Shown piece by piece: positions 1 to 64,000 of a stretch of 64,000 bases of DNA (positions are counted from its first letter, which is position 1; every line of letters starts with the position of its first letter). The DNA is from Acidicapsa acidisoli (GTDB taxonomy: Bacteria; Acidobacteriota; Terriglobia; Terriglobales; Acidobacteriaceae), in contig NZ_JAGSYI010000001.1 in the NCBI RefSeq assembly GCF_025685625.1, positions 1,984,001 to 2,048,000 on the forward strand, in the 5' to 3' direction. The notes beneath the pieces are model-generated. The model saw nothing but the letters and a program-made list of their open reading frames with translations, was not told the origin of the DNA and did no database searches. The position numbers and the translations under genes are program-made.

Positions 1-2
1 GG

Positions 3-326
3 ACAGCCATCGACGGGGGCATGTTTACAGTTCCAGAGGCGCTGGGTGACAAGATCATCCATCCTTTCAGCGACTTCTTGTTGCATGACATCGGGACCGG
101 AGATGGAATTGTCCAAGTCGGCCCGCAAGACACGGCAAATAAGTTGAGAACCGCGCCACTCTGGGGTTTGCGTACAAAGGCGCGCTTCATGCACGACCTG
201 AGATCGCTGTCGCTTACAGACGCTATCTTGCGTCATGAGGAAGAAGCACACGAGCCGGCTCGGCACTTTAGGGAAATGGAGCCCGAGGAGAGAGAGGCGT
301 TGCTCACCTTTTTGAGATCTCTGTGA
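3..326 (+). CDS. C-terminal part of a di-haem oxidoreductase (DHOR / putative thiol oxidoreductase), truncated by the window edge
   Basis: The reading frame is open to the left edge (residues TAIDGG precede the first Met at 21), so only the last ~107 residues are in the window. They carry the C-terminal signature of the DHOR/DUF1111 family: a FTVPEALG stretch, HPFSDFLLHDIGTGDGI, then APLWGLR, a FMHD segment and DAILRH. Family members are periplasmic c-type di-haem proteins related to cytochrome c peroxidases. The haem CxxCH motifs would lie upstream, outside the window. No partner gene follows; the next 1.2 kb is decayed sequence. The family call is good; the substrate is unknown. Confidence 0.8.
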   Translation, partial: TAIDGGMFTVPEALGDKIIHPFSDFLLHDIGTGDGIVQVGPQDTANKLRTAPLWGLRTKARFMHDLRSLSLTDAILRHEEEAHEPARHFREMEPEEREALLTFLRSL

Positions 327-1584
327 CGGCCTACGCGACGATCGGCCTCGAACTGGCCCGCTGCGTCTGAGGAATTACCGATGCGAGGTGAGCACAGCAG
401 CGGGTCTGGATCTGGGCGCAAGATGAGCGAGCGCTACGCGCGTCAACTGGCCAATCAGCCAGGTGGCACGCAGCGTCCGCGCTTGAGATAGTTTGAACTG
501 CGGGTTCCGCATGCACATGCAAGGGCTATATCGAGTGAACCAGCTGATATGTGCTCGCACTGCCAAGTGCGGTTTGAGGTCTCGTTGGACTCCGCGATGA
601 CTGCGGATGACGAGCTGTGATTTGGGACGAAGCTGGCCCATTTTTTAAGCCAAGAGAATCGCTAGGTCCAGTCAATGATACGTTGCGCGGGAATCGACAT
701 GGTGCCACAGCTCATACTGGATCTTGAGATTGAAGGGCAGCAGAGAGGCGAGAAGAAGGAAATGCAGCGGCCAAAGTGGCTGCATCTAGTTCATATCTTG
801 CGCGAAAAAGGAAAAAGTTTAGCCCGGTGCGGTTCCTGAAGACTTGCGCCTGCACCACGATGTCGGAATCTTCGCTCAGCCTTGCCTCCAGACACCACTC
901 TCATAGGTGCAGACCTCACCTATTTCAACGGCCAACCGGCAGCGCTGCTTCTCTTTACTATTCACAAGCACCAGGTTTCCATCTTCCTGATCCAGCGAGC
1001 AAACGGCTCTGTCACTGCGCTGCGCAGTACCCAGGCGGGTTTCACGATTGACTCCGCCAACACACGAGACCTCTGCATTCTTGCCGTCAGCAACGTCAAT
1101 CCTGCCGAGCTCGAACTCCTCGTTGCGTCTCTGGTGCGAGCCCAGTCAAACTCTTAGCTCTTAGGGATATTGCGGGCGGCGTCTCTTGTTCTAGTGTCCG
1201 ACTACCTGATCGAGGCCATTCTAGCCAGTCCGTTCGTGCAATGCCGCGTCCTGAACGATGCTGCAGCGGCGATGGTCTATTCAAGCAACATTTATTTCAG
1301 TCGCGCGAAGCGGAACCATTTCTTCTCAGGTGTTCCGCCGAGTCCACTGCTTCATCTCTGGTTCCTGACCAGAAGGCCGCAGTTTCGTCCTGCCGCGCTT
1401 CCACGGTCAAACTGTTTCCGGTGGAGGGAATAAAGCCGTCGAGCGCCAGTTTAACACCATGAGCGCGACGCCGGGGATGAACCGGAAACTCAGATACTTC
1501 GAAGCAAGGCCTTCGAGCACGACGGCGTCGCGTTAGCGTTTACACAGACTCCAGACTCAAAGTGTTGTCGCATCGGAGAAGGTA
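327..1584. other. Gene-poor stretch with decayed sequence
   Basis: No intact gene is convincing between the di-haem protein and the sigma factor. Short overlapping ORFs occur on both strands without family signatures. The only recognisable piece is an anti-sigma-like C-terminus at about 840-1157, listed separately. The rest looks like intergenic or eroded sequence. Confidence 0.55.
840..1157 (+). pseudogene. Remnant of an anti-sigma-factor-like protein (C-terminal part)
   Basis: From the TTG at 882 the frame reads LIGADLTYFNGQPAALLLF and later LAVSNVNPAELELLVASL. This matches the pattern of the C-terminus of membrane anti-sigma/'transmembrane transcriptional regulator' proteins (RLdYLnGrpvAaLvY ... 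avSDlnaaELxxL). A stop lies in frame at 837, the zinc-finger and membrane segment expected before it are not visible, and there is no ribosome binding site, so I read it as a decayed 3' end. It lies 430 bp upstream of an ECF sigma gene, a common partner. An unusual short functional protein cannot be excluded. Confidence 0.45.
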
Positions 1585-2220
1585 ATGAAGCAGATAGGCC
1601 GTACGCGGGATTTCTCATTGATGCGCGACGCGCAGAGCGGAAACCACATTGCTTTTGAACAGCTGGTGAATATCCATGATCGCGCTGTACTAAGACTTGC
1701 GTTCCGTATTACTGGGTCGAAGAACGATATCCAAGATATCTATCAAGAGGCATTTCTGAAAATTTACAGGATGCTGGGCAGCTTCCGTTTCGAGTGCTCC
1801 GTTTCAACCTGGATCTACCGTATTGTGACCAATGTTTGCTTTGATCATCTGCGGAAGAGTAGAAGGCGCAAAGAGAAGAGCGCGATAGAAATGAGCGCCG
1901 ATGGGGAGGAGTACAACCTGTTGGATCAAGTCCCAGACAACAGGCTGGCTTACCAACCCGAACATCAATTGTTCCGCCGGGAAGAAGGGGTTCATGTCCT
2001 TCGCGCCTTACGAAGACTTACGGTTCGCGAACGCGCAGTATTTGAATTGAGATATTTCCGTGGGCTGAAACTGCGGACCGTGAGCGAGAGGCTAAGTATC
2101 TCGGAAGCGTCGGTCAAAACCACCTTGTCACGAGCCGCGCAAAAGCTGAAATCTCAATTGGCGGGTGACACAAGAGGTCGAAAGAGTCGATGCACGGGCC
2201 ATGTGATGCCTGAACTGTAA
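1585..2220 (+). CDS. ECF-type RNA polymerase sigma-70 factor
   Basis: The 211-residue protein has the two-domain layout of group IV sigma factors. Region 2 spans about residues 23-95: DIYQEAFLKIYRML (2.1-2.2), then FRFECSVSTWIYRIVTN (2.3) and CFDHLRKSRRRKEK (2.4). A linker follows, then region 4 at about 140-195 with LTVRERAVFELRYFRGLKL and the helix-turn-helix ISEASVKTTLSRAAQKLK. The ATG at 1585 follows a GAGAAGG stretch. It would direct RNA polymerase to a small regulon. The usual anti-sigma partner is not intact; an anti-sigma-like remnant lies upstream. The small exported protein gene at 2620 follows on the same strand, as seen behind similar sigma genes in Acidobacteriota. Confidence 0.9.
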   Translation: MKQIGRTRDFSLMRDAQSGNHIAFEQLVNIHDRAVLRLAFRITGSKNDIQDIYQEAFLKIYRMLGSFRFECSVSTWIYRIVTNVCFDHLRKSRRRKEKSAIEMSADGEEYNLLDQVPDNRLAYQPEHQLFRREEGVHVLRALRRLTVRERAVFELRYFRGLKLRTVSERLSISEASVKTTLSRAAQKLKSQLAGDTRGRKSRCTGHVMPEL

Positions 2221-2619
2221 ATTGAGACGCTTCCGGCAGAAAGAGAAGGATGCATGGTAACCATCCCATTACGAGAAATGTTGAATTCCCGCATATGCGA
2301 GCGACAACCGCCCTTCATTGGCCGCGCTTCGATTATTGAGTGTGAAGGTACATTGCAGAGGGCTCGATTGCGCCAGGGCGCAGACTCCTTGCAGGGCGGC
2401 ATTTTCAGGAACATTGCGAGTAGGGCGACGGCTTTGTTCCTCGCAATCTGTGGAGATCGTCAGGTGATAGGAACAGTCTCCTTCGTCTGGAAACGGGCGC
2501 TGCGGCGACTTGGCAGCAGCCTTCAGCCGAAGCGCATGCACCGTGCATCTACGCCGAGTAATAAGGCCTTCTTTGAACACCTGCCGGAAATCGTTGGGTG
2601 TCGTAAAGGCCAGTTGCCT

Positions 2620-3081
2620 GTGCGGCTCAGCAAGTGGCGTGTGACGGCTGCCGTAGTCGCGTTAGTTCTGCCCCTGAGTTGCATTCACGCAGCGGCGTCA
2701 GGCCAAAGTGTCAGCCAAAGGGCCCTCGCTTCTCTTCAAGTCAAGGCAGATCAAGCGGAGCCAAGAGACCGATGTTTTCTCTATGCCATGCTTGTCAACA
2801 AACTGATGAACCTAGCCGGCCAGCAGTTCGATTCCGATGATCCCGGGCAGACCTCTGAGTCACTTAAGCTCGCACAGCGCGATATAGAGAATATTCGCAC
2901 TGGGCTGACTGGTGACAGCAGGAAGCTCAAGGATGCCGAATTACTTATACGGCGGAGCTCCTTTCAACTTAGAAGCATTCTCCGCGAAAGCCCCGTCGAA
3001 GATCAGCTTGTCTTGGAGTCGACACTGAAAGAACTGAATCAGGTTCAAGAACAGCTCATGATTCAGGTGTTCAAAAAATAG
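2620..3081 (+). CDS. Small exported/membrane-anchored hypothetical protein behind the ECF sigma gene
   Basis: The frame is open from 2254, but the first ~120 residues have no protein-like character. I chose the GTG at 2620: it begins an Arg/Lys-rich start followed by a hydrophobic segment (VTAAVVALVLPLSC) typical of a signal peptide or anchor, and an AAAGG lies ~10 nt upstream. The mature part is helical and charged (KADQAEPRDRCFLYA, then LKDAELLIRRSSFQLRSIL, ending NQVQEQLMIQVFKK). I recall this as a lineage-specific uncharacterised family next to sigma factors in Acidobacteriota; no function is known to me. TTG at 2614 is an alternative start. Confidence 0.6.
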   Translation: MRLSKWRVTAAVVALVLPLSCIHAAASGQSVSQRALASLQVKADQAEPRDRCFLYAMLVNKLMNLAGQQFDSDDPGQTSESLKLAQRDIENIRTGLTGDSRKLKDAELLIRRSSFQLRSILRESPVEDQLVLESTLKELNQVQEQLMIQVFKK

Positions 3082-3082
3082 C

Positions 3083-3105
3083 CTGCAAGCGGATCGAACT
3101 TGCAG
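3083..3105 (+). terminator. Hairpin directly after the stop of the small exported protein gene
   Basis: CTGCAAG (3083-3089) pairs with CTTGCAG (3099-3105) across a 9-nt loop, starting 2 nt after the stop codon. There is no T-run immediately after it, so it may be a weak terminator or an mRNA-stabilising 3' hairpin. Confidence 0.35.
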
Positions 3106-3480
3106 CAGCAAAGCACCACCCGGCTTGCAAACGTTCTCTGTCTCCTTCTGGCTGAGCGCTTGGCACAGACGTGGGTTCGGCACCGTTTTTTTTGAACCAC
3201 TTTGGATGTTAGTCTTCGACTGGTTTGAAGCGCCTGGAACTGCAGTGCCAATTGATTGGTCAGCGATAGGCGTGTTTTCGTTGGATGGAGGGCGCTCGAC
3301 GGAGTGCACAGTTATCGTGCAAACAGTTCTATCGATGTAAAACACGCCAGCACCGTGTAACCTTTTATAACTCTTAGACTCCAACTAGTGTGCAATCCGC
3401 TGACTCTGGTTGAAAGGTAAGGTTTCTTTCATCATAGCTCGGCGCTGTGCACAATATCATTTCACTTACGAGAGGTCGAA
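3106..3480. other. Intergenic stretch before the lactonase-like gene
   Basis: About 375 bp without a convincing gene. It contains a run of eight T (from 3186) and presumably the promoter of the lactonase-like gene, which I could not place. A GAGAGG ribosome binding site precedes the ATG at 3481. Confidence 0.5.
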
Positions 3481-4611
3481 ATGCTCAGAGTAACCCGTGG
3501 TCTGTTGTTGACCATAGTTGGGATCGGAGCTGTATCGCCGATTCTTTGCGCCGCACAATCATCAAATCAGTCCGGAGCTGTGTTCATCGAGACGAATGCT
3601 GCCGACCACAATAAGGTCATCGCTTTCGAGCGTGCCTCCAACGGAACCCTTTCCAATGTCGGCGAATTCGACACTGACGGCCGTGGAAGTGGCGGCGTCA
3701 ACGATCCCCTCGAGTCGCAAGGGTCTCTCACACTTAGCCACGACCACTCCCTCCTCTTCGCGGTCAACGCCGGCAGCGGAAACATATCTGTCTTCGGCGT
3801 TCACCATGCATTCTTGACGTTATTGCATAAGGTCGCTTCTGGTGGAAGTCAACCGGTTGCCGTGGCTCAGCATAACAACCTGGTCTATGTTTTAAACTCA
3901 GGAGGGGCCGGAAGCGTCGTGGGCTTCCGATTGGGCTTTGACGGTCAGTTGGCACAGATCGAAGATTCCACGAAATTCGTCACCGCCAACGCCACCGGCG
4001 GCGCGTCTTTGGCTATTAGCCCGGATGGTCGTTTCCTCGCCGTTACGGAGCGTTTAGCCAATAATGTCGACGTCTTCCAGATTCAGCCGAACGGCGTGCT
4101 TGCCCCAATTGTCGTCAATCCAAGCCCTGACCCCGGAGCATTCTCAGTGACCTTCGCCCCCAATGGATCGGCCATCGTCTCTGAAACTGGGCCTGCCGGC
4201 GCTACCGATGGTTCCGCAATTTCCTCCTACTCGATTCTCTCCACTGGTAAGCTTGCTTCTATCAGTCAAGGCATCCCGACCCTTGGCGCGGCAAACTGCT
4301 GGAACGTCGTAACCCCCGACGGAACAAAGGTCTATGTATCCAACGCGGGAAGTTCTACCATCTCCGGATTTGCAATCGGCCCGAATGGCACTTTGACTCC
4401 ACTCCCGGGAACGGTTGTCGGCGAGAATCCTGCAGGCGCTACAAACCTGGACATCGCAGTAAGTGCGGACGGGAAGTACCTATACACACTGAACTCTGGT
4501 GCCGGTACGATCGGGAGCTTTGCAATTCAACAAAATGGCGCTCTTACCAACATCGGTGAGGCCGGCGATCTTCCGATCTTTGCTGGTTTTAACGGCATTG
4601 CCGCATACTAA
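3481..4611 (+). CDS. Exported lactonase-family seven-bladed beta-propeller protein
   Basis: The 376-residue protein starts with a signal peptide (MLRVTRGLLLTIVGIGAVS, cleaved near CAAQS). The rest is a repeated propeller with the 'lactonase' (PF10282) blade pattern: SPDGRFLAVTERLANNVDVF, TPDGTKVYVSNAGSSTISGF and SADGKYLYTLNSGAGTIGSF, each followed by NGTL/NGAL. Bacterial 6-phosphogluconolactonases (COG2706) share this fold, but exported Acidobacteriota versions are generic and a cytosolic sugar-phosphate role is unlikely. GAGAGG lies just before the ATG. The gene is monocistronic: it ends in a strong terminator. Family confident, substrate unknown. Confidence 0.85.
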   Translation: MLRVTRGLLLTIVGIGAVSPILCAAQSSNQSGAVFIETNAADHNKVIAFERASNGTLSNVGEFDTDGRGSGGVNDPLESQGSLTLSHDHSLLFAVNAGSGNISVFGVHHAFLTLLHKVASGGSQPVAVAQHNNLVYVLNSGGAGSVVGFRLGFDGQLAQIEDSTKFVTANATGGASLAISPDGRFLAVTERLANNVDVFQIQPNGVLAPIVVNPSPDPGAFSVTFAPNGSAIVSETGPAGATDGSAISSYSILSTGKLASISQGIPTLGAANCWNVVTPDGTKVYVSNAGSSTISGFAIGPNGTLTPLPGTVVGENPAGATNLDIAVSADGKYLYTLNSGAGTIGSFAIQQNGALTNIGEAGDLPIFAGFNGIAAY

Positions 4612-4659
4612 GGATGAAATTATCTTCTTGAAAATAGGTGAAATGTAACTTAGATCAGA

Positions 4660-4715
4660 AGGGCGCCAGCGTCCCTCTTCTTTCCAAGAGAGGCACTGGC
4701 GCTCTGGGTTTTTTT
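4660..4715 (+). terminator. Rho-independent terminator after the lactonase-like gene
   Basis: A 10-bp stem (4660-4669 with 4696-4705, core GCGCCAG/CTGGCGC) encloses a loop that contains a second short pairing (CCTCTT/AAGAGAGG), followed by GGG and seven T (4709-4715). It ends 104 bp past the stop codon. Confidence 0.85.
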
Positions 4716-5479
4716 GTAAGACCAAAGGGGACCGCTCTAGCTCAACACAATGGCCGATCTCGAGCCTTGACGATTCTCATATCAAATTCTGGGCTGCTCA
4801 CTCGAAATGAATACCCCACAGGGCTGCGCATGCCATTGTCAGACTGCACTCGCCAAAGTTTCAATCGGCAATTGTACGGCGATGTGCTAGGGAAGCGCGG
4901 TGTGATCGAGATAGGGATTGATCTCAGGTTTGGCGCTGCTTTCCGGTAGTCGGCTGATTCCAGGCCGTTCCACGCAACTACGCAAGGAAAACAAGTCAGC
5001 TGAGATATGGTGGCCTGGAATGCGTAAAGGCATCCTAGCAATTCTCAAGAGAGCCGGAGTGTGAGGGTACCGGGTAGTGTCGTCCCCCGAGGCCATGACG
5101 AACCAGACCGAGGAAAACATCAAAGACCCCACCTTGATCGGGACTCAGGGTCATGGCGCTTCGTAGTGCCAGTGCTGCCACTCGGAGGACTCTGCGATCT
5201 GCTTGATGACGGCATTGCGCTCGTGGACGAGGGCCAGCATGTAGCGACGTGTGATCTCTTGAAGTCTGATTATGGAGTGGAGTTCAACTCTAGATCGGTG
5301 TGCTGCGGTTTCAGGTCCAACTCGCAACTGATCACGCGTGGGCCTAAACCAGCCGCGTCCATGAACAACTGGACGAGTTGCCAAACGCACGGAAGACGTA
5401 CCGCCGCCCCGCACAAGGCCCAGCCAAGATGTAGATGCTCAAGCGCTCTGCCCATCGCACGAACCCCATCGACAGTGCC
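4716..5479. other. Stretch without a recognisable intact gene
   Basis: Several mutually overlapping ORFs on both strands, none with family signatures, ribosome binding sites or sensible neighbours. It leads directly into the truncated kinase remnant at 5480, so part of it may be the eroded 5' half of that gene or junk from a rearrangement. Confidence 0.5.
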
Positions 5480-5986
5480 GCTTCCGTCTCCGGGATCCGC
5501 TCACAATTCGAGCGGAGCGCCCTGAGTCGAGAGGTTATTGATGTAAACGAGATCAATCGAGAGACCATCGCCCTCCTGCGCGGCGAGACAGTGCGATACA
5601 ACATATCGGTTCGGACGGAACTGGCAGCCGATCTTCCTCAGATCGTTGGAGATCGCGTGCAATTGCAGCAGGTCGCGATGAATCTAATCATCAACAGCAT
5701 CGAAGCGATGAAAGACGTTGATGGAATACGAGAGCTTGCCATCAAATCGCAGCGGGTTGAAAAAGAGCAGGTTCTTGTTTCGGTGAGTGATACCGGCGTA
5801 GGACTTCCGCCGAAGCTCGCGGAACAGGCATTCGAACCGTTCTTTACAACCAAACCCCACGGCACCGGCATGGGGCTTCGCGTCAGCCGTTCAATCATTG
5901 AGTCGCATGGCGGGCGCTTATGGGCAGTCGGTTCCTCAGGGCGCGGTGCAACTTTTCACTTGAGCCTGCCCACCGCGCCGTGCTGA
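5480..5986 (+). pseudogene. 5'-truncated sensor histidine kinase (late DHp plus HATPase domain)
   Basis: From about IRSQFERSALSREVIDVNEI onward the frame reads as the end of a PAS-type histidine kinase. It has VQLQQVAMNLIINSIEA (N box), SVSDTGVGLPP (G1), FEPFFTTKPHGTGMGL (F and G2 boxes) and ends ATFHLSLP. The phospho-accepting H box and all sensor domains are missing. The ~15 residues before position 5480 do not fit the family, and no start codon with a ribosome binding site is present. It closely resembles a kinase class common in Acidobacteriota and looks like a relic. Compare the intact kinase at 33335-34720. Confidence 0.75.
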
Positions 5987-6674
5987 AGTGTTTGACAATT
6001 GATTTCGTCGAATTGTACTTCGTAAATGCAATTGCTTGGACCGCGCACTGATACCATTCCTTGGCTGGATTTGAACACAAGACTCCTTTTCGCATCACAA
6101 TCAAACCGAGAAAATAATCTCCTTCGATTAAGGGCGCACCCGGCGATCCTCGGAAGATTCGATAAGTTTCATTTCTCTAATTGACGAGAGAAACTACGGC
6201 AAGTGGCCGAAAAACCGGCTACGCGCAAATGTGACTGACTTATCGGTATGAGGTGGCCAGCTCGAATTCAAGTTGGCGAGAAGCCGAAAATTCGCCCAAG
6301 TGGAATCGTTGCCCACTGCTGTGAAAGTTGAAACTAGGCGCTGCGCGGATCGTTTTTTCAGAGCTCAGAGATGCGTATGGTAACCGCCAATGGCGCCGCC
6401 GGGCGTCGGCTTGGCCCCGAAGCAGTGACCGAGCATGAAGCGCGATTGATATGGGAGACACCCGCCAGAACGCAACAACTTTCCCTTCCAGCGCATTTTA
6501 TCGTATCCCAGACCTCTGCCTTGTAAACCTCTGTCCACCCGCCGAGAGCTCTTCGAAATAGAACTATGCCTGTGTCGAAGCCAGCGATGATATCCCGCCG
6601 AGTCCAGGTGACAGCCTCCTATACGCTATAGCCGATGAACGTTGCGTTGTAGCTATTCAACGAATGCTCGGCTG
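5987..6674. other. Intergenic stretch with possible IS-end relic
   Basis: Nearly 700 bp without a credible gene. It holds a 7-bp stem (TTTCTCT 6172-6178 with AGAGAAA 6187-6193) and the 19-mer at 6201-6219 that recurs at 17668-17686 (listed as repeat). Further AAGTTGG/AAGTGG-like words occur at 6280-6302. Confidence 0.5.
6201..6219 (+). repeat. 19-bp repeat, copy 1 (possible insertion-sequence end relic)
   Basis: AAGTGGCCGAAAAACCGGC, matching 18 of 19 bases at 17668-17686. Such AAGTGG/CCGGC repeats are reminiscent of transposase-binding repeats at the ends of IS21-type elements, but no transposase gene is near. Confidence 0.4.
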
Positions 6675-8321
6675 TTAGCAGCACGAGAGATATTGATGCA
6701 CGAAAGCGACAGCCATGCTGCCTTCTCCTACGCTGCTGGAAACGCGTTTGATTGAGTTGTAGCGAACGTCGCCTACACAGAAGAATCCCGGAAGACTTGT
6801 TTCCAGCAGAAATGGAGTACGATCTGCCGCCCAACCTGGCTGGTCGCTCACCTCGCGACCCGTGAGGACATAGCCGTTTTGGCGTTGGAGTTGAGGTGGT
6901 AACCAATGGGTTACTGCATCGGCGCCGATCATAACAAACAGTGCATCTGCAGCCCGCCGGATGACAGGCTCCCCCGCTCTCCGGGTTTCAATTGCTTTCA
7001 AACAGTCCGTGCCGTCTGCAGAGACCACTTGAGTTTCCTTCTCCACCTGAATTCCCGGCACGAGAGCGATCTGATCGATCAAGTATTGCGACATGCTTCT
7101 TCTCAGATCTTCGCCGCGGACCAGCATAGTCACTGAACTCGCGTAATCCGCGAAGAACAGGGCAGCCTGGCCGGCCGAGTTGCCGCCGCCGATGATAAAG
7201 ACGCGCTTTCCTGCCACCGTGGGGGCCTCCGTGCGTGCGGCCCCATACAAGACTCCGCGTCCGATGAAGCGATCGACGCCCTCCGCCTCAAGTCTGCGCC
7301 AATCAACTCCGGTCGCCAGGATGACGGTCTTTGTCTCAACCGTGTCGCCACCGTCGAGTCCAATCGTATAGGCGCCATCGGGTTGCGGAATGATCTCCTG
7401 GGCTTCTCGGGTGAGAATCACTTCGGCTCCAAACTTAATCGCCTGCCGGAACGCGCGCTGACTGAGGTCGTCTCCTGAGATGCCATTGGGGAAGCCGAGG
7501 TAATTTTCGATACGAGAAGATGTGCCAGCCTGACCGCCGGGAGCCCTGCGCTCGACCAACAAAACACTGAGGCCTTCCGAGGCTCCGTAGACGGCAGCCG
7601 CCAGTCCCGCTGGGCCGCCGCCAATAATCACCACGTCATAGCTTTGGCGATGGGGAGATGTTTGGAATCCGAGCGCTTCCGCTACCTTACGAACTGTAGG
7701 AGGATGGCTGACACAGAACGAACCATCCACGACGACGGATAGGCCAGCAACCTCGCAGACCTCGTCAGTCGGAGCGAGATGTGCGCTACGTTCGCGGTCG
7801 GCCCACTCATAAGGGATTCGATTCATGCTCAGGAAGGTGCGGATCTCCCGGCAGTCGTCATCAAACTTCGATCCGACTATCTGCACGCGGCTGGAGGGAA
7901 GATTCAGCATGTACTTTTGCACGACTTGTACGCGCTCATTCAGCGTCTGTAAGATCAATGCGCTGCACTCGGGCGAGCGTCGGATCAATTCCTGGAGGTG
8001 TTGCGGATCTAGCCGTGCCAAGTGGCAAGCTGTCTTCGCGCGGACGGAGGCGGGAGCTGCCGTTGCCATGAGAATGGCCAATTCGCCGAAGAAATCGCCT
8101 GGCTTGTGCTCTGAGACTTCGGTTCGACGCCCCATCACATCTTTGAGCACTTCCGTGGTTCCGTCCATCACGACAAAAAAAGGGGTGGTCTCCCCTTCGT
8201 GAATGAGATACTCACCCGGCTCCAGATGAAGATCGGCTGCCTGCTGCGAGAGCCACATAAGGTTCGCGTCGTTCAAGCAGGCGAAGACGGGGATCTTCTT
8301 CAACTCCGAGGATGTCAGCAT
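6675..8321 (-). CDS. Fused cyclic-nucleotide-binding / thioredoxin-reductase-like FAD oxidoreductase
   Basis: The 548-residue protein joins three parts. Residues ~1-125 form a cNMP-binding domain (DFFGELAIL as the phosphate-binding cassette), ~140-220 a thioredoxin-like segment, and ~228-548 a thioredoxin-reductase-fold flavoprotein. The last has VVIIGGGPAGLAAAVYGA for FAD, GKRVFIIGGGNSAGQAAL for NAD(P)H and PGFFCVGDVR near the C-terminus. The redox CxxC of true thioredoxin reductase is absent: the place reads VLYGAARTEA. It is therefore probably an NAD(P)H-linked FAD enzyme of another kind, gated by a nucleotide or by membrane context. Its start overlaps the preceding small membrane-protein gene by 7 bp, making it the last gene of the RND efflux operon. 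Confidence 0.85.
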   Translation of the reverse strand: MLTSSELKKIPVFACLNDANLMWLSQQAADLHLEPGEYLIHEGETTPFFVVMDGTTEVLKDVMGRRTEVSEHKPGDFFGELAILMATAAPASVRAKTACHLARLDPQHLQELIRRSPECSALILQTLNERVQVVQKYMLNLPSSRVQIVGSKFDDDCREIRTFLSMNRIPYEWADRERSAHLAPTDEVCEVAGLSVVVDGSFCVSHPPTVRKVAEALGFQTSPHRQSYDVVIIGGGPAGLAAAVYGASEGLSVLLVERRAPGGQAGTSSRIENYLGFPNGISGDDLSQRAFRQAIKFGAEVILTREAQEIIPQPDGAYTIGLDGGDTVETKTVILATGVDWRRLEAEGVDRFIGRGVLYGAARTEAPTVAGKRVFIIGGGNSAGQAALFFADYASSVTMLVRGEDLRRSMSQYLIDQIALVPGIQVEKETQVVSADGTDCLKAIETRRAGEPVIRRAADALFVMIGADAVTHWLPPQLQRQNGYVLTGREVSDQPGWAADRTPFLLETSLPGFFCVGDVRYNSIKRVSSSVGEGSMAVAFVHQYLSCC

Positions 8322-8821
8322 GGCGACTGGTGACCTGCTTTCTGTGCGAGTCGCACGGGTCCGGCAACAGGGCTTTCAATATACGCCGGCATATGGTGCA
8401 CTGAAGTAACAAGAGCGACGAATTCCGGAAATGATTCGAACTCGATCCTCAAATGCTCCCACTCACGCACAAATAAGGGGCTGCGGAACCTGCGTTCCGC
8501 GGAACGGAGCATTAGCTCCCACATTCGTTTTGGTATGCGACGTTCACGATACAACAGATGCGTTAGCGAAACCAGGGTGCAGAATCGCAACATCGAGATG
8601 ATTAACTCGTCGGTTCGCTCAGGAAGCTCTGTGCCAACTGGCACACTCAGCCAGAATGCCGCCGAAGAGTTCTTCAACAGTTCGTCATACTTGGCAGACA
8701 TTGCGAGGAAGATCTGCGTCTTCACCTGCTCGCGGTGATTCACGACAGCGACAACCAAGCCGAGACCTCCCATCAGAAGCGACAGTAATGTTGCGTATTG
8801 AATGATGTGCCCAAAGTTCAT
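8315..8821 (-). CDS. Small single-pass membrane protein of unknown function in the efflux operon
   Basis: The frame is open from 9022, but that part overlaps the RND gene. The ATG at 8821 begins MNFGHIIQYATLLSLLMGG, a hydrophobic segment of about 25 residues, and lies 5 bp after the RND stop codon. The ~140-residue remainder is helical and basic (MSAKYDELLKNSS, RIPKRMWELMLRSAERRFRSP), on the cytoplasmic side if the N-terminus is outside. It overlaps the following flavoprotein gene by 7 bp. I do not recognise a family beyond small membrane proteins that accompany transporters. Translational coupling suggests a part in the pump or in linking it to the flavoprotein. Confidence 0.7.
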   Translation of the reverse strand: MNFGHIIQYATLLSLLMGGLGLVVAVVNHREQVKTQIFLAMSAKYDELLKNSSAAFWLSVPVGTELPERTDELIISMLRFCTLVSLTHLLYRERRIPKRMWELMLRSAERRFRSPLFVREWEHLRIEFESFPEFVALVTSVHHMPAYIESPVAGPVRLAQKAGHQSPC

Positions 8822-8826
8822 AGCAG

Positions 8827-11800
8827 TCACGCGTGCACCTCCGATTCTGCGGGCATCTCTGCCGGTTTCTCTGAAGCAGCCGACGCCGGGTGCTCCGCTT
8901 GTTCCCAACGGATCAATTTCAGATCCAGTACGACGAAGGAATAGAGGACGGGAACGAGCCCAAGCGTCACGAAGGTGGCGATCGTCAGTCCCCCAATCTG
9001 CGCATAGCAAAGTGGCTCCCAAAGCGGGCCGCCATGTGCAGCCAACGGAAACAGCGCAATCACTGTGGCTGCAACCGTGATCATCACAGGGCGCAAACGA
9101 AGGATACCGGCATCGATCAGGGCCAACTCCAATTCCTCGCCCTCTTCTCGTCGCTCCTCGATAAATTCAAACAGCACAATGATGTGGCTCACAATTACAC
9201 CGATGAGGCTGATGATTCCAAGGAATGCCATGAATCCAAAGGGCTGGCCCATAATGGCGAGTGAAAAGATTGCACCGACAACGCCGTACGGAATTGCGGC
9301 AAAGACGATGAGGGGTTTGAACGCATGCCTGAACTGTGCGAGGAGCGCCAGGTAAATGGCGCTAATGCAAATGAGCAGCACCGTAGTGAGGTCGGCAAAG
9401 CCGCTTACCTGCTCCTTTTGCTCACCTGCGAAGCGGAATATAAATCCGTCGGGAAGCTGCTTCTGGAATGCTTCGAGCTTTGGCATGGCCGCTGCGATTA
9501 CCTCCGAAGGTAAGTGTCCCTGCGTGGGCCAGCACTGCACGGTAATGGTGCGGTACTGATCGAAGCGCCGGATTTTTGGCGTTACCGGACTCAGGGCAGT
9601 TGTCGCCACCTGATCTAGAGGCACTGGAGAGGTGTCTTGCCGCGAGAAGACGTATAGGCTGCGCAGATCAGAGGGTTGGGACCGCTCTTCCATATGCATG
9701 CGTCCAACAATCGGAAGCTGCTTGTTGCCATCTCTCAAGACTCCAGCCGTAATGCCATGAAGAGCCGCACCGACGGAATCGGAGACATCTGCGTTTGTGA
9801 CGTGCGCCAGGTTTGCCCGGTCCGCATCGACTTGCACCACTTCTCTTGCACTCGGCTCGCCCCAATCGTCTCGAACTCTGGCGGCGATGGGGATGTCGCG
9901 AAAGATTTGCTTCAGCTGCTCAGCTTCCGCTCTGAGACGCGGCAAGTCTTCGCCGGAAATTCTGACCTGAACCGGAATTCCAACCGGCTTGCCCGTTTCG
10001 AGAGTCCGCGTATCGATGATTGCTCCAGGAATTTGCATGTCCAATTCCGGCTGCAATAGGGCAAGCAGAGGCGTCGTATCATGATTGTCTTTGGTTCGCA
10101 GAATCACCTGGGCATAGTTGGTTTGCCTGTCCTCAGGTGTGGCGCTACTCCAGAAGCGAGGACCGCCGCCGCCCACAAACGTGGTCATCGATTGCAGAAC
10201 ATCCTTCGGGTGTCCGTGCTCTGGGTGGCTTCTACCATACTCTTCCGCTACTTGGCGGGTGATGGATTCCACCTGCTGAGCAACGGCGCTGGTCGCGCTT
10301 GCGGGTGTGTCTTCAGGCAGCCACACGTCGATGTAAGAGAAGTATTGAAGGTCTTTTGGAAAGAACTGCGGTTTCAGCCTGGAGAAGACAACGCCGCCCG
10401 CTATCAGCAGGACCAGCGAACCCGCCAGGCACAGCTTCCTGTGTTCAATGGCCTTCTTCGCCGTTCGGAAATACCAGCCAGTAAACCCGTGCTTCCGCCT
10501 CTCGGCGATAGGAGTTTCGCTCCTGGCTTCCAATAGGAACGAACTGATAAGCGGCACAAAGGTCATCGAGACAAGCAGGGCCGCCAGCAGCGAACAACTA
10601 ATGACGATAGGCAGACTGTACAGGAATTTCCCTGTATCTCCGGGCAACAGTAGGAACGGAAGGTAGGAGACGATGTTCGTGACTGTCGCAAACGCCATCG
10701 TCTTAAGCAACTTCGTCGGTCCCAACCACGCGGCGACCGACCTCGGCTGGCCCGCGCCCAGTTCGCGCACAATCGCGTCGCCGGAGACCACTGGTACATC
10801 GACCAATAATCCCAGCGCGATGATCAGCGAAGCGATCGAAACCTGTTGCAGGTCGATTCCGAGCGTGTTGATGACCCCAAATGTGATCGCCAGCGTAATC
10901 GGCATCGACGCCGCAATCAGAATGGCTGTCCGCCAGCTCCAGAAGCCAATCAACGCCACGACAACCACCAGCACCAGCGCCTCGATCAAGCTGTGGCTGA
11001 AGAGCTCGATGCTGTCGTGTACCTGCAGTGGCTGGTCTGAGGTCCGGGCCAGCACCAGGTCGGCCGGCAATGTTTTTCTCACGCTCGCAAGATTGGCGTC
11101 CACCTGTTTTCCAAAAGATCCGATCTGTTCTCCCTTCTTCATCTGGACCGAGAGCGTAATAGCGCGTGTCGTGATCCATTTGCCGTTTTCGTCGCGGCGC
11201 GTATACCGGTTCAGGAACGAAGGCGGATTCTCGTATCCCCTGTCGATGTCCACAAGATCCCGCAGGTAAAGTGGCGTTCCGTTCGGCGACGTGCCTATCG
11301 CAACATTCCGCAGATCGTCGATGCTCTTGAACTCGCCTGTGGTGTCGACGCTGACCGTGCGTCCGCGTGCATTGAGCGTTTGGCCGCTCTCCGGTAGATT
11401 CCGGGCAGCGAGGATGCTGGAAAGATCTGCTGGTCTTAGCTTGTATTGCGCGAGGCGTTGCTGTGAGAAATTCAGGAATACGTTCTCGTCCAGTACCCCG
11501 GAACGTTCTGCCTTCGCCACGATCGACAGCGTTTTCAGGCTTCGTTGAAGGGTATCGGTAAAATCGTCCAGGTCGCGATAGGTGTACTTGTCACCAGCCA
11601 CGGCCTGAAGCGCCGCAGTGGTGTTTGCAGGTTCATCGATGATCGCAGGTTTCCATGCATCGGGATGAAGTTCGTCGGTTTGCAGGCTCTGATTCGCGAA
11701 CTTTCTCAAGGCCGATTGCAGATCAGGAGTGCTGAGGTTCGTCGCCAGGTCCACCCCGGTAAACCCTGCTCCCGAAAGCACGCGCACATCGGAACACAGA

Positions 11801-12465
11801 TGTTGGGTTGCCATGTCTCGGGTCACCCAAGACAACTTGCGCTCGACTTCGTCGCTGTCGATAGATTTCGGAAAAACCACAACGATGGAACGTCGCGGCT
11901 GAGTATGCGTATCCAAACCACTCCGAACCTGGCGGATCTGTGTCTCAACGAGCTTGCTTATCCAGGCGACCTGGGCCGGGTCGGCCGGCGGACTCGCTAC
12001 CGTAAGCATCAATGCGGACGTATCCCCGAAGTCCTTGATGTACAAGATCGGGCCGGCGCCCTGCGGAAGATCGTGGATAGCATCCAGCCTGATCTTCACG
12101 TCGTCCAGTTCCTTGTCCCTGTCGTATTTTCCCTTTTCCGCCAGCTCGAATTGAACCATCGCCGAGCCGGTCCTGGAGGCGCTCTTGATCTCCGTCACCC
12201 ACTGATTCAGAGCAATGGCCTGCTCGATCTTCCTGGTCACCAACTGCTCGACCTGTTCGGATGAGGTTCCCTGCCAGGGCACGATAATCATCGCCTGGCG
12301 CACTGGAATATCAGGGTCCTTCCGTTGCGGCATTTTCAATAGCCCGTAGGTTCCCCACAAGAGTGCAACCGCGAGAGAGACCCACGCGATGTGTCGCTGT
12401 TCGAGGAAGAAGCGGGCGAGATTCTGTTTCTTATCCGTGGACTGCTCATTCTGTGCGTGTGTCAT
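8827..12465 (-). CDS. RND-family efflux transporter, inner-membrane permease
   Basis: At 1212 residues it is longer than the usual ~1030-1050. It has the AcrB/MdtB architecture: N-terminal TM1 (AWVSLAVALLWGTYGLLKMP), a periplasmic porter domain, TM2-6 (SLIEALVLVVVVALIGFWSW onward), a second periplasmic half and C-terminal TM8-12. In TM4 the usual Asp-Asp pair reads GLLVDVPVVSGDAI, keeping only the first Asp. In TM10 the canonical Lys region reads GVIVSHIIVLFEF. It thus belongs to a divergent RND subgroup whose proton relay differs from AcrB. It works with the membrane fusion and outer-membrane genes 12 bp and more upstream. Export substrate cannot be told. Confidence 0.9.
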   Translation of the reverse strand: MTHAQNEQSTDKKQNLARFFLEQRHIAWVSLAVALLWGTYGLLKMPQRKDPDIPVRQAMIIVPWQGTSSEQVEQLVTRKIEQAIALNQWVTEIKSASRTGSAMVQFELAEKGKYDRDKELDDVKIRLDAIHDLPQGAGPILYIKDFGDTSALMLTVASPPADPAQVAWISKLVETQIRQVRSGLDTHTQPRRSIVVVFPKSIDSDEVERKLSWVTRDMATQHLCSDVRVLSGAGFTGVDLATNLSTPDLQSALRKFANQSLQTDELHPDAWKPAIIDEPANTTAALQAVAGDKYTYRDLDDFTDTLQRSLKTLSIVAKAERSGVLDENVFLNFSQQRLAQYKLRPADLSSILAARNLPESGQTLNARGRTVSVDTTGEFKSIDDLRNVAIGTSPNGTPLYLRDLVDIDRGYENPPSFLNRYTRRDENGKWITTRAITLSVQMKKGEQIGSFGKQVDANLASVRKTLPADLVLARTSDQPLQVHDSIELFSHSLIEALVLVVVVALIGFWSWRTAILIAASMPITLAITFGVINTLGIDLQQVSIASLIIALGLLVDVPVVSGDAIVRELGAGQPRSVAAWLGPTKLLKTMAFATVTNIVSYLPFLLLPGDTGKFLYSLPIVISCSLLAALLVSMTFVPLISSFLLEARSETPIAERRKHGFTGWYFRTAKKAIEHRKLCLAGSLVLLIAGGVVFSRLKPQFFPKDLQYFSYIDVWLPEDTPASATSAVAQQVESITRQVAEEYGRSHPEHGHPKDVLQSMTTFVGGGGPRFWSSATPEDRQTNYAQVILRTKDNHDTTPLLALLQPELDMQIPGAIIDTRTLETGKPVGIPVQVRISGEDLPRLRAEAEQLKQIFRDIPIAARVRDDWGEPSAREVVQVDADRANLAHVTNADVSDSVGAALHGITAGVLRDGNKQLPIVGRMHMEERSQPSDLRSLYVFSRQDTSPVPLDQVATTALSPVTPKIRRFDQYRTITVQCWPTQGHLPSEVIAAAMPKLEAFQKQLPDGFIFRFAGEQKEQVSGFADLTTVLLICISAIYLALLAQFRHAFKPLIVFAAIPYGVVGAIFSLAIMGQPFGFMAFLGIISLIGVIVSHIIVLFEFIEERREEGEELELALIDAGILRLRPVMITVAATVIALFPLAAHGGPLWEPLCYAQIGGLTIATFVTLGLVPVLYSFVVLDLKLIRWEQAEHPASAASEKPAEMPAESEVHA

Positions 12466-12476
12466 TGCTGCGTCTC

Positions 12477-13679
12477 CTAGTTGACCATCCGGATCAGGCT
12501 TCCGTTGCTTAGCTGGTTAGTACGGTTGACGACGATTCGTTCGCCGGGCGTAAGGCCTTCGTCGATGACGACCGACTTGCCGAAGGTTTCACCGATCCTC
12601 ACACTCTTCAATTGCGCAAACTGTTTGCCATCGCGCTCCCTTACAGAGAAGACCGAATAGTTATTCGAACCGGATTCCGCGGTCATCAAGGCGGTCAGTG
12701 GTACTACAGTCACAATTTGCGTATTCGCTTGCTCTATACGGATGCGTGCGATCATGCCTACCTTGAGCGAGCGATCCCGGTTCGGGAGAGTAACCTCGAT
12801 GTTGAAAACCCGCGACTCGCGGTTGGCGGAGGCGGAGATTCCCGTAATTTGCCCGGTGAAGGTCCGCCCCTGCAATGCATCAAGTTGCAAAGGCACTGCT
12901 GCCCCTGGTTTGAGGTGTGCCAGCATGTTGTCGGGAACTCCGAAGTTCACCTTCACGACGCGCGTATCGTCGAGCGTGAACGCCCTTGTCCCCGCAGCAA
13001 CCAGGCTGCCCGGTTCCACACTCTTTTCGACAATGACTCCAGGCATGGGAGCGTTCAGGCTGGTATCGCCAAGATTGATCCGCGCGGAGAACGCCTGCGC
13101 CGACGCAGCACTCAACTGCCCGCGGCGCGCCTCGATCTGACGCACGGCGGCTTCCACACTGGCGGTCGCCGACGTGTGCTGATCCACCGCAGCATCGTAG
13201 TCCGGGCGAGTCATTGCTTTGGCGGCATAGAGCGCTTGTGCGCGCTCAAAATCAAGATCCGCCTTTGCCTGGTCGGCCGTTGCCCGGCTGAGTTCCGCTT
13301 GCGAAGCATCAAGCGTACCCTGCACTGAGTGCTGCTGGCCGACCGCAGAGTTGAGCGAGGCTTCATAATCGGAGCTGCGCAGTCGGGCCAGCGTAGCGCC
13401 AGAAGGTATTTCGTCGCCTACCTGCACATCACGCATCCGACCATCGACGCCCTTCACTCGATACAGAGCGGCGATATAACCGGGTTCCTTGAAGGCCAGT
13501 TGAACCTCAGTGTCCGGACGAATCTCGCCGGAGTAGTTCCAACTGGGCTGGACCTGCTGCGTAGCCACAATCTCGGCCACAACGGGAACTGGCTCTGGCC
13601 CCGCCTTCTGCGTCTTTGCGCAGCCTGCGAGAACTGAAAACACGGCAATACTCAAAATTCCAATTGAGATACGCATCAT
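12477..13679 (-). CDS. RND efflux periplasmic adaptor (membrane fusion protein), lipoprotein
   Basis: The 400-residue protein begins with a lipoprotein signal (ISIGILSIAVFSVLAGC; lipobox LAGC, Cys at about residue 20). A biotinyl-lipoyl half-motif with a long coiled-coil hairpin follows (SVQGTLDASQAELSRATADQ to RQIEARRGQLSAASAQAF), then INLGDTSLNAPMPGVIVEKS, a beta-barrel (LKVGMIARIRIEQA) and a membrane-proximal domain. It bridges the RND pump and the outer-membrane channel. Start and stop are coupled: its ATG (13679) overlaps the stop of the OMF gene by 4 bp (ATGA), and the RND gene starts 11 bp after its stop. Confidence 0.9.
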   Translation of the reverse strand: MMRISIGILSIAVFSVLAGCAKTQKAGPEPVPVVAEIVATQQVQPSWNYSGEIRPDTEVQLAFKEPGYIAALYRVKGVDGRMRDVQVGDEIPSGATLARLRSSDYEASLNSAVGQQHSVQGTLDASQAELSRATADQAKADLDFERAQALYAAKAMTRPDYDAAVDQHTSATASVEAAVRQIEARRGQLSAASAQAFSARINLGDTSLNAPMPGVIVEKSVEPGSLVAAGTRAFTLDDTRVVKVNFGVPDNMLAHLKPGAAVPLQLDALQGRTFTGQITGISASANRESRVFNIEVTLPNRDRSLKVGMIARIRIEQANTQIVTVVPLTALMTAESGSNNYSVFSVRERDGKQFAQLKSVRIGETFGKSVVIDEGLTPGERIVVNRTNQLSNGSLIRMVN

Positions 13680-15073
13680 TCTTCTCCAATCGCCTTTTTA
13701 AGATCGGCTCTGGCCTTCCAGAACGCGGTGAGGGCTTGTTGCTGCTGGCTGTCCGCGGACGCCAGATCCGACTGTGCTTGATACAAATCTCTGCTCAATG
13801 CCGCTTCGCGCTTCACCTTCTCCTGCAACTCTTTGAGCTTCTGCCGGGACGCACGTTCGCTTGCATCGCTGAGGGTCAGTTGCCGGCGGGTGTTCTCCAA
13901 TTGCCGGCACGCATTTCTCACCTCCAGGAGAACGGCGCGTTCCGTAGCGCCGACGCCAACCCTGGCCTGCTCTTCCTTGGTTCGCTTTTCGTCGTATTCA
14001 TGGCGCTTGCGCCCCCAGTCCCACGGTTCCCACCGAAGCGACATACCCACTGTCCCGACGTTGCTTGGAAATACATTCTCGAAGTTCGCGGTTGTGTAGT
14101 AACTGAATGCCAGGCTCACGTCGGGGATATATTCGGCCTTCTTCGCCCGCGCGTCGTAATTGGCTTGCTGCACCTGAAGCTTCGCCTTTTTCACATCTGG
14201 CCGATTTTGAAGAGCGCGGGCTTCCATGGCTTGGGATGTGGCGAGATCTGTATCTGCATCGCCGATCGCCGCAACCCGAAACTGCGTGTGTATGTCGCGG
14301 CCCATCAGATCGTTCAATCTTTCGCTCGCCGACGCGACCCTGTCGCTCGCATCGCTGATGGCATTCTGTATCTTCAAAAGCTGCGCATCGGCGTTCAGCA
14401 AATCCGATTCGAGAATCGTCTCTTTACCGCGGTTCACGAATGCCAGACGATGCGATTCCCGGTAATAAGGGAGGGACGCCTGAAGACTATCCAAAGCGCT
14501 CTGTGCCTCGACCACCGCGTAGTAAGCACGTCGAACCTGGTCAACCACCTCCAGACGCGTTTTTACCTGCTCCTGGCGCGTACCTTCCAGCCCCAGTTCA
14601 AGAGCTTTCAATTGCAAATGGAGCTGGTACTGCGTCGAAAGCGGCTGGGCAACCGAGACATTCACTATGCCTACGGGTTTTCGCGGGATCTCAACCTTCT
14701 GATTCGTCGCCGGGATCGGCCCGGTTGCGCTGTATACCCCGAGCGAGCCCGCCGGGTAAGTAACCGATGGCTTCGTAACCAGTTGAGCGCCGAGCGCAGT
14801 GACCTGCGTATTCGCAAAGCGTCTTGTCTTATTCGCAGCCAGATCGTCGGCGGCCCGGAGTGTATCGAGGCTGGCGGCTTTCAGACTGCTGTTGTTCGCA
14901 ACAGCCTGTTCAACTGCCTGTTCGAGAGTCAATTCAGGGAGGTTTGATTGTTGTCCCGCCTCCTGTTCAACCGTGGGCGGAGAGGGCAGAGGTGTGAGAT
15001 TCTGGCCCCGCGCCAGCAGCGCCAGCGTCCCCAGGGTGAAGGCCAAGCAGCTTGTTGGAATGCGTCGTTTCAT
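13676..15073 (-). CDS. TolC-type outer-membrane efflux protein
   Basis: The 465-residue protein has a signal peptide (MKRRIPTSCLAFTLGTLALL, cleaved near ARGQ) and two OEP repeats of alternating beta and long coiled-coil helix. Examples are LTLEQAVEQAVANNSSLKAA and LEVVDQVRRAYYAVVEAQSA in the first half, and RAVLLEVRNACRQLEN with a C-terminal coiled coil ending KARADLKKAIGEE in the second. It forms the trimeric outer-membrane tunnel for the downstream MFP and RND. The 96 bp in front of it carry CTTACG boxes also found before the TPR regulator upstream, so transcription may start here. Confidence 0.9.
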   Translation of the reverse strand: MKRRIPTSCLAFTLGTLALLARGQNLTPLPSPPTVEQEAGQQSNLPELTLEQAVEQAVANNSSLKAASLDTLRAADDLAANKTRRFANTQVTALGAQLVTKPSVTYPAGSLGVYSATGPIPATNQKVEIPRKPVGIVNVSVAQPLSTQYQLHLQLKALELGLEGTRQEQVKTRLEVVDQVRRAYYAVVEAQSALDSLQASLPYYRESHRLAFVNRGKETILESDLLNADAQLLKIQNAISDASDRVASASERLNDLMGRDIHTQFRVAAIGDADTDLATSQAMEARALQNRPDVKKAKLQVQQANYDARAKKAEYIPDVSLAFSYYTTANFENVFPSNVGTVGMSLRWEPWDWGRKRHEYDEKRTKEEQARVGVGATERAVLLEVRNACRQLENTRRQLTLSDASERASRQKLKELQEKVKREAALSRDLYQAQSDLASADSQQQQALTAFWKARADLKKAIGEE

Positions 15074-15117
15074 GAGGCAATGGTGCCTCGAACGCGGAAG
15101 CGGGGGGAGTAATGCCT

Positions 15118-15150
15118 CGTAAGCTCTACGTAAGCCGGTTGAAACTTACG
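15118..15150 (-). promoter_or_regulatory. Putative operator: CTTACG boxes before the efflux genes
   Basis: Read on the minus strand this carries two direct GCTTACG boxes 11 bp apart (15135-15129 and 15124-15118), plus one inverted CTTACG on the plus strand (15145-15150). They lie 45-77 bp before the OMF start codon. The same box occurs three times in phase before the TPR regulator at 16987, which suggests one regulator for both. Confidence 0.5.
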
Positions 15151-15169
15151 GCACCGCTTGTGCTACCGG

Positions 15170-16987
15170 TTACTGCGACAAATTGAGTCTTTTCAGAAGC
15201 TTGGCAAACCTGCGATCAGCGCGCAGAGGATGAAAGAACGGCTCGATCGCCAGAAGATTCACGAAGTTGGTTTTGTGGTCTATTGCTTCGTCCAGGCGCT
15301 GAAGCGCCAGATCGAAATCCCCCATCCCGACTGCAGCGAATCCTTCTGCCAGCGGAGTGACGTATTGCCGCCCCGCGAGTTGATGAAGTCTCTCGACACA
15401 TTCTTCGGCTCGCGATAAGTTGCCTTCCCGGGCATGGGCTGCGGCAAGCAGGCCGATATCCAATGGTGAGGCAGATGTCGATAGACACTGTATCACCGCG
15501 TCGTAACGCTGCTGCTGGAAGTGCAGGAGTCCTTCATACAATCTCGCTTCAGGATAGTCGCGATCCAGTTCAAAAGACTGCCGGAGATGCTCTTCGGCTG
15601 ATGGATAGTCTCCCTTGACGTAATGAAGATAAGCCATCCGCGCGCAGTCGCTGGCCGAGAGCGGGTCCAGTTCAGTCGAGCGGCAAAGTCCAGACTCCGC
15701 CGCGCTGATGTCTCCCTGGCACAACAAAGCCATAGCACGAAACATATGCGCCGGGGCGTGACTGGGTTGTAGTTGTAGCGCGTGGTCATACAGTCTGTCC
15801 GCTTCATCCCAACGATGCTCAAACCAGGCACGAAGTGCTCCCAGCACCGTGCAGGTGTCACCGGACTCAGGATCGAGAGCATAACCGCGTTCCGCGTTTG
15901 CCTTTACTTCTGGATACACATCACGGCCCGAGACCATCCCGAACTGGGCAAGAAGGCCGCTCGCCGCAGCCATGCCGCTGTAAGCGAGAGCGTAATCGGG
16001 ATAAGTCTCTGTGAGCCGTCGTAGCTGCTCCAGGGCGGCGTGCAGCGTTTCAGGCGACTGCTGGTGAATCAGAAATCGAGCTCGCAGGTACCTCGTATAT
16101 GCGTCAAGATCAGGAGGGGAGGGCCGCACTGGCCCTGGTACTTCCGGCATGTGAAGCCTGAGTAGCTCCGCAACAGATTGTGCAATCTCTTCCTGGATCG
16201 CAAACACGTCCTGAAGCTCGCGACGGAACGTCTCCGACCAGAGATGATGACCCGATTCGGTCTGAATCGCCTGGGCAGTGATTCGCAGCTGTTGGCCGGC
16301 CTTCCTCACGCTTCCTTCGATGACAAGATTCGCGCCGAGACGCTGCCCTACTTCCCGGATATCGATGCTGGCGCCCTTGAAGTGAAAGGCCGATGTCCGC
16401 GCAATCACGTTCAAACCGGATACCCGCGTAAGCGAATTCGTGATCTCTTCACTGATCCCGTCGCAAAAATAGTCCTGCTCCGGCTCCGGACTCATGTTCA
16501 CGAACGGCAACACGGCAACGCATATACGGCCAGGTGGCGGAGCGGCGCCAATCTCTTCGCGATGCTTTGCCGGCTGGACGTCAAGCCATCGGAAGACCGG
16601 GACATAACTGCCCGGCCGCAATCCAATCAGAACCGGATCAACCGTACCCTGCCCTTCCTCGTAATAGGCCTTCAACTTCGCTCTGAGACGGCGAGCCTCG
16701 ACCCGAACAATCGCGTCGATATTCGGATCGTACTCCGAGGTGCGGTCGAACACCTCCATTGCAATCGAGAACTCCTTGAGGCTATCGATATCTCCATCGA
16801 TTGTCCGATTCACGATGTGCGTCAGAAACCGGCATAACCGGACTGATGAAACGAAACCAGGGCTTTTCACCACGCGCGCCAATTGGTCGCGAACCGCCGT
16901 CGCCGGCACGGGGTCGGCGGCAGAGTTGGCGAGAGATCTTCCGGATGACAAGGGCGGCGTTGGCACTTGCTTCTCTCCCGCATTCAT
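15170..16987 (-). CDS. Winged-helix/TolB-like/TPR transcriptional regulator upstream of the RND operon
   Basis: The 605-residue protein has three parts. Residues ~28-135 read like a DNA-binding winged helix: YDPNIDAIVRVEARRLRAKL, then RPGSYVPVFRWLD as the wing. Residues ~150-270 form a TolB-like sensor/adaptor domain (ICVAVLPFVNMSPEPEQDYF, then TSAFHFKG and VIEGSVRK). The rest is TPR repeats (for example DEADRLYDHALQLQPSHAPA). No membrane segment is obvious, unlike CadC. This class is abundant in Acidobacteriota and presumed to regulate neighbours. Here it is followed on the same strand by the OMF-MFP-RND genes, and phased TTACG boxes lie before both it and the OMF gene. The winged-helix assignment is by pattern, not search. 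Confidence 0.75.
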   Translation of the reverse strand: MNAGEKQVPTPPLSSGRSLANSAADPVPATAVRDQLARVVKSPGFVSSVRLCRFLTHIVNRTIDGDIDSLKEFSIAMEVFDRTSEYDPNIDAIVRVEARRLRAKLKAYYEEGQGTVDPVLIGLRPGSYVPVFRWLDVQPAKHREEIGAAPPPGRICVAVLPFVNMSPEPEQDYFCDGISEEITNSLTRVSGLNVIARTSAFHFKGASIDIREVGQRLGANLVIEGSVRKAGQQLRITAQAIQTESGHHLWSETFRRELQDVFAIQEEIAQSVAELLRLHMPEVPGPVRPSPPDLDAYTRYLRARFLIHQQSPETLHAALEQLRRLTETYPDYALAYSGMAAASGLLAQFGMVSGRDVYPEVKANAERGYALDPESGDTCTVLGALRAWFEHRWDEADRLYDHALQLQPSHAPAHMFRAMALLCQGDISAAESGLCRSTELDPLSASDCARMAYLHYVKGDYPSAEEHLRQSFELDRDYPEARLYEGLLHFQQQRYDAVIQCLSTSASPLDIGLLAAAHAREGNLSRAEECVERLHQLAGRQYVTPLAEGFAAVGMGDFDLALQRLDEAIDHKTNFVNLLAIEPFFHPLRADRRFAKLLKRLNLSQ

Positions 16988-17010
16988 TATGCTCCTCGAA
17001 GCTTCGCAGT

Positions 17011-17037
17011 ATTACGGCGAGCTTACGGCGGCTTACG
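17011..17037 (+). promoter_or_regulatory. Three helically phased TTACG boxes between the TPR regulator and the receiver-like gene
   Basis: TTACG occurs at 17012, 17023 and 17033, the last two as GCTTACG, with spacings of 11 and 10 bp. This is one box per helical turn, as bound by tandem winged-helix dimers of the OmpR/PhoB type. The array sits in the 103-bp divergent region (starts at 16987 minus and 17091 plus) and could control both genes. Boxes of the same sequence lie before the OMF gene at 15118-15150. Confidence 0.55.
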
Positions 17038-17090
17038 CCCAATCGAAGGCCTGAGGGCTTAGCGTGGAATCAGGCAGCGTTAGAGAATCG

Positions 17091-17468
17091 ATGCAAACTC
17101 ACAGACGAGCAGGAACAGTGATTTTCGTGTCCAACAGGAGCCCGGAAACCACCATCGCGCAGGACATCGAAGCGCACGGACTGGTTGTGCGGTGGGCACG
17201 CAGCATCACAGCGGCGGTTGACTTGCTCAACTCGGCGCGCGAGAAGACTGTGATGGTCACGGAACTTGCCCTGGCTGATGGTAATTGGAGAGATCTCGTC
17301 GAAAGGATGAGGAGTATTGATATCTGTGTGCCGATTGTGCTGGCCACTTCGTCCGGTACCGCGGAACTCTGGTGGGACGCGCTCGAATGCGGCATCGACG
17401 ACATTGTGCCCTGGCATCTCGTGATTTCTCGCTTGTGCCAACTCTTGGAAACGCAAGGCTCATCATGA
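17091..17468 (+). CDS. Receiver-like protein lacking the phospho-accepting Asp
   Basis: The single-domain 125-residue protein has the alternating beta/alpha pattern of response-regulator receivers: TVIFVSNRSPETTIAQDIEA, then TVMVTELALADGNWRDLVER, PIVLATSSG and CGIDDIVPWHLV. At the beta3 position where Asp is phosphorylated it has Glu (MVTEL), the acidic pair after beta1 is absent, and the conserved Lys after beta5 is replaced. It is therefore unlikely to be phosphorylated and may be constitutively 'on' or a docking protein. I chose the ATG at 17091 over the GTG at 17064. It is divergent from the efflux regulator and ends 18 bp before a tRNA gene on the other strand. Confidence 0.6.
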   Translation: MQTHRRAGTVIFVSNRSPETTIAQDIEAHGLVVRWARSITAAVDLLNSAREKTVMVTELALADGNWRDLVERMRSIDICVPIVLATSSGTAELWWDALECGIDDIVPWHLVISRLCQLLETQGSS

Positions 17469-17486
17469 AGAATATCGGCGGAATTC

Positions 17487-17563
17487 TGGCGGGAGCGACG
17501 GGACTCGAACCCGCAGCCTCTTGCATCACAGGCAGGCTTTCTAACCAGCTGAACTACGCCCCC
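17487..17563 (-). tRNA. tRNA with His anticodon GTG on an Asp-like body
   Basis: The minus strand folds as a 77-nt cloverleaf with encoded CCA. The acceptor is GGGGGCG/CGCTCCC (one G-T pair), T8 and A9 are present, the D arm is GTTC/GAAA with a G10-A25 mismatch, and the T arm is GCGGG-TTCGAGT-CCCGT. The anticodon arm is CCTGC-CTGTGAT-GCAAG, giving anticodon GTG (His) and a C28-A42 mismatch. The discriminator is G73, and there is no G(-1):C73 pair, the classic tRNA-His identity element. The body, with G73, instead resembles bacterial tRNA-Asp (anticodon GTC). Either a divergent tRNA-His or a mutated, possibly inactive tRNA-Asp copy. Confidence 0.7.
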
Positions 17564-17965
17564 GTATAAGGTATTCATAGACGTTACCTTGCGTTCCTTT
17601 CCGTGCCCATGGATTCCCAAATCTTCCCCAGAATGCCGTGACAGAGCAGAGGCGTGCAGGGAAATCCAAGTGGCCGTAAAACCGGCAAGTGTCCAAGTTG
17701 CCGACTATTGGGCCATGTGGCTCGCATTCCACTGACGCGGAGCGCATTGCGATAAAGCGTAAATCGACAAATACTCCAGGCAACATGGTCGTTTACTGAA
17801 ACGAAGTCTCCTTGGAACCTAAATCGACGCTGGATGTGCCCTTGGGTGTGACCGCGCGACCCAGAATATACCCGGGAAGAATCGACTCCAAATGCTCGAT
17901 GGAAAAAGCAATTTCGTTAAGTTGTCGATCGATCCATTGAGGAAGAGTCATTTTGGCAGCGTGCA
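17564..17965. other. Intergenic stretch with IS-end-like repeats
   Basis: About 400 bp without a credible gene between the tRNA and the ADOP permease. It carries the second copy of the 19-mer (17668-17686), followed directly by AAGTGTCCAAGTTGCCGACT. The TTGCCGACTA part of that resembles the dispersed 29-bp repeat seen at 43944, 45175, 51227 and 58322. Confidence 0.5.
17668..17686 (+). repeat. 19-bp repeat, copy 2 (possible insertion-sequence end relic)
   Basis: AAGTGGCCGTAAAACCGGC, 18 of 19 identical to 6201-6219, in a run of AAGTGG/AAGTGT/AAGTTG words with 4-16 bp gaps. Multiple short repeats of this sort mark transposon ends; the element body is missing. Confidence 0.4.
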
Positions 17966-20824
17966 TCACTCGTCGCGCAGCGCGACCATGGGGTTGATGC
18001 GCACGGCTCGCCGGCCGGGGATCGAACACGCGCCTAGCGCCACCAGCACAAGGAGGATGCAAACGCCCCCAAACGTGGCCGGGTCGTAGGGACGCACGCT
18101 ATAGAGAATAGTGGCCATGAGACGGGTGACCGCCATGGCCGCGCAGATGCCGATGACCGCGCCGGCAAGCGCCAGCACAAGTCCGCGCCGCACCACAAGC
18201 CGCATCAGTTCCCGCCTTTGCGCGCCAAGCGCCATGCGAATACCCAACTCACGGGTCCGCAGCGCCACTTCGTAGGAGAGCAATCCATACAAGCCGATGC
18301 ACGCCAGTATCAGGGACAGGCACGCAAAAAAGCTCGATAGGCGCGACATGAGCCGCTCCTGATAGAGTGCCTGCTCAATCTGCTGGGTCTGCGTGCGCAT
18401 ATGGAAGAGGGGTAGGTTGTTGTCGGCCTGCGAGACGATGGTGCGCACCTGTTTCACCAATGCGGTAGGGTCACCGGAGGAACGTAACTCGAAGTCCGCG
18501 CTGTTGCCCACAAGGGGCAAGAACATGGTAGGCATGATATCTCTCCGCAACCGAGAGTATTTGGTGTCGCCGGCGATGCCGACGATGAGATAGCCCGGCT
18601 GCGGGCCTGTTGCCGGATCGTCCCTTTGCATGTTGCCCATATGGAGGCCCACTGGATTCTGGTTGGGGAAGAATTTCCAGGCAAACGCTTGATTGACGAG
18701 AACAGGCTCGGGAGCCGGCTGGGGCTCGGTTTGCGGCTTGGCGGGCGTCGCTGGGCTACCGGGTGCGGCAGCTTCCTTCGCCGCGGTCACCACCGCGTTC
18801 GTCGTCTCTGCCGAGGCAAAGTCGGCGGGCGTGAATACGCGGCCGGCAAGCACAGGAATGCGCATCGTCCGGAAGAAATCCAGTCCCACCCGGAGCGTAG
18901 CGGCGTTGACATTCGACTTGGGGGGTGCACCGTCGAGGTGCACCGAATTGGCTGACCAGCCTCCGCTTAAGAGCGCATCCTCGGAATAACTGGCAGACAC
19001 CACACCTGGCAGCGCTTCGAACCGATCCTGCAACTGCCGGTAGAGCTCAACCGTTTGACGGTCTTTGTATCCGGCAACGCTGGGATGAATGCCGAAGAGC
19101 AGAACGTTTTGCGTATCAAAACCCGGATTGAGTGTTTGCAGATTATGCAGGGTACGCGCCAGCAATCCCGCGCCGACCAGCACAACTACCGAGAGCGCCA
19201 CCTGCGCCACAACCAGCGCATCGCCTGGCCGGATACGGCGGCCGCCCTGCGATGCGCCGCCGGAGGTGGACGACGAATTCTCCCTGAGCGAAGGTGTAAG
19301 GTCGGCGTGCGCGCTGCGGAAGCTCGGCGCCAGACCGCACAGGATGCCCGTGGCGAACGTAACGCCGCTGGTGAAGGCCAGCACGCGCCAGTCTGGGGCA
19401 ATGACAAACGGAAAGGGATGATCGAGGCTGCTGGACATCAACCTGGTGAGAGTGTGCACGCCCCAGACGGCAACCAGAATGCCGAGTGCACCGCCAGAAG
19501 TTGCCAACAACAGGCTCTCGGTCAAGAGCTGGCGCACAATCCGCGCGCGTCCGGCGCCCAGCGCCTGGCGCACGGCCAACTCCTTTTGCCGATTTGCAGA
19601 GCGCGCCAGGATCAGGCCAGCTACATTGGTGCAGGCAATGAGCAAGACAAACCCCACCGCCGTCATGATGAGTTCGAGCATGGCTGCAAGCTGGCTACTC
19701 TCGCCATTCAAGGCCTCGTGTGCCGGCAAGAGCAGCAGAGCCGACGCATCGTCCTCGCTGAAGATCGGCTTGGCGGCGTGCAGCACCTCCGCGTGGAAAA
19801 GTGTCGTTGCTTCAGCTTGTGCCTGCTCGATCGAAACTACTGGCTTGAGCCGGCCAGCCAGCACGACCCAAAAGCTTGCCGGATCGGACAACCGGTCCCC
19901 TGTCCCCCACCATTCGCCCCGAACGCGCTCAGCAAGCGACAGCGGCATGAAGAAGTCTTGGCTCTTGCCCGGAGTCAGGCTGGCGAAACTCGGTTCGACC
20001 ACGCCCACGATGGCGGCATCCACGTTGTCGAGGCGGACAGTGCGGCCTACGGCGGATGGGTCGGCGCCAAAGGCGCGCTGCCAGTAGCCGTAGTCCAGCA
20101 CAATCACCGGCGATGCAGTCGGCGCATCGTCTGTAAGGCCCAGCGGCCTCCCCAGGATTGTCCTTGCGCCGACGGTTGAGAAGTAATCGCCCGAGACATA
20201 CAGGCCGCGCTCGATAGTCGCCGGTCCGTTACCACTGAAACCCACCTCACGTGGACCCGCGAACGCCGCCACGCCGGAAAATGTGGCCGTGTGGCTGCGC
20301 AGAGCCTCATAAAACGGCACGGAAAATGAGCAGTCTCTCGTGCGGTTATCGTCGTCGCAATCGCCATAATCGCTGTGTCCGCTCAGCTTCGGGTCGTGAT
20401 GCGAGCTCCAGCTAAAGATCACCAGGCGCTGCGGGTCCTCTGCTGGCAGTGCGCGGAACATCACCGCATTGACCACGCTGAAGATTGCGGTATTAGCGCC
20501 GATGCCGAGCGCCAGCGTAAGAATTGCCACTGCAGCAAACCCCGGCAATTTCGCCAGCATCCGCAGCGCATAATGCAGGTCCTGTACTGTCTGTTCGACC
20601 CAAAGCAAGGATCGCTCGTCGCGATGCGCCTGCTTTGCCTGTTCCACGCCGCCATAGGCGCGCTTCGCAGCCAGCTGAGCTTCTTCAGGCGACATGCCGC
20701 GACGTTCGAAATCGTCGGCCAGAAGCGCAAGATGCGACGTAACCTCGCGCCCAAGCTCTTCTTCTGCACGATTGTTGCGGAAAAGATTGCGAAACCTGTA
20801 CTGGATTCGTCTTGAGCGGGACAT
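17966..20824 (-). CDS. ADOP-type ABC permease (MacB/FtsX family), pair 1
   Basis: The 952-residue protein has the ADOP layout. An N-terminal ~70-residue helical domain (FRNNRAEEELGREVTSHLAL to FERRGMSPEEAQLAAKRAYG) is followed by TM1 (LPGFAAVAILTLALGIGANTAIF), a MacB periplasmic domain and an FtsX block. A second copy of the periplasmic-plus-FtsX unit ends with the GRRAVRINPMVALRDE tail. Such permeases lack their own ATPase gene and are presumed to export peptides, lipids or antimicrobials, or to act as mechanotransducers. The start lies 2 bp after the stop of a PadR-type regulator gene, the standard partner. The inter-domain linker at ~640-670 is rich in Ala and Pro. Substrate unknown. Confidence 0.88.
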   Translation of the reverse strand: MSRSRRIQYRFRNLFRNNRAEEELGREVTSHLALLADDFERRGMSPEEAQLAAKRAYGGVEQAKQAHRDERSLLWVEQTVQDLHYALRMLAKLPGFAAVAILTLALGIGANTAIFSVVNAVMFRALPAEDPQRLVIFSWSSHHDPKLSGHSDYGDCDDDNRTRDCSFSVPFYEALRSHTATFSGVAAFAGPREVGFSGNGPATIERGLYVSGDYFSTVGARTILGRPLGLTDDAPTASPVIVLDYGYWQRAFGADPSAVGRTVRLDNVDAAIVGVVEPSFASLTPGKSQDFFMPLSLAERVRGEWWGTGDRLSDPASFWVVLAGRLKPVVSIEQAQAEATTLFHAEVLHAAKPIFSEDDASALLLLPAHEALNGESSQLAAMLELIMTAVGFVLLIACTNVAGLILARSANRQKELAVRQALGAGRARIVRQLLTESLLLATSGGALGILVAVWGVHTLTRLMSSSLDHPFPFVIAPDWRVLAFTSGVTFATGILCGLAPSFRSAHADLTPSLRENSSSTSGGASQGGRRIRPGDALVVAQVALSVVVLVGAGLLARTLHNLQTLNPGFDTQNVLLFGIHPSVAGYKDRQTVELYRQLQDRFEALPGVVSASYSEDALLSGGWSANSVHLDGAPPKSNVNAATLRVGLDFFRTMRIPVLAGRVFTPADFASAETTNAVVTAAKEAAAPGSPATPAKPQTEPQPAPEPVLVNQAFAWKFFPNQNPVGLHMGNMQRDDPATGPQPGYLIVGIAGDTKYSRLRRDIMPTMFLPLVGNSADFELRSSGDPTALVKQVRTIVSQADNNLPLFHMRTQTQQIEQALYQERLMSRLSSFFACLSLILACIGLYGLLSYEVALRTRELGIRMALGAQRRELMRLVVRRGLVLALAGAVIGICAAMAVTRLMATILYSVRPYDPATFGGVCILLVLVALGACSIPGRRAVRINPMVALRDE

Positions 20825-20826
20825 GA

Positions 20827-21165
20827 CTATTGCTCCTCCGCCAAGAGTTTTTCAACCACACCAGACATCTGACGCCAGCGCGCGGTCTCTTCTTCAAGCC
20901 CCTTCAATCCGGCCTTCGTGATGGCATAGTACTTTGCTTCGCGGTTGTTCTCAGTCTTGCTCCAGGAGGCGTGCGTCCATCCATGCTGTTCCAGCCGGAT
21001 AAGGGCCGGATAAATGGTGCCCTGGTTCAGGTTCAACTGGTCTCCTGAAACCTGTTCCAGCCGGCTCGCGATTCCGTACGCGTGCTGAGGACCCATCGTG
21101 GCCAAGGTGCGGAGAATCATCAGGTCGAGTGTGCCTTGCAGTATCGGAATGGGCTTCTTCTTCAC
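20827..21165 (-). CDS. PadR-family transcriptional regulator, pair 1
   Basis: The 112-residue protein has the PadR winged helix: ILQGTLDLMILRTLATMGPQ, HAYGIASRLEQVSGDQLNLN, the QGTIYPALIRLEQHGWTHAS hallmark, and an REAKYYAITKAGLKGLEEE wing and C-terminal helix. It is the likely repressor of its own operon with the ADOP permease 2 bp downstream. The start is a GTG at 21165. A GGAGGT lies 15 nt upstream, too far for normal use. The predicted -10 ends only ~10 nt before the GTG, so the mRNA may be near-leaderless. Two dyads overlap the promoter, suggesting autorepression. Confidence 0.88.
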   Translation of the reverse strand: MKKKPIPILQGTLDLMILRTLATMGPQHAYGIASRLEQVSGDQLNLNQGTIYPALIRLEQHGWTHASWSKTENNREAKYYAITKAGLKGLEEETARWRQMSGVVEKLLAEEQ

Positions 21166-21207
21166 TTGGTAACCAAGTAGACCTCCGCTTCACTTGAATG
21201 TCAAGTG
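21164..21207 (-). promoter_or_regulatory. Promoter and two dyads of PadR/ADOP operon 1
   Basis: On the minus strand TTGACA (21204-21199) and TCTACT (21181-21176) are separated by 17 bp. Dyad one, ACTTGG-3-CCAAGT (21164-21178), overlaps the -10 and the GTG start. Dyad two, CACTTGA-3-TCAAGTG (21191-21207), overlaps the -35. Their centres are 28 bp apart and both contain the half-site TTCACTTG. Confidence 0.6.
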
Positions 21208-21659
21208 GAAATTGCGGGACGAGGTTCCGGGGCCCGGCTAATAAATTCGCCAGGCGAGAGGAGATGACTCCTTGCGGCTCACTGAATGTCGCGTATCGGC
21301 GGGCTTCCACCGAATGCCAAACCGCGAAGAACTGCCCGGCCCTGCAAGTGCCGCAGGATCGTCAGTTGACGCCAACTGGTCAACGCATTCATTGACCTAT
21401 TCAAATCGATCTGTGTCTTCGGCAAGTTGACGTAGAACCGGCTGCCGAGAGAAGTGATTCCAAAGCTGAGCATGCGCTGGAAACCATGTGGACGCGTAGC
21501 TGACTTTTCGTCCAAGTGGAAAGTCCCCCGCTGGAAATCAGTCAACACTTCGGTGTTTGTCGTCACTAATCTACTTGGAAGTCCCAAACTGAAGCTGGAT
21601 GAGCGCTTTGGACTGTTGCCGTCGGCCGAGACTTTCATTGCATAAAAGAGCCTTGTTTC
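21208..21659. other. Stretch without a recognisable gene
   Basis: About 450 bp. A 119-residue minus-strand frame (21279-21638) has a few protein-like segments (SFSLGLPSRLVTTNTEVL, HGFQRMLSFGITSLGSRFYV) but no start context or known family. I treat it as unannotatable, possibly a fragment. Confidence 0.4.
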
Positions 21660-23510
21660 TTAGTGCCTAGAGGAATTGATTCCGTTCGAGTGATTAACGA
21701 GCTGTTCTGCGAAGATTAGGTACACGCTCGAAGTCCAGGTATATGCAGGGTCGCGTAAGGCCGCTCCCGACAGCGCGTCAAAGTTCTCCGCCATGCCTGA
21801 TTGTTGCGCCATCAAGCAGAACTTCTTTCGAAGTGCATGTGCAAGTTCATGTTCCCCCATGTCATCAAGCCCTTCCGCGATGAGCATCGTCGCAGGCGCC
21901 CAAATGGGACCACGCCAATAGCCATCGGCAAGATAGAGTGGGCTCGATGGTGGCTCCGAAGGAAGTCCATACGGCGACGTTTTCAAACGGCTGCGTAGAT
22001 CTTCGATTAGCTGCTGCTGAACAGCCGACGGCAATCGGTGGCCGAGAATCACAGGCAGCAATAGCAGCAAGCTCTTTGATTTGATTTGCTGGCCATCCGT
22101 CTCCCGGAACGCCACAAACTCGTGCCCTGTCCAAAAACGTTTCAATAATCTGTCGAGCAGTTCGCTCGATCTCTGCTTCCACCGCTTCGATTCTTCCGGT
22201 TTACCTAGTCGATCCGCAATTTCCGCGAGTGCCTCCATCTGAAGTACAAGATGGGCGCTCAAGTCCGGCGACTCAACGGGAATACCGGCTATCAGCGCCG
22301 TCGAATTATCCCATCCTGATTCGTCACCATGGCGATATTCTGGTAGCCCATTGCCATTAAGATCACGGTACTTGAAGTACCACTCCGTCCATCGTTCCAA
22401 CGGTTCATAAATCTCCTTCAAGTGCTTGTCATCGCCAAAGTTGCCACGTCGCATCAGCCAGTCAAGCGCCCATCCGTGGACCGGCGGCTTTGAATATGTC
22501 CACACCATAGAGTCTGCATCCCACTTGTCCGGCAATGCGCCCGTCGCATTTTGGACATAGAATGGCAGCATGAATTGGTCCCAAGCCAGGGCGGGATTGC
22601 TCATTGAAGTTGCCATGGCGTTGAACGTTTGATCCCATGACCACACCGACCCCATCCAGTTTTTCGACATCAGCATTGCTGACCGCTTCAAATTGCCGCT
22701 GGGATGTACTACGCTCGACCAGTTCACATAGGCGGCCAGTTCGGCTCCCGCGCCGAGATCGGTATCGACCCTAGGCATCGTCTCGAGCCAGTCCATGTAG
22801 GCCGCCTTCTCTCTTCGTTCAACTTGTTCGAACGTGCCTGCGCTTATATGTCCATCCCACGCACTTTCGTATGCATCGATCTCCGCTTCGAAAGCCTCAT
22901 TTCCCGCCGCAGATCCGAAGGTGAAAACCGCGCCATGATCTGGGCTGCTGCCGTTCCGAACCTCCTCTTCCATGCGGCCTTGCAGCGGCGACAGCATGTA
23001 CTTCATCGCGTCTGTATTCAGTTCCCACCGCTTCTCGGGATATGGAACTGCCATACCTTCCTGTGCAGTCAGGCGAAACTCAACACCGCGGCCATGCACT
23101 CGCAGCCGATCCTGCCCATCAAAGCAAATCTCTACCGTTCCGCCGCCCCCAGATAGCGTCAGCAACGTTGGCGTTGCTTTGACCGAGGTTGCCACGTGTT
23201 GCGAACCGTCAACCAACTCGATCTGAAATGATTCCACGCCGCCGTCATGAAGCGACCGCAGGAAAATTCCATTGGCACGATGGTGGTCCGCCTGAAACTG
23301 ACTCAAGTCGGAAATGCTCATGTACGATCCGAATCGACTAAAAGGAACACGCTCGATCTTGAATTCCAGGTCTCCGTTGTACACATAGCGCGATGATTGC
23401 CCATGAGCGACAATCGCGGCGCAACCGACGTACGCAAAAGCGAGGATAGGCATAGTCGCCGCAGCCTTAAAGTCTCTTAGAGAATCTGTAATCCAATCGA
23501 CCAACTTCAT
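21660..23510 (-). CDS. Exported GH63-like (MGH1-type) glycoside hydrolase
   Basis: The 616-residue protein has a positively charged N-terminus and hydrophobic stretch (MPILAFAYVGCAAIVAHGQS) suggesting export. A beta-rich N-terminal domain is followed, from about residue 270, by an (alpha/alpha)6 catalytic domain. Its landmarks are NWMGSVWSWDQTFNAMATS, PPVHGWALDWLMRRG, RDLNGNGLPEYRHGDESGWD and ADGYWRGPIWAPATMLIAEG. These match MGH1/GH63-like enzymes that trim alpha-glucosides, glucosylglycerate or mannosylglycerate. The substrate cannot be chosen from sequence alone. Monocistronic on the minus strand, divergent from the decarboxylase gene; the first 92-bp regulatory element lies between them. 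Confidence 0.78.
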   Translation of the reverse strand: MKLVDWITDSLRDFKAAATMPILAFAYVGCAAIVAHGQSSRYVYNGDLEFKIERVPFSRFGSYMSISDLSQFQADHHRANGIFLRSLHDGGVESFQIELVDGSQHVATSVKATPTLLTLSGGGGTVEICFDGQDRLRVHGRGVEFRLTAQEGMAVPYPEKRWELNTDAMKYMLSPLQGRMEEEVRNGSSPDHGAVFTFGSAAGNEAFEAEIDAYESAWDGHISAGTFEQVERREKAAYMDWLETMPRVDTDLGAGAELAAYVNWSSVVHPSGNLKRSAMLMSKNWMGSVWSWDQTFNAMATSMSNPALAWDQFMLPFYVQNATGALPDKWDADSMVWTYSKPPVHGWALDWLMRRGNFGDDKHLKEIYEPLERWTEWYFKYRDLNGNGLPEYRHGDESGWDNSTALIAGIPVESPDLSAHLVLQMEALAEIADRLGKPEESKRWKQRSSELLDRLLKRFWTGHEFVAFRETDGQQIKSKSLLLLLPVILGHRLPSAVQQQLIEDLRSRLKTSPYGLPSEPPSSPLYLADGYWRGPIWAPATMLIAEGLDDMGEHELAHALRKKFCLMAQQSGMAENFDALSGAALRDPAYTWTSSVYLIFAEQLVNHSNGINSSRH

Positions 23511-23633
23511 TGTCTTTCCTCACCGCTCTCAGCCATGGCGTACGTACGAAACGCGAGCGCATCCCGGAATTTGATACGGGGCCATTGACAGGTCAAGTGT
23601 AGCAAGGCTGCTTCTGGAGCATGCTTCTTAGCT

Positions 23634-23725
23634 GATCACCGTGAGCTAGCTATCGATCACGTTTTCAGGTTCGCTGAATGCTGCCAATATTTGCGTGGGA
23701 TTGGAGATGCACATAGTGACGATCC
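23634..23725 (+). promoter_or_regulatory. 92-bp shared regulatory element, copy 1 (before the decarboxylase gene)
   Basis: Begins GATCACCGTGAGCTAGC and ends TAGTGACGATCC, 37 bp before the ATG at 23763. By eye, copy 2 (32513-32604, minus) is ~85% identical over the same 92 bp and copy 3 (34843-34933, minus) ~70% over 91 bp. Constant parts are GTGAGCTAGC, TCAC at position 24, AATATTTGCGTG and TAGTGACGATCC. (G/A)ATCAC repeats 21 bp apart (two helical turns) at its start. Each copy is oriented towards the gene it precedes. Confidence 0.75.
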
Positions 23726-23762
23726 AATGCGTTGAAAAGCAGATATTGCACAAGGAGTGGAG

Positions 23763-25436
23763 ATGAGCAAAAACAACCAAACTGAAGTTCAGGCACCCGT
23801 TCAAGATGTCGTCCCCAACATGATAAGCGTTCAAGATGCGACGTTCAATCTATTGCGCAAGCTCGGGCTGACGACCATTTTTGGAAACCCAGGATCTACC
23901 GAGCAGCCCTTCCTCAAGAACTTTCCTTCTGATTTTGAGTATGTACTTGGATTGCAGGAAGCAACTGCAGTAGCGATGGCAGACGGCTTTGCTCAAGCTA
24001 CGGGAAAACCAGCGCTGTTGAATCTGCACACTTCAGCTGGAACCGGGCATGGCATGGGCAACATCATGACGGCTTTCCAGAATAAAACGCCTCTCATCAT
24101 TACGGCGGGTCAACAGACACGTGAGATGATCCTCTGCGACCCACTTCTTACGAACCGCGATGAAACGACCCTGCCGCGGCCGTGGGTAAAGTGGGCGTAT
24201 CAACCGGTAAGAGCACAAGACGTCCCCGGCGCAATCATGAGGGCATATACGGTTGCCTTGCAGCCGCCCGCAGGCCCAGTATATGTATCGATCCCATTGG
24301 ACGACTGGGACCAGCCGGCACTTGGGGAGGCGGTCGTTCGAACTGCAAGCTCGCGGTACTCGCCAGACCCTGAGCGGCTTGCTCATTTCGCCGAAAGAAT
24401 TCGGAAGAGCAAGAATCCAGTGTTGCTTTATGGACCTGAGATCGAGCGCGCAGGCGGATGGGATGCTGGCATCAAGTTTGCTGAGCGCTTGAGAGCTCCT
24501 GTATATATGACGCCGCTCTCTGAAAAAGCGTCCTTCCCCCAAACTCATCCGCAGTTCCGAGGCATGGCGCCGATGGCGATTGGGCCATTGAGCAAGAAGC
24601 TTCGCGGCCACGACCTGATCATCGTGGTTGGAGCCCAGGTTTTCCGGTATTACCCCTTCGTTCCGGGAGAATACCTTCCCGAAGGCGCTGACCTCCTGCA
24701 AATCACCAATGACCCCTACGATGCGGGCGCCGCTATCGTCGGAGACAGCCTGTTGTCAGACGCAAAGCTGGCCCTGGAGGCATTGAACGATGCAATCCCA
24801 GAAGTGACTTCGCGGCCCGCTCCTGCAGCGCCACACATCGAACGAAAGCTTCCATCGCCGCCGAATAGTCCATTAACGGCACTTGAGGCATTCGCGGCGT
24901 TGAGCGAGCTGCGACCCGCGAACGCCATTCTGGTGAATGAGACAGCTTCAAATTTCGCGGATCTCGCCCAGTGCTGGCCAATCACCGAGCCCGGTACCTA
25001 CTACACCTTTGCGAGTGGCGGACTCGGATGGGGAGAACCGGCGGCGGTCGGCGTTGCGATTGCCCAAAAGAAACTGAGAACCGGGCGCCCGGTCATCGCT
25101 GCCATCGGAGATGGAGCGCTCCAGTATTCCGTACAGAGCCTTTATACAGCCGCTCGGCAAAAACTCAAGCTCATCTATATTGTCCCGTGCAACGACGAGT
25201 ACTTGATTCTCAAAGAATTTGCGGTACTTGAAAAAACCCCCAATGTGCCCGCGCTTGATCTGCCCGGACTTGATATCGTCGCAACCGCCAGGGCTTTTGG
25301 TTGTGCCGGAGTGGCCGCCCACACTACGGAAGAAATCAAGGCGGCTTTCAGAACAGCCCTCAGCGGCGACGGGCCCACCGTGATCGCGATTCGCGTTGCG
25401 CATCAACTCCGGCCGCTGGTACCCGACGTGGACTAG
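23763..25436 (+). CDS. mdlC: Benzoylformate decarboxylase-like ThDP enzyme
   Basis: The enzyme belongs to the thiamin-diphosphate 2-oxoacid decarboxylases and is closest in pattern to benzoylformate decarboxylase, which makes benzaldehyde and CO2. Numbered from the ATG at 23763, it has the active-site serine region GNPGSTE (Ser45), the ThDP-activating Glu66 (GLQEATAVAMADG), His89 in LLNLHTSAGTGHGMG, and the second histidine in FPQTHPQFRG as in the Pseudomonas enzyme. The metal-ThDP motif GDGALQYSVQSL...CNDEY is near the C-terminus. I preferred the ATG at 23763, with AAGGAG ~7 nt upstream, over the in-frame GTG at 23757. It is preceded by the 92-bp element and followed by two outer-membrane protein genes. 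Other 2-oxoacids are possible substrates. Confidence 0.85.
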   Translation: MSKNNQTEVQAPVQDVVPNMISVQDATFNLLRKLGLTTIFGNPGSTEQPFLKNFPSDFEYVLGLQEATAVAMADGFAQATGKPALLNLHTSAGTGHGMGNIMTAFQNKTPLIITAGQQTREMILCDPLLTNRDETTLPRPWVKWAYQPVRAQDVPGAIMRAYTVALQPPAGPVYVSIPLDDWDQPALGEAVVRTASSRYSPDPERLAHFAERIRKSKNPVLLYGPEIERAGGWDAGIKFAERLRAPVYMTPLSEKASFPQTHPQFRGMAPMAIGPLSKKLRGHDLIIVVGAQVFRYYPFVPGEYLPEGADLLQITNDPYDAGAAIVGDSLLSDAKLALEALNDAIPEVTSRPAPAAPHIERKLPSPPNSPLTALEAFAALSELRPANAILVNETASNFADLAQCWPITEPGTYYTFASGGLGWGEPAAVGVAIAQKKLRTGRPVIAAIGDGALQYSVQSLYTAARQKLKLIYIVPCNDEYLILKEFAVLEKTPNVPALDLPGLDIVATARAFGCAGVAAHTTEEIKAAFRTALSGDGPTVIAIRVAHQLRPLVPDVD

Positions 25437-25458
25437 CGTCCACTCAATCGAGGCACAA

Positions 25459-26355
25459 ATGATGTTCAAGAAAATGTCCACAAACGGCGCCGGGAAGGCA
25501 GTACTGATCGTACTCTCTGTCCTGGCGCCAGGCCTCAGTCATCGCGCGCTGGGCCAGGCTCTCACCATGGACGGCCAGTCCGGCATCTTCCTTCAGCCCG
25601 AGGCCGACGTGGTACCGTCACCTCATCATCAATTCGGCGCTCCGACTATAAGCTTTCATGCTGTCGATGCTGGCCCAGTCGCCGGGGACTACATCAATGT
25701 GGGAGTTGAAGAAGGATTCGACAATCGACTGGAGTTCGGGTACACCAGCAGCAATCACACCGATGGAGGTGACCCCACCATCAGCCCTCTATTCAACTTT
25801 GAAGGCATGAACATCTTCAACGTGAAAGCGAAGATCGTTCCTGCGGGTGCACACAAGCACAAGTACGTCCCAGCCGTTTCAATCGGAGGCGTGCTCCGGA
25901 CAAACGATCCCTTTGTTGTCCAGTTTGTTGAACATAAGAACGCGACAAACGGGGACATCTACGGTGTGACAACGGAGTTGTTCACTTTCGGAAAGAAGTT
26001 TGCGTTCGTGGGCACTGGCGGAGTTCGCGGCACCAACGCCCAGAAATACGGCTACGGCGGCAATGCCATCGATTGGGAAGCACGGGCCTTTGGAGGTCTC
26101 GCCTTTCCGGTACCGATCAAGGGAAAAATCGTGGTTGCACCAGCCGTGGAAGTTAACCAGGAGCCTCGTTACATCAAATACGTCCCGGGCGCTCATTTTC
26201 CGACAGATCTCATCTACGCAGTAAGAGTGTCCCGGTATCCGGACTCTAAGTGGACTTTCGACGTTGGCACGGGTCACTTAGGAGCCGCCCTTGCGCCGGG
26301 GCTCAATATCAAGGTGAACAATGCGATCGCAATTGCCGCCGACTTTCGATTCTAA
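25459..26355 (+). CDS. Exported outer-membrane beta-barrel-like protein
   Basis: The 298-residue protein has a signal peptide (AGKAVLIVLSVLAPGLSHRALG) and then a glycine- and aromatic-rich series of amphipathic strands (LEFGYTSSNHTDGGDP, FAFVGTGGVRGT, RAFGGLAFPVPIKGKIVVAP). It ends in a terminal Phe (IAIAADFRF), as expected for a BAM-assembled barrel. The start ATG at 25459 is 22 bp after the decarboxylase stop, so it is co-transcribed. A role in uptake of the decarboxylase pathway substrate is an inference from position. I do not recognise a named family. Confidence 0.7.
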   Translation: MMFKKMSTNGAGKAVLIVLSVLAPGLSHRALGQALTMDGQSGIFLQPEADVVPSPHHQFGAPTISFHAVDAGPVAGDYINVGVEEGFDNRLEFGYTSSNHTDGGDPTISPLFNFEGMNIFNVKAKIVPAGAHKHKYVPAVSIGGVLRTNDPFVVQFVEHKNATNGDIYGVTTELFTFGKKFAFVGTGGVRGTNAQKYGYGGNAIDWEARAFGGLAFPVPIKGKIVVAPAVEVNQEPRYIKYVPGAHFPTDLIYAVRVSRYPDSKWTFDVGTGHLGAALAPGLNIKVNNAIAIAADFRF

Positions 26356-26515
26356 GCAATCGCCCTGCGATATAGGCTCCAAGACCGCAGCTTAGAAGAC
26401 GAGGATGGCACGTGGGGACCAGGCTCTTCAAACTGGGTCTCTTTCGAAAATTAGAAGCTATTTCGCGCCTCGATGAGGAAGACGGAACCTCACTGGCACA
26501 GAGGAGAGGTTCATC

Positions 26516-27418
26516 GTGAATTCAACATCGAGACAGTTTTTCTTTCGGTCCTTTCTAGCTGCTTGTTTGGTCCTGTTGGCGCTCTTGTGCTCGAATGGGA
26601 CTCAAGCACAAGAGAATGCTTCGCAAACGCCGGCAAACGGGATCCAGAATCTGCATTCTACTGTCGAGGCTGGACCTGCCACCGAGAAAGGATCGGATGC
26701 GGCCGCAAAAGACGCTGCAGAGAATCCGGTTGCAGCAGCCATCAGCGTGCCCTTTCAGAACAATACGTTCTACGGGGTGGGCCCTTTTCGCCGTGCTGAG
26801 AATGAGCTTCTGATTGAGCCCGTCGTGCCTATCAGGCTTTCGGAGAACTGGATGGTGATTAGTCGAACGATTGTACCCGTCGTCGTTGTTCCCAGGCGCT
26901 CTGCAACGGCCGGGGTCGACTACGGTCTTAGCAATATACAGCCTCAGTTTTACTTGTCCCCTGTCCACGCCGGCAAGATTGTGTGGGGCGTGGGGCCGCA
27001 ACTGTGGCTCCCTACAGCCACTGACCATTCGCTCGGCATAAACAAGTGGGGTGGGGGGCCTGCGACTGTTGCGTTGTTCAGAAGTGGCCATTTGTTGGCT
27101 GGGACTCTCATCGGCAATGAATTCGCAGGAGTCAACCACGTGCATGAGAATCAAATGACCATCAACCCGTTCGCTTTTTACAACCTCAAGCACGGGTGGT
27201 ACGTGGTGTCGGCACCGATCATCACCGCAGATTGGACGGCAGAGAGAAATAAGCGCTGGACCGTTCCGGTCGGTGGCGGCGTAGGAAAACTCTTTAAGAT
27301 CGGCAGTCAGCCGCTCAACGCTCGGGCGGAGTATTTTAACGACGTTCGAACAACAACTGGTGGCACGGACTGGCAATTGCAGACACAGTTGCAATTTCTT
27401 TTCCTTCGCCATAAGTAA
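26516..27418 (+). CDS. Outer-membrane transporter-like protein (phenol-degradation MetA/neuromedin-U type)
   Basis: The 300-residue protein starts at a GTG with GAGAGG ~8 nt upstream. A signal peptide (SFLAACLVLLALLCSNGTQA) is followed by a low-complexity linker, then a barrel-like repeat: NTFYGVGPFRRAENELLIEP, VVPRRSATAGVDYGLSNIQP, WGVGPQLWLPTATDHSLG and a C-terminal strand ending LQFLFLRHK. The PVxPIxLSxxWxxISRTIxP pattern fits the 'transporter'/MetA-pathway outer-membrane family often found near aromatic catabolism genes. It lies 160 bp after the previous outer-membrane gene on the same strand. Confidence 0.72.
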   Translation: MNSTSRQFFFRSFLAACLVLLALLCSNGTQAQENASQTPANGIQNLHSTVEAGPATEKGSDAAAKDAAENPVAAAISVPFQNNTFYGVGPFRRAENELLIEPVVPIRLSENWMVISRTIVPVVVVPRRSATAGVDYGLSNIQPQFYLSPVHAGKIVWGVGPQLWLPTATDHSLGINKWGGGPATVALFRSGHLLAGTLIGNEFAGVNHVHENQMTINPFAFYNLKHGWYVVSAPIITADWTAERNKRWTVPVGGGVGKLFKIGSQPLNARAEYFNDVRTTTGGTDWQLQTQLQFLFLRHK

Positions 27419-27548
27419 ACCGTACAAGCGGCTGACCTCGCTCAATCGGCTCACGAGATTTTGGGTTCTAGACTGAGGTCGGCAAAGGCACTTGCATGGC
27501 GGAGACGGTTGGTCTCAGGATTCTAATGGGCCAATACCATAGCGCCAG

Positions 27549-27581
27549 GAGGCAGCGTACCGTCACGCTGCCTCTCTTTTT
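27549..27581 (+). terminator. Rho-independent terminator of the decarboxylase/outer-membrane gene unit
   Basis: GAGGCAGCGT (27549-27558) pairs perfectly with ACGCTGCCTC (27565-27574) around a 6-nt loop and is followed by a T-rich run to 27581. It lies 130 bp after the last plus-strand gene. Confidence 0.8.
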
Positions 27582-27703
27582 CGACATCATGGAAAGAATA
27601 GAGAATACGAAATGCGACGGAGTTGCTTACGCTCGTCCTCCAGGACGCAGGTCGGGGCCAGTTGGCCACTACTTCCCAATCAGCGTTGCGCCTGCCGGCA
27701 GGA

Positions 27704-27728
27704 GCGGGGCCGCTCAATGCGGCCCCGC
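27704..27728 (-). terminator. GC-rich hairpin after the alpha/beta hydrolase gene
   Basis: GCGGGGCCGC (27704-27713) and GCGGCCCCGC (27719-27728) form a perfect 10-bp stem with a 5-nt loop, 6 bp past the stop of the minus-strand gene. No T-run follows on that strand; it may end transcription or block exonucleases. Confidence 0.5.
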
Positions 27729-27734
27729 AGAAAT

Positions 27735-28709
27735 TTAGCTTCGGATAAATGTCAGGAGGTCCGCATTGATCACATCGGCATTCGTGGTCATCATGCCGTG
27801 AGAGAAGCCGGGGTAGATCTTGAGCGTGCCATGCTTGAGCAGCTTCGCCTGCAGCAGCGCAGCGTCCTTATAGGGGACAATCTGATCATCGTCGCCTTGC
27901 ATCACGAGGGTCGGCACTGAGATTGCGTTCAGATCGTCCGTCTGGTCTGTCTCCGAGAAAGCCTTGATACCTTCATAGAGAGCGAGCGTGCTGCCCATCA
28001 TCCCCTGACGCCACCAGTTCTGGATAATTCCCTGCGAGGTCTTCGCGCCGGATCTGTTGAAGCCGTAAAACGGACCGCTAGGGACATCGAGAAAGAACTG
28101 TGCGCGGTTCGCGGCCAGCGCCTTGCGAAATCCGTCAAACACCTCGATCGGAGTGCCTCCAGGGTTCTCTTCGGTTTTGACCATGAGCGGGGGAACCGCG
28201 GCGATGAGAACGGCCTTGGCTACGCGACCTTGAGGTTCGCCGTATTTGGCGACATAGCGCGCCACCTCGCCACCGCCCGTCGAATGGCCGATATGGACCG
28301 CATTCCTCAGATCGAGACGCTCGACTACAGCCGAGGCGTCGGACGCGTAATGGTCCATGTCGTGGCCAGTGTCCACCTGGGAGGAGCGGCCGTGACCGCG
28401 CCTGTCATGCGCGACAACGCGATAACCGTTGGCAAGGAAGAACAGCATCTGCACGTCCCAATCGTCTGACGACAGGGGCCAACCGTGGTGAAATACGATG
28501 GGCTGCGCATCCTTAGGACCCCAGTCCTTGTAGAAGATCTGTGTACCGTCTTTGGTTGTAATTATAGGCATTTCGATCTCTCCTGTGCTTGGTTGTGAAG
28601 TTGTTGGGACGGTCATCCCATGCAAATCTGGAGCCGGTTCCCCGATTGCTGCTCCTGTAGCCAGGACACCGAGTGTTATCAAAACATCGCGTCGACTAGG
28701 GTAAAGCAT
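27735..28709 (-). CDS. Alpha/beta hydrolase (non-haem chloroperoxidase-like) with optional Tat-like leader
   Basis: The fold and triad are clear: HGWPLSSDDWD at the oxyanion hole, nucleophile Ser in HIGHSTGGGEVARY, Asp in MQGDDDQIVP and His in GFSHGM. From MPIITTKDGTQIFYKDWGPK onward it matches cytosolic 'chloroperoxidase-like' esterases along their full length. The ATG at 28709 adds 46 residues with a twin-arginine-like leader (SRRDVLITLGVLATGAA). The internal ATG at 28571 has a strong AGGAGAG ribosome binding site, so two forms could be made. Last gene of the minus-strand catabolic block; gap to the dehydrogenase gene is ~100 bp. Confidence 0.85.
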   Translation of the reverse strand: MLYPSRRDVLITLGVLATGAAIGEPAPDLHGMTVPTTSQPSTGEIEMPIITTKDGTQIFYKDWGPKDAQPIVFHHGWPLSSDDWDVQMLFFLANGYRVVAHDRRGHGRSSQVDTGHDMDHYASDASAVVERLDLRNAVHIGHSTGGGEVARYVAKYGEPQGRVAKAVLIAAVPPLMVKTEENPGGTPIEVFDGFRKALAANRAQFFLDVPSGPFYGFNRSGAKTSQGIIQNWWRQGMMGSTLALYEGIKAFSETDQTDDLNAISVPTLVMQGDDDQIVPYKDAALLQAKLLKHGTLKIYPGFSHGMMTTNADVINADLLTFIRS

Positions 28710-28773
28710 TGTGCGAGCGCCTTACGGTTGACCGAAATCATGTGGGCCCATTAGGGTTGCCGGGCTTTGACTC

Positions 28774-28792
28774 GGCTCCTCCAGGAGGAGCC
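28774..28792 (-). terminator. Perfect palindrome after the 2-hydroxyacid dehydrogenase gene
   Basis: GGCTCCTCC-A-GGAGGAGCC, 9-bp arms with a single-base centre, 20 bp past the stop codon at 28813. There is no T-run. It could be a weak terminator or processing hairpin between the dehydrogenase and hydrolase genes. Confidence 0.4.
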
Positions 28793-28812
28793 AATGGTCA
28801 CTCTCGTTCACG

Positions 28813-29778
28813 CTAAGATTTGGCAAGGGACGGAGCTGGTGTCCCATTCAAGACCGCATCGATGTTGTCGAGCGCGACCATACCCATGTTGCTTCGGCTC
28901 TCAACCGTTGCCGTCCCGATGTGGGGCAGCAAGAACGTATTCTTGAGTTCCACGTAACCGGGATTGAGCTTTGGTTCTCCTTCGTAAACGTCAAGGCCTG
29001 CGGCAGCGACCCTACCGCTCTTGAGAGCCTCGATCAAGTCGTCGTCCTTGATCAAAGCACCGCGCGCTGTGTTCACAATGATCGCGCGCTCTGGAAGAAG
29101 AGCGATCGTCTTGGCGTTGAGGAAGTGGTGGGTTGTCAGTGTCTCAGGGGCATTCAGACTAAGGAACTGGCTCACTTTCACTAGTTCTAGGGGGTTAGCA
29201 TAAAATATCGCGTCTCCGGCCTTCTCTGCCGGCAGCTGGTGGATGTTGGAGTAATGGATCTTCATACCAAAACCTCTTGCGCGCTTTGCTATCGCTTGGC
29301 CGATACGCCCCATCCCGAAAATCCCGAGGTTCTTGCCCGTCACCTGCCAGCCGAGAAGGGCCTGTGCGCGTGGAATCGTCCACTCGCCGCTTCTGACCAA
29401 CTCCTGTGCTTCGAATGCTCGTCGGCTCGCTCCGAGAAGCAAGAGCATAGCAATATCTGCCGTCGCATCCGTCACCTCAGCCGGCGTGTATCCAATCGCA
29501 ATGTTGCACTCCGCAGCCGCGCGCATGTCGATATGATCGACGCCAACAGAATTTGTTGAGATCACCTTGACGGACGGGGAAACTCGCTTGAAGAACTCGG
29601 CATCGAGCCTGTCGAATGGCGTGATGAGCATCGCGTCGGCGCCCTCAGCTGCTGCGAGAAGCTCGTCATGCGTGAATGATGTTCCATCGGTCTTTCGCCT
29701 GACTTCGTAATTGCTGTCGATTCGCACGTCGACCGGCTTGATGAAATGGGACGTGACCACCAGGACAGGCTTTTTCAT
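28813..29778 (-). CDS. D-2-hydroxyacid dehydrogenase (glyoxylate/hydroxypyruvate reductase-like)
   Basis: The 321-residue protein has the D-isomer-specific dehydrogenase domains: a flavodoxin-like substrate domain and an NAD(P) Rossmann domain with GKNLGIFGMGRIGQAIAKRA. Catalytic residues are Arg in VNTARGALI, Glu in DVYEGEPKLN and His in LLPHIGTATVESR. It interconverts a 2-oxoacid and the D-2-hydroxyacid. AAGGAG precedes the ATG by 7 nt. In this block it could feed or drain the 2-oxoacid used by the decarboxylase at 23763, for example mandelate/benzoylformate-like pairs; that is inference. Confidence 0.88.
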   Translation of the reverse strand: MKKPVLVVTSHFIKPVDVRIDSNYEVRRKTDGTSFTHDELLAAAEGADAMLITPFDRLDAEFFKRVSPSVKVISTNSVGVDHIDMRAAAECNIAIGYTPAEVTDATADIAMLLLLGASRRAFEAQELVRSGEWTIPRAQALLGWQVTGKNLGIFGMGRIGQAIAKRARGFGMKIHYSNIHQLPAEKAGDAIFYANPLELVKVSQFLSLNAPETLTTHHFLNAKTIALLPERAIIVNTARGALIKDDDLIEALKSGRVAAAGLDVYEGEPKLNPGYVELKNTFLLPHIGTATVESRSNMGMVALDNIDAVLNGTPAPSLAKS

Positions 29779-29879
29779 TCAATCAGTTCTCCTTAGACAT
29801 TCGTTGCCGGGCTCAGGGCCAATGTCAGAAGTGCTACATAGATTCTCATGCTCAACTCCCCGATCCCGTGTCTTAATGT

Positions 29880-30815
29880 TCAGAACGTCAGCTTGCCACG
29901 AGCACGTAGTTCGCCGGGCAGCAGTGAGTTGTAAATGATCTCGTGCACCGGAGTGGGAAAATTGCAAGCGCGTCCCAACCGGACGACCGACCCGCTCTGC
30001 GCTTCGAGTTCCGAAGGACGACCAGCGACCAGATCGCGCTGCATCGATGACGAGCCATTGGGCGGAGCCGAGTCGACTAATTTCATCGTGCCCACCACCG
30101 ACTCGCTCGGCACCGGAATGCCGGTAGCGCGGGCCAGGCCCACAATTTCCCGCGCCGCGTTCTCAAGCAGCGATCTGGTCTCGGGCAGGCTTCGAATCAC
30201 GCCGGCCGGCGCCCTTGTGATTGCACCCACCGCGCCAAATGAAGCAACGAATTCGAACTTCTCCCAGAGCGCAACCTGGATGTTATCGGGAACGCGTGTA
30301 TCTATTTCCGCGCTGGAGAGGCATTCCACAAGTTTCTCCAGCCGTGGCGTCCGCACATTGTTCCGCTCACCGATGGTGATCAACGCTTTGGCCCCAGCAT
30401 GCCGGACGACACCCGGCGCAGTGACCATGGCCAGAATGTGACACATTCCTTCCAGTACATGTTCAGAACCGAGCACAGCCGCCAGTTGGTCGTAGGCCTC
30501 TACACCGTTTTGCAAAGGGACGACAATAGTTTCTGGCCCAATCATGCTGCGAATCTGCTGCGCCGCTTCCGTCATCTGCCACGCCTTGGTAGTAACGAAG
30601 ACGGCGTCCACGTGCCCCACTGCTGTGGGATCGCCGGTCGCTTGAACCTTCGGCAGCGCAAAATCGCCCAACGGACTCTCTACGCGCAAGCCGTCCTTGC
30701 GGAGCGCTTCGAGCATCGCGCCCCGAGCAATGAAGATAACGTCATTCCCAGCTTTGGCTAACCGGCCACCAAAGTACCCACCCAAAGCACCGATTCCGAT
30801 AAATGCAATCCTCAT
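29880..30815 (-). CDS. Ketopantoate reductase-family (ApbA/PanE) oxidoreductase
   Basis: The N-terminal NADPH motif is IGIGALGGYFGGRLAKAG, followed by VFVTTKAWQ (catalytic Lys region) and VPLQNGVEAYDQL. The C-terminal domain ends with the family signature SSMQRDLVAGRPSELEAQSG and GRACNFPTPVHEIIYNSL. I chose the ATG at 30815, with AGGGG ~6 nt upstream, rather than the GTG at 30821. True PanE makes pantoate, but many paralogues in catabolic clusters reduce other 2-oxoacids. Its position between a semialdehyde dehydrogenase and a 2-hydroxyacid dehydrogenase favours a catabolic role, so I give no panE symbol. Confidence 0.82.
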   Translation of the reverse strand: MRIAFIGIGALGGYFGGRLAKAGNDVIFIARGAMLEALRKDGLRVESPLGDFALPKVQATGDPTAVGHVDAVFVTTKAWQMTEAAQQIRSMIGPETIVVPLQNGVEAYDQLAAVLGSEHVLEGMCHILAMVTAPGVVRHAGAKALITIGERNNVRTPRLEKLVECLSSAEIDTRVPDNIQVALWEKFEFVASFGAVGAITRAPAGVIRSLPETRSLLENAAREIVGLARATGIPVPSESVVGTMKLVDSAPPNGSSSMQRDLVAGRPSELEAQSGSVVRLGRACNFPTPVHEIIYNSLLPGELRARGKLTF

Positions 30816-30847
30816 GATCACCCCTAAAATTCCTTGCTTTCCCTAGC

Positions 30848-32224
30848 TTAGGATCGGGCGATTGGAACAATGATGAGCTTCTTGTTCACAAACTCCTCAA
30901 GCCCCAAGTTGGAGAGTTCCTTGCCGTATCCAGACCTCTTGATGCCGCCGAAGGGAAGATCAGGCCAGCTCACATCCGGATAGTTGATGAAGACCATACC
31001 CGTCTCCATACGACTGGCAACGCGTTTGGCCCTGTCAATATCAGTTGAGTAGACCGACCCCCCGAGGCCAAACGGCGAATCGTTCGCGATCACGATTGCC
31101 TCAGCTTCGTCTTTGGCGGGAAAGACGAGCGCCACAGGACCGAAGAATTCCTGCTTATATGTAGGATTTTCCGGTGAGATCCCGGTAAGAATCGTTGGTT
31201 CTAGAAACGCGCCGACTGTTCCAGCTCGGTTCCCACCAAGGAGCACTTTGGCTCCGTGACTCGTTGCGTCACCGATCTGCCGCAGAATCAGTTGCAATGC
31301 AGCTTCCGAAGACAACGGCCCCAAGGTTACGCTCTCATCGAGCGGGTCTCCCAGCTTCAGTTCCTTTGCAGCAGCTATGAACCGCGACAGGAATTTGTCG
31401 AGCATCGATTCGACAACGATGAATCGTTTTGCGCCGATGCAGGTTTGTCCATTGTTATCGAAACGCCCGCGAATAGCCATGGCAACGGTATGATCCAGGT
31501 CTGCGTCATCGAGGACAATGAAGGCGTCGCTTCCCCCCAGCTCCATTGTGGACTTCTTGAGATTCTTGCCAGCCCTCGACGCCAAGGCCTCCCCCGCGCG
31601 CTCCGAACCGGTAAGAGCGATCCCCTTCACACGAGGATCATCGATCAAGGCTCCAGCCTGATCGTTGCTCAGAAAGAGATTGGTGTAGACCCCGTCCGGA
31701 AGGCCTGCCTCCTTCAGAATCCGTTCAAAGGCGACTGCACACTGGGGCACACCCGGCGCGTGCTTCAACAGCATCACGTTGCCGGACATTAAGTGCGGAC
31801 CAACGAACCGCGACAATTGGTAATAGGGATAGTTCCACGGCTGGATGCTCAGGAGAACACCCAAGGGAGAAAATTCCAGATGCGCGTCTCCCATCGTGGA
31901 TTTGATGGGCTTAGGTGCGAGGAACCTCGCCGCGTTGTCTGCGAAGTACCCGAGGATGGCTGCGCTCACTTCAACTTCGCCGCGGCTTTCAGCAATGCGC
32001 TTTCCCATTTCGAGAGTGGCAAGCCTTGCCAGTTCGTTCTTCTGTTCGAGAAGAAGCTGACCGGCGCGGGCAATGATCTTCGAGCGCTCTTCGATCGGCC
32101 GTGCTGCCCAGGAAGCGAACGCAGTGTCCGCTTTGGCCAAGGCGACCATCATTTCTTGATCCGTGTGCTCTGTGAATGTCTTGAGGACTTGGCCAGTGGC
32201 TGGATTTACACTGCGATATGGCAT
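30848..32224 (-). CDS. NAD(P)-dependent (succinate-)semialdehyde dehydrogenase
   Basis: The 458-residue ALDH has PWNYPYYQLSRFVGP for nucleotide/substrate binding, the catalytic Glu region TMELGGSDAFIVLDDADL and catalytic Cys in NGQTCIGAKRF. It ends with the short GabD/Sad-type terminus (PFGGIKRSGYGKELSNLGLE). It oxidises an aldehyde to the acid. In this block it could oxidise the aldehyde released by the decarboxylase at 23763. AAAGGA lies 7 nt before the ATG. The 39-residue ORF lies 75 bp upstream and the reductase gene 32 bp downstream, all one direction. Confidence 0.88.
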   Translation of the reverse strand: MPYRSVNPATGQVLKTFTEHTDQEMMVALAKADTAFASWAARPIEERSKIIARAGQLLLEQKNELARLATLEMGKRIAESRGEVEVSAAILGYFADNAARFLAPKPIKSTMGDAHLEFSPLGVLLSIQPWNYPYYQLSRFVGPHLMSGNVMLLKHAPGVPQCAVAFERILKEAGLPDGVYTNLFLSNDQAGALIDDPRVKGIALTGSERAGEALASRAGKNLKKSTMELGGSDAFIVLDDADLDHTVAMAIRGRFDNNGQTCIGAKRFIVVESMLDKFLSRFIAAAKELKLGDPLDESVTLGPLSSEAALQLILRQIGDATSHGAKVLLGGNRAGTVGAFLEPTILTGISPENPTYKQEFFGPVALVFPAKDEAEAIVIANDSPFGLGGSVYSTDIDRAKRVASRMETGMVFINYPDVSWPDLPFGGIKRSGYGKELSNLGLEEFVNKKLIIVPIARS

Positions 32225-32299
32225 GATGAGATCCTTTGCAGTTCGCGTTAAACTGATTAGTCGAGATTCACATTTATGAAATAGACGAAAAGGAGTGAG

Positions 32300-32419
32300 C
32301 TAGCGGACTGCCTTCGTCTTCCGATTGGTGGCGATGCCATCAATGTCTATTGCGTTGCTCCTTGACGTATTGTCGTAGTTAGCAAGTATGGCTTTCGCAA
32401 GCTTTTCTCCTGCATTCAT
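32300..32419 (-). CDS. 39-residue small ORF leading the semialdehyde dehydrogenase operon
   Basis: Reads MNAGEKLAKAILANYDNTSR and continues to a TAG stop; the C-terminal third is basic (TNRKTKAVR). A GGGAGA ribosome binding site sits ~7 nt before the ATG at 32419. It lies between the second copy of the 92-bp element (94 bp upstream) and the dehydrogenase start (75 bp downstream), so it is the first thing translated from that promoter region. No family recognised. It may be a real small protein, a leader peptide or the remnant of a longer gene. Confidence 0.5.
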   Translation of the reverse strand: MNAGEKLAKAILANYDNTSRSNAIDIDGIATNRKTKAVR

Positions 32420-32512
32420 AGTTCATCTCCCTGTTGAGATCGATTGTTCACACTGACATGTCGCAAGAACTGGTTGGACACAGCTGAGATCCTCCGGCAC
32501 AGCCTTGAGAAG

Positions 32513-32604
32513 GGATCGTCACTATCTGTATCTCCAGTCACACGCAAATATTGGCAGCATTCAGCGAACCTGAGAACGTGATCAATAGCTAGCTCACTGT
32601 GATT
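32513..32604 (-). promoter_or_regulatory. 92-bp shared regulatory element, copy 2 (before the 39-aa ORF / dehydrogenase operon)
   Basis: Read on the minus strand it begins AATCACAGTGAGCTAGC and ends TAGTGACGATCC. It is the closest match to copy 1 (about 85% by eye, no gap), including the central CAGGTTCGCTGAATGCTGCC. It ends 94 bp before the ATG of the small ORF and lies behind the stop of the receiver-like gene (32657). Confidence 0.75.
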
Positions 32605-32656
32605 GCTTGTCGGTCTGTTGTCACTTCTGCTAAGTCAAGACAACTCTTGGCGACAA

Positions 32657-33097
32657 TCACTCCGGCTGCGAACCGCTGGGTCGCCGTTCCTCATAGCTCT
32701 TCGCGGCGCCTAACACCGCACCTCGCAACGTTTCGTCCGAAAAGGGGTCCACGATCACGTCATAACATCCCAACTCGAGAACGCCTGACCACAATCGGAA
32801 AGTCGCCTCGCGTGTATAGACCAGAATCGCCGGGCGTGGGTTCATTAGCGCTAACACACCCCAAAGTTCCCACCAATCGGTATCGGAGAGGCTCGCCGGA
32901 AGAAGAGCGACCTGAAAAGCGTCCTCTTCGCGAATAGCAACTCCCACTCCGCCGATGCGGTCAAGAAACAGAGGGTCGGGCTTTAGAGGTGCCAACTGAC
33001 GACCGATCTCGGCGCGTCTGTCAGCCGGAACAACAGCCAACATCCGTAATTCTGTGCCTTGCGCATTCACGAGTGCCTCCCGAACCGCCATGCACAC
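32657..33097 (-). CDS. Degenerate receiver-like protein (no phospho-accepting Asp)
   Basis: The 146-residue protein keeps a receiver-like beta/alpha order: RMLAVVPADRRAEIGRQLAP, then QVALLPASLSDTDWWELWGV, PRPAILVYTREATFRLWSG and LELGCYDVIVDPFSDETLRG. The beta3 acceptor Asp is replaced (ALLPAS) and the beta5 Lys is Asp (VDPFS). It shares the W-x-x-xLExG-x-xDxIV pattern with the receiver-like protein at 17091, so the two belong to one degenerate family. It lies 237 bp behind the histidine kinase gene on the same strand, suggesting a non-phosphorylated partner. The start may be the ATG at 33091. Confidence 0.6.
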   Translation of the reverse strand: MCMAVREALVNAQGTELRMLAVVPADRRAEIGRQLAPLKPDPLFLDRIGGVGVAIREEDAFQVALLPASLSDTDWWELWGVLALMNPRPAILVYTREATFRLWSGVLELGCYDVIVDPFSDETLRGAVLGAAKSYEERRPSGSQPE

Positions 33098-33334
33098 ATT
33101 CGCACTTGGCTCAAAACTGAGGAATGTGAGGAACGCCTACATTGCCGTCTCGCGAGGCGTGCATGACGCGCAGATTGTCACGAACAATGCAACATTGCCG
33201 GGCCGAGGACTCGACGGGGTTGTTTCCCACGCACTTGCAATCCAGCAGCCTAAGTGTCACGAGCCATCAAGCAGCAGCCCGCTGATATCCCCGAGATCGA
33301 TCAAGGGTTTCGAATGGGTACTATCTCCGATCGC

Positions 33335-34720
33335 TCAGACGTTAATTGGAGCACCCTTCATCGAGGAGAGCGGTAAGGCCACACTGAATCTCGCGCCGCC
33401 GTCTGAGTTATTCTCAGCCCAAAGCCGCCCGCCATGCGCCTCGACAATCGAGCGCGATACCGCCAAACCGATCCCCATACCCTTTGCCTTCGTGGTCACA
33501 AACGCGTCGAAGATCCTTTCCTGATCATTCACTCCTGGACCATTGTCGATCACTTGTATGACCATTTGGTCCTGATCTGTTACAGCTGCCCGGACCTTAA
33601 TCAGCGGCGAGATTTTAGTGTTCTGTACAGCTTCGATGGCGTTTGAGATCAGGTTGATGAATACCTCTTTAATCTGTATGTGGTCTACCGGAACTTTAGG
33701 GAGATTCTCATCAAAGCTCCAATCAATGTGGACTCCACACTTATTGGGATCCGCCTGAACCAGACGAACCGCCTGTCTCACCATGTCTCGTACGCTTGCC
33801 TCGTTTTTAACGACGGGCTCCTGTTTGAAGAGCGAGCGAATATGTTGCATCGATTCGTCTGCCGCGCGTGCGTCTCGTATTATCCGCTTAATGGACAAAC
33901 TGGCTTCTGTCATGTTCGGCGTGCCGGCATTCAACCATCTGTTCGCGGCCTGTGCGTTCCCAAGTATCGACATAAGCGGCTGATTCAGTTCGTGGGCGAT
34001 GGAGGCCGACAGCTCTGCCACGGTCGCGATTCGCGAAGCCCTCGCGAGCTCGATCCGCGTGTCGCGAAGATAGTCTTCTGCTCGTTTCCGCTCATCGATG
34101 TCAACCACGAGACCATACCATTGAATAACCTTGCCATAGGGGTCACGCAAAGGCTCGCCTTTGGCGTGATGCCATCGATACTCCCCATCTGCGCGTCGCA
34201 ATCGGTGTATTGCGCTGTATGACTCTCCGGTCTCGATTGCCTGGGAAAATGCTTTTGCCGTTTCATCGAGATCGTCTGGATGAATGATCTTCTTCCAGCC
34301 TAGATTAAGGAAACTCTCTAAGAGGATTCCGGTATATTCCAGTAATCTTTGGCTGATGTGATTGATTTCTCCGGTCGGCGACGCTGACCAAAGCATGGAA
34401 GGAATTGTTTCGATGATGTCGAGGATTCCATGCTCTCGCATCTGAAGAGCACTTTCAGTGTCCTTCAATGCGTCGATGTCGAATAGAATCCCGCAACCGT
34501 CTCGAATGGATCGAAGGACTTCGAATTCTCGAACCGTGAGAGACGTCTCCCCAGGGTGCCCTGCAATATGTGCAGTCGGTTCAAGAGGGATACTTCGCCC
34601 CCGTTCGTGGACCTGAGAGATCTGTCGTGGGACGTAACTACGAGGAAAAGCGGTTGCACATTGATGCTCATTTGAATTGATCGGCTTCCGTGAGTGAGAA
34701 ACCCGTATCGACCTATACAT
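33335..34720 (-). CDS. Cytoplasmic PAS-domain sensor histidine kinase
   Basis: The frame is open from 34948, but that start lies inside the regulatory element. I chose the ATG at 34720 with a GAGAGGGGG stretch upstream, giving 461 residues. A ~95-residue N-terminal region of unknown fold is followed by a PAS domain at ~100-215 (IPSMLWSASPTGEINHISQR, ADGEYRWHHAKGEPLRDPYG). The H box is SASIAHELNQPLMSILGN with His243, and the ATPase domain has INLISNAIEAVQ (N), IDNGPGVN (G1) and GMGIGLAVSRSIVEAHGG (G2). No membrane segment is evident. A copy of the 92-bp element lies ~122 bp before its start. Nearby receivers are degenerate, so its phospho-partner is not obvious. Confidence 0.85.
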   Translation of the reverse strand: MYRSIRVSHSRKPINSNEHQCATAFPRSYVPRQISQVHERGRSIPLEPTAHIAGHPGETSLTVREFEVLRSIRDGCGILFDIDALKDTESALQMREHGILDIIETIPSMLWSASPTGEINHISQRLLEYTGILLESFLNLGWKKIIHPDDLDETAKAFSQAIETGESYSAIHRLRRADGEYRWHHAKGEPLRDPYGKVIQWYGLVVDIDERKRAEDYLRDTRIELARASRIATVAELSASIAHELNQPLMSILGNAQAANRWLNAGTPNMTEASLSIKRIIRDARAADESMQHIRSLFKQEPVVKNEASVRDMVRQAVRLVQADPNKCGVHIDWSFDENLPKVPVDHIQIKEVFINLISNAIEAVQNTKISPLIKVRAAVTDQDQMVIQVIDNGPGVNDQERIFDAFVTTKAKGMGIGLAVSRSIVEAHGGRLWAENNSDGGARFSVALPLSSMKGAPINV

Positions 34721-34842
34721 GGAAGGACCCCCTCTCGATTGAATTGAGATTTGCGTGCGAACGCTGTAGGACTGAACGAGGATGTTCGACTCTAGGGACA
34801 CAGGGCGGCCCGTCTTGTGCAAAATCTGGCGTTCCCCGAGGT

Positions 34843-34933
34843 GGATCGTCACTAGGTGCATCCCAAGCACACGCAAATATTCGCACCGCATAGCGAGTTC
34901 GGAAAGGTGAGCAAAGGCTAGCTCACAGTGATC
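34843..34933 (-). promoter_or_regulatory. Shared regulatory element, copy 3 (before the histidine kinase gene)
   Basis: On the minus strand it begins GATCACTGTGAGCTAGC and ends TAGTGACGATCC, with one base fewer than copies 1 and 2 just before GATGCAC. Here the inverted repeat is perfect: GTGAGC-N8-GCTCAC. AATATTTGCGTG is conserved; the middle (CGAACTCGCTATGCGG) has diverged most. It lies ~122 bp before the kinase ATG and ~190 bp after the TPR regulator gene. Confidence 0.7.
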
Positions 34934-35123
34934 ATCTGGTCGTCTCAAGTGGCTCTTCGTAGTTTGTGCGGTTGTTCATGAAGTCTCACATCGGGATCGA
35001 TGACGACTCGCACATCTGGAAGCAGGTTGTCGTGATCATTGATTCGCCGCTGCCGCACTGGGCGTCAGCAAAACATGGGCGGCTATTCGGGAGACCAGGC
35101 ATTGCTGCTAAGCTAGCCGTTCG

Positions 35124-36998
35124 TTATGTCGGTTCAGGAACAACCTTAGCTCTCTGTTGCTCTCGGCTCGCAGTGGTCCCGAACGTTGACGAAGATGCGC
35201 GCATAACCTCGGCGAGCAAAAGGCCAAACCGCCGGTCCTCCCGGATCATATCGAGTCGAGGGTCATGTGCCAGCCAAATAAGCTCTGCTTCGCGCTCCTC
35301 GCAGGCGATAGACAATAGCGATATCGCTTTCTCCGAGTTCTCCAAAGCGAGCGAAAGGAGGGCCTGCCGGAATTTGCTGATCGGTGAGTTCGCAGAGAAA
35401 AGATTATAGTCACTGGCGATACGATCTGCGGCTGCAGTTTGACCGCACATCGCCAGGACCTCTGCAATTGCACTCATCAAGGCAGGATGGGCGCCCGCTT
35501 TGCACACAACGCTCCGGGCCAGCTGTTTTGCCTCATCGCGACGATCTAGCGAAATCAGCATTATGGCTAGGTAAATTTCGCTCTCGATTGGCAACGTTCC
35601 ATAAGACATCTGTTTCGAAATGTGGTTCACTCCTTTGTCGTTGTCTCGACTAAGGTGAAACAATTTCGCGTTGACCACTTTCTGGCGATACGAAAACGGA
35701 TCGATCTGATGGGCTTCTTGAAGGTAATTCCAAGCCTCGTCAAATCGCCCCAGCGCGGCAAGAAAGAGGGCATACTGACGATAAGTTCCGGCACTCTCTC
35801 CAAGTCCTAGCGCCTGTTGGAAAAGCTTCTCTGCATCATGCCACTTCCATGACAACGCCAGGGCGCATGCTGTGCAGGCAGGAACCAATATCATTTGAGG
35901 GTCGAGTTTGGCTGCACGCTGCGATGCTTGTTTGGCGCGAGACACAGCTAAGGCAGAATTGGGCATTCCGCGCAAAGCCATCTCGCAATAGCATAGAGCT
36001 ATGCCGCAGACAGGCCTAGCATAGTCGGGCTCAATCTCACTCACTTCCTGGAATTTCGACAGCGCCAGCTGCGTGTCCGCCAACGTCCCCTCATCGAGCA
36101 ATGCTTCCGCTGCAAGGACCAGTGGATAGACAGCAAGCATAGAAGTTCCTGCTGACGCCTTTTGTTTCCGGATCAACGACTGTTCGGGCCGGATACGGCT
36201 GATCAACGCCGATACGATTCTTTCGGAGATTTTGAAGACACTTTGCGGATCTGGTCCCGCTTCGAACCGCTCTGACCAGATCTGAAATCCGTCTGCCTTG
36301 ACGACCCGGGACGTAATACGTAGCTGATTGGTATCCTCATGTACCGTGCCTTCAAAGATGACCTGGACGTTCAGTTTTCGGGCCAGAGAAGGAAGGTCCA
36401 GTTCTTGAGTCATCAGTGGTGCCACCGAACTCGCGGCGGTCACTTGGAGCCCGTCCGTGCGCACTAATTCGTGGATCAACTCATCGGTGATGATTCGGGC
36501 GTAGGCGCCAGACAAGTCGCTGCGGGATGCATCTACAAAAGGCAAAACCGCTATCCGGACTCCCGGACCCTCAACGAAAAGCTCGTCCCAACCATCGTCT
36601 CTCCCAGCACCGTCGCGGCCCTTGCTGCGTCGGAGCCTAAAGACGGGTACATAGCCGCCACGCCGATAATAGATAAAGATCGAATCGTCTTTACCAACGG
36701 ATTCGTAGTACTCCTTTAGTTTGCGCCGCAGCCTCCGAGCCTCGCTGCGAACGATGGAGTCTTCACTGGGATTGTAAGAAGGTTTGCGTTCGTATACTGT
36801 GGTGCCAATCAGATACTCCTTCAACATCTCCGCGTCGCCTGCTAGCGTCGCTTCGACTGTGAAGCGAAGAAATCGTCCAAGTCGGTCCGATTGCACGAAC
36901 ATCGAACTCTCCAGAATTCGAGCGAGTTCATCACGAATCGCCTCTTCGGAAATCGCGTCTTCGTTCTTGAGTTCACCCACGACTAAATAGTTTCCCAT
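35124..36998 (-). CDS. Winged-helix/TolB-like/TPR transcriptional regulator
   Basis: The 624-residue protein shows the same architecture as the protein at 15170. Residues ~15-135 form a winged-helix-like domain (YNPSEDSIVRSEARRLRRKL, then RRGGYVPVFRLRR). A TolB-like domain follows (VRIAVLPFVDASRSDLSGAY, VIFEGTVHEDTNQLRITSRV), then TPR repeats (KFQEVSEIEPDYARPVCGIA, AEKLFQQALGLGESAGTYRQ). No membrane segment is clear. It lies directly upstream of element copy 3 and the kinase gene. By analogy with the first TPR regulator, which sits beside its own box array, it is my candidate for binding the 92-bp element. A CGCAAA-GTCG-TTTGCG palindrome (37011-37026) precedes its ribosome binding site. Confidence 0.75.
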   Translation of the reverse strand: MGNYLVVGELKNEDAISEEAIRDELARILESSMFVQSDRLGRFLRFTVEATLAGDAEMLKEYLIGTTVYERKPSYNPSEDSIVRSEARRLRRKLKEYYESVGKDDSIFIYYRRGGYVPVFRLRRSKGRDGAGRDDGWDELFVEGPGVRIAVLPFVDASRSDLSGAYARIITDELIHELVRTDGLQVTAASSVAPLMTQELDLPSLARKLNVQVIFEGTVHEDTNQLRITSRVVKADGFQIWSERFEAGPDPQSVFKISERIVSALISRIRPEQSLIRKQKASAGTSMLAVYPLVLAAEALLDEGTLADTQLALSKFQEVSEIEPDYARPVCGIALCYCEMALRGMPNSALAVSRAKQASQRAAKLDPQMILVPACTACALALSWKWHDAEKLFQQALGLGESAGTYRQYALFLAALGRFDEAWNYLQEAHQIDPFSYRQKVVNAKLFHLSRDNDKGVNHISKQMSYGTLPIESEIYLAIMLISLDRRDEAKQLARSVVCKAGAHPALMSAIAEVLAMCGQTAAADRIASDYNLFSANSPISKFRQALLSLALENSEKAISLLSIACEEREAELIWLAHDPRLDMIREDRRFGLLLAEVMRASSSTFGTTASREQQRAKVVPEPT

Positions 36999-37010
36999 GA
37001 CAACTCCATT

Positions 37011-37026
37011 CGCAAAGTCGTTTGCG
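37011..37026 (-). promoter_or_regulatory. 16-bp inverted repeat in the leader of the TPR regulator
   Basis: CGCAAA-GTCG-TTTGCG, 6-bp arms, 12 bp upstream of the start codon at 36998. It could be an operator or an mRNA hairpin close to the ribosome binding site. Confidence 0.4.
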
Positions 37027-37120
37027 CCATGAATGTACCGTAGTGACTTCTGGTTGCCGCCGTCAGCGATGCTCCGTTCGAACGGCGTCCGGGCAAATAG
37101 CGAGTAGCATCAGGCAGCCC

Positions 37121-37423
37121 TCATATCTTCCCGACTTTATATTCCTGCTCCGACCCGTTCATATCCGCTCTCGCTCTTGTGATCCATTCACGGATATAGG
37201 CTGGGCAATTTCTGAGTTCGACTCCGTTTACTTCGCCCACTGCCAGGAGTTTTATGGCTTCCCGATCCACGATGAGGACGTCTTTGAGATCGATGGTCAC
37301 TGCACCCTTTTCCTGTTCAAGCAAGGTCCGCAGCGTTTCCACACACTCCTCCGTAATTCCTCCACTGATGTACAACGTCGCGCAGTCCTCTCCAATAACT
37401 CGGCGGTCGAATCTGCAGTTCAT
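37121..37423 (-). CDS. Small STAS-like protein
   Basis: The 100-residue protein follows the STAS/anti-sigma-antagonist pattern: ATLYISGGITEECVETLRTL, KGAVTIDLKDVLIVDREAIK, LLAVGEVNGVELRNCPAYI, then a terminal helix. The usual phospho-accepting Ser/Thr after the DxS motif is not seen (VDREAIK), so it may bind a ligand or partner constitutively. Such single-domain proteins are frequent in Acidobacteriota next to signalling genes. It sits between the large sigma-54 activator (37611) and the TPR regulator (36998), same direction. Weak but plausible assignment. Confidence 0.6.
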   Translation of the reverse strand: MNCRFDRRVIGEDCATLYISGGITEECVETLRTLLEQEKGAVTIDLKDVLIVDREAIKLLAVGEVNGVELRNCPAYIREWITRARADMNGSEQEYKVGKI

Positions 37424-37551
37424 TGTTGGTTTACCCTCCTATCGGTCTGGGTCACCCACCGCCTTGATTGCAAGTCCTCTGCCAATGCGTAAAGTGATGA
37501 AAACAAATGAGCAGCACGATCACATGCTGGTCAAACGAAATGGATTTTTCG

Positions 37552-37593
37552 GGAATCTGGTGAATCTGGTGAGGGTGAATCTGGTGAATGTGG
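37552..37593 (-). repeat. Short tandem repeat (about 9 bp, four imperfect units)
   Basis: On plus the unit is GTGAATCTG, seen as GGGAATCTG-GTGAATCTG-GTGAGG-GTGAATCTG-GTGAATGTG. It lies just behind the stop of the sigma-54 activator gene and before the STAS gene. It may be simple slippage or a protein-binding array. Confidence 0.6.
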
Positions 37594-37610
37594 CCGTTCA
37601 GGTGGTTGTT

Positions 37611-40600
37611 TCAGCGGAACTTGAACCTCGTTTTGTTGATCTTTAGGGCGTTGATCCTGTGGTCGAGGGTCGATGGTGGAATTCCAAGTTTGGCCGCCGC
37701 GCCTGACAGTCCGGAAACCCGCCCTCTAGACTCGGCCAGCGCCGCCTCGATGATCGCCCGCTCGCTGCTGTCTTCAGCTTCAACTTTGGGAGGTGCCGAA
37801 GTTTGGATCCGAGATGTTGCCCCAAAAGATCCTTTGGAGAGCCACGACTCATCGACGGAAAAGACTTCTCCGGAGTTCAGAATTACAGACCTCTCAATTA
37901 CGTTCTGCAGTTCGCGGATGTTGCCCGGCCAGTCATAGAAGTGCAAGAGATCAAGAGTCCTTTTGTCGATGGAACGGATATTCTTGCCTGCGCGCGAAGC
38001 ATATCGCTGCACAAAATACTCGACCAACATCAAAATATCGTCCTTCCGCTCGCGAAGGGGAGGTACTTCGATGGGAAATACGTTCAGCCGGTATAAGAGG
38101 TCTTGGCGGAAGGATCCATTGGATACGGCTGCTTCGAGATTTCGGTTTGTGGCGGTGACGATCCGAACGTCAACGTGGATGCGCTGATTTCCACCGAGGC
38201 GCTCAAATTCCCGTTCCTGTAGCACTCTCAGCAACGCTACTTGAGTGTCGGGCGAAAGTTCTCCCACTTCGTCCAGGAAAATTGTTCCCCTGTCTGCAAG
38301 TTCGAAACGGCCAATCCGCCGTTGTGTCGCTCCCGTGAACGCCCCTTTCTCGTGGCCGAATAGTTCCGACGCGATCAGGTCGCGCGGGATGGCTGCGCAG
38401 TTCACACTCACGAAGGCATGCGAAGAGCGTCGGGAACGCCTATGAATAGCGCGAGCAACAAGTTCCTTTCCTGTCCCGGTTTCGCCGGTGATCAGAACGC
38501 TGGAGTCGCTCGGAGCGACCTTGGATATGCGGGAAAGAACCGTTTGTAGGGGTGACGATGTACCTACGATCTCTTCGAACATCGAAACCTTGGCGATTTC
38601 TTCCCGCAATGCGACGTTCTCGTCTTGCAGCTTCGCTTCGGCCCTCTTCCTATCGTCAATGTCCGTTAGCAAGTTATACCAACGGATAATGCGGCCTTCA
38701 GCGTCCAACAGCGGTAGGCCACGTATGTGGAACCAGCGATAAGCACCATCGGCGCCGCGCAGACGTTCGTCAATATCAAACGTATTACCGGTTTCGACCG
38801 AGTGCTTCCAGGCGGCAACCGCCCTAGGGAGGTCATCTGGATGGACCGCATCGCTGGTAGCCCAACCTTTCAGTTGTTCGAGAGGTCTGCCAAAATATTC
38901 CACGGTTTGGTTGTTGACGTATTCAACCTGTCCGTCCGGGGTCATGATGGCTACCAGGCCCGCAATGCCGTCAACGATTAGCCGAATACTCCTTTCGCTT
39001 TCACGCAGCACCTCTTCCGCATGCTTGCGATCTTGAATGTCGGCAGCCGCACCGTACCATTTCACGACCTTTCCTCGCTTGTCCCGCAGCGGCACGCCAC
39101 GGCTCAAAAACCACCTATACTCTCCGTCGGTCCGACGCACGCGCACTTCATCCTCGAACGGCTCGCCACTGGCAAAGCTTGCGCTCATTCGTCGTACACT
39201 TCGATTCAAATCCTCAGGATGAATAGCATCTTTCCCGACTTCTCCTACTGTTCCCAACTGCGACAGGCCGGTGTACTCAAGCCAGCGTCGATTCATAAAT
39301 TGAACGGTCCCGTCAGGTCCAGCGATCCACGCCATCGCCGGAATGGTCTCTATGGCTTCGCGAAGTTTTCTTTCCTCTCCCCGCACCTGTTGCACTCGGA
39401 GTCTATATAGCCCCCAAATGAATGCCAGAAACGCAACCGCGCACAATGAACGGAACCAATTCGTCTGGTAGTAGGCTGGCAGTACAACAAAATCCAGCGA
39501 TGCGCCGGTCTGATTCCATACGCCACTGCCGTTGCATGCGGTCACTCGAAATCGGTAGTGTCTGGGTTTAAGGTCGGTATAGAAGACCTGGCGCCGCGTC
39601 CCGGCATCCTGCCATTCCCGGTCCCGGCCCTCCAGCATGTAGCGGAAGCGAACCTTCTGAGGGACGGAAAAACTGGGGGCGGTGTAATCAATTTCGAGGT
39701 CGCGACTCAGGGCAGGGATTTTGACAAAGGATGTTGCGTCGAACGGTTTGCGGTCCGCCACAACACCTTCCACATAGACCGGCGGCGGAAGCGCATTCTC
39801 GTAGAGGCGGTCTGGATCAAGCACTTGTACTGAGACGCCGGTTAGGAACCACAATCGCCCATCCGGCGCCTTAGAGGACGCCGGTTGGTAAGAATCCCCG
39901 GTCCCAGCTTGTGCTCCGTCCAGAGCGTCCAGAATCATGACGGACACCGCAACGTGGGGACTCTCGATCCACTTCGCCCATTCGGATGCTGCGATCCTGA
40001 CCAGGCCGCATCGCGTATAGATCCAAAGAGCGCCGTGGTTATCCCTGATCGCGCTGAAGGTGTCAGGGCAGGGCAAGCCGTTGTCGCTGCTGAAGAGGGT
40101 CAGCTGCCCATGGTTGAGCCTGTAGACACCCTGCGAACTTGGGACGAGGAGAGAGTTGTCAGAGTCCACGAAGAATGCGTGAATACCGGCCGGTCCCTGG
40201 GCAGAACTCAGCAACGTGGTCTGCAAACGCCCATCGCGGAAGTAAGAAATGGTACTTTTACCTTTTTGAGTGCCGAGCCAAACGCCGCCGTTCGGGTCTG
40301 CCGCCAGATGTTTCAGCCAGCCGAGTTCGTAATTGGGCGAGGCTTGCTGTTCAATTTTGTCCCCAACAATGCTGAATAACTGGTTCCTTTGGTCCGTAAG
40401 AACCCAGATTGTTCCGCGCGGGTCTTCGGCAATACCTGACACCCCGCCGAAGCTCGCGAAACGCTGCCCGCCGATTTCTCGAAAACGGCCATTCTGAAAT
40501 CGCATGAGGCCCATATCCACTCCAAGCCAAACCGCGCCACTGCGGTCTTCCAGCATGGGCGCAACCGAATGTCCCGACAATTTCCGATCGAGAGTGGCGG

Positions 40601-41792
40601 TTTTGCCGTCTTGTTTTCGCAAAATGTTAAGGGCGTCGCCGGTAGCGATCCATACCGCTCCGTTGCGTAACGCCATAACCGAACGGAAACCGCGTGCCGA
40701 AACTCCCTGCCGTGTCGTGTAGCTGATCAGGGCCGTGTCGCGAAACATATCGAGTCCCCCATCGGTGGCGACCCAGATGTTTCCTTCCCGATCCTCAAAA
40801 AGACTCACCACGCCATTGCCTGACAGCCCCTCAGACACGCCGTAGTGGTCGGCGACACCGCCGCAGATGCGATAGACTCCATCATTGTCTGTGCCAACCC
40901 AGAGAGACCCTCGGCGATCGACCAGCAGGATCTGAGAGTGGACTCTTGCCCCGTCAAACCCCGGGACAGCGTAACTGCTCCACTTACCTCCGGAGTAATA
41001 CCGAACACCAAGTTGCGGTCCCGTTCCATCTAAACTCGCCCATGCCGAGCCTGACGGACCAAGCGCGACATCGGTTACTCCATCGCCTTTTGCAAGTTCA
41101 GCAATTTCACCAAAATACGTTGTAGCAGGAGTGCCGGGCCGCCAGCGAACGAGCACTGAGGACCCGAACCAAATATTGCCCTCGCTATCGTGAGTCAGCC
41201 CCTGGCCGTAGGTGACGGGAATACCGTCTTTTTTTCCGAAACAGCGCAGCGTCTCTTCGGAGATACTGCACAGCGGCGCATCGTGTGCATAAAGCCCATA
41301 GCGAGTCGCCCATATTGTTCCGGAGTCGTCCTCCATGATTGCGCCGATGCCCGTGGGATGCTCCAAGTCGGTGTAGGTTCGCAGTTGACCGTCCTTCCAG
41401 CGAGCCAAACCGCGTGTGGTACCGATCCATAGGCTGCCGTCGCGAGAGCCGAGTATAGCCGAGAAATGCGTGCCGGGCAGATTCTGTCCCTGGGGAGGCT
41501 GCCACGGCATGAAGCGGACTCCATCGAAACGCATCAACCCTTGCGCAGTTGTTATCCAGAGAAACCCGTCGGAGGTTTGAGCAATATTGGTAGGGGGAGA
41601 GATGGCGCCATCCTGGATGCGCCATACAGTGTGACCATACTGGGAGATCCGCCGGTCCGGATCAAGCGCGAGCGCTCGGGGAAGCCCAACCAGCAACAAG
41701 TTCGCCAACACGGTGCCCAACACGAAAACACGTCGTGCCCGCATTCGGGCGACGACCGCGTTGCCCCACATTGTTCGTAGAACCGTCATCAC
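37611..41792 (-). CDS. Membrane-anchored propeller/Y_Y_Y/PAS sensor fused to a sigma-54 (NtrC-type) activator
   Basis: The 1393-residue protein starts with a signal/anchor segment (VLGTVLANLLLVGLPRALA). Two-component-regulator propeller blades follow (TSDGFLWITTAQGLMRFDGV, DREGNIWVATDGGLDMF), then a Y_Y_Y domain (IDYTAPSFSVPQKVRFRYML), a TM helix (RSLCAVAFLAFIWGLYRL) and two PAS domains (~800-1040). The AAA+ domain has Walker A GETGTGKE at ~1103, the sigma-54-contacting GAFTGA at ~1150 and Walker B GTIFLDEV at ~1169. A Fis-type HTH (SGAAAKLGIPPSTLDHRI) ends it. Sensing a periplasmic ligand (polysaccharide fragments for related propellers) would drive sigma-54 promoters without phosphotransfer. 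Usually this sensor is joined to a kinase or LuxR/AraC output, so the fusion is unusual. Confidence 0.9.
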   Translation of the reverse strand: MMTVLRTMWGNAVVARMRARRVFVLGTVLANLLLVGLPRALALDPDRRISQYGHTVWRIQDGAISPPTNIAQTSDGFLWITTAQGLMRFDGVRFMPWQPPQGQNLPGTHFSAILGSRDGSLWIGTTRGLARWKDGQLRTYTDLEHPTGIGAIMEDDSGTIWATRYGLYAHDAPLCSISEETLRCFGKKDGIPVTYGQGLTHDSEGNIWFGSSVLVRWRPGTPATTYFGEIAELAKGDGVTDVALGPSGSAWASLDGTGPQLGVRYYSGGKWSSYAVPGFDGARVHSQILLVDRRGSLWVGTDNDGVYRICGGVADHYGVSEGLSGNGVVSLFEDREGNIWVATDGGLDMFRDTALISYTTRQGVSARGFRSVMALRNGAVWIATGDALNILRKQDGKTATLDRKLSGHSVAPMLEDRSGAVWLGVDMGLMRFQNGRFREIGGQRFASFGGVSGIAEDPRGTIWVLTDQRNQLFSIVGDKIEQQASPNYELGWLKHLAADPNGGVWLGTQKGKSTISYFRDGRLQTTLLSSAQGPAGIHAFFVDSDNSLLVPSSQGVYRLNHGQLTLFSSDNGLPCPDTFSAIRDNHGALWIYTRCGLVRIAASEWAKWIESPHVAVSVMILDALDGAQAGTGDSYQPASSKAPDGRLWFLTGVSVQVLDPDRLYENALPPPVYVEGVVADRKPFDATSFVKIPALSRDLEIDYTAPSFSVPQKVRFRYMLEGRDREWQDAGTRRQVFYTDLKPRHYRFRVTACNGSGVWNQTGASLDFVVLPAYYQTNWFRSLCAVAFLAFIWGLYRLRVQQVRGEERKLREAIETIPAMAWIAGPDGTVQFMNRRWLEYTGLSQLGTVGEVGKDAIHPEDLNRSVRRMSASFASGEPFEDEVRVRRTDGEYRWFLSRGVPLRDKRGKVVKWYGAAADIQDRKHAEEVLRESERSIRLIVDGIAGLVAIMTPDGQVEYVNNQTVEYFGRPLEQLKGWATSDAVHPDDLPRAVAAWKHSVETGNTFDIDERLRGADGAYRWFHIRGLPLLDAEGRIIRWYNLLTDIDDRKRAEAKLQDENVALREEIAKVSMFEEIVGTSSPLQTVLSRISKVAPSDSSVLITGETGTGKELVARAIHRRSRRSSHAFVSVNCAAIPRDLIASELFGHEKGAFTGATQRRIGRFELADRGTIFLDEVGELSPDTQVALLRVLQEREFERLGGNQRIHVDVRIVTATNRNLEAAVSNGSFRQDLLYRLNVFPIEVPPLRERKDDILMLVEYFVQRYASRAGKNIRSIDKRTLDLLHFYDWPGNIRELQNVIERSVILNSGEVFSVDESWLSKGSFGATSRIQTSAPPKVEAEDSSERAIIEAALAESRGRVSGLSGAAAKLGIPPSTLDHRINALKINKTRFKFR

Positions 41793-42195
41793 ACGCCTAC
41801 TTTCAGGCGATTAGACTCGCTTGCCCAACAATCTTGACAGGCGGCGGGCATTGCCCTTTTTGCCGACAGTACCACGGCATTAGAAAGATTCTTTTTCAAT
41901 ATAGAGCGACTCGTCCGAGTCTGGCCCTGTTTATTGTATGGAGATAAAAGACAGGTGGCCATTACATGTTCCTGGTAGCACAAGGTCGGGTAAGAAACGA
42001 AGGTCACTCATGTATTGCATCCAATGAATGATGCGCACGCTGTAGGATGTCACGATCTTGTGTCAGTGCATGCGACCTGGAAGGCAGGAGCGGGCTTACC
42101 GCCGCAGCAACGACCAAGAATAGCTACCCACAGCACACCATTCTTTCCATCGAACGGCGGTGACCTTTCGTGTCGCGTCGCAGGTAGTCATACGA
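41793..42195. other. Intergenic/decayed stretch between the sigma-54 activator and the LytS-type kinase
   Basis: About 400 bp without a supported gene. It should hold the promoter of the activator gene, which I could not place; no convincing -24/-12 motif was seen. The segment up to about 42325 is also not protein-like although open in the kinase frame. Confidence 0.45.
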
Positions 42196-42894
42196 ATGCT
42201 GCCGGCTGACCCGGGTTTCGTATGGCATGGCGGGGACGCTCCGATAGCGGCAGTCGAGGAAACGAAATGTTGCCCACTGTCTCACAATCTGTCGATCGGG
42301 ACACGCACGACTGGTCTCAGATCTTGCCTCCGTCCGCAGCTGCATCCGCACTTTTTATTCAACAGCCTTCATGCCATCGGTGTTCTCATGCAGGAAGACG
42401 TCGATGCTGCGGGCCGTCTGCTGGTCAGCCTCGGCGACCTGCTGCGCATGGCCCTCGAACGCCGGGAAAACGAGATCACCCTGCAGAGCGAGCTCGAGTT
42501 CGTCGGCAAGTATCTGGAGATCGAACAGACACGCTTCCACGATCGCCTGAAGGTGCACATAGACATACCGCCTGATCTTCTCGGTGTCTATGTACCGAGC
42601 CTGGCCCTTCAGCCGCTGGTTGAGAACGCCATCAAGCATGGCTTCAGCGTCGATTCCACCGCAAGCCGGCTGGAGATCGCTGCCAAACTCCACGACGGCA
42701 GAGTTTGGCTCCGCGTCCGCGATGATGGCCCTGGGCCGGCACCGGCGTCGCTCCTGCGATTCGGCGTCGGACTCAGCAATGTCCGGTCACGCTTGAAACA
42801 ACTCTACGGGGACCAGTCCTCGCTGGAACTCACCGGCGGCGACGGTCGAGGCTGCGAGACCATCATCACCCTTCCACTGCGGAGGTCGCATTGA
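42196..42894 (+). CDS. LytS/YehU-type histidine kinase, probably lacking its N-terminal sensor
   Basis: From about position 42328 the frame matches the His_kinase family: LRPQLHPHFLFNSLHAIGVL (phospho-His in HPHFLFN), LGDLLRMALERRENEITLQS, LEIEQTRFHDRL, LQPLVENAIKHG (N box) and GVGLSNVRSRLKQLYG. The 40-55 residues before it have no family likeness, and the membrane sensor usual for this class is absent. The start is uncertain: ATG 42196 or GTG 42160, neither with a good ribosome binding site. The stop overlaps the response regulator start (TTGA), so the pair is translationally coupled. Either a soluble kinase or a 5'-truncated gene. Confidence 0.65.
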   Translation: MLPADPGFVWHGGDAPIAAVEETKCCPLSHNLSIGTRTTGLRSCLRPQLHPHFLFNSLHAIGVLMQEDVDAAGRLLVSLGDLLRMALERRENEITLQSELEFVGKYLEIEQTRFHDRLKVHIDIPPDLLGVYVPSLALQPLVENAIKHGFSVDSTASRLEIAAKLHDGRVWLRVRDDGPGPAPASLLRFGVGLSNVRSRLKQLYGDQSSLELTGGDGRGCETIITLPLRRSH

Positions 42895-43649
42895 AGGCGC
42901 GGGTCCTCATCGTCGATGACGAACCGATCGCCCGGCGCGGTATTCGTCGCTACCTTGCCGAACACGACGGCATTGAAGTTGTAGGCGAGGCGGCGAACGG
43001 AATAAGCGCGGTGGAGCAGATCAATGAACTTCATCCCGACATCGTTTTTCTCGACGTGCAGATGCCCGATCTCGACGGCTTCGGAGTCATCGAGAATGTA
43101 GATCTAGAGAATGGTCCCGCTCCCGTATATGTCTTTGTCACGGCTTACGATGTGCACGCCATTCGTGCATTCGAAGTGCATGCAGTGGACTACCTCTTGA
43201 AACCGTACGATAAGGAGCGTTTTGCCCGGGCACTGATTCAAGCGCGCCAGGTCTTCGAACAGCGTCAGGAAACGAATCGAAACCTTGAACCACTGCTTCA
43301 ATCCCTTCGAAGTCTCCGCCCGTTGGAGCGCTTTGTGGTGAAGGACAAGCAGCGGATTTTCTTTGTTCCCGTTTCTAATGTGCTTTGGATCGAAGCCACG
43401 GGAAACTACGCCTGCATACACACTGCCAGCGACAGTCACCTGTTGCGGGAAACCATGGCGCACCTGGAAGAGAAGCTCGCGCCACACCACTTCATCCGCG
43501 TGCGGAAGTCGGCCATCGTGAACGGTGCCTGCATTAGCGAGATTCGTCCGATGTTCGATGGGGTTTACGACATCGTACTGACAGAAGGAACGGTGGTCAC
43601 GTCGAGCCGCAGATACGCTCACAAGTTACGGGCGCTGCTGGAATCCTAG
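42891..43649 (+). CDS. LytTR-family response regulator
   Basis: The 252-residue regulator has a receiver at 1-125 with all key residues: acidic pair LIVDDEP, phospho-acceptor in DIVFLDVQMPDLDGFG, Thr in VFVTAYD and Lys in DYLLKPYD. The LytTR DNA-binding domain is at ~150-250 (RFVVKDKQRIFFVPVSNVLW, LEEKLAPHHFIRVRKSAIVN, YDIVLTEGTVVTSSRRYAHK). The start is a TTG overlapping the kinase stop by 4 bp. It would bind direct repeats at its target promoters, which I could not identify. Unlike the kinase it is complete. Confidence 0.9.
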   Translation: MKARVLIVDDEPIARRGIRRYLAEHDGIEVVGEAANGISAVEQINELHPDIVFLDVQMPDLDGFGVIENVDLENGPAPVYVFVTAYDVHAIRAFEVHAVDYLLKPYDKERFARALIQARQVFEQRQETNRNLEPLLQSLRSLRPLERFVVKDKQRIFFVPVSNVLWIEATGNYACIHTASDSHLLRETMAHLEEKLAPHHFIRVRKSAIVNGACISEIRPMFDGVYDIVLTEGTVVTSSRRYAHKLRALLES

Positions 43650-44101
43650 TCTCGGCAACTGGGATGTAAATTGGCGCGTCGGCCTGGAATGCCATCGGCG
43701 AAGATGACCGTAGCCCTCCTCGAAGCGCATCGTGGCTTTCAACAGGATCAGGACCTTGAAGACGCGAACAGTGCTTTTCTTCGACTCATCGACCGCGGAA
43801 CGAAAGGGGTGCAGTCTGCCTTGGAAGGAATACCGAACATAGAAAACGTCGCCCGCGAAAGGACGGTCGCTTCCTGCCGCTGCTTCCTGGGTCAGGCCAC
43901 ATCTGCGCATTGTTTCTCATAATTTCTGGACAGCGAAGGCTCATTGCCGACTACAGGTCAACGAGCTCATTCACATTCGGTTGATGAGTGCATCGGCGAT
44001 AAATCGCAACTGAATGGGTTCCGTTAGCCGAATATGTAGTTGACGAGGGAACACCGAGAACAGGCGCTTCGTAGGTACTGGAATAAGGAGTGGGCGGCCC
44101 T
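43650..44101. other. Intergenic stretch with one copy of a dispersed 29-bp repeat
   Basis: About 450 bp. ORFs on both strands (for example minus 43626-43910) have no recognised family. Holds repeat copy A (43944-43972) 130 bp before the hydrolase gene. AAGGAG lies ~12 nt before the ATG at 44102. Confidence 0.45.
43944..43972 (+). repeat. Dispersed 29-bp repeat, copy A
   Basis: TTGCCGACTACAGGTCAACG then AGCTCATTC. 24 of 29 bases match copy B (58322) by eye. Shared core across copies: TACAGGxCxACGxGCTxAT. Confidence 0.5.
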
Positions 44102-45109
44102 ATGTCTCATCGCAGTTGTCTAGTTGGTTCTCTGTTGCTCGCCTTCCTCGCGGTTTCCCTTCATTCGCAGAGCTTAGCCGTCTGGAAAGACCCATCACCC
44201 CACACTACGCGATTTGTAACCGTAGACAAAGACGTTCGTTTAGAAGTGCTCGATTGGGGTGGCTCGGGTAGACCGATCGTTTTGCTGGCCGGTGGCGGCA
44301 ATACGGCCCACGTTTTCGACGATTTTGCGCCGAAACTCACGGCTCACTATCGTGTCTACGGCATTACCCGGCGTGGCTTCGGTGCCTCCGGTTATTCCGC
44401 AACGGATCACCCGGCTCATCGGCTCGGCGATGATGTGGTGGCGGTGATTGACGCGCTCAATCTGAAGAGACCCATCCTCGTTGGACACTCGATCGCTGGG
44501 GTGGAGTTGAGTTCAGTTGCAAATAGTCATCCGAACCGAGTTGCCGGACTGGTCTACCTGGATGCCGCCTATTCTTACGCTTTTGACAACGGCAAAGGCG
44601 CGAGCATTATGGAAATCCAGAAACTTCAGGGACCCCAACCTCCGCCGCCCAGTCAAACGGATTTGGCCAGTTTCAGCGCCTTGCAGAAATATTATGAGCG
44701 AGTGAACGGATTCCTCTTTCCCGAAGCAGAACTCCGCGCGCAGAGAGAATCCACTCCTGACGGAGGGGTGGGAAAACAACGTGATCTTCCGGGTGCCGCC
44801 CTGTTCATGCCGCTTATGACGGGCACGAAAAAATACACCGCTATTCCAGTATCTGCGCTCGTCATCTTCGCAAACCCACACAGCCAAGGAACCTGGGTTG
44901 ACGTAAATACAGATCCATCGGTGCAAACCGCAGCCAAGACGTATTCCGCCGCACTAGAAGCTTTAACTGAGAGGCAGGAGAAGTCGGTGGAAAATGGAGT
45001 GCCCACGGCGCATGTGATTACGCTGCCAGGTGCGAATCACTATGTATTTTTGTCAAACGAGGCCGAGGTACTTAAAGACATAGATGCGTTTCTCGCTAGT
45101 CTCCATTAG
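44102..45109 (+). CDS. Exported alpha/beta hydrolase
   Basis: A signal peptide (CLVGSLLLAFLAVSLHSQS) precedes an alpha/beta hydrolase domain: GRPIVLLAGGGNTAHVFDDF, YGITRRGFGAS, nucleophile Ser in VGHSIAGVELSSV, and catalytic His in LPGANHYVFLSNEAEV near the C-terminus. Residues 165-260 form a lid-like insertion. I chose ATG 44102 over GTG 44090 because the latter nearly overlaps the AAGGAG. It stands alone on plus; the next gene is convergent. Substrate unknown; an esterase is likely. Confidence 0.82.
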   Translation: MSHRSCLVGSLLLAFLAVSLHSQSLAVWKDPSPHTTRFVTVDKDVRLEVLDWGGSGRPIVLLAGGGNTAHVFDDFAPKLTAHYRVYGITRRGFGASGYSATDHPAHRLGDDVVAVIDALNLKRPILVGHSIAGVELSSVANSHPNRVAGLVYLDAAYSYAFDNGKGASIMEIQKLQGPQPPPPSQTDLASFSALQKYYERVNGFLFPEAELRAQRESTPDGGVGKQRDLPGAALFMPLMTGTKKYTAIPVSALVIFANPHSQGTWVDVNTDPSVQTAAKTYSAALEALTERQEKSVENGVPTAHVITLPGANHYVFLSNEAEVLKDIDAFLASLH

Positions 45110-45174
45110 CTCCATAGGTCCGCGAAGCACGATGGACCAGTCCGGTTCTCAAAGAACTTCATTCCAATTCTCAA

Positions 45175-45203
45175 TTGACGCGTACAGGGCAAATCAATCA
45201 TCA
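45175..45203 (+). repeat. Dispersed 29-bp repeat, copy D (diverged)
   Basis: TTGACGCGTACAGGGCAAAT then CAATCATCA, between two convergent genes, where a promoter would not be expected. Matches the other copies mainly in TTGxCG and TACAGGGCAA. Confidence 0.35.
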
Positions 45204-45235
45204 AATCCGGGTACGCTGAGAAGGGTTATCGACCG

Positions 45236-46885
45236 TTAAGGAACATTCTTTGTGGTTCCGATGAGATCCATCAGTCCATCCGCGAAGGTGCCCCGCCAAC
45301 TCAGATAATCGTGACCGCCAACGAACTGCTGATAGTGGACTTCATATCCTTTTGCGAGCAGCACATCTCGCATGTCGCGGCTCGTCTCGAGAATTCCCCC
45401 ACCAGTTCCATTTGAATCGTATTCAAATACACCGGCGTCCATATAAAAGCGTAGAGGCAACGTTGGACTGGCTATGAACTGCTTGGCCATCCATCCGGTT
45501 TCGGTGGTCACTCCGTCGGGTATTGCCCCTGAATGGTCGGGCGCCCACCAAAAAGACCCCGATTGGCATAGAGCGTTCCCAAACACTTCAGGATGCCTGT
45601 AGCCAGCATACGTGGCTGCTAGCCCTCCCAGGCTGGACCCGGCAACCACGACGCTTCCGGGATCATTCGTGACGTTGTAGTGAGCGTGTATCCAAGGCAC
45701 TAGCTCTTTCGCGAGAAAATCGGCAAACTTCGGATTCGGCGTCAGCTCCGCATTGCGCGACGCTTGCGAAGGATTGGCGATCAGGACAGCGACTGTTGGC
45801 GGAATCTTCGAAGCCGCGATGAGGTTATCCAAAATCACGGGCGTGGGTACTTTGGTTAGATAGGCACTCTCATCAAAGATCACGACAAGATCGTATGGAG
45901 TAGCGTTCGCCTTATATCCAGCGGGAATGTAAATCGACAAATCGTGGTCATTCTTAAGAAGCTCGCTATGGATCTTCTGCTTCTCAATTGTGCCTGCCGC
46001 GATGCTCGGGTTCTTTATGATCCAGGGTTGTGGAACAGCTCCTTTGTTTTCTGCCATGGATTGGCAGTCGTATCGGGTCGCATCGGGCGCACATCCCCAT
46101 CGGTGCGGGTTCAGCGGATCGACTTGCGTCGTCGCAAAGCGCTCCGGTTGGAATCCGTTGAACACGAGAGGATCATTCTCCGACAGACCATAGGTAAACC
46201 GCGCTCCCGTGGGAAGCCGAACCGTCAGGTACCACACATCGGTGGAAGGTATCTGGTGAAAAACATAGTCCAGCGGGTAGAGGCCACCTACCTTAAAGGA
46301 GCCAATCGGAAATACGTTTCGCGTCTGCGGTGTTCCGCGCCACAGAAACGTGACCAGTTGATGTTGGGGGTCCTTTTCGATGGACTCGACGAGTGGTGTG
46401 CCTTCAGCGGTGACTTGCTTCCAGAAGGCCTCATGATCGAATTTGCCGGCGGCGGCCTGCTTTCGCAATGCCTCCATCCGGGGACTCGGATTCGGATCCT
46501 GCCACGGCTTCGGCTTCAGACGTTCATCCAGGGACAATACCTGGGTTAGAGTCAGCTCGAAACGCACCGGCTGAGCAGCTGATGTCGTAGCTTCAATCCG
46601 ATAGGTTCCAGGAGTGTCTGCGATCAGGACCCAGAGGCGCTTCCCGCCCTCTACTGGGCCAGGATAGTGTCGAACGGGTGAGCCATCGGGTGCGAGAATC
46701 GTAAGGTCAGTTGTGCCGTGCTGATCGAGCAGGCCGGCCACGTAGTCGCCCGCCTTGAGTGCGATCGCATAGGACTCGACAGAGCCAGACGAGAGTTCAC
46801 GGCCTACGGGTTCATTGATTTTGAGTGATTGCTGCGCCCATGCTGTCGTGGCGACGAAAATGCAAAAAAGCAGAACACTTCTCAT
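45236..46885 (-). CDS. Exported enterochelin-esterase-like hydrolase
   Basis: The 549-residue protein starts with a signal peptide (SVLLFCIFVATTAWAQQ) and a ~100-residue beta domain. A Fes-type N-terminal domain follows (LVTFLWRGTPQTRNVFPIGS, VWYLTVRLPTGARFTYG), then the esterase D-like catalytic domain with the nucleophile in VVVAGSSLGGLAATYAG and His in FVGGHDYLSWRG. It is related to enterochelin esterases, but exported Acidobacteriota forms act on unknown esters; no siderophore genes are nearby. It lies 18 bp upstream of nothing on its strand: the ADOP gene ends at 46904, so the ADOP operon reads into it. Confidence 0.82.
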   Translation of the reverse strand: MRSVLLFCIFVATTAWAQQSLKINEPVGRELSSGSVESYAIALKAGDYVAGLLDQHGTTDLTILAPDGSPVRHYPGPVEGGKRLWVLIADTPGTYRIEATTSAAQPVRFELTLTQVLSLDERLKPKPWQDPNPSPRMEALRKQAAAGKFDHEAFWKQVTAEGTPLVESIEKDPQHQLVTFLWRGTPQTRNVFPIGSFKVGGLYPLDYVFHQIPSTDVWYLTVRLPTGARFTYGLSENDPLVFNGFQPERFATTQVDPLNPHRWGCAPDATRYDCQSMAENKGAVPQPWIIKNPSIAAGTIEKQKIHSELLKNDHDLSIYIPAGYKANATPYDLVVIFDESAYLTKVPTPVILDNLIAASKIPPTVAVLIANPSQASRNAELTPNPKFADFLAKELVPWIHAHYNVTNDPGSVVVAGSSLGGLAATYAGYRHPEVFGNALCQSGSFWWAPDHSGAIPDGVTTETGWMAKQFIASPTLPLRFYMDAGVFEYDSNGTGGGILETSRDMRDVLLAKGYEVHYQQFVGGHDYLSWRGTFADGLMDLIGTTKNVP

Positions 46886-46903
46886 GATCGAACTCCATTC
46901 CAG

Positions 46904-49540
46904 CTACTCGCAACGTAGAGCTATCAATGGATTCAAACGCATGGCCCGTCGTGCCGGAACATAGCACGCGACCAATGCAACTACCGAGAGTAGGAACGAT
47001 ACACTTCCAAAGGTAAGGGGATCCGTTGTCTCTATTCCATAGAGCATGCTTGAAAGAAGGCGTGTCAGTGCGAGGGCACCCATCACTCCAATCAGAATTC
47101 CGGCAAGGATAACTTTGAGGCCCTCACCGAGGACTAGCCGCAGAACATCCTGATGGTTCGCGCCAAGAGCGACGCGGATCCCGATCTCCTGAGTTCTTTG
47201 AGCGACGCGTTGCGAAAGTACTCCGTAAATCCCCACAGCTGCCAAGATCAGAGCGAGAACTGAGAACAAGCCAAATAGCTCCGCTCGCAATCGCGGCTCG
47301 GAGGTAAACCAGGAAAACGCCTCGTCGACGGTTTGAACCGTTGGAACTGGGACATTGCCGTCGACAGCTTCTACCGCGTGACCGATCTCTGGCTCGACCG
47401 CGCGTGGGTTTCCTGTTGTTCGAGCGAAGATAGATAGTGAACCGTCAGGCGCTTGCCGCAGCGGTCGATACAGGCTGGGCCGTTGCGAGTATCCCTCGAA
47501 GAGCGTCGGGCGCGACACGTTTCCTACTATGCCCACGATTGTCAGCCATGGCTCTTTGGAGTCGAGCTTGCCGAGCTTAATCCGTTGCCCCAGTTCGGCG
47601 CCCTTGGGGAGGAACTGCCTGGCAAATGTTTCATCGACGATCGCCACTGGCACCGACTTGGCACGATCATCTGCTGAGAATTCTCTACCTTGAAGTAGCG
47701 GTATCCCAGCAACACGGAAATAAGCGCAGCTTATAGATTCGGGATCTGACGCGGATGCAACGTGCGACCGAGAACCAGCCCCTTCAACGGTCACAGGTCC
47801 CATTCCTTGTTCGAAAGACAAGGCGGGCGCGAAGGCGACACCTTGAATCCCGGGAAGCGAAACAAGTTTTGATTCAAGGTTGTCCCAGAAGCTGAGTGTA
47901 TCCTCGGGTTTTGCATAAGAAGTGGCCGGCAAACGAAGATCCGCAGTCAAGAGATGATCGCGCTCGTATCCGAGAGGGGCATTCTTCAAACGGAGCAGGC
48001 TCTGTATCAGTAGACCGGCCGCAACCAGCACAATCAGAGAAAGAGCCACCTCGATCACGACAAGATTGCGGCTGGTGCGATGAGTGAATGTTGAGTGTGA
48101 CGTGGTTCGACCGGACTGCTTCAGCACCTCATTCAGATCAAGCCGCGACGCCTTCCATGCCGGCATAACGCCAAAGAGGGCGCCAGTCATGAGCGCCAGG
48201 AGGAATGTAAAAGCCAGAACCTCCCAGTTCACGGAAATCGGGTTGCCCGGCGGAAGCTCCATCACCCCTTTGGTTGTAATGTAACGGACCGAGAGGACTG
48301 CAAAAAGAACTCCGAGACAAGCGCCAAAGAATGAGAGCACCACGCTCTCAGTCAGCAGTTGGCGGATGAGGCGGGACCGGCCCGCTCCAAGTGCGGCGCG
48401 AACGCCAAGTTCTCTTTGACGGACGGTAGCCCGTCCGAGAAGAAGATTGGCAACGTTCACGCAGGCGATCAGCAGGACAATGCCCACAACTGCAAAAAGG
48501 ATGAGCAGCCCCTGGCGAAGATTCCGTCCGGTGAGCCAGGTGAATTCCGATTGCAGGTCCTCAAGCACGGGCTCAAGGTTCATTGCCGCCCAGCTGGGAT
48601 TTTCAGTGATAACGCGCCTCTGGATGCTGGCCAGCTCCTCTTGCGCAGCAGGACGACCTACTCCTGGTTTGAGAATGCCAAACGCGAGAATCGGCATGTC
48701 CCACGGCTTTTGCGTAAACTTGCTGTTCGGCGTGATCAGCGTCCAAAGTTCCGTCTGCTTGGGGTAGAAGGAAAAGTTCCTGGGCATCACACCTACAATC
48801 ATGCAGGGCTGATCATCAAGTGTCAGGGACTTCCCGATCCAACTCGGCTCGCCTCCAAGGCGCTCCTCCCAAAAGGAGTGCGAGAGAACCACGGTGCATG
48901 CGCTATTGAGATCCTGAGACGCGAAGGTCCGCCCCTGGACGGCGTCAACTCCAAGCATGGAGAAAAAAGCGACGGTCGCTGGAACGGCCATGACCTCCTT
49001 CTTCTCTCCACGCCACGAGAAAACTGCACCTGCATTGCGTGCCCAGGTTGCGCCGGCAAGTTTCTCGAAACTGTGGCTGTTGCGGATCCATTCTTCGTAT
49101 TCGCGGTAGGTATCGAAAGCAGGAACTGGCTCTTTTGGCGACTGCTCTGCAATCATCACCAAGCGATCGGCATTCTTGTAAGGCAACGGACTCAATAGCA
49201 CTGCATTTATGACGCTGAATACGGCTACGTTGACCCCGATCCCGAGCGCAAGGGTCAGCAGCGCTGTGATCGTGAATCCCGGCGATTTGACTAGCTGGCG
49301 CATCGCGAAGCGAATGTCGGCAAGGGTGCTTTCTAGATTGGGCCACTGCCATATCTCGCGGCTGCGCTCTTCGATGCGCGTCACATTGCCAAACTCTCGC
49401 CGTGCAGCGAACTCCGCCTGCTCCCGCGTCATGCCGCGATCGATCAGGTCGGCAATCTTTTCTTCGAGGTGTTCTTGGATCATCTCGGCGAGCTCGTCAT
49501 AGCGACGGCGCCGTGACAACAACTGTCGGAGCCAGATCAT
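46904..49540 (-). CDS. ADOP-type ABC permease (MacB/FtsX family), pair 2
   Basis: The 878-residue protein has the same plan as the one at 17966: N-terminal helical domain (LSRRRRYDELAEMIQEHLEE, MTREQAEFAARREFGNVTRI), TM1 (LVKSPGFTITALLTLALGIG), two periplasmic MacB domains and two FtsX blocks. It ends ARRAMRLNPLIALRCE. It starts 8 bp after the PadR gene and is followed 18 bp later by the esterase gene, so PadR-ADOP-esterase is a likely operon. A partner ATPase is not in the window. Confidence 0.88.
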   Translation of the reverse strand: MIWLRQLLSRRRRYDELAEMIQEHLEEKIADLIDRGMTREQAEFAARREFGNVTRIEERSREIWQWPNLESTLADIRFAMRQLVKSPGFTITALLTLALGIGVNVAVFSVINAVLLSPLPYKNADRLVMIAEQSPKEPVPAFDTYREYEEWIRNSHSFEKLAGATWARNAGAVFSWRGEKKEVMAVPATVAFFSMLGVDAVQGRTFASQDLNSACTVVLSHSFWEERLGGEPSWIGKSLTLDDQPCMIVGVMPRNFSFYPKQTELWTLITPNSKFTQKPWDMPILAFGILKPGVGRPAAQEELASIQRRVITENPSWAAMNLEPVLEDLQSEFTWLTGRNLRQGLLILFAVVGIVLLIACVNVANLLLGRATVRQRELGVRAALGAGRSRLIRQLLTESVVLSFFGACLGVLFAVLSVRYITTKGVMELPPGNPISVNWEVLAFTFLLALMTGALFGVMPAWKASRLDLNEVLKQSGRTTSHSTFTHRTSRNLVVIEVALSLIVLVAAGLLIQSLLRLKNAPLGYERDHLLTADLRLPATSYAKPEDTLSFWDNLESKLVSLPGIQGVAFAPALSFEQGMGPVTVEGAGSRSHVASASDPESISCAYFRVAGIPLLQGREFSADDRAKSVPVAIVDETFARQFLPKGAELGQRIKLGKLDSKEPWLTIVGIVGNVSRPTLFEGYSQRPSLYRPLRQAPDGSLSIFARTTGNPRAVEPEIGHAVEAVDGNVPVPTVQTVDEAFSWFTSEPRLRAELFGLFSVLALILAAVGIYGVLSQRVAQRTQEIGIRVALGANHQDVLRLVLGEGLKVILAGILIGVMGALALTRLLSSMLYGIETTDPLTFGSVSFLLSVVALVACYVPARRAMRLNPLIALRCE

Positions 49541-49548
49541 TGAGCCTC

Positions 49549-49893
49549 CTACTCTCCGGCCAACGCAAGCACGCGCGTGACTCCGGCAAACATCTTTTCG
49601 ACGCTCGCAAGCTCCTGTTCCAGGTGTTTCCTGCCGGCCGCCGTCACTTTGAAGATCCGCACCGGACGGTTTCTGGCCGAAACCCCCATCTCTGTCTTAA
49701 GCCAACCGGCCTTCAACATTCGCTGCAGTGCGGGGTAGAGAGATCCTTCTTCAATCTGGAGATAATCCTCGGAAATGTCCTTGAGCCGTTGCACGAGCGC
49801 ATAGCCGTGCATCGGTTTCCAGCTTAGGCTCTTGAGGATCATCAGTTCGAGCGCGCCAGGGAAGAGATCACGACATTCGGCTTTCTTCCTCAT
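49549..49893 (-). CDS. PadR-family transcriptional regulator, pair 2
   Basis: The 114-residue protein has the PadR winged helix: FPGALELMILKSLSWKPMHG, LVQRLKDISEDYLQIEEGSL, the GSLYPALQRMLKAGWLKTEM hallmark, then a VTAAGRKHLEQELASVEK helix. The ATG at 49893 has no upstream ribosome binding site. The predicted -10 (TATCGT) ends 7 bp before it, so transcription probably starts at or next to the ATG. A dyad lies exactly between -35 and -10, typical for autorepression. Confidence 0.88.
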   Translation of the reverse strand: MRKKAECRDLFPGALELMILKSLSWKPMHGYALVQRLKDISEDYLQIEEGSLYPALQRMLKAGWLKTEMGVSARNRPVRIFKVTAAGRKHLEQELASVEKMFAGVTRVLALAGE

Positions 49894-49900
49894 GCGCTAG

Positions 49901-49929
49901 ACGATAGTAGTTTGAAACAAGTATGTCAA
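49901..49929 (-). promoter_or_regulatory. Promoter and dyad of PadR/ADOP operon 2
   Basis: On the minus strand TTGACA (49929-49924), 17-bp spacer, TATCGT (49906-49901), then 7 bp to the ATG. The spacer is an imperfect dyad, TACTTGTTTCAAACTA, resembling the ACTTGG-3-CCAAGT dyad of operon 1. Confidence 0.65.
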
Positions 49930-50016
49930 GAATAGTGTATTCGGACTAATAGATTGCGCTCTGCTCTTCGTTTCCCTCACGAACTCCCAGCGCTCGCCAC
50001 TGTATTTCGCTGCAAT

Positions 50017-51116
50017 TCATGGTTGGTAAAGCCAGGCGTGGTTCACTCCCGTGCCTCCCGGTTTTGAATAGCCCCCGGCGAGGAGAACTCGGCCATCGCC
50101 CAACAATGTGGCAGTGGAGAACAGAAATCCATCGAGCGCTGCACCTCCCACTGGAACAAATGCTCCGGAATTTGGATCGTAGACCTCAGGTCGATCGGCC
50201 CCACCCGCAATCAACCCCCGGCCATCTCTAAGCGAGACCACAGCTTTTGACAACTTAAAGCGATTCTCATTTAGCTCCGGACCGGGAAAAAATGAGCCCA
50301 CTCGCGGATCATAGATCTGCGTACTTGTCACGCGTGTTCCCCATGGGCCACCGGCTTGTCCGCCAGCGATGAGTACACGACCATCCGGCAACATCGCGCC
50401 GCCGAACTTGCTGCGTGGAACCGTCATCGTGCCTGTACTGATGAAACGTCGCGAGGATGGATCATAAAGATCGGTACTTGAAGTACCTATCACGAGTGCT
50501 TTGCCATCATTCAGCAGCATAATTTGCGTTGGTCGGACAGATGAGTCTTGCCCAGCGAAATGAAGGTACCGGTCGAGGGGTGATAAAGCTCCGCAGAGAG
50601 TACTGAAGCACTGTCCGGAGCCGGTTCGCCCCCGACCAGCAGCACGTCTCCGGTCCTCAAGAGCACTGCCCGCGCTTCCGCGCGTGGGACAGTCATCTTG
50701 CCGGTAAGTACAAAGGTCCCAGTGGCCGGATCATAGAGTTCTGTCGATGCCGTAAAGCAGGGTGAATCACAGCCGGTTGAGCCTCCCGCAACGAGGACCT
50801 TCCCATTCTGAAGGAGAGTTGCTGTGACCCCCCAGCCGTGCGGTGCTATGGGTTTTCCGGTTGTGATAAAGCGACCCGTGGCTGGATCGAATAATTCGGC
50901 TCCTGGCTGCATCACACCATTGCGCTCAATCCCACCCACGATTAACACGCGCCCAGTGGGAAGGAGGACCGCGGCGTGATCGAATCGCGCTACGGTCATC
51001 TGCCCGGTCGCAACGATAATGCCAGCAGTACGGGTTGTTGCGCCTCTACCGGGCTCTGCCCAAAGCATGCTCAGCAAGAATGCTCCAGTTGCCGTCGCGA
51101 AGATCCGCAGGTTCAT
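50017..51116 (-). pseudogene. Exported Kelch/galactose-oxidase-like propeller, frameshifted
   Basis: The first part (51116-50511) has a signal peptide (IFATATGAFLLSMLWAEPG) and Kelch blades (HAAVLLPTGRVLIVGGIERN, TATLLQNGKVLVAGGSTG). It stops at a TGA after LSDQRKLCC. The next frame (from 50520) continues the same repeat without a gap (LLNDGKALVIGTSSTDLYDP) to 50017. A single-base shift near 50515-50525 therefore splits one ~365-residue gene. It is either a true pseudogene or a sequencing error. Function unknown. Confidence 0.75.
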
Positions 51117-51894
51117 TCGTGCTCCTCCTCCCGTTACCTGGAATGTTGGACGCCAAGCGTACCTGATTTGTCAGTGCGTCCGTTTGACTAAGCTTCAAAG
51201 ACTGAGTCTCAAGTCACGGACTTCAAATGACGATAACAGGGCAACGCGCTTATCGACGCCGGATGCCGCGCGGACATCTCAATCGTACGTTTGTGTGCTC
51301 GGAATCGGCGATGGCTGACTGTAGTCGATTTTGTGGCGGTCAAAGCACAAGCGATCCACAAATATCACCAAACCATGGATTGGAGCCATGCCACTTCACA
51401 TTTCAAAGCACTTAGAAGCCGCTAATTTCAACAGACTTCAACAATCGGCTTGACCTGCTTTGGGACAGATGGAGTGCCTTTTCTAAGTTCAATCTCTAGA
51501 GCTGCTTACGAAACGCGCTACAGAGGCAAGAGTCCACTTCTAACCCGCTCACAGATTTTCCTCAGCAAGACTCGGATGATTTTCAATCTGGATTTTTTTC
51601 GAGGTTCCTCGTGGAACGATTCTGCCGAATGTCCATCGCGGGTTGTACGTGGGCACGATGACATCATCATTGATGCCTTTTCGGGAATTTCTATGAGTGA
51701 ATTGACGATTTGCACAAAGTGGGAACCCTTCGCGTAACCGGCCCCTTCAATTCTCGGTGTTTGCATCGGATCGAGACGTCAGGCCCAGTGACGTCGAGCG
51801 CAACTGTAGTGAACATGCGAGTTCTCATTCAGCGGGCGAACATCAAAGCGCAGGTCGCACGGTCCATCATCCTAGATAGGCACCCGACATACCC
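51117..51894. other. Long stretch without a supported gene
   Basis: About 780 bp between the Kelch gene and the PadR gene. Short ORFs (for example plus 51450-51737) carry no family signature. Contains repeat copy C (51227-51255). Confidence 0.5.
51227..51255 (+). repeat. Dispersed 29-bp repeat, copy C
   Basis: ATGACGATAACAGGGCAACG then CGCTTATCG. 22 of 29 bases match copy B (58322). Confidence 0.45.
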
Positions 51895-52260
51895 TCACTC
51901 TTCCACAGATTTGATGGAGTCGCCTAAAATAAGGCCTATGGCGCGGGTCATCCTTCGCCAACGGCGAACGGCCGCAACTAGTTCTCTTCGCCCTTTGGGG
52001 CTAAGCTGATAAAAGTTTGCCTTGCGCTTATTCTCGCTGGCTCCCCACTCGGAAGACACAAGTCCACGGTCTCTCAAGCGGTGCAGCGCTGGGTAGAGCG
52101 AGCCTTGCTCTATCTGAAGAGTATTTTCGGAAGTCCGTTCAATAAGCCTCGCGATGGTGTGCCCGTGGGCAGGGCCTATCATCAAGGTGCGAAGAATGAG
52201 CATGTCAAGCGTACCCTGCAGGATCTCACCAGCTTCCGGTGGTCTTTTGGCTGAGGTCAC
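51895..52260 (-). CDS. PadR-family transcriptional regulator, third copy, last in its operon
   Basis: The 121-residue protein follows the PadR pattern: ILQGTLDMLILRTLMIGPAH, IARLIERTSENTLQIEQGSL, YPALHRLRDRGLVSSEWG and NFYQLSPKGRRELVAAVRRW. Its start overlaps the stop of the propeller gene by 4 bp (ATGA), so it is translated from the BlaI-M56-ADOP-propeller transcript. In the other two PadR/ADOP pairs the regulator comes first. Here BlaI leads and PadR trails. Confidence 0.88.
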   Translation of the reverse strand: MTSAKRPPEAGEILQGTLDMLILRTLMIGPAHGHTIARLIERTSENTLQIEQGSLYPALHRLRDRGLVSSEWGASENKRKANFYQLSPKGRRELVAAVRRWRRMTRAIGLILGDSIKSVEE

Positions 52261-53858
52261 TTGCTGGTCTTCTTATCTGAAAACAGACCGTAAACATCGA
52301 CTTCATGTCCAGCGCCAACGTAGACATGCCCGTTTACGACAGTCGGGATATTGAAGCGAACTGCTGGCCCCGCGCGATCCCGACCCGGGTTCTGCTCGCT
52401 GGTATAGAGCAAGTGTGAAATATCGGATGCATCAAAGGCATAAAGAACTGCGTTACTGTAATCAACATTCCCACCCTGCGAACGGAGGACCCAAAGAACG
52501 CCATCGTGCATACCATTTGAAGATGCTGTTGGGGTCGCAGCTAGGCCAGGGAATTTCGAATCGCTAGCCGCTTTGAGCGTCAGTTTTCCGTTGTGCAGCG
52601 CAAATTGACGAAGAGCACTGTTAGACCCGTTGCTTAGCACGTAGAGGTTGTGATTCCAGAAGGCCATCGAGCCAAAGACGCCCCCGCCTGGGTTTAACAC
52701 GGTTTGTATGATCTGACCATCATTGTTGGAACGGTGATGACCCATGTGGTCGCGGTCGATTAGGTAGATGGTCCCCTCTTTCCCGGCAATAACCACAAGA
52801 TGCGGGTGGGGCCCACTCTGGGTTGGTAAGAGCAATGGACCTCCCGAACCCAGGTCGTTGTCATCAGCATTTAGTTTGTCAACGTTGAATGGCGCAAAAT
52901 AGTCCGCGATCTTCAAGCTCTGGCCCTCCAACTTCAGCAGACTGTCCCCATAATCACGCCCGCCGTTGGCAGAATCAAAGCGTCCGTTTCCTGTCGCAAC
53001 GAACAGATTCCCTCCGCCGTCAGCCGCTGGCCCCGTATCGCTTGCCCAGATGCCGCTGTCATCCCCGTCGGGAGACGTATTGAACACCGCTCGTCTTTCG
53101 AGGGAATGCGCATCGTAGGCCATCAACCAGCCGTGATAAGGGCCGACATCGCAAGAAGAAGCCCAGCTTAAATAGACCAACCCGTTTGCGAGCAGAAGCG
53201 AAGCTCTGGGATTTTCGCGCAACGGGTCGAAAGCCAGCTTCCCCGACTCGCTACCCGTCCCTTTTCCATTGATGGTCGCTCTGATCTCAATGGGGCCCCC
53301 GAATTGTTCGAGACCGGTCGTGACCGACAGCCCATGCAATCGCTGAGTGTATTGCGTAGACCGCGTTGTTTGCTCCTTCGTGCGTACGAGCACATACAAC
53401 GTGCCGGTATCCGGATCGATTGCAGGTGTCGAGGTGATGCCGACTTCCGGCTCGATGTAGGGGCATTGAACATCGTCCGCTGGGACAGTCGTCACACCTT
53501 TCCTGAGAAAGCTCACGTGCCAGAGTGGCAATGAGGGATGGCCATAGGCATCGAAGGCATAGACACTGTCATGCTCAGTAGCGACGAACAACACATCGTG
53601 GCGCCCTTTGCCAGGAACGTCTAATCCAGCGAGGAACAGCGGCTGTGCATAGACGTCTCCATCGACTTTGAGCACGAACCTTTTTCCGAAGTGCCTTACG
53701 TTGACATTACGCGGAGTCAGGGTGCTTTCAAGTTTGTTAGCGCCGTTCCGTATATTGTCATACTGAGAGGTGGTAATATTTTGCGCGCAAACGGAAAACC
53801 CCGCGATCAAGAACGGAAAGGGCATGCATCGCATCGCCAGTCTCCAAAAAACGATCAT
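52257..53858 (-). CDS. Exported PQQ-type beta-propeller protein
   Basis: The 533-residue protein has a signal peptide (MPFPFLIAGFSVCAQ; start possibly the ATG at 53834 or 53825). Propeller blades follow: DVYAQPLFLAGLDVPGKGRH, VLFVATEHDSVYAFDA, ADGGGNLFVATGNGRFD and VIAGKEGTIYLIDRDHMG, ending NGHVYVGAGHEVDVYGLF. It resembles the non-enzymatic PQQ-like propellers common in Acidobacteriota. The cofactor residues of quinoprotein dehydrogenases were not identified. It sits between an ADOP permease (43 bp upstream) and PadR (4-bp overlap), so it may be a periplasmic partner of the permease. Confidence 0.75.
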   Translation of the reverse strand: MIVFWRLAMRCMPFPFLIAGFSVCAQNITTSQYDNIRNGANKLESTLTPRNVNVRHFGKRFVLKVDGDVYAQPLFLAGLDVPGKGRHDVLFVATEHDSVYAFDAYGHPSLPLWHVSFLRKGVTTVPADDVQCPYIEPEVGITSTPAIDPDTGTLYVLVRTKEQTTRSTQYTQRLHGLSVTTGLEQFGGPIEIRATINGKGTGSESGKLAFDPLRENPRASLLLANGLVYLSWASSCDVGPYHGWLMAYDAHSLERRAVFNTSPDGDDSGIWASDTGPAADGGGNLFVATGNGRFDSANGGRDYGDSLLKLEGQSLKIADYFAPFNVDKLNADDNDLGSGGPLLLPTQSGPHPHLVVIAGKEGTIYLIDRDHMGHHRSNNDGQIIQTVLNPGGGVFGSMAFWNHNLYVLSNGSNSALRQFALHNGKLTLKAASDSKFPGLAATPTASSNGMHDGVLWVLRSQGGNVDYSNAVLYAFDASDISHLLYTSEQNPGRDRAGPAVRFNIPTVVNGHVYVGAGHEVDVYGLFSDKKTSK

Positions 53859-53901
53859 TAGAATTGGCTCTCCCGTTCGCTGGAATTAAGGCTGCATTCG
53901 G

Positions 53902-56394
53902 CTATTCGAGCCTGAGGGCCGTCATTGGATCGACGCGAGTTGCTCTGCGTGCTGGAATCCAAATGGCAGAAAGTGCGACCGCACCAAGAAGTAGTGGAGT
54001 AAAGATGAAGGCGACTGGATCCCACGGCTTAACTCCAAAGAGAAAGCTGCTCAGAAAGCGTGTGAGATAAAATGCTCCGCCTAATCCGACGATCAAGCCG
54101 AGCAGAGCAAGCCGCATGCCCTGGCCAATCACCATTCTGCGCAGATCGGAGGCCTGCGCTCCCAGAGCCATGCGGACCCCCATTTCTTGAGTGCGCTGCT
54201 GAACGGAATAGGACATCACACCATACACCCCGATGGCGGCCATAAGTAATCCAGCGATGCCGAAGATCGTCAGCAAAACCATGTTGAAACGTTGACGAGC
54301 TGTGTCGCGCGCTTCGACCTCGTCCATGGTTCGCACCTCAGCAACTGGTAAGCCCCCAGTGGCTTCACCTAATGCCGATTCGATAGGTCCCCTCACGGAG
54401 TACGGGCTCACCTGACTACGTACGATCCACCACAGAGGGACGACCTGGAAGTTGAGGGCCGTCAACGCATCCGGCATCTGTGCGATAGGGATGTACATCG
54501 TAGGGAATGGGTCTCGGCTGACTCCAGCATCGCGAGTGTCCCCCACGATGCCGATGACCTGTCGCGTCCCGGACTCTAATGGCGGGCCGCCTGCTCCGAT
54601 CTGAATGCGATCCCTCAGTGGGTCTCCATCGGGCCAATATTGTCGGGCCATTGCTTGGTTAATGATGATCACTCCAGGTGCTGCGCTACCATCATGCTCG
54701 GTGAATGAACGACCGCGTAGCACAGGAATTTCAAAGGTTGAAAAGTAGCCACTCGAAACGGAAAACAGACCTCCAACTCCGGTCGAGGGCGCGTTGCCTT
54801 TAGGACGTCCTGATACGTCAAAGCCCATACCGAAACAACCCTGCAGAGGGAGGCACGAACTCGCAGACGCATCGATTACACCGGGGACAGACAGAAGGCG
54901 CTGACGCCCGTCACGAACGATCCGGGCAACGGGTTCGGTTCTCTGAAAGCGGCTGGCGGTTATGGACATCGACGCACTTAGCACATTCCGGGTTGTGAAG
55001 CCGGGATTGACACTTTCCAGCTTCTGGAACGTTCGAATAAGCAATGCAGCTCCAATGACAAGAATCAGAGCTAAAGCCATTTGGCCAGTAACGAAAAGCG
55101 CACTGGCCTTTCCATGCCGAAGGCCAGTGCCAGAACGACTGGAGTTTTCATTAAGAGAAGAAGTGATATCTGGACGCGACGTAGAAATAATCGGGGCTAA
55201 ACCAAAGAGAACACCGGTCAGGACTGAGATGCCAAGGGTGAAGAGCATAACCCGGTAATCGAGCAAAACTTCCGATCCATTTTCCCCGATTCGAGGTATG
55301 TCGCCCGGACTGATTCGCAGCAAAAGCCGCACACCACTGAACCCAAAGACTAAACCGAGGAGTCCACCTGTAATCGATAGCGTAAGACTCTCCATCAAAA
55401 GCATCCGAACAATCTCTCCGCGCCCAGCTCCCAGAGCCGTCCGGATCGCAAACTCACGTTTACGAACTGAAGCACGAGCCAGGAGTAGATTTGCCACATT
55501 CGCACAGGCGATGAGCAGAACGAAGCCAACGGCTCCAAGGAGAATCATTAGCGGAAAGCGGGTTGTACCAACTAAAGACTCTTGCAGGGATACCGCGCGG
55601 AATCCGCCGTGGGGTGGCAGAGCGTCGGGTCCATAGCCACGACGGAATTGCTCGGCAGCAAGCAATAGCTGCGCGTTTGCCTGGGCGATAGTTATGCCGG
55701 GTTTCAACCTCGCTGCCACGTTAAATTGGCGCGCCATCTCCCGCGAGTCCAGATTCAATTGAAAAGGTATCCACAAGTCGATCGGAGTATCGGTAACGAA
55801 CTTACGACCGATGACGCCTATCACCAACCAGGATTGGTCATCTAGCTGGATACTAGAACCGACGATATTGGGGTTTGCGCCAAAGTGACTTTTCCATAAA
55901 CCGTAACTCAGAACCACAACATGACCACCGTTGGGACTATCTTCTGATGCAGTGAACGTCCGTCCAGCGATTACCGGTGCGCCAAACAGTGGAAAGTAGT
56001 CGCTTGTTACATGGCCACCCCTCACCTGCTCGGGATGGCTTCCACCAGTTAGATTTATTCCTGCCCCACCCCAGTCGTATGCGGCGACCTGACGGAAGAT
56101 GGCAGATTGTTGCTGCCAGATGTTGTATTCGGGAATACTTGCGATAGGAATCGGCTCGCGGTCACTCGTCGTTAGCAGTTGCACTAGAGTCTGTGGTTCG
56201 GGATAGGTCAGGGGCTGAAAGAGCACGGCGTTCACCACCGAAAAGACCGCGGTGTTCACACCGATACCCAGGGCAACAACGAGGGTCGCAATCAATGTAA
56301 AACCTGGAGTTCTGGAAAGAGAACGAATCGTCAACCGCAGGCATTGCCATTCATCTCCGAGCCAACCGAAAGGTTGCCATGAACGTATGGGCAT
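53902..56394 (-). CDS. ADOP-type ABC permease, third copy, without the N-terminal helical domain
   Basis: The 830-residue protein starts almost at TM1 (LSRTPGFTLIATLVVALGIG) and lacks the ~60-residue helical domain found in the copies at 17966 and 46904. Otherwise two MacB/FtsX units are complete and it ends ARRATRVDPMTALRLE. It starts 53 bp after the M56 protease gene. Association with BlaI/M56 in place of an upstream PadR suggests induction by cell-envelope stress rather than by PadR ligands alone. A start further upstream is not possible without overlapping the protease gene. Confidence 0.87.
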   Translation of the reverse strand: MPIRSWQPFGWLGDEWQCLRLTIRSLSRTPGFTLIATLVVALGIGVNTAVFSVVNAVLFQPLTYPEPQTLVQLLTTSDREPIPIASIPEYNIWQQQSAIFRQVAAYDWGGAGINLTGGSHPEQVRGGHVTSDYFPLFGAPVIAGRTFTASEDSPNGGHVVVLSYGLWKSHFGANPNIVGSSIQLDDQSWLVIGVIGRKFVTDTPIDLWIPFQLNLDSREMARQFNVAARLKPGITIAQANAQLLLAAEQFRRGYGPDALPPHGGFRAVSLQESLVGTTRFPLMILLGAVGFVLLIACANVANLLLARASVRKREFAIRTALGAGRGEIVRMLLMESLTLSITGGLLGLVFGFSGVRLLLRISPGDIPRIGENGSEVLLDYRVMLFTLGISVLTGVLFGLAPIISTSRPDITSSLNENSSRSGTGLRHGKASALFVTGQMALALILVIGAALLIRTFQKLESVNPGFTTRNVLSASMSITASRFQRTEPVARIVRDGRQRLLSVPGVIDASASSCLPLQGCFGMGFDVSGRPKGNAPSTGVGGLFSVSSGYFSTFEIPVLRGRSFTEHDGSAAPGVIIINQAMARQYWPDGDPLRDRIQIGAGGPPLESGTRQVIGIVGDTRDAGVSRDPFPTMYIPIAQMPDALTALNFQVVPLWWIVRSQVSPYSVRGPIESALGEATGGLPVAEVRTMDEVEARDTARQRFNMVLLTIFGIAGLLMAAIGVYGVMSYSVQQRTQEMGVRMALGAQASDLRRMVIGQGMRLALLGLIVGLGGAFYLTRFLSSFLFGVKPWDPVAFIFTPLLLGAVALSAIWIPARRATRVDPMTALRLE

Positions 56395-56447
56395 TTATTC
56401 ACCTCCCTTGGATTCAGTCAATCCCTCAAGCGGCACTCCGACGATTG

Positions 56448-57806
56448 CTAACGCACCTTCTCTGCAGCTATAGATTTCATGTTTGGTGGTGCCCCAACCG
56501 GATGGATTTCGGCTCTGGAGCCGTCTTTTTCAGTCAAAATGAATTGAAATCCGTCCTCCACGGTGACGTGCAAAGAGGCACCCTCTGGAGTTGCTCTGGT
56601 AATTTGCTTTGGCGTTGTGTCATCAGAAGGATCAGCTCGAAGCAGAGTGCCATCACGTTTCAGTGCAATCCGGGACTGGGTGGCAGACCCTGTATAGTTG
56701 GTTCCGCTTCGAACCAGGGTCATGGTGGCAAAACTTCTCCCTTGAAACATCCAGTGCCAGGTTCCCGCGAACTTCTCTCCCGGCGCTGAAAGGTCAGAGC
56801 TTGTTTGTAGGCTCATTGCGTGTGCAAGCACTGCTCCTACGCTCATCGCAATACTCGTTGCCAAGATTAATCCCGAAAGAGCGGCGCGGGATAACTGAAC
56901 CCTGTTCTCAGTCAGCGCTCCAATCCGAGCCTCCAAATTGTCGCCATCGAACAATCCCATTGCAATGGCGTTGCCTCTCGAGGTATGCAGACTCAGAGAC
57001 GCCAAACGTACGAGTGTGTTGGCATAGAATCGACGCTTTCCGAGACGTGTGGCTGCGTAGTCATCGCAAGCGAGCTCTCGCGTGTGCGAGATTTTTGACA
57101 GCAGGTAGTTTGTGCCGGGATGCCAAGAGACAGGTAGCGAGATCAATTCACACGCGACGTGAAACATAAAATCTCTGCGACGAACATGGCCATATTCATG
57201 CGCCAAGATCACCGAAAGGTCCTGATAGGCAAGGCATGGGAGCAATTTGCTTGGCAACACGATGGCAGGATGAAATGCTCCGATAGTCACGGGATCGTCG
57301 ATAGCTGCTGATTTCAGGAGAGCGACGCGGTGTCTGCTCTCGAAAATCTGACTCGCCACGCCTAGATCACCTGACGAAAGCACGAGCGCTTCTCGTCTTA
57401 AGCGGCGGACCCGGCGAACGGCGCGGCAGAATCGAGTTAACCGAAAGAAGACAAGCACTGCCCAGGCGCCGATCATCAAGCTCTGGATTCCCGGTGAGGT
57501 AAGAAAACTCTGATGTTGCTCAAGGCTGTCTCGCAAAATCCACGGTTCGTAATTTCTTGCTGCGCCTCTGGACGAGATCTGCAGTGCTAAGCCTTCCGCA
57601 GCTCCTGTGGAGTGCCGATGCCAAAGTGTGTTAACTGCTGGGGCGACCAAAGAAACCAGAAGCACCAAGAGATAAAGGAGATACTGATACTTTGCCCTCG
57701 CTTTTGCAATGAGGCATGACAATGCCGCCGCTACGATCGCGAAAAGGGCTATTTGCACACACGCGTTGAACAAGAGATCGAATAGTATCGCGCGAGCTGG
57801 ATTCAT
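56448..57806 (-). CDS. BlaR1/MecR1-type M56 membrane metalloprotease with lipocalin-like C-terminus
   Basis: Several TM helices (CVQIALFAIVAAALSCLIA, YLLYLLVLLVSLVAPAVNTL) flank the cytosolic zinc protease core: LSVILAHEYGHVRRRDFMFH (HExxH), then TRELACDDYAATRLGKRRF. After a further TM (ALSGLILATSIAMSVGAVL) the C-terminal ~110 residues read as a small beta domain (FAGTWHWMFQGRSFATMTLV, GTLLRADPSDDTTPKQIT), not the penicillin-binding domain of BlaR1. It would cleave or inactivate the BlaI-like repressor encoded upstream (4-bp overlap) when the sensor detects a signal, presumably not a beta-lactam. Confidence 0.85.
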   Translation of the reverse strand: MNPARAILFDLLFNACVQIALFAIVAAALSCLIAKARAKYQYLLYLLVLLVSLVAPAVNTLWHRHSTGAAEGLALQISSRGAARNYEPWILRDSLEQHQSFLTSPGIQSLMIGAWAVLVFFRLTRFCRAVRRVRRLRREALVLSSGDLGVASQIFESRHRVALLKSAAIDDPVTIGAFHPAIVLPSKLLPCLAYQDLSVILAHEYGHVRRRDFMFHVACELISLPVSWHPGTNYLLSKISHTRELACDDYAATRLGKRRFYANTLVRLASLSLHTSRGNAIAMGLFDGDNLEARIGALTENRVQLSRAALSGLILATSIAMSVGAVLAHAMSLQTSSDLSAPGEKFAGTWHWMFQGRSFATMTLVRSGTNYTGSATQSRIALKRDGTLLRADPSDDTTPKQITRATPEGASLHVTVEDGFQFILTEKDGSRAEIHPVGAPPNMKSIAAEKVR

Positions 57807-58198
57807 GTCGGTTCCTCCTCGTTGCTCTCAGCGTTCCTTAATCTCTCTTGCAGTTGCGCAAGTTTGCGGGCGTCGAGCTGCCGGCTCCGAACAAGAGTCA
57901 ACAGAAGGTCATCCACGGAGCCTTTAAACACTCTATGCAAAACGTCTTTGATTGCGTGCGAGTCGGCAGCCTCTTGAGTAACGCTCGCTCTGTATTCGTA
58001 TGCGCGTCCGACGAGCCTTCTCTTTACCTTCCCCTTGCGAAAGAGAACATTCAACGTGGTTTGGACTGTTGTGTAAGCAAGCTGAGGCTCACCCGACAGT
58101 CCCTGCAAGACCTTCTGAACATTTCCTGCGCCGCTGTCCCAGAGCACACGCATAAGCCGTCGCTCTAATGGGGTCAAGACTCCGGTTTTCTTCGGCAT
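57803..58198 (-). CDS. BlaI/MecI/CopY-family transcriptional repressor
   Basis: The winged-helix N-domain (LTPLERRLMRVLWDSGAGNV, AYTTVQTTLNVLFRKGKVKR) and C-terminal dimerisation/cleavage region (GSVDDLLLTLVRSRQLDARK) are typical of BlaI, at ~131 residues. I chose ATG 58198 (GAGG 8 nt upstream) over the TTG at 58222, because the latter would be at or before the predicted transcription start. It should repress its own operon through two dyads around the promoter and be inactivated by the M56 protease it overlaps. Confidence 0.88.
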   Translation of the reverse strand: MPKKTGVLTPLERRLMRVLWDSGAGNVQKVLQGLSGEPQLAYTTVQTTLNVLFRKGKVKRRLVGRAYEYRASVTQEAADSHAIKDVLHRVFKGSVDDLLLTLVRSRQLDARKLAQLQERLRNAESNEEEPT

Positions 58199-58222
58199 CG
58201 AGTCGATCCTCGCCTGTAACAA

Positions 58223-58267
58223 CTATGCATATAGGAGTTCAGGAGCATTTGTCAACTATGCGCATAG
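58223..58267 (-). promoter_or_regulatory. BlaI-type promoter with two operators
   Basis: On the minus strand TTGACA (58255-58250) and TATATG (58233-58228) are 16 bp apart. The dyad CTATGCGCATAG (58256-58267) abuts the -35, and the near-dyad CTATGCATATAG (58223-58234) covers the -10. Both are followed by GAG on plus. Centres are 33 bp apart (about three helical turns). Confidence 0.75.
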
Positions 58268-58321
58268 GAGATGGACAGCGCATCGTAGCGCTGGCCATCG
58301 GTTGAATAGAAAATCAGTCAA

Positions 58322-58350
58322 TTGGCGACTACAGGGCGACGCGCTCATTG
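58322..58350 (+). repeat. Dispersed 29-bp repeat, copy B
   Basis: TTGGCGACTACAGGGCGACG then CGCTCATTG, in the gap between the BlaI promoter and the end of the AraC gene. Best match is copy A (43944). Confidence 0.5.
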
Positions 58351-58393
58351 AGCCTATATCGGTCGGGTGTTGGAGTACTTCCGAGGAAGGCGT

Positions 58394-59386
58394 TTACCGG
58401 GACTGATCGTGGTCTTCTAATCCACGTTTGAGGTATTCCCCTGGACTGGCTCCAACAATTCGCTTGAACGCCTTACTGAACGCAGCGTCGGACTCGTAAC
58501 CGACCGACCGAGCAACGTCTATAAGCTTTTTGTCACGCTGTTCGAGTAACTGCATCGCCTTCTGCATCCTCCACTCGGTTACGTATTCCAACGGTGTTTG
58601 TCCGAGTAGCTCTTTAAAACGTGCTGCGAATGCGGAGCGAGACATGCCCGCCGCTTCGGCCAGGGATTCCACCGTCCAGGGTGTATTCACACTGTCGTGA
58701 ACGGCACCCAAAGCAGTGCCTATTTGAGGATCGAAAATCGCACGAAGCCATCCTTTGTTGCGTTCCGGTCCCGACGCGATATGCGCCCGGAGTACCTGGA
58801 TAAATAGAACCTCGGCTAGCCGAGTCGCGACGACTTCGGATCCCGGCGCCTGTTCTGCCATTTCTGACGCCAGCGCCTGCACCGTGTTGTGGAGAGCAAG
58901 CGTGCGTGCCTGATCGGCTTTCATCAGAATGAAGCTCGGCAATAACTGAGTGATCGGCTTGAGGCTGGCGCGATCGAAGCTCAAGGACCCACAGACGATG
59001 GTCGTCGGCGCGCCGCCACCTCCACAAAGAGCGACATTGCCGTTGGCCCCGGCCCCGATCTCGCGGAAGGTCCACCTCGGCCGTGTTCGCGGGCTGTCGC
59101 GCAAAACAATCGAAGTCCCCTTAGCCAGCAAAAAGCAGTCACCACCGGTGAGGGGAATGGGCTCCGCAATCCCGTCCACACTCAGCCAGCAGTTGCCGCG
59201 CGAAAGCATGGCAAAGTGCGCCAAATCGGAGGGTGGCGCTTTTTTGCCGGAAAGCGCGGGTCTTTCTTCCGCCTGATTTTCCTGTTTGATGCCCCACGGG
59301 GCTGTGGCTTCGAGCCTGTGCAGACCGAAAGCGGTTACGTGCATCGTTCTGAAGATGTCTGTTATCGGGTCCAACTGAGCCTCCAT
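58394..59386 (-). CDS. AraC-family transcriptional regulator with cupin sensor
   Basis: The 330-residue protein has a cupin-like ligand domain at ~30-190 (HFAMLSRGNCWLSVDGIAEP, GGDCFLLAKGTSIVLRDS, a FREIGAGANG linker). A C-terminal double HTH at ~230-325 reads TVESLAEAAGMSRSAFAARF, GQTPLEYVTEWRMQKAMQLL, IDVARSVGYESDAAFSKAFK and ASPGEYL. It is divergent from the SDR gene at 59691 and probably activates it. A 31-bp near-perfect palindrome lies 47 bp upstream of its start. AraC/cupin regulators paired with SDRs are common. Confidence 0.88.
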   Translation of the reverse strand: MEAQLDPITDIFRTMHVTAFGLHRLEATAPWGIKQENQAEERPALSGKKAPPSDLAHFAMLSRGNCWLSVDGIAEPIPLTGGDCFLLAKGTSIVLRDSPRTRPRWTFREIGAGANGNVALCGGGGAPTTIVCGSLSFDRASLKPITQLLPSFILMKADQARTLALHNTVQALASEMAEQAPGSEVVATRLAEVLFIQVLRAHIASGPERNKGWLRAIFDPQIGTALGAVHDSVNTPWTVESLAEAAGMSRSAFAARFKELLGQTPLEYVTEWRMQKAMQLLEQRDKKLIDVARSVGYESDAAFSKAFKRIVGASPGEYLKRGLEDHDQSR

Positions 59387-59432
59387 CTGCTCTTGAAATG
59401 CATAGTGTTCCGTGAGGACTGTACGAAACTGC

Positions 59433-59463
59433 GCAGCTTCGCTTGTCGGACAAGCGAAGCTGC
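59433..59463. repeat. 31-bp palindrome in the AraC/SDR divergent region
   Basis: GCAGCTTCGCTTGTC (59433-59447), one central base, then GACAAGCGAAGCTGC (59449-59463): 15-bp perfect arms. Position 47 bp before the AraC start fits an operator. As RNA it would form a long hairpin in the AraC leader. Confidence 0.7.
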
Positions 59464-59690
59464 AGGTAGAAGAGGCCTCACCTAGACGGACATTCTCCTT
59501 CCTTCAGCGTCAAAACTCATTTTCCTCGAGCCGCGCGTCCGAGCTCCAACAAAAAGGTGCAAGACAGCTCATTGTAGCCATCTTTCTGGACGAATAGACA
59601 AAAATCTTGGACTCCTGAGCAGTTTTCGTCCGCCGCCAAAGAATCTACCTTAGTGTACAGAATGCTTCACAATTTCCGAAGGGAGTAAAC

Positions 59691-60425
59691 ATGGGAAAGC
59701 TTCAAGGTAAGGTTGCAGTCATCACGGGTGGGGCTACCGGCATCGGCCGCGCCGCAGCAAAGCGCTTCATCGAGGAGGGCGCCTTCGTCTTCATCTTCGG
59801 CCGCCGGCAGGCAGAGCTCGACGCCGCTGTCGCTGACCTCGGGCCCAATGCCCGCGCGGTACAAGGTTCGATCTCCGATCTAGCCGACCTCGACCGACTC
59901 TACGCGGCGGTGAAGGCCGAGCGCGGAACCCTCGACATCGTTTTCGCCAATGCCGGGGCGGGAAGCCCGCTTCCGCTCGGTAAGATCACTGCCGAGCACA
60001 TTGACGAAACCTTCGACACCAATGTGAAGGGTACGATCTTCACGGTCCAGAAGGCGCTGCCGCTGATGGGCAAGGGCGGTTCGATTATTCTGACCGGTTC
60101 GAGCGCCGGCACCACGGGCGCCCCGACAATGAGCGTCTACAGCGCGAGCAAGGCGGCAGTGCGGAACCTCGCACGGACTTGGGCGGAAGACCTGAAGGGC
60201 ACCGGCATCCGGGTAAACGTGCTGTCGCCCGGAGCGACGACGACCGAACTCGCGAAGGCAGCGCTAGGCGAGGAGGGCCAGAAGGTCTACGCCGCGATGA
60301 CTCCGCTCCAGCGCATGGCCGATCCGGCGGAGATCGGGGCTGCTGCTGCCTTTCTCGCGTCGGATGACAGCAGCTTCATGACTGCTAGCGAGCTCGCCGT
60401 CGACGGCGGCCTGGCGCAAATCTGA
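59691..60425 (+). CDS. SDR-family oxidoreductase (first of a pair)
   Basis: The 244-residue classical short-chain dehydrogenase has the cofactor motif TGGATGIGRAAAKRF at 12-26, FANAGAGSP, catalytic Ser in LTGSSAGTTGAPTM and Tyr-x3-Lys in VYSASKAAVRN, and a C-terminal SELAVDGGLAQI. The Arg/Lys after the glycine motif favours NADP(H). AGGGAG precedes the ATG. The next SDR gene lies 60 bp downstream and is a paralogue with the same N-A-G and C-terminal motifs. Alcohol/ketone substrate unknown. Confidence 0.9.
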   Translation: MGKLQGKVAVITGGATGIGRAAAKRFIEEGAFVFIFGRRQAELDAAVADLGPNARAVQGSISDLADLDRLYAAVKAERGTLDIVFANAGAGSPLPLGKITAEHIDETFDTNVKGTIFTVQKALPLMGKGGSIILTGSSAGTTGAPTMSVYSASKAAVRNLARTWAEDLKGTGIRVNVLSPGATTTELAKAALGEEGQKVYAAMTPLQRMADPAEIGAAAAFLASDDSSFMTASELAVDGGLAQI

Positions 60426-60485
60426 CGCACTACGCCTTTCCGTAGATTCAACAGAAAAACAACGAAAACAAAAGGGAGAAAACAT

Positions 60486-61253
60486 ATGAGTAATAATCTT
60501 GGACAGAAATTGGCGGGCAAAATTGCGGTTATCACAGGCGGCAGCAGCGGGATTGGCTTGGCCACCGCCAAGCGCTTCGTGGAAGAGGGTGCGCACGTCG
60601 TGATCACTGGGCGACGGAAGAAAGAGCTGAAGGAGGCCGCAGCCATCATCAAGAGAAACATTACGACGGTCGTGGGCGACGTGTCGCGCTTGGAGGATCT
60701 GGACCGGCTCTATGCCGTCGTGAAAGAGAAACATGGTCACATCGATATTCTGTTCGCGAACGCGGGCGCAGGTACAATCGCACCGCTCGCGGTGGCTACC
60801 GAGGGACATTTCGACCAGACCTTCGATGTGAATGTAAAGGGAATGTTCTTTACGGTGCAGAAGGCCCTTCCCCTCTTCAAAGACGGCGGCTCGATTGTCC
60901 TGAATTCTTCTGTCTCAAACGTGCTGGGGCTTCCAGGCTTTACCGCCTACGCCGCCAGTAAGGCGGCTGTGCGCAACTTCGCGCGCGGCTGGACTATGGA
61001 GCTAAAAGACCGCAACATCCGGGTGAATTCGATGAGCCCCGGACCAATCGATACCCCGGCCTTGGCGACGACGACGGGCCTTACAGCTGAACAGGCCGAG
61101 CAAGCGGTCGCCCAGTTTACCTCGCAGATCCCAATGGGTCGCAGAGGCATGCCCGAGGAAATTGCGGCAGCAGTCGTATTCCTCTCCTCTGATGAAAGTT
61201 CTTACATCACCGGTGTGGATCTCGCCGTCGATGGAGGCATGGCGCAGGTCTGA
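60486..61253 (+). CDS. SDR-family oxidoreductase (second of a pair)
   Basis: The 255-residue protein has TGGSSGIGLATAKRF, FANAGAGTIAPL, catalytic LNSSVSNVLGLPGFTAYAAS with Tyr-x3-Lys, MSPGPIDTPAL and a C-terminal DLAVDGGMAQV. AGGGAG lies 7 nt before the ATG. It is clearly a paralogue of the preceding gene and probably arose by tandem duplication followed by divergence. It is in one transcription unit with the NADP oxidoreductase gene ~90 bp downstream. Confidence 0.9.
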   Translation: MSNNLGQKLAGKIAVITGGSSGIGLATAKRFVEEGAHVVITGRRKKELKEAAAIIKRNITTVVGDVSRLEDLDRLYAVVKEKHGHIDILFANAGAGTIAPLAVATEGHFDQTFDVNVKGMFFTVQKALPLFKDGGSIVLNSSVSNVLGLPGFTAYAASKAAVRNFARGWTMELKDRNIRVNSMSPGPIDTPALATTTGLTAEQAEQAVAQFTSQIPMGRRGMPEEIAAAVVFLSSDESSYITGVDLAVDGGMAQV

Positions 61254-61344
61254 TCTCGGCGCGGTTCCGGGGCTGGCGCTCCAGCTCCGCCAGTCCTGGG
61301 ATCACGCTTCTCAAACCTTTAGTTCTAACACCAGATCGGAGAAC

Positions 61345-61950
61345 ATGATGAGCTATGCAATTGTAGGATTCGGTAAGATCGGTCAGGCTCTCGCCCACGC
61401 CTTCGCTCGTAAGAACATTGAAGTCACCGTCGCTAGCCGCCGGAAGCCCGGGGAGTTAGCGCCGCAGGCTTGGGAGATTGGAGCCACGGTCGTCGCCAAG
61501 TCGCTGCAGGATGCACTCGACGCCGACACAATCATCTTGGCGGTACCGTTCGGGGAACATCGCGAGATTGCGAAAGCCCTGCCGAGTTGGAAAGGCAAGA
61601 CGATCATCGATGCGATGAACTCGTTTCCAGCCCCACCTGAAGAGCTGGACGGCCTCCCTTCCTCCGCCTTCGTGGCGAAGTCGTTTACCGGCGCCAAGTT
61701 GGTGAAGGGCTTCAATCACCTAGGTGCGGCCAAGCTGGCTACCGACCCGGTTGTAGAGGGCGGGCATCGCGTCGTCTTTCTTTCGAGCGACGACGATGAC
61801 GCGTTCGCTCCCGTGGTGGATCTGGCGAAACAACTCGGGTTCGCTCCCGTCAAGCTCGGAAGGTTTAACGAGGGTGGCGCGTTAGTGCACGCACGCGGTA
61901 AAACTTGGGGTCGACTCATCTTCCAGGATTTGTTCAAGAAGGAGCAGTAA
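61345..61950 (+). CDS. NADP-binding (F420-dependent-oxidoreductase-like) reductase
   Basis: The real start is one of two adjacent ATGs (61345/61348) after CGGAG, not the upstream open frame that overlaps the SDR gene. The protein of about 200 residues has the Rossmann motif YAIVGFGKIGQALAHAFARK, VASRRKPGEL for NADP(H), ILAVPFGEHREIAKALPSWK and IDAMNSFPAPPEELDG, matching the NADPH:F420 oxidoreductase/'NADP oxidoreductase coenzyme F420-dependent' fold. Many such homologues act without F420. It belongs to the SDR operon. Confidence 0.82.
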   Translation: MMSYAIVGFGKIGQALAHAFARKNIEVTVASRRKPGELAPQAWEIGATVVAKSLQDALDADTIILAVPFGEHREIAKALPSWKGKTIIDAMNSFPAPPEELDGLPSSAFVAKSFTGAKLVKGFNHLGAAKLATDPVVEGGHRVVFLSSDDDDAFAPVVDLAKQLGFAPVKLGRFNEGGALVHARGKTWGRLIFQDLFKKEQ

Positions 61951-62045
61951 TCGATCGTCGACCGTGTGATTTGGCCCGAGAAGGTTGGTTCCGGACGTCC
62001 GATTCGATCGGACGCACTTGACCTAAGAGAAAAGGAGAGATTTCG

Positions 62046-62463
62046 ATGAGCATCGAAAAGAATGTCCAGGTTGTGAGGAATTTTCTTGCGGCACTCGGCA
62101 GCCGCGATAAGCAAGGACTGCTGGCGTTGGCTGCCGAAGATATTGAGTGGATCGTTCCGGGCGAGAACTGGCCGCTGGCCGGCACGCACCGCGGGCACGC
62201 GGGATTGGAGAATTTACTTCAGAAGGCTAACGAAACGGTGGAAACTTCGTACCCAGAGCCCCCCCGAGTTCATAGCGCAGAGAGACCGGGTCCTGGTCAT
62301 CGGCGTCGCTACTGGGAGAATCAAAGCCACGAATAAACCGTTTGAAGACCATTGGGTCTTCGATATCACGCTTCAAAATGGCAAATTGACGAAGGTTCAG
62401 GAATATATCGACACGCAAGCATTGGCGCGGGCATCCGAGACGGACGCGAGCCCCAGGCCCTAA
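62046..62463 (+). pseudogene. SnoaL-like (NTF2-fold) protein, frameshifted at a C7 tract
   Basis: The frame from 62046 (AAGGAG ribosome binding site) reads VQVVRNFLAALGSRDKQGLL, IEWIVPGENWPLAGTHRGHA and then leaves the family at PEPPRVHSAER. The frame one base away continues it: EFIAQRDRVLVIGVATGRIK, DHWVFDITLQNGKLTKVQEY and IDTQAL, to 62463. The switch coincides with a run of seven C near 62259-62265, so a one-base indel or a sequencing error is the simplest reading. Intact it would be ~138 residues, a normal SnoaL length. Confidence 0.8.
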
Positions 62464-62746
62464 CCCATCGAAACTGATCGATCTCGGGCGTGCGTTTTCG
62501 CCGGAGCGCCACTGAGATGTGATCGCTATCGAGAGGTTGCTGATCGTCTCCATGCTCCTCTGACGATAAGGGCGTTTTGTATGAGCAGGTCCCAACTGTC
62601 AAATATTTTTCCTTATCAGGGCCTTTGCTTTTGCTGTTGTCGTTGCTTTTGATGTTGCTCTCCACCGGGTTTGTATTCGCACTCTGATGAGTCGGATGAG
62701 GTCTGGGCTCGGTGCCGGTTGGGGTTCGAGAGGAGAGTCGATGCTG
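62464..62746. other. Stretch between the SnoaL-like gene and the IS110 element
   Basis: No supported gene. It carries a short AAAAGCAA-rich region and leads into the IS110 right flank. Confidence 0.45.
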
Positions 62747-63958
62747 CCATTTATCGGACGGCCTTGGAAAGCCAAAACGCCGACGCAGTCATCGGAACGC
62801 GGTGTCGATGCAACGGACAAACTTTACGCGGCTTGGTGATAGAACGGGATGTACGATTCCTGCGTAGTCCAAAGGTGATGAAGGAGCACAGCCAGCTTGC
62901 GAGCAACCGCCACGACGGACTTGTTCTTCGCCTGCTTGCCGCCTCTGGCGGCCAGGTGCAGGCCCCACTGTCGAAGCGCCGAGTCTCGGCCATGAGGTCG
63001 CAGGATATGGTTGGCACACTCGATCAGCAGACTTCGAAGATACGCGCTACCAGCCTTGGTTTTGCCGAGTTGCGGATCACGTTCGCCGGACTGACTGCGT
63101 CTTGGTCGAAGCCCAAGATAGCAGCCAACGTCTCGGCTGCATCTGAATCGTGCCTTATCTCCGAGCGTCAGCACGAAGGTTAGCGCAGTGATGTGGCCGA
63201 CTCCATGAATCGTCATCATGGCCTCGGTCTCGGTATATGCGGTCTGAGTCAGACGTTGGATCTCACGGTCGTACTGCTTGATCTTCAGAGTCATGTCCGC
63301 GATCTGACCAAGGATCGGACCAAGTGCCAGCTTCAGCCCAGGCGGTAGCGCAGCCTGACCTCGTTGTGCGAAGCACTTGGTGGACGAAGCTGGCATGCGG
63401 TGACCGCAAGTCTTCGTCAATCCACGCACAGCGTTCACCGCTGCAGTGCGTAGTCGAACCAGAAGCTCTCGAGCACGAATAAGAGTCAGGGCTTCCTGCT
63501 GTTCAACCGTGCGATGCGGGATCGGCCGGAGGATCTCAGGATCGAGCCGCGCGTAACGGGCCAGCTTCTCCGCATCTACATCGTCGCTCTTACGATCGCT
63601 GTGTGAGATCGTCCGCAGTTCACGCACGTTGGCGACGATCACCTCGTGGCCCAGCTGTTCGAGCTGTTCGCTGATCCAGATCGAATGCACGCCGACCTCC
63701 ATCGCCACTCGAGCATGAGCCACGTCGGTGAACCACTTATCGATGGCCTTCGGCGTGGTCCGAAAGCGGCCTCGATCGATCACTTCTCCTTGCTGGTTGA
63801 GGGTGCAGTAATGGCTCCAAACGTCGCCAAGGTCGATGCCGATCGTCAGCTCAACTTGGCCACGCTTCAGGGATACTTCCGCGATGAGGTGTTGCGCACG
63901 CTTCTTCATGGGAACAGTCTGCTCCTCCTTCGGAGGACCTGCTCATCCCATTTATCGG
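62747..63958 (-). mobile_element. IS110-family insertion sequence (probable limits)
   Basis: The transposase gene is flanked by the 11-mer CCATTTATCGG at 62747-62757 and 63948-63958 in the same orientation, as expected if an IS110-type recombinase duplicated a core at insertion. Terminal inverted repeats were not seen, which is normal for IS110. The limits are tentative: one more end region could lie past the window edge. Confidence 0.55.
62824..63909 (-). CDS. IS110-family transposase (DEDD recombinase)
   Basis: The 361-residue protein has the RuvC-like DEDD N-domain (ELTIGIDLGDVWSHYCTLNQ, ARVAMEVGVHSIWISEQLEQ, KSDDVDAEKLARYARLDPE) and a coiled linker. The C-terminal Transposase_20 domain has MMTIHGVGHITALTFVLTLG, YLGLRPRRSQSGERDPQLGK and GSAYLRSLLIECANHIL with the serine. 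AAGGAGGAG lies 12 nt before the ATG and overlaps a hairpin. It is full length and probably active. Newer IS110 work shows a bridge RNA from one non-coding end guides it; only 38 and 66 bp flank the gene inside the suspected limits. Confidence 0.92.
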   Translation of the reverse strand: MKKRAQHLIAEVSLKRGQVELTIGIDLGDVWSHYCTLNQQGEVIDRGRFRTTPKAIDKWFTDVAHARVAMEVGVHSIWISEQLEQLGHEVIVANVRELRTISHSDRKSDDVDAEKLARYARLDPEILRPIPHRTVEQQEALTLIRARELLVRLRTAAVNAVRGLTKTCGHRMPASSTKCFAQRGQAALPPGLKLALGPILGQIADMTLKIKQYDREIQRLTQTAYTETEAMMTIHGVGHITALTFVLTLGDKARFRCSRDVGCYLGLRPRRSQSGERDPQLGKTKAGSAYLRSLLIECANHILRPHGRDSALRQWGLHLAARGGKQAKNKSVVAVARKLAVLLHHLWTTQESYIPFYHQAA

Positions 63959-64000
63959 GAGGAATAATCATAGCTATCTAAGGCTTCTTGTCTCTGTGCC

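Follow-up and report, generated by a model that had tools for sequence, protein, structure and literature searches.

A thrice-repeated operator-promoter element and its candidate TPR regulator in Acidicapsa acidisoli

In this study, we characterized an element of about 92 bp that occurs three times in a 64,000-nt stretch of the Acidicapsa acidisoli genome (the window). The sequence comparisons reported here make it quite likely that the three copies serve as promoters of one small local regulon, which would be bound and activated by the TPR regulator encoded at 35124-36998, and that the length of the shared block results from promoter copying. Each copy is, as predicted from its sequence, a composite of a 28-bp operator, a weak -35, an extended -10 and a GTG start.

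Three copies in a single neighborhood

The copies lie at 23630-23728 on the plus strand (copy 1) and at 32510-32607 and 34841-34937 on the minus strand (copies 2 and 3). Their alignment spans 100 columns, 67 of which are invariant, and copy 3 has a 1-bp deletion relative to the other two. In pairwise comparisons, identity was 92% over 91 bp for copies 1 and 2, 76% over 93 bp for copies 2 and 3, and 76% over 127 bp for copies 1 and 3; since this last match extends to 127 bp, these two have more in common than the 92 bp noted in the first-pass annotation. The three copies that it described were confirmed by this alignment, by shuffling and by a genome search. An 18-bp query from the 5′ box, derived from the copies themselves and allowed up to 3 mismatches, matched three times in the window (shuffle mean 0.21; 0 of 100 shuffles reached 3). 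When the genome was searched with the copy-2 element, copy 1 was recovered at E 8e-32 and copy 3 at E 4e-10, and the fourth match was 19 bp long with an E of 0.4. Models R1 and R2 detected no copy beyond these three in the 7.1-Mb genome, and all three fall within 12 kb, each ahead of a gene. The 3′ box TAGTGACGATCC gave three exact matches, but with 2 mismatches it gave 8 vs. 4.3 expected, so the box by itself is unremarkable once mismatches are allowed. The GTGAGC-N8-GCTCAC of copy 3 is present as previously described, and so is the direct repeat with its 21-bp spacing. An exact-pattern scan of viral contigs returned zero matches. Two matches from a collection of genome contigs, for which the estimated chance expectation was ~0.7, were rejected; their spacing was 18 and 14 bp vs. 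16/15, and R1 was silent at both loci.

A mobile or MITE-like repeat that landed by chance before three genes would account for the 92% identity of copies 1 and 2, and for a core-only piece that lies among apparently broken genes in a related genome (G155). We consider this origin highly improbable. The annotation had reasoned that such a repeat should occur at many places unrelated to gene starts, but the 7.1 Mb of this genome hold only three copies, all of them in one neighborhood and directed at genes; moreover, diverged operators elsewhere still adjoin the regulator and retain their distance from the -10.

Proposed operator and promoter architecture

An alignment of 27 sites from this and other genomes defines a 28-bp operator in which T[C/A]AC half-sites recur at intervals of 10-11 bp, the repeats lying at 11 and 10 bp. 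In copy 1 (23633..23660, plus strand; R2 E 0.001), the half-sites read TCAC/TAGC/TCAC in 10-11 bp steps ahead of a benzoylformate-decarboxylase-like gene. The operator of copy 2 (32578..32605, minus strand; E 2e-4) precedes a 39-aa frame and an aldehyde dehydrogenase gene, and that of copy 3 (34907..34934, minus strand; E 4e-6) precedes a PAS histidine kinase gene. Directly after the copy-1 operator is a weak -35, TTTTCA (23662-23667, plus strand), and 21 bp past the operator is a putative extended -10, TGCCAATAT (23682..23690, plus strand). The corresponding candidate promoter elements are TGCCAATAT in copy 2 (32548..32556, minus strand) and TGCGAATAT in copy 3 (34877..34885, minus strand). 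An extended -10 (TGnnAnnnT) was found at offset 19-21 in 23 of the 27 operators, against a mean of 0.33 and a maximum of 3 in shuffles. The earlier remark that a promoter is not obvious inside the element thus needs revision, although a plain sigma-70 scan of 32400-35130 found none.

Two other ways of reading the element were set aside. An inverted-repeat (dimer) interpretation of GTGAGC-N8-GCTCAC was dropped because the tandem step looks, by eye, better kept than symmetry over the 27 sites. Coding conservation was rejected, since gaps of 1 bp and 4 bp break every frame. A structured, riboswitch-like leader RNA would fit the nearly fixed length of the element and the start codon at its 3′ end. 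That explanation seems extremely improbable, as Rfam has no match at the copies (across the window, nothing but a tRNA at 17490-17563 reached the Rfam gathering score), none of 25 predicted pairs is changed on both sides, which carries little evidence in an alignment of three sequences, and conservation elsewhere sits in the operator, upstream of the transcript by the promoter geometry.

Tandem repeats about 11 bp apart adjoining the -35, as in an OmpR/PhoB-type target, are seen in the 27-site alignment together with a fixed -10 spacing. The TPR regulator would recognize the 28-bp operator through its T[C/A]AC half-sites, in steps of 10-11 bp. With the operator lying directly before a weak -35 and at a fixed distance from the extended -10, the bound protein would most likely be a class II-type activator that recruits RNA polymerase, the operator being positioned at about -64 to -37. 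It is this geometry that points to activation. The same regulator and operator could instead mediate repression, or both repression and activation, and the sequence data are compatible with this; the operator touches the -35 position. We regard repression as rather unlikely, because the operator is positioned ahead of the -35 rather than across the -10/+1, and its fixed spacing to the -10 combined with a poor -35 is better explained by activation.

The TPR regulator and its proposed sites across genomes

The proposed binder (P0001; 35124..36998, minus strand) consists of an N-terminal winged-helix-like domain followed by weak FlgO and TPR matches. In the predicted structure, the N-terminal domain is modelled as a winged helix and an alpha/beta part occupies residues 147-269. 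Among the first 15 structural rows for the N-terminal domain, 12 were OmpR-type DNA-binding proteins, led by PrrA, SaeR, GlnR, and PhoB, and all fold matches in Foldseek fell below significance. Residues 1-132 matched no Pfam family up to E 1, and a 20-sequence profile of the domain, run against PDB sequences, gave zero matches up to the same E. At E<=0.001, Pfam returned only weak TPR and FlgO matches for the regulator, with no BTA domain among them. The N-terminal domain is encoded at 14 places in this genome; across 19 own-genome paralogue loci, the best matrix score was 10.2 vs. 22.2-42.5 for the 27 aligned sites, so none holds a site. In the literature searched, we recognized nothing as this operator or as the DNA target of this regulator family.

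The pho box of OmpR/PhoB-type regulators is made of tandem 11-bp repeats. The present system resembles theirs in its predicted winged helix and in half-sites about one turn apart directly upstream of a weak -35. Unlike those proteins, the regulator lacks both a Pfam-matched DNA-binding domain and a receiver domain, its winged helix is followed by FlgO-like and TPR parts, and the half-site is T[C/A]AC with steps of 11 and 10 bp. The NCBIfam HilA profile matched residues 201-583 (E 5e-15), a likeness to HilA/EilA and CadC-like one-component regulators, but at 54.9 bits vs. a cut-off of 589 the HilA/EilA assignment is not reached, and the match omits the DNA-binding N-terminus. For SARP activators, the reported repeats are spaced by 11 or 22 bp, and 8 bp separate the final one from the -10 (PMC10936776). 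Compared with SARP/AfsR of Streptomyces as portrayed there, our system likewise joins a winged helix and TPRs in a single protein and places direct repeats, spaced by one or two turns, close to a promoter with a poor -35. It differs in that the BTA domain was not found, the sequence is another, and the last repeat is upstream of the -35 and farther from the -10.

The first-pass annotation had named this protein as its candidate binder, and comparisons across genomes favor that choice. Twenty regulator loci in other genomes were scanned with a matrix built from the three window copies alone; at 9 of the 20, its single best site fell between 0 and 450 bp upstream of the orthologous regulator gene and faced away from it (binomial 5e-13 over loci; by genus 4/7, 1e-5); the 20 loci exclude G144, scanned apart, and G084. 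At three loci (G177, G166, and G226) the upstream site ranked second or third, and the score of the G194 site was not significant (24/100 shuffles reach it). Of 22 genomes with the regulator, operator model R2 detected a site in 19, vs. 0 of 18 without it; the training sites of R2 had come from most of the genomes that it then matched. Out of sample, two close orthologues, each from a further family (61 and 54% identity), both have strong adjoining sites (2/2), and of the distant ones (29-33%) 1 of 3 does. Three genomes whose regulators show 38-39% identity (G240, G283, and G301) gave zero R2 matches; these and G307 carry, by eye, a two-repeat operator variant upstream, and R2 matched G307 weakly (E 0.037), 4.7 kb away from the regulator there. 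Over 300 genomes of the family, R1 matched 34 at E<=0.1, which is about chance level, and only four (G000, G155, G144, and G078) below 1e-4. Among the other 30, matches in G246 and G165 were judged to be chance after the loci were read, and the copy in G155 is core-only and sits among apparently broken genes. Taken across genomes, the linkage between regulator and operator strongly supports the regulator as the likely binder. The sites found in other genomes also bear out the view that the element is a cis-regulatory operator plus promoter, each copy directed at the gene that follows.

LytTR sites are direct repeats ~21 bp apart, or about two turns, and a comparable spacing occurs in our element. 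A response regulator, either the LytTR protein encoded in the window (42891-43649) or one paired with the PAS kinase, whose gene carries copy 3, could accordingly be the binder. This is very unlikely, as the half-site differs from that of LytTR sites and the sites track a different family, the TPR regulator, across genomes. In addition, G164 keeps kinase homologues (60-68%), yet the 19 kb examined there lack a site. The annotation's suggestion of LytTR or histidine-kinase partners, looked at within the window, found no support.

Candidate target genes, leader frames and probable promoter copying

If the TPR regulator acts as proposed, it would switch on together the decarboxylase-like gene, the aldehyde-dehydrogenase operon and the PAS histidine kinase. 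The first encodes a benzoylformate-decarboxylase-like ThDP enzyme (23763..25436, plus strand), assigned by Pfam and by NCBIfam NF005485 (624.5 bits vs. a cut-off of 493). The aldehyde dehydrogenase (30848..32224, minus strand; Pfam) is followed by genes for a ketopantoate-reductase-like protein, a D-2-hydroxyacid dehydrogenase and an alpha/beta hydrolase, and the kinase frame (33335..34852, minus strand) was assigned by Pfam and frame reading. As a guess, the inducer is an aromatic 2-oxo or 2-hydroxy acid. Among relatives, strong sites precede the same decarboxylase in G363 and G646 and the aldehyde dehydrogenase in G084, and the site before a 2-hydroxyacid dehydrogenase in G363 has the lowest score of the 27 (22.2). 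Decarboxylase-upstream sites are moderate in G247 (21.5) and weak in G004 (15.1, other strand) and G084 (12.1); nearby regulator homologues in G004 and G247 are only distant (32%). Efflux pumps are also among the operator's putative targets in relatives. G164 keeps the decarboxylase (81%) and aldehyde dehydrogenase (84%), and in 19 kb around them there is neither a regulator match nor an operator. Taken together, the relatives suggest that regulators of this type use the same operator to control breakdown and efflux genes.

Conservation of the whole ~92-bp module as a single functional unit, as claimed earlier, did not hold, since elsewhere it is mainly the operator and -10 that persist. Most of what is left of the shared block resembles a local duplication combined with a translation start. 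In all three copies, the GTG within TAGTGACGATCC begins a reading frame. In copy 1, a 16-codon leader frame with a presumed translation (GTG ACG ATC to VTIQCVEKQILHKEWR and stop; 23716..23766, plus strand) follows a Shine-Dalgarno-like TGGAG starting at 23702, and its stop codon TGA shares bases with the decarboxylase ATG (23763), giving ATGA; in G363, reading by hand showed a counterpart of this frame ahead of the same gene. The copy-2 frame (32448..32522, minus strand) has 24 codons and also starts at the GTG of TAGTGACGATCC, and the copy-3 GTG (34852) shares the reading frame of the kinase, lying 44 codons ahead of the ATG at 34720. The long common block (91-127 bp) would have arisen when a promoter was copied with its ribosome-binding site and GTG start, and the copied start would persist in copy 1 as the leader frame overlapping the decarboxylase start.

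A tentative generalization, whose chances we put slightly short of even, is that a large unnamed family, combining a winged helix without a Pfam match with FlgO-like and TPR parts, acts in an OmpR/SARP-like manner on tandem T[C/A]AC-type repeats, and that its regulons grow by copying promoter, ribosome-binding site and start codon, leaving overlapping leader frames before captured genes. For A. acidisoli, the evidence suggests that the regulon was enlarged when a promoter was copied along with its start codon. One switch would join efflux with the catabolism of acids of the 2-oxo/2-hydroxy type, which are probably aromatic. A regulator with no Pfam match in its DNA-binding part thereby gains a candidate DNA target, a promoter geometry and target genes, and with these made concrete, the function of related TPR regulators becomes directly testable.

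Element copies and predicted promoter geometry

Alignment of the three element copies in the window, at 23630-23728 (plus strand), 32510-32607 and 34841-34937 (both minus), gave 100 columns, of which 67 were invariant; copy 3 carries a 1-bp deletion. Copies 1 and 2 were 92% identical over 91 bp, and the likeness of copies 1 and 3 (76% over 127 bp) runs past the 92-bp length given in the first-pass annotation. Searches of the 7.1-Mb genome of Acidicapsa acidisoli with BLAST, with the three-copy element model (R1) and with an operator model (R2) built from an alignment of 27 sites returned no fourth copy.

In 23 of these 27 sites an extended -10 motif, TGnnAnnnT, occurred at an offset of 19-21 bp past the 28-bp operator, vs. 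a mean of 0.33 and a maximum of 3 in 2000 shuffled rounds. In the window it reads TGC[CG]AATAT (23682-23690, 32548-32556, and 34877-34885). The -35 position abuts the 3′ side of the operator and is poor in sequence (TTTTCA, TTCTCA, TTTCCG). Counted from the -10, the operator would cover approximately -64 to -37, the position of a class II activator. The earlier statement that no vegetative promoter is obvious agrees with a scan for the plain sigma-70 consensus, which had no match in 32400-35130, but it overlooked the extended -10.

When 300 same-family genomes were searched with R1, 34 had matches at E ≤ 0.1, mostly by chance, and only four fell below 1e-4: A. acidisoli, G155, G144, and G078. 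In G144 the matches fell at three places, two with E values of 0.003-0.005. G144 and G078 have retained the 5′ 28 bp along with a TGCGA box ~21 bp downstream, and the rest of the element is mostly gone, with a weak trace left in G078. The TCAC/GTG repeat letters are jointly altered to TAAC (or GAAC)/GTT in G078 and at two of the G144 sites; this joint change, seen in one small group, suggests that the repeats are read by one protein. The G155 element retains the 3′ core alone (locus L062, 9475-9539, minus strand; 84% identical to copy 1 over 73 bp, without operator), flanked, as read by eye, by two apparently truncated genes, one of ABATE type and the other the start of a class II fumarase.

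Association of the operator with P0001 relatives

The TPR/winged-helix regulator P0001 (35124-36998, minus strand) had been put forward as candidate binder, and this proposal gains comparative support from the way in which sites track its relatives across genomes, in both the matrix scan and R2. P0001 had matches at E ≤ 1e-75 in 22 of 398 family genomes, its own counted and G144, G078, and G155 included; a relative 68% identical over residues 7-271 adjoins one G144 site. A weight matrix built solely on the three copies in the window was run across G144 and up to 20 kb around 20 regulator places in 19 genomes (two contigs gave just 8 and 9.5 kb, and G084 was left out at that stage). The top site lay 0-450 bp upstream of the regulator, facing away, in 9 of the 20 loci (G194, whose site is not significant on score alone, G109, G407, G155, G359, G389, G176, G202, and G103). 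Such an upstream, away-facing site ranked second or third in G177, G166, and G226, and the top site faced away from 798 bp (G144) and 1020 bp (G363) upstream. No outstanding upstream matrix site was seen in G307, G240, G283, G301, the second G109 place, or G078, whose contig is cut; in G350 the top site was 5.7 kb from the regulator, and R2 later gave one ~190 bp upstream. A binomial estimate for the linkage was 5e-13 over loci and 1e-5 by genus (4/7 genera), the latter being the fairer figure because the regulator loci are related.

Among 40 genomes, R2 matched 19 of 22 that bear the regulator (missing G240, G283, and G301) vs. 0 of 18 that lack it, and 15/18 vs. 0/18 (p 1.5e-7) without A. 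acidisoli, G144, G078, and G155; since most of the genomes matched had also supplied training sites, the three-copy matrix scan and a class-wide search are cleaner tests. None of the 18 controls was among the P0001-matching genomes of the 398-genome search; six of them (G001, G004, G010, G011, G018, and G020) were explicitly among the genomes searched without a regulator match. The class-wide search (399 genomes, E ≤ 1e-70) added five genomes from other families, with strong sites at the regulator in G646 (61% identity) and G675 (54%). For the distant regulators of G585, G482, and G688 (29-33%), a site was present in G688 only, ~20 bp upstream. At regulator identities of at least 44%, all 19 genomes, A. 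acidisoli included, had an R2 site somewhere; that of G078 is on a different contig from its regulator. No operator was found at 19 paralogue loci of A. acidisoli (match plus 1.5 kb each side), where the best matrix score was 10.2; the 27 aligned sites scored 22.2-42.5. A second TPR regulator of the family (15170-16987, minus strand) is 28% identical to P0001, and its locus, L111, had no operator match.

The 3′ box and leader frames

The TAGTGACGATCC box carries a potential start, with a purine-rich stretch followed by GTG ACG ATC. The GTG of copy 3 is in frame with the PAS histidine kinase, that of copy 1 begins a frame of 16 codons, with its TGA overlapping the ATG of the decarboxylase, and that of copy 2 begins one of 24 codons; copies 1 and 3 share the continuation E(K/R)QILHK. 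A separate 39-codon frame (32300-32419, minus strand) separates copy 2 from the aldehyde dehydrogenase gene. G363 has its own operator before the same decarboxylase (89%), where a hand-read 17-codon GTG ACG ATC frame likewise terminates in an ATGA overlap. The decarboxylase ATG of G646 comes directly after operator and -10, and no leader frame was seen there. The simplest history would be that the promoter was copied together with a start codon and subsequently came to overlap the new gene.

Proposed target genes and their possible history

The decarboxylase has a strong site in A. acidisoli (copy 1), G363, and G646, a moderate one in G247 (21.5) and weak ones in G004 (15.1, other strand) and G084 (12.1). 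Aldehyde dehydrogenase follows copy 2 and a G084 site (33.0), and a D-2-hydroxyacid dehydrogenase gene occurs within the copy 2 operon and directly 3′ of a G363 site (22.2, the lowest of the 27). Efflux genes, assigned by Pfam, also lie behind sites: a set of membrane fusion protein, MFS pump, and outer-membrane factor in G155 and in the second G109 locus, and OEP-HlyD-FUSC in G144. Judged by gene lengths, the same efflux operon may occur in several further genomes. Other targets are isochorismatase-like genes (G144, G078), a CaiB-like gene (G144, by reading only), cytochrome oxidase (G226), and Mla transport (G350). G164 has the decarboxylase (81%), the aldehyde dehydrogenase (84%), and kinase homologues, but the 19 kb examined around them contained no regulator match and no site.

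A 319-aa protein (25396-26355, plus strand) had no match in Pfam or NCBIfam; its relatives (55-72% identity) are encoded close to the decarboxylase in G084, G004, G247, and G646. The catabolic block also holds a ketopantoate-reductase-like gene (29880-30821, minus strand). Some D-mandelate dehydrogenases are members of this family, and such an activity would fit a route from mandelate through benzoylformate and benzaldehyde to benzoate. In G646, from another family of the same class, locus L189 lines up the regulator and operator with genes for the decarboxylase, the 319-aa protein, and the 2-hydroxyacid dehydrogenase (59-79% identity). The G646 regulator is nearer to P0001 than are most same-family regulators, which suggests that this island moved by horizontal transfer.
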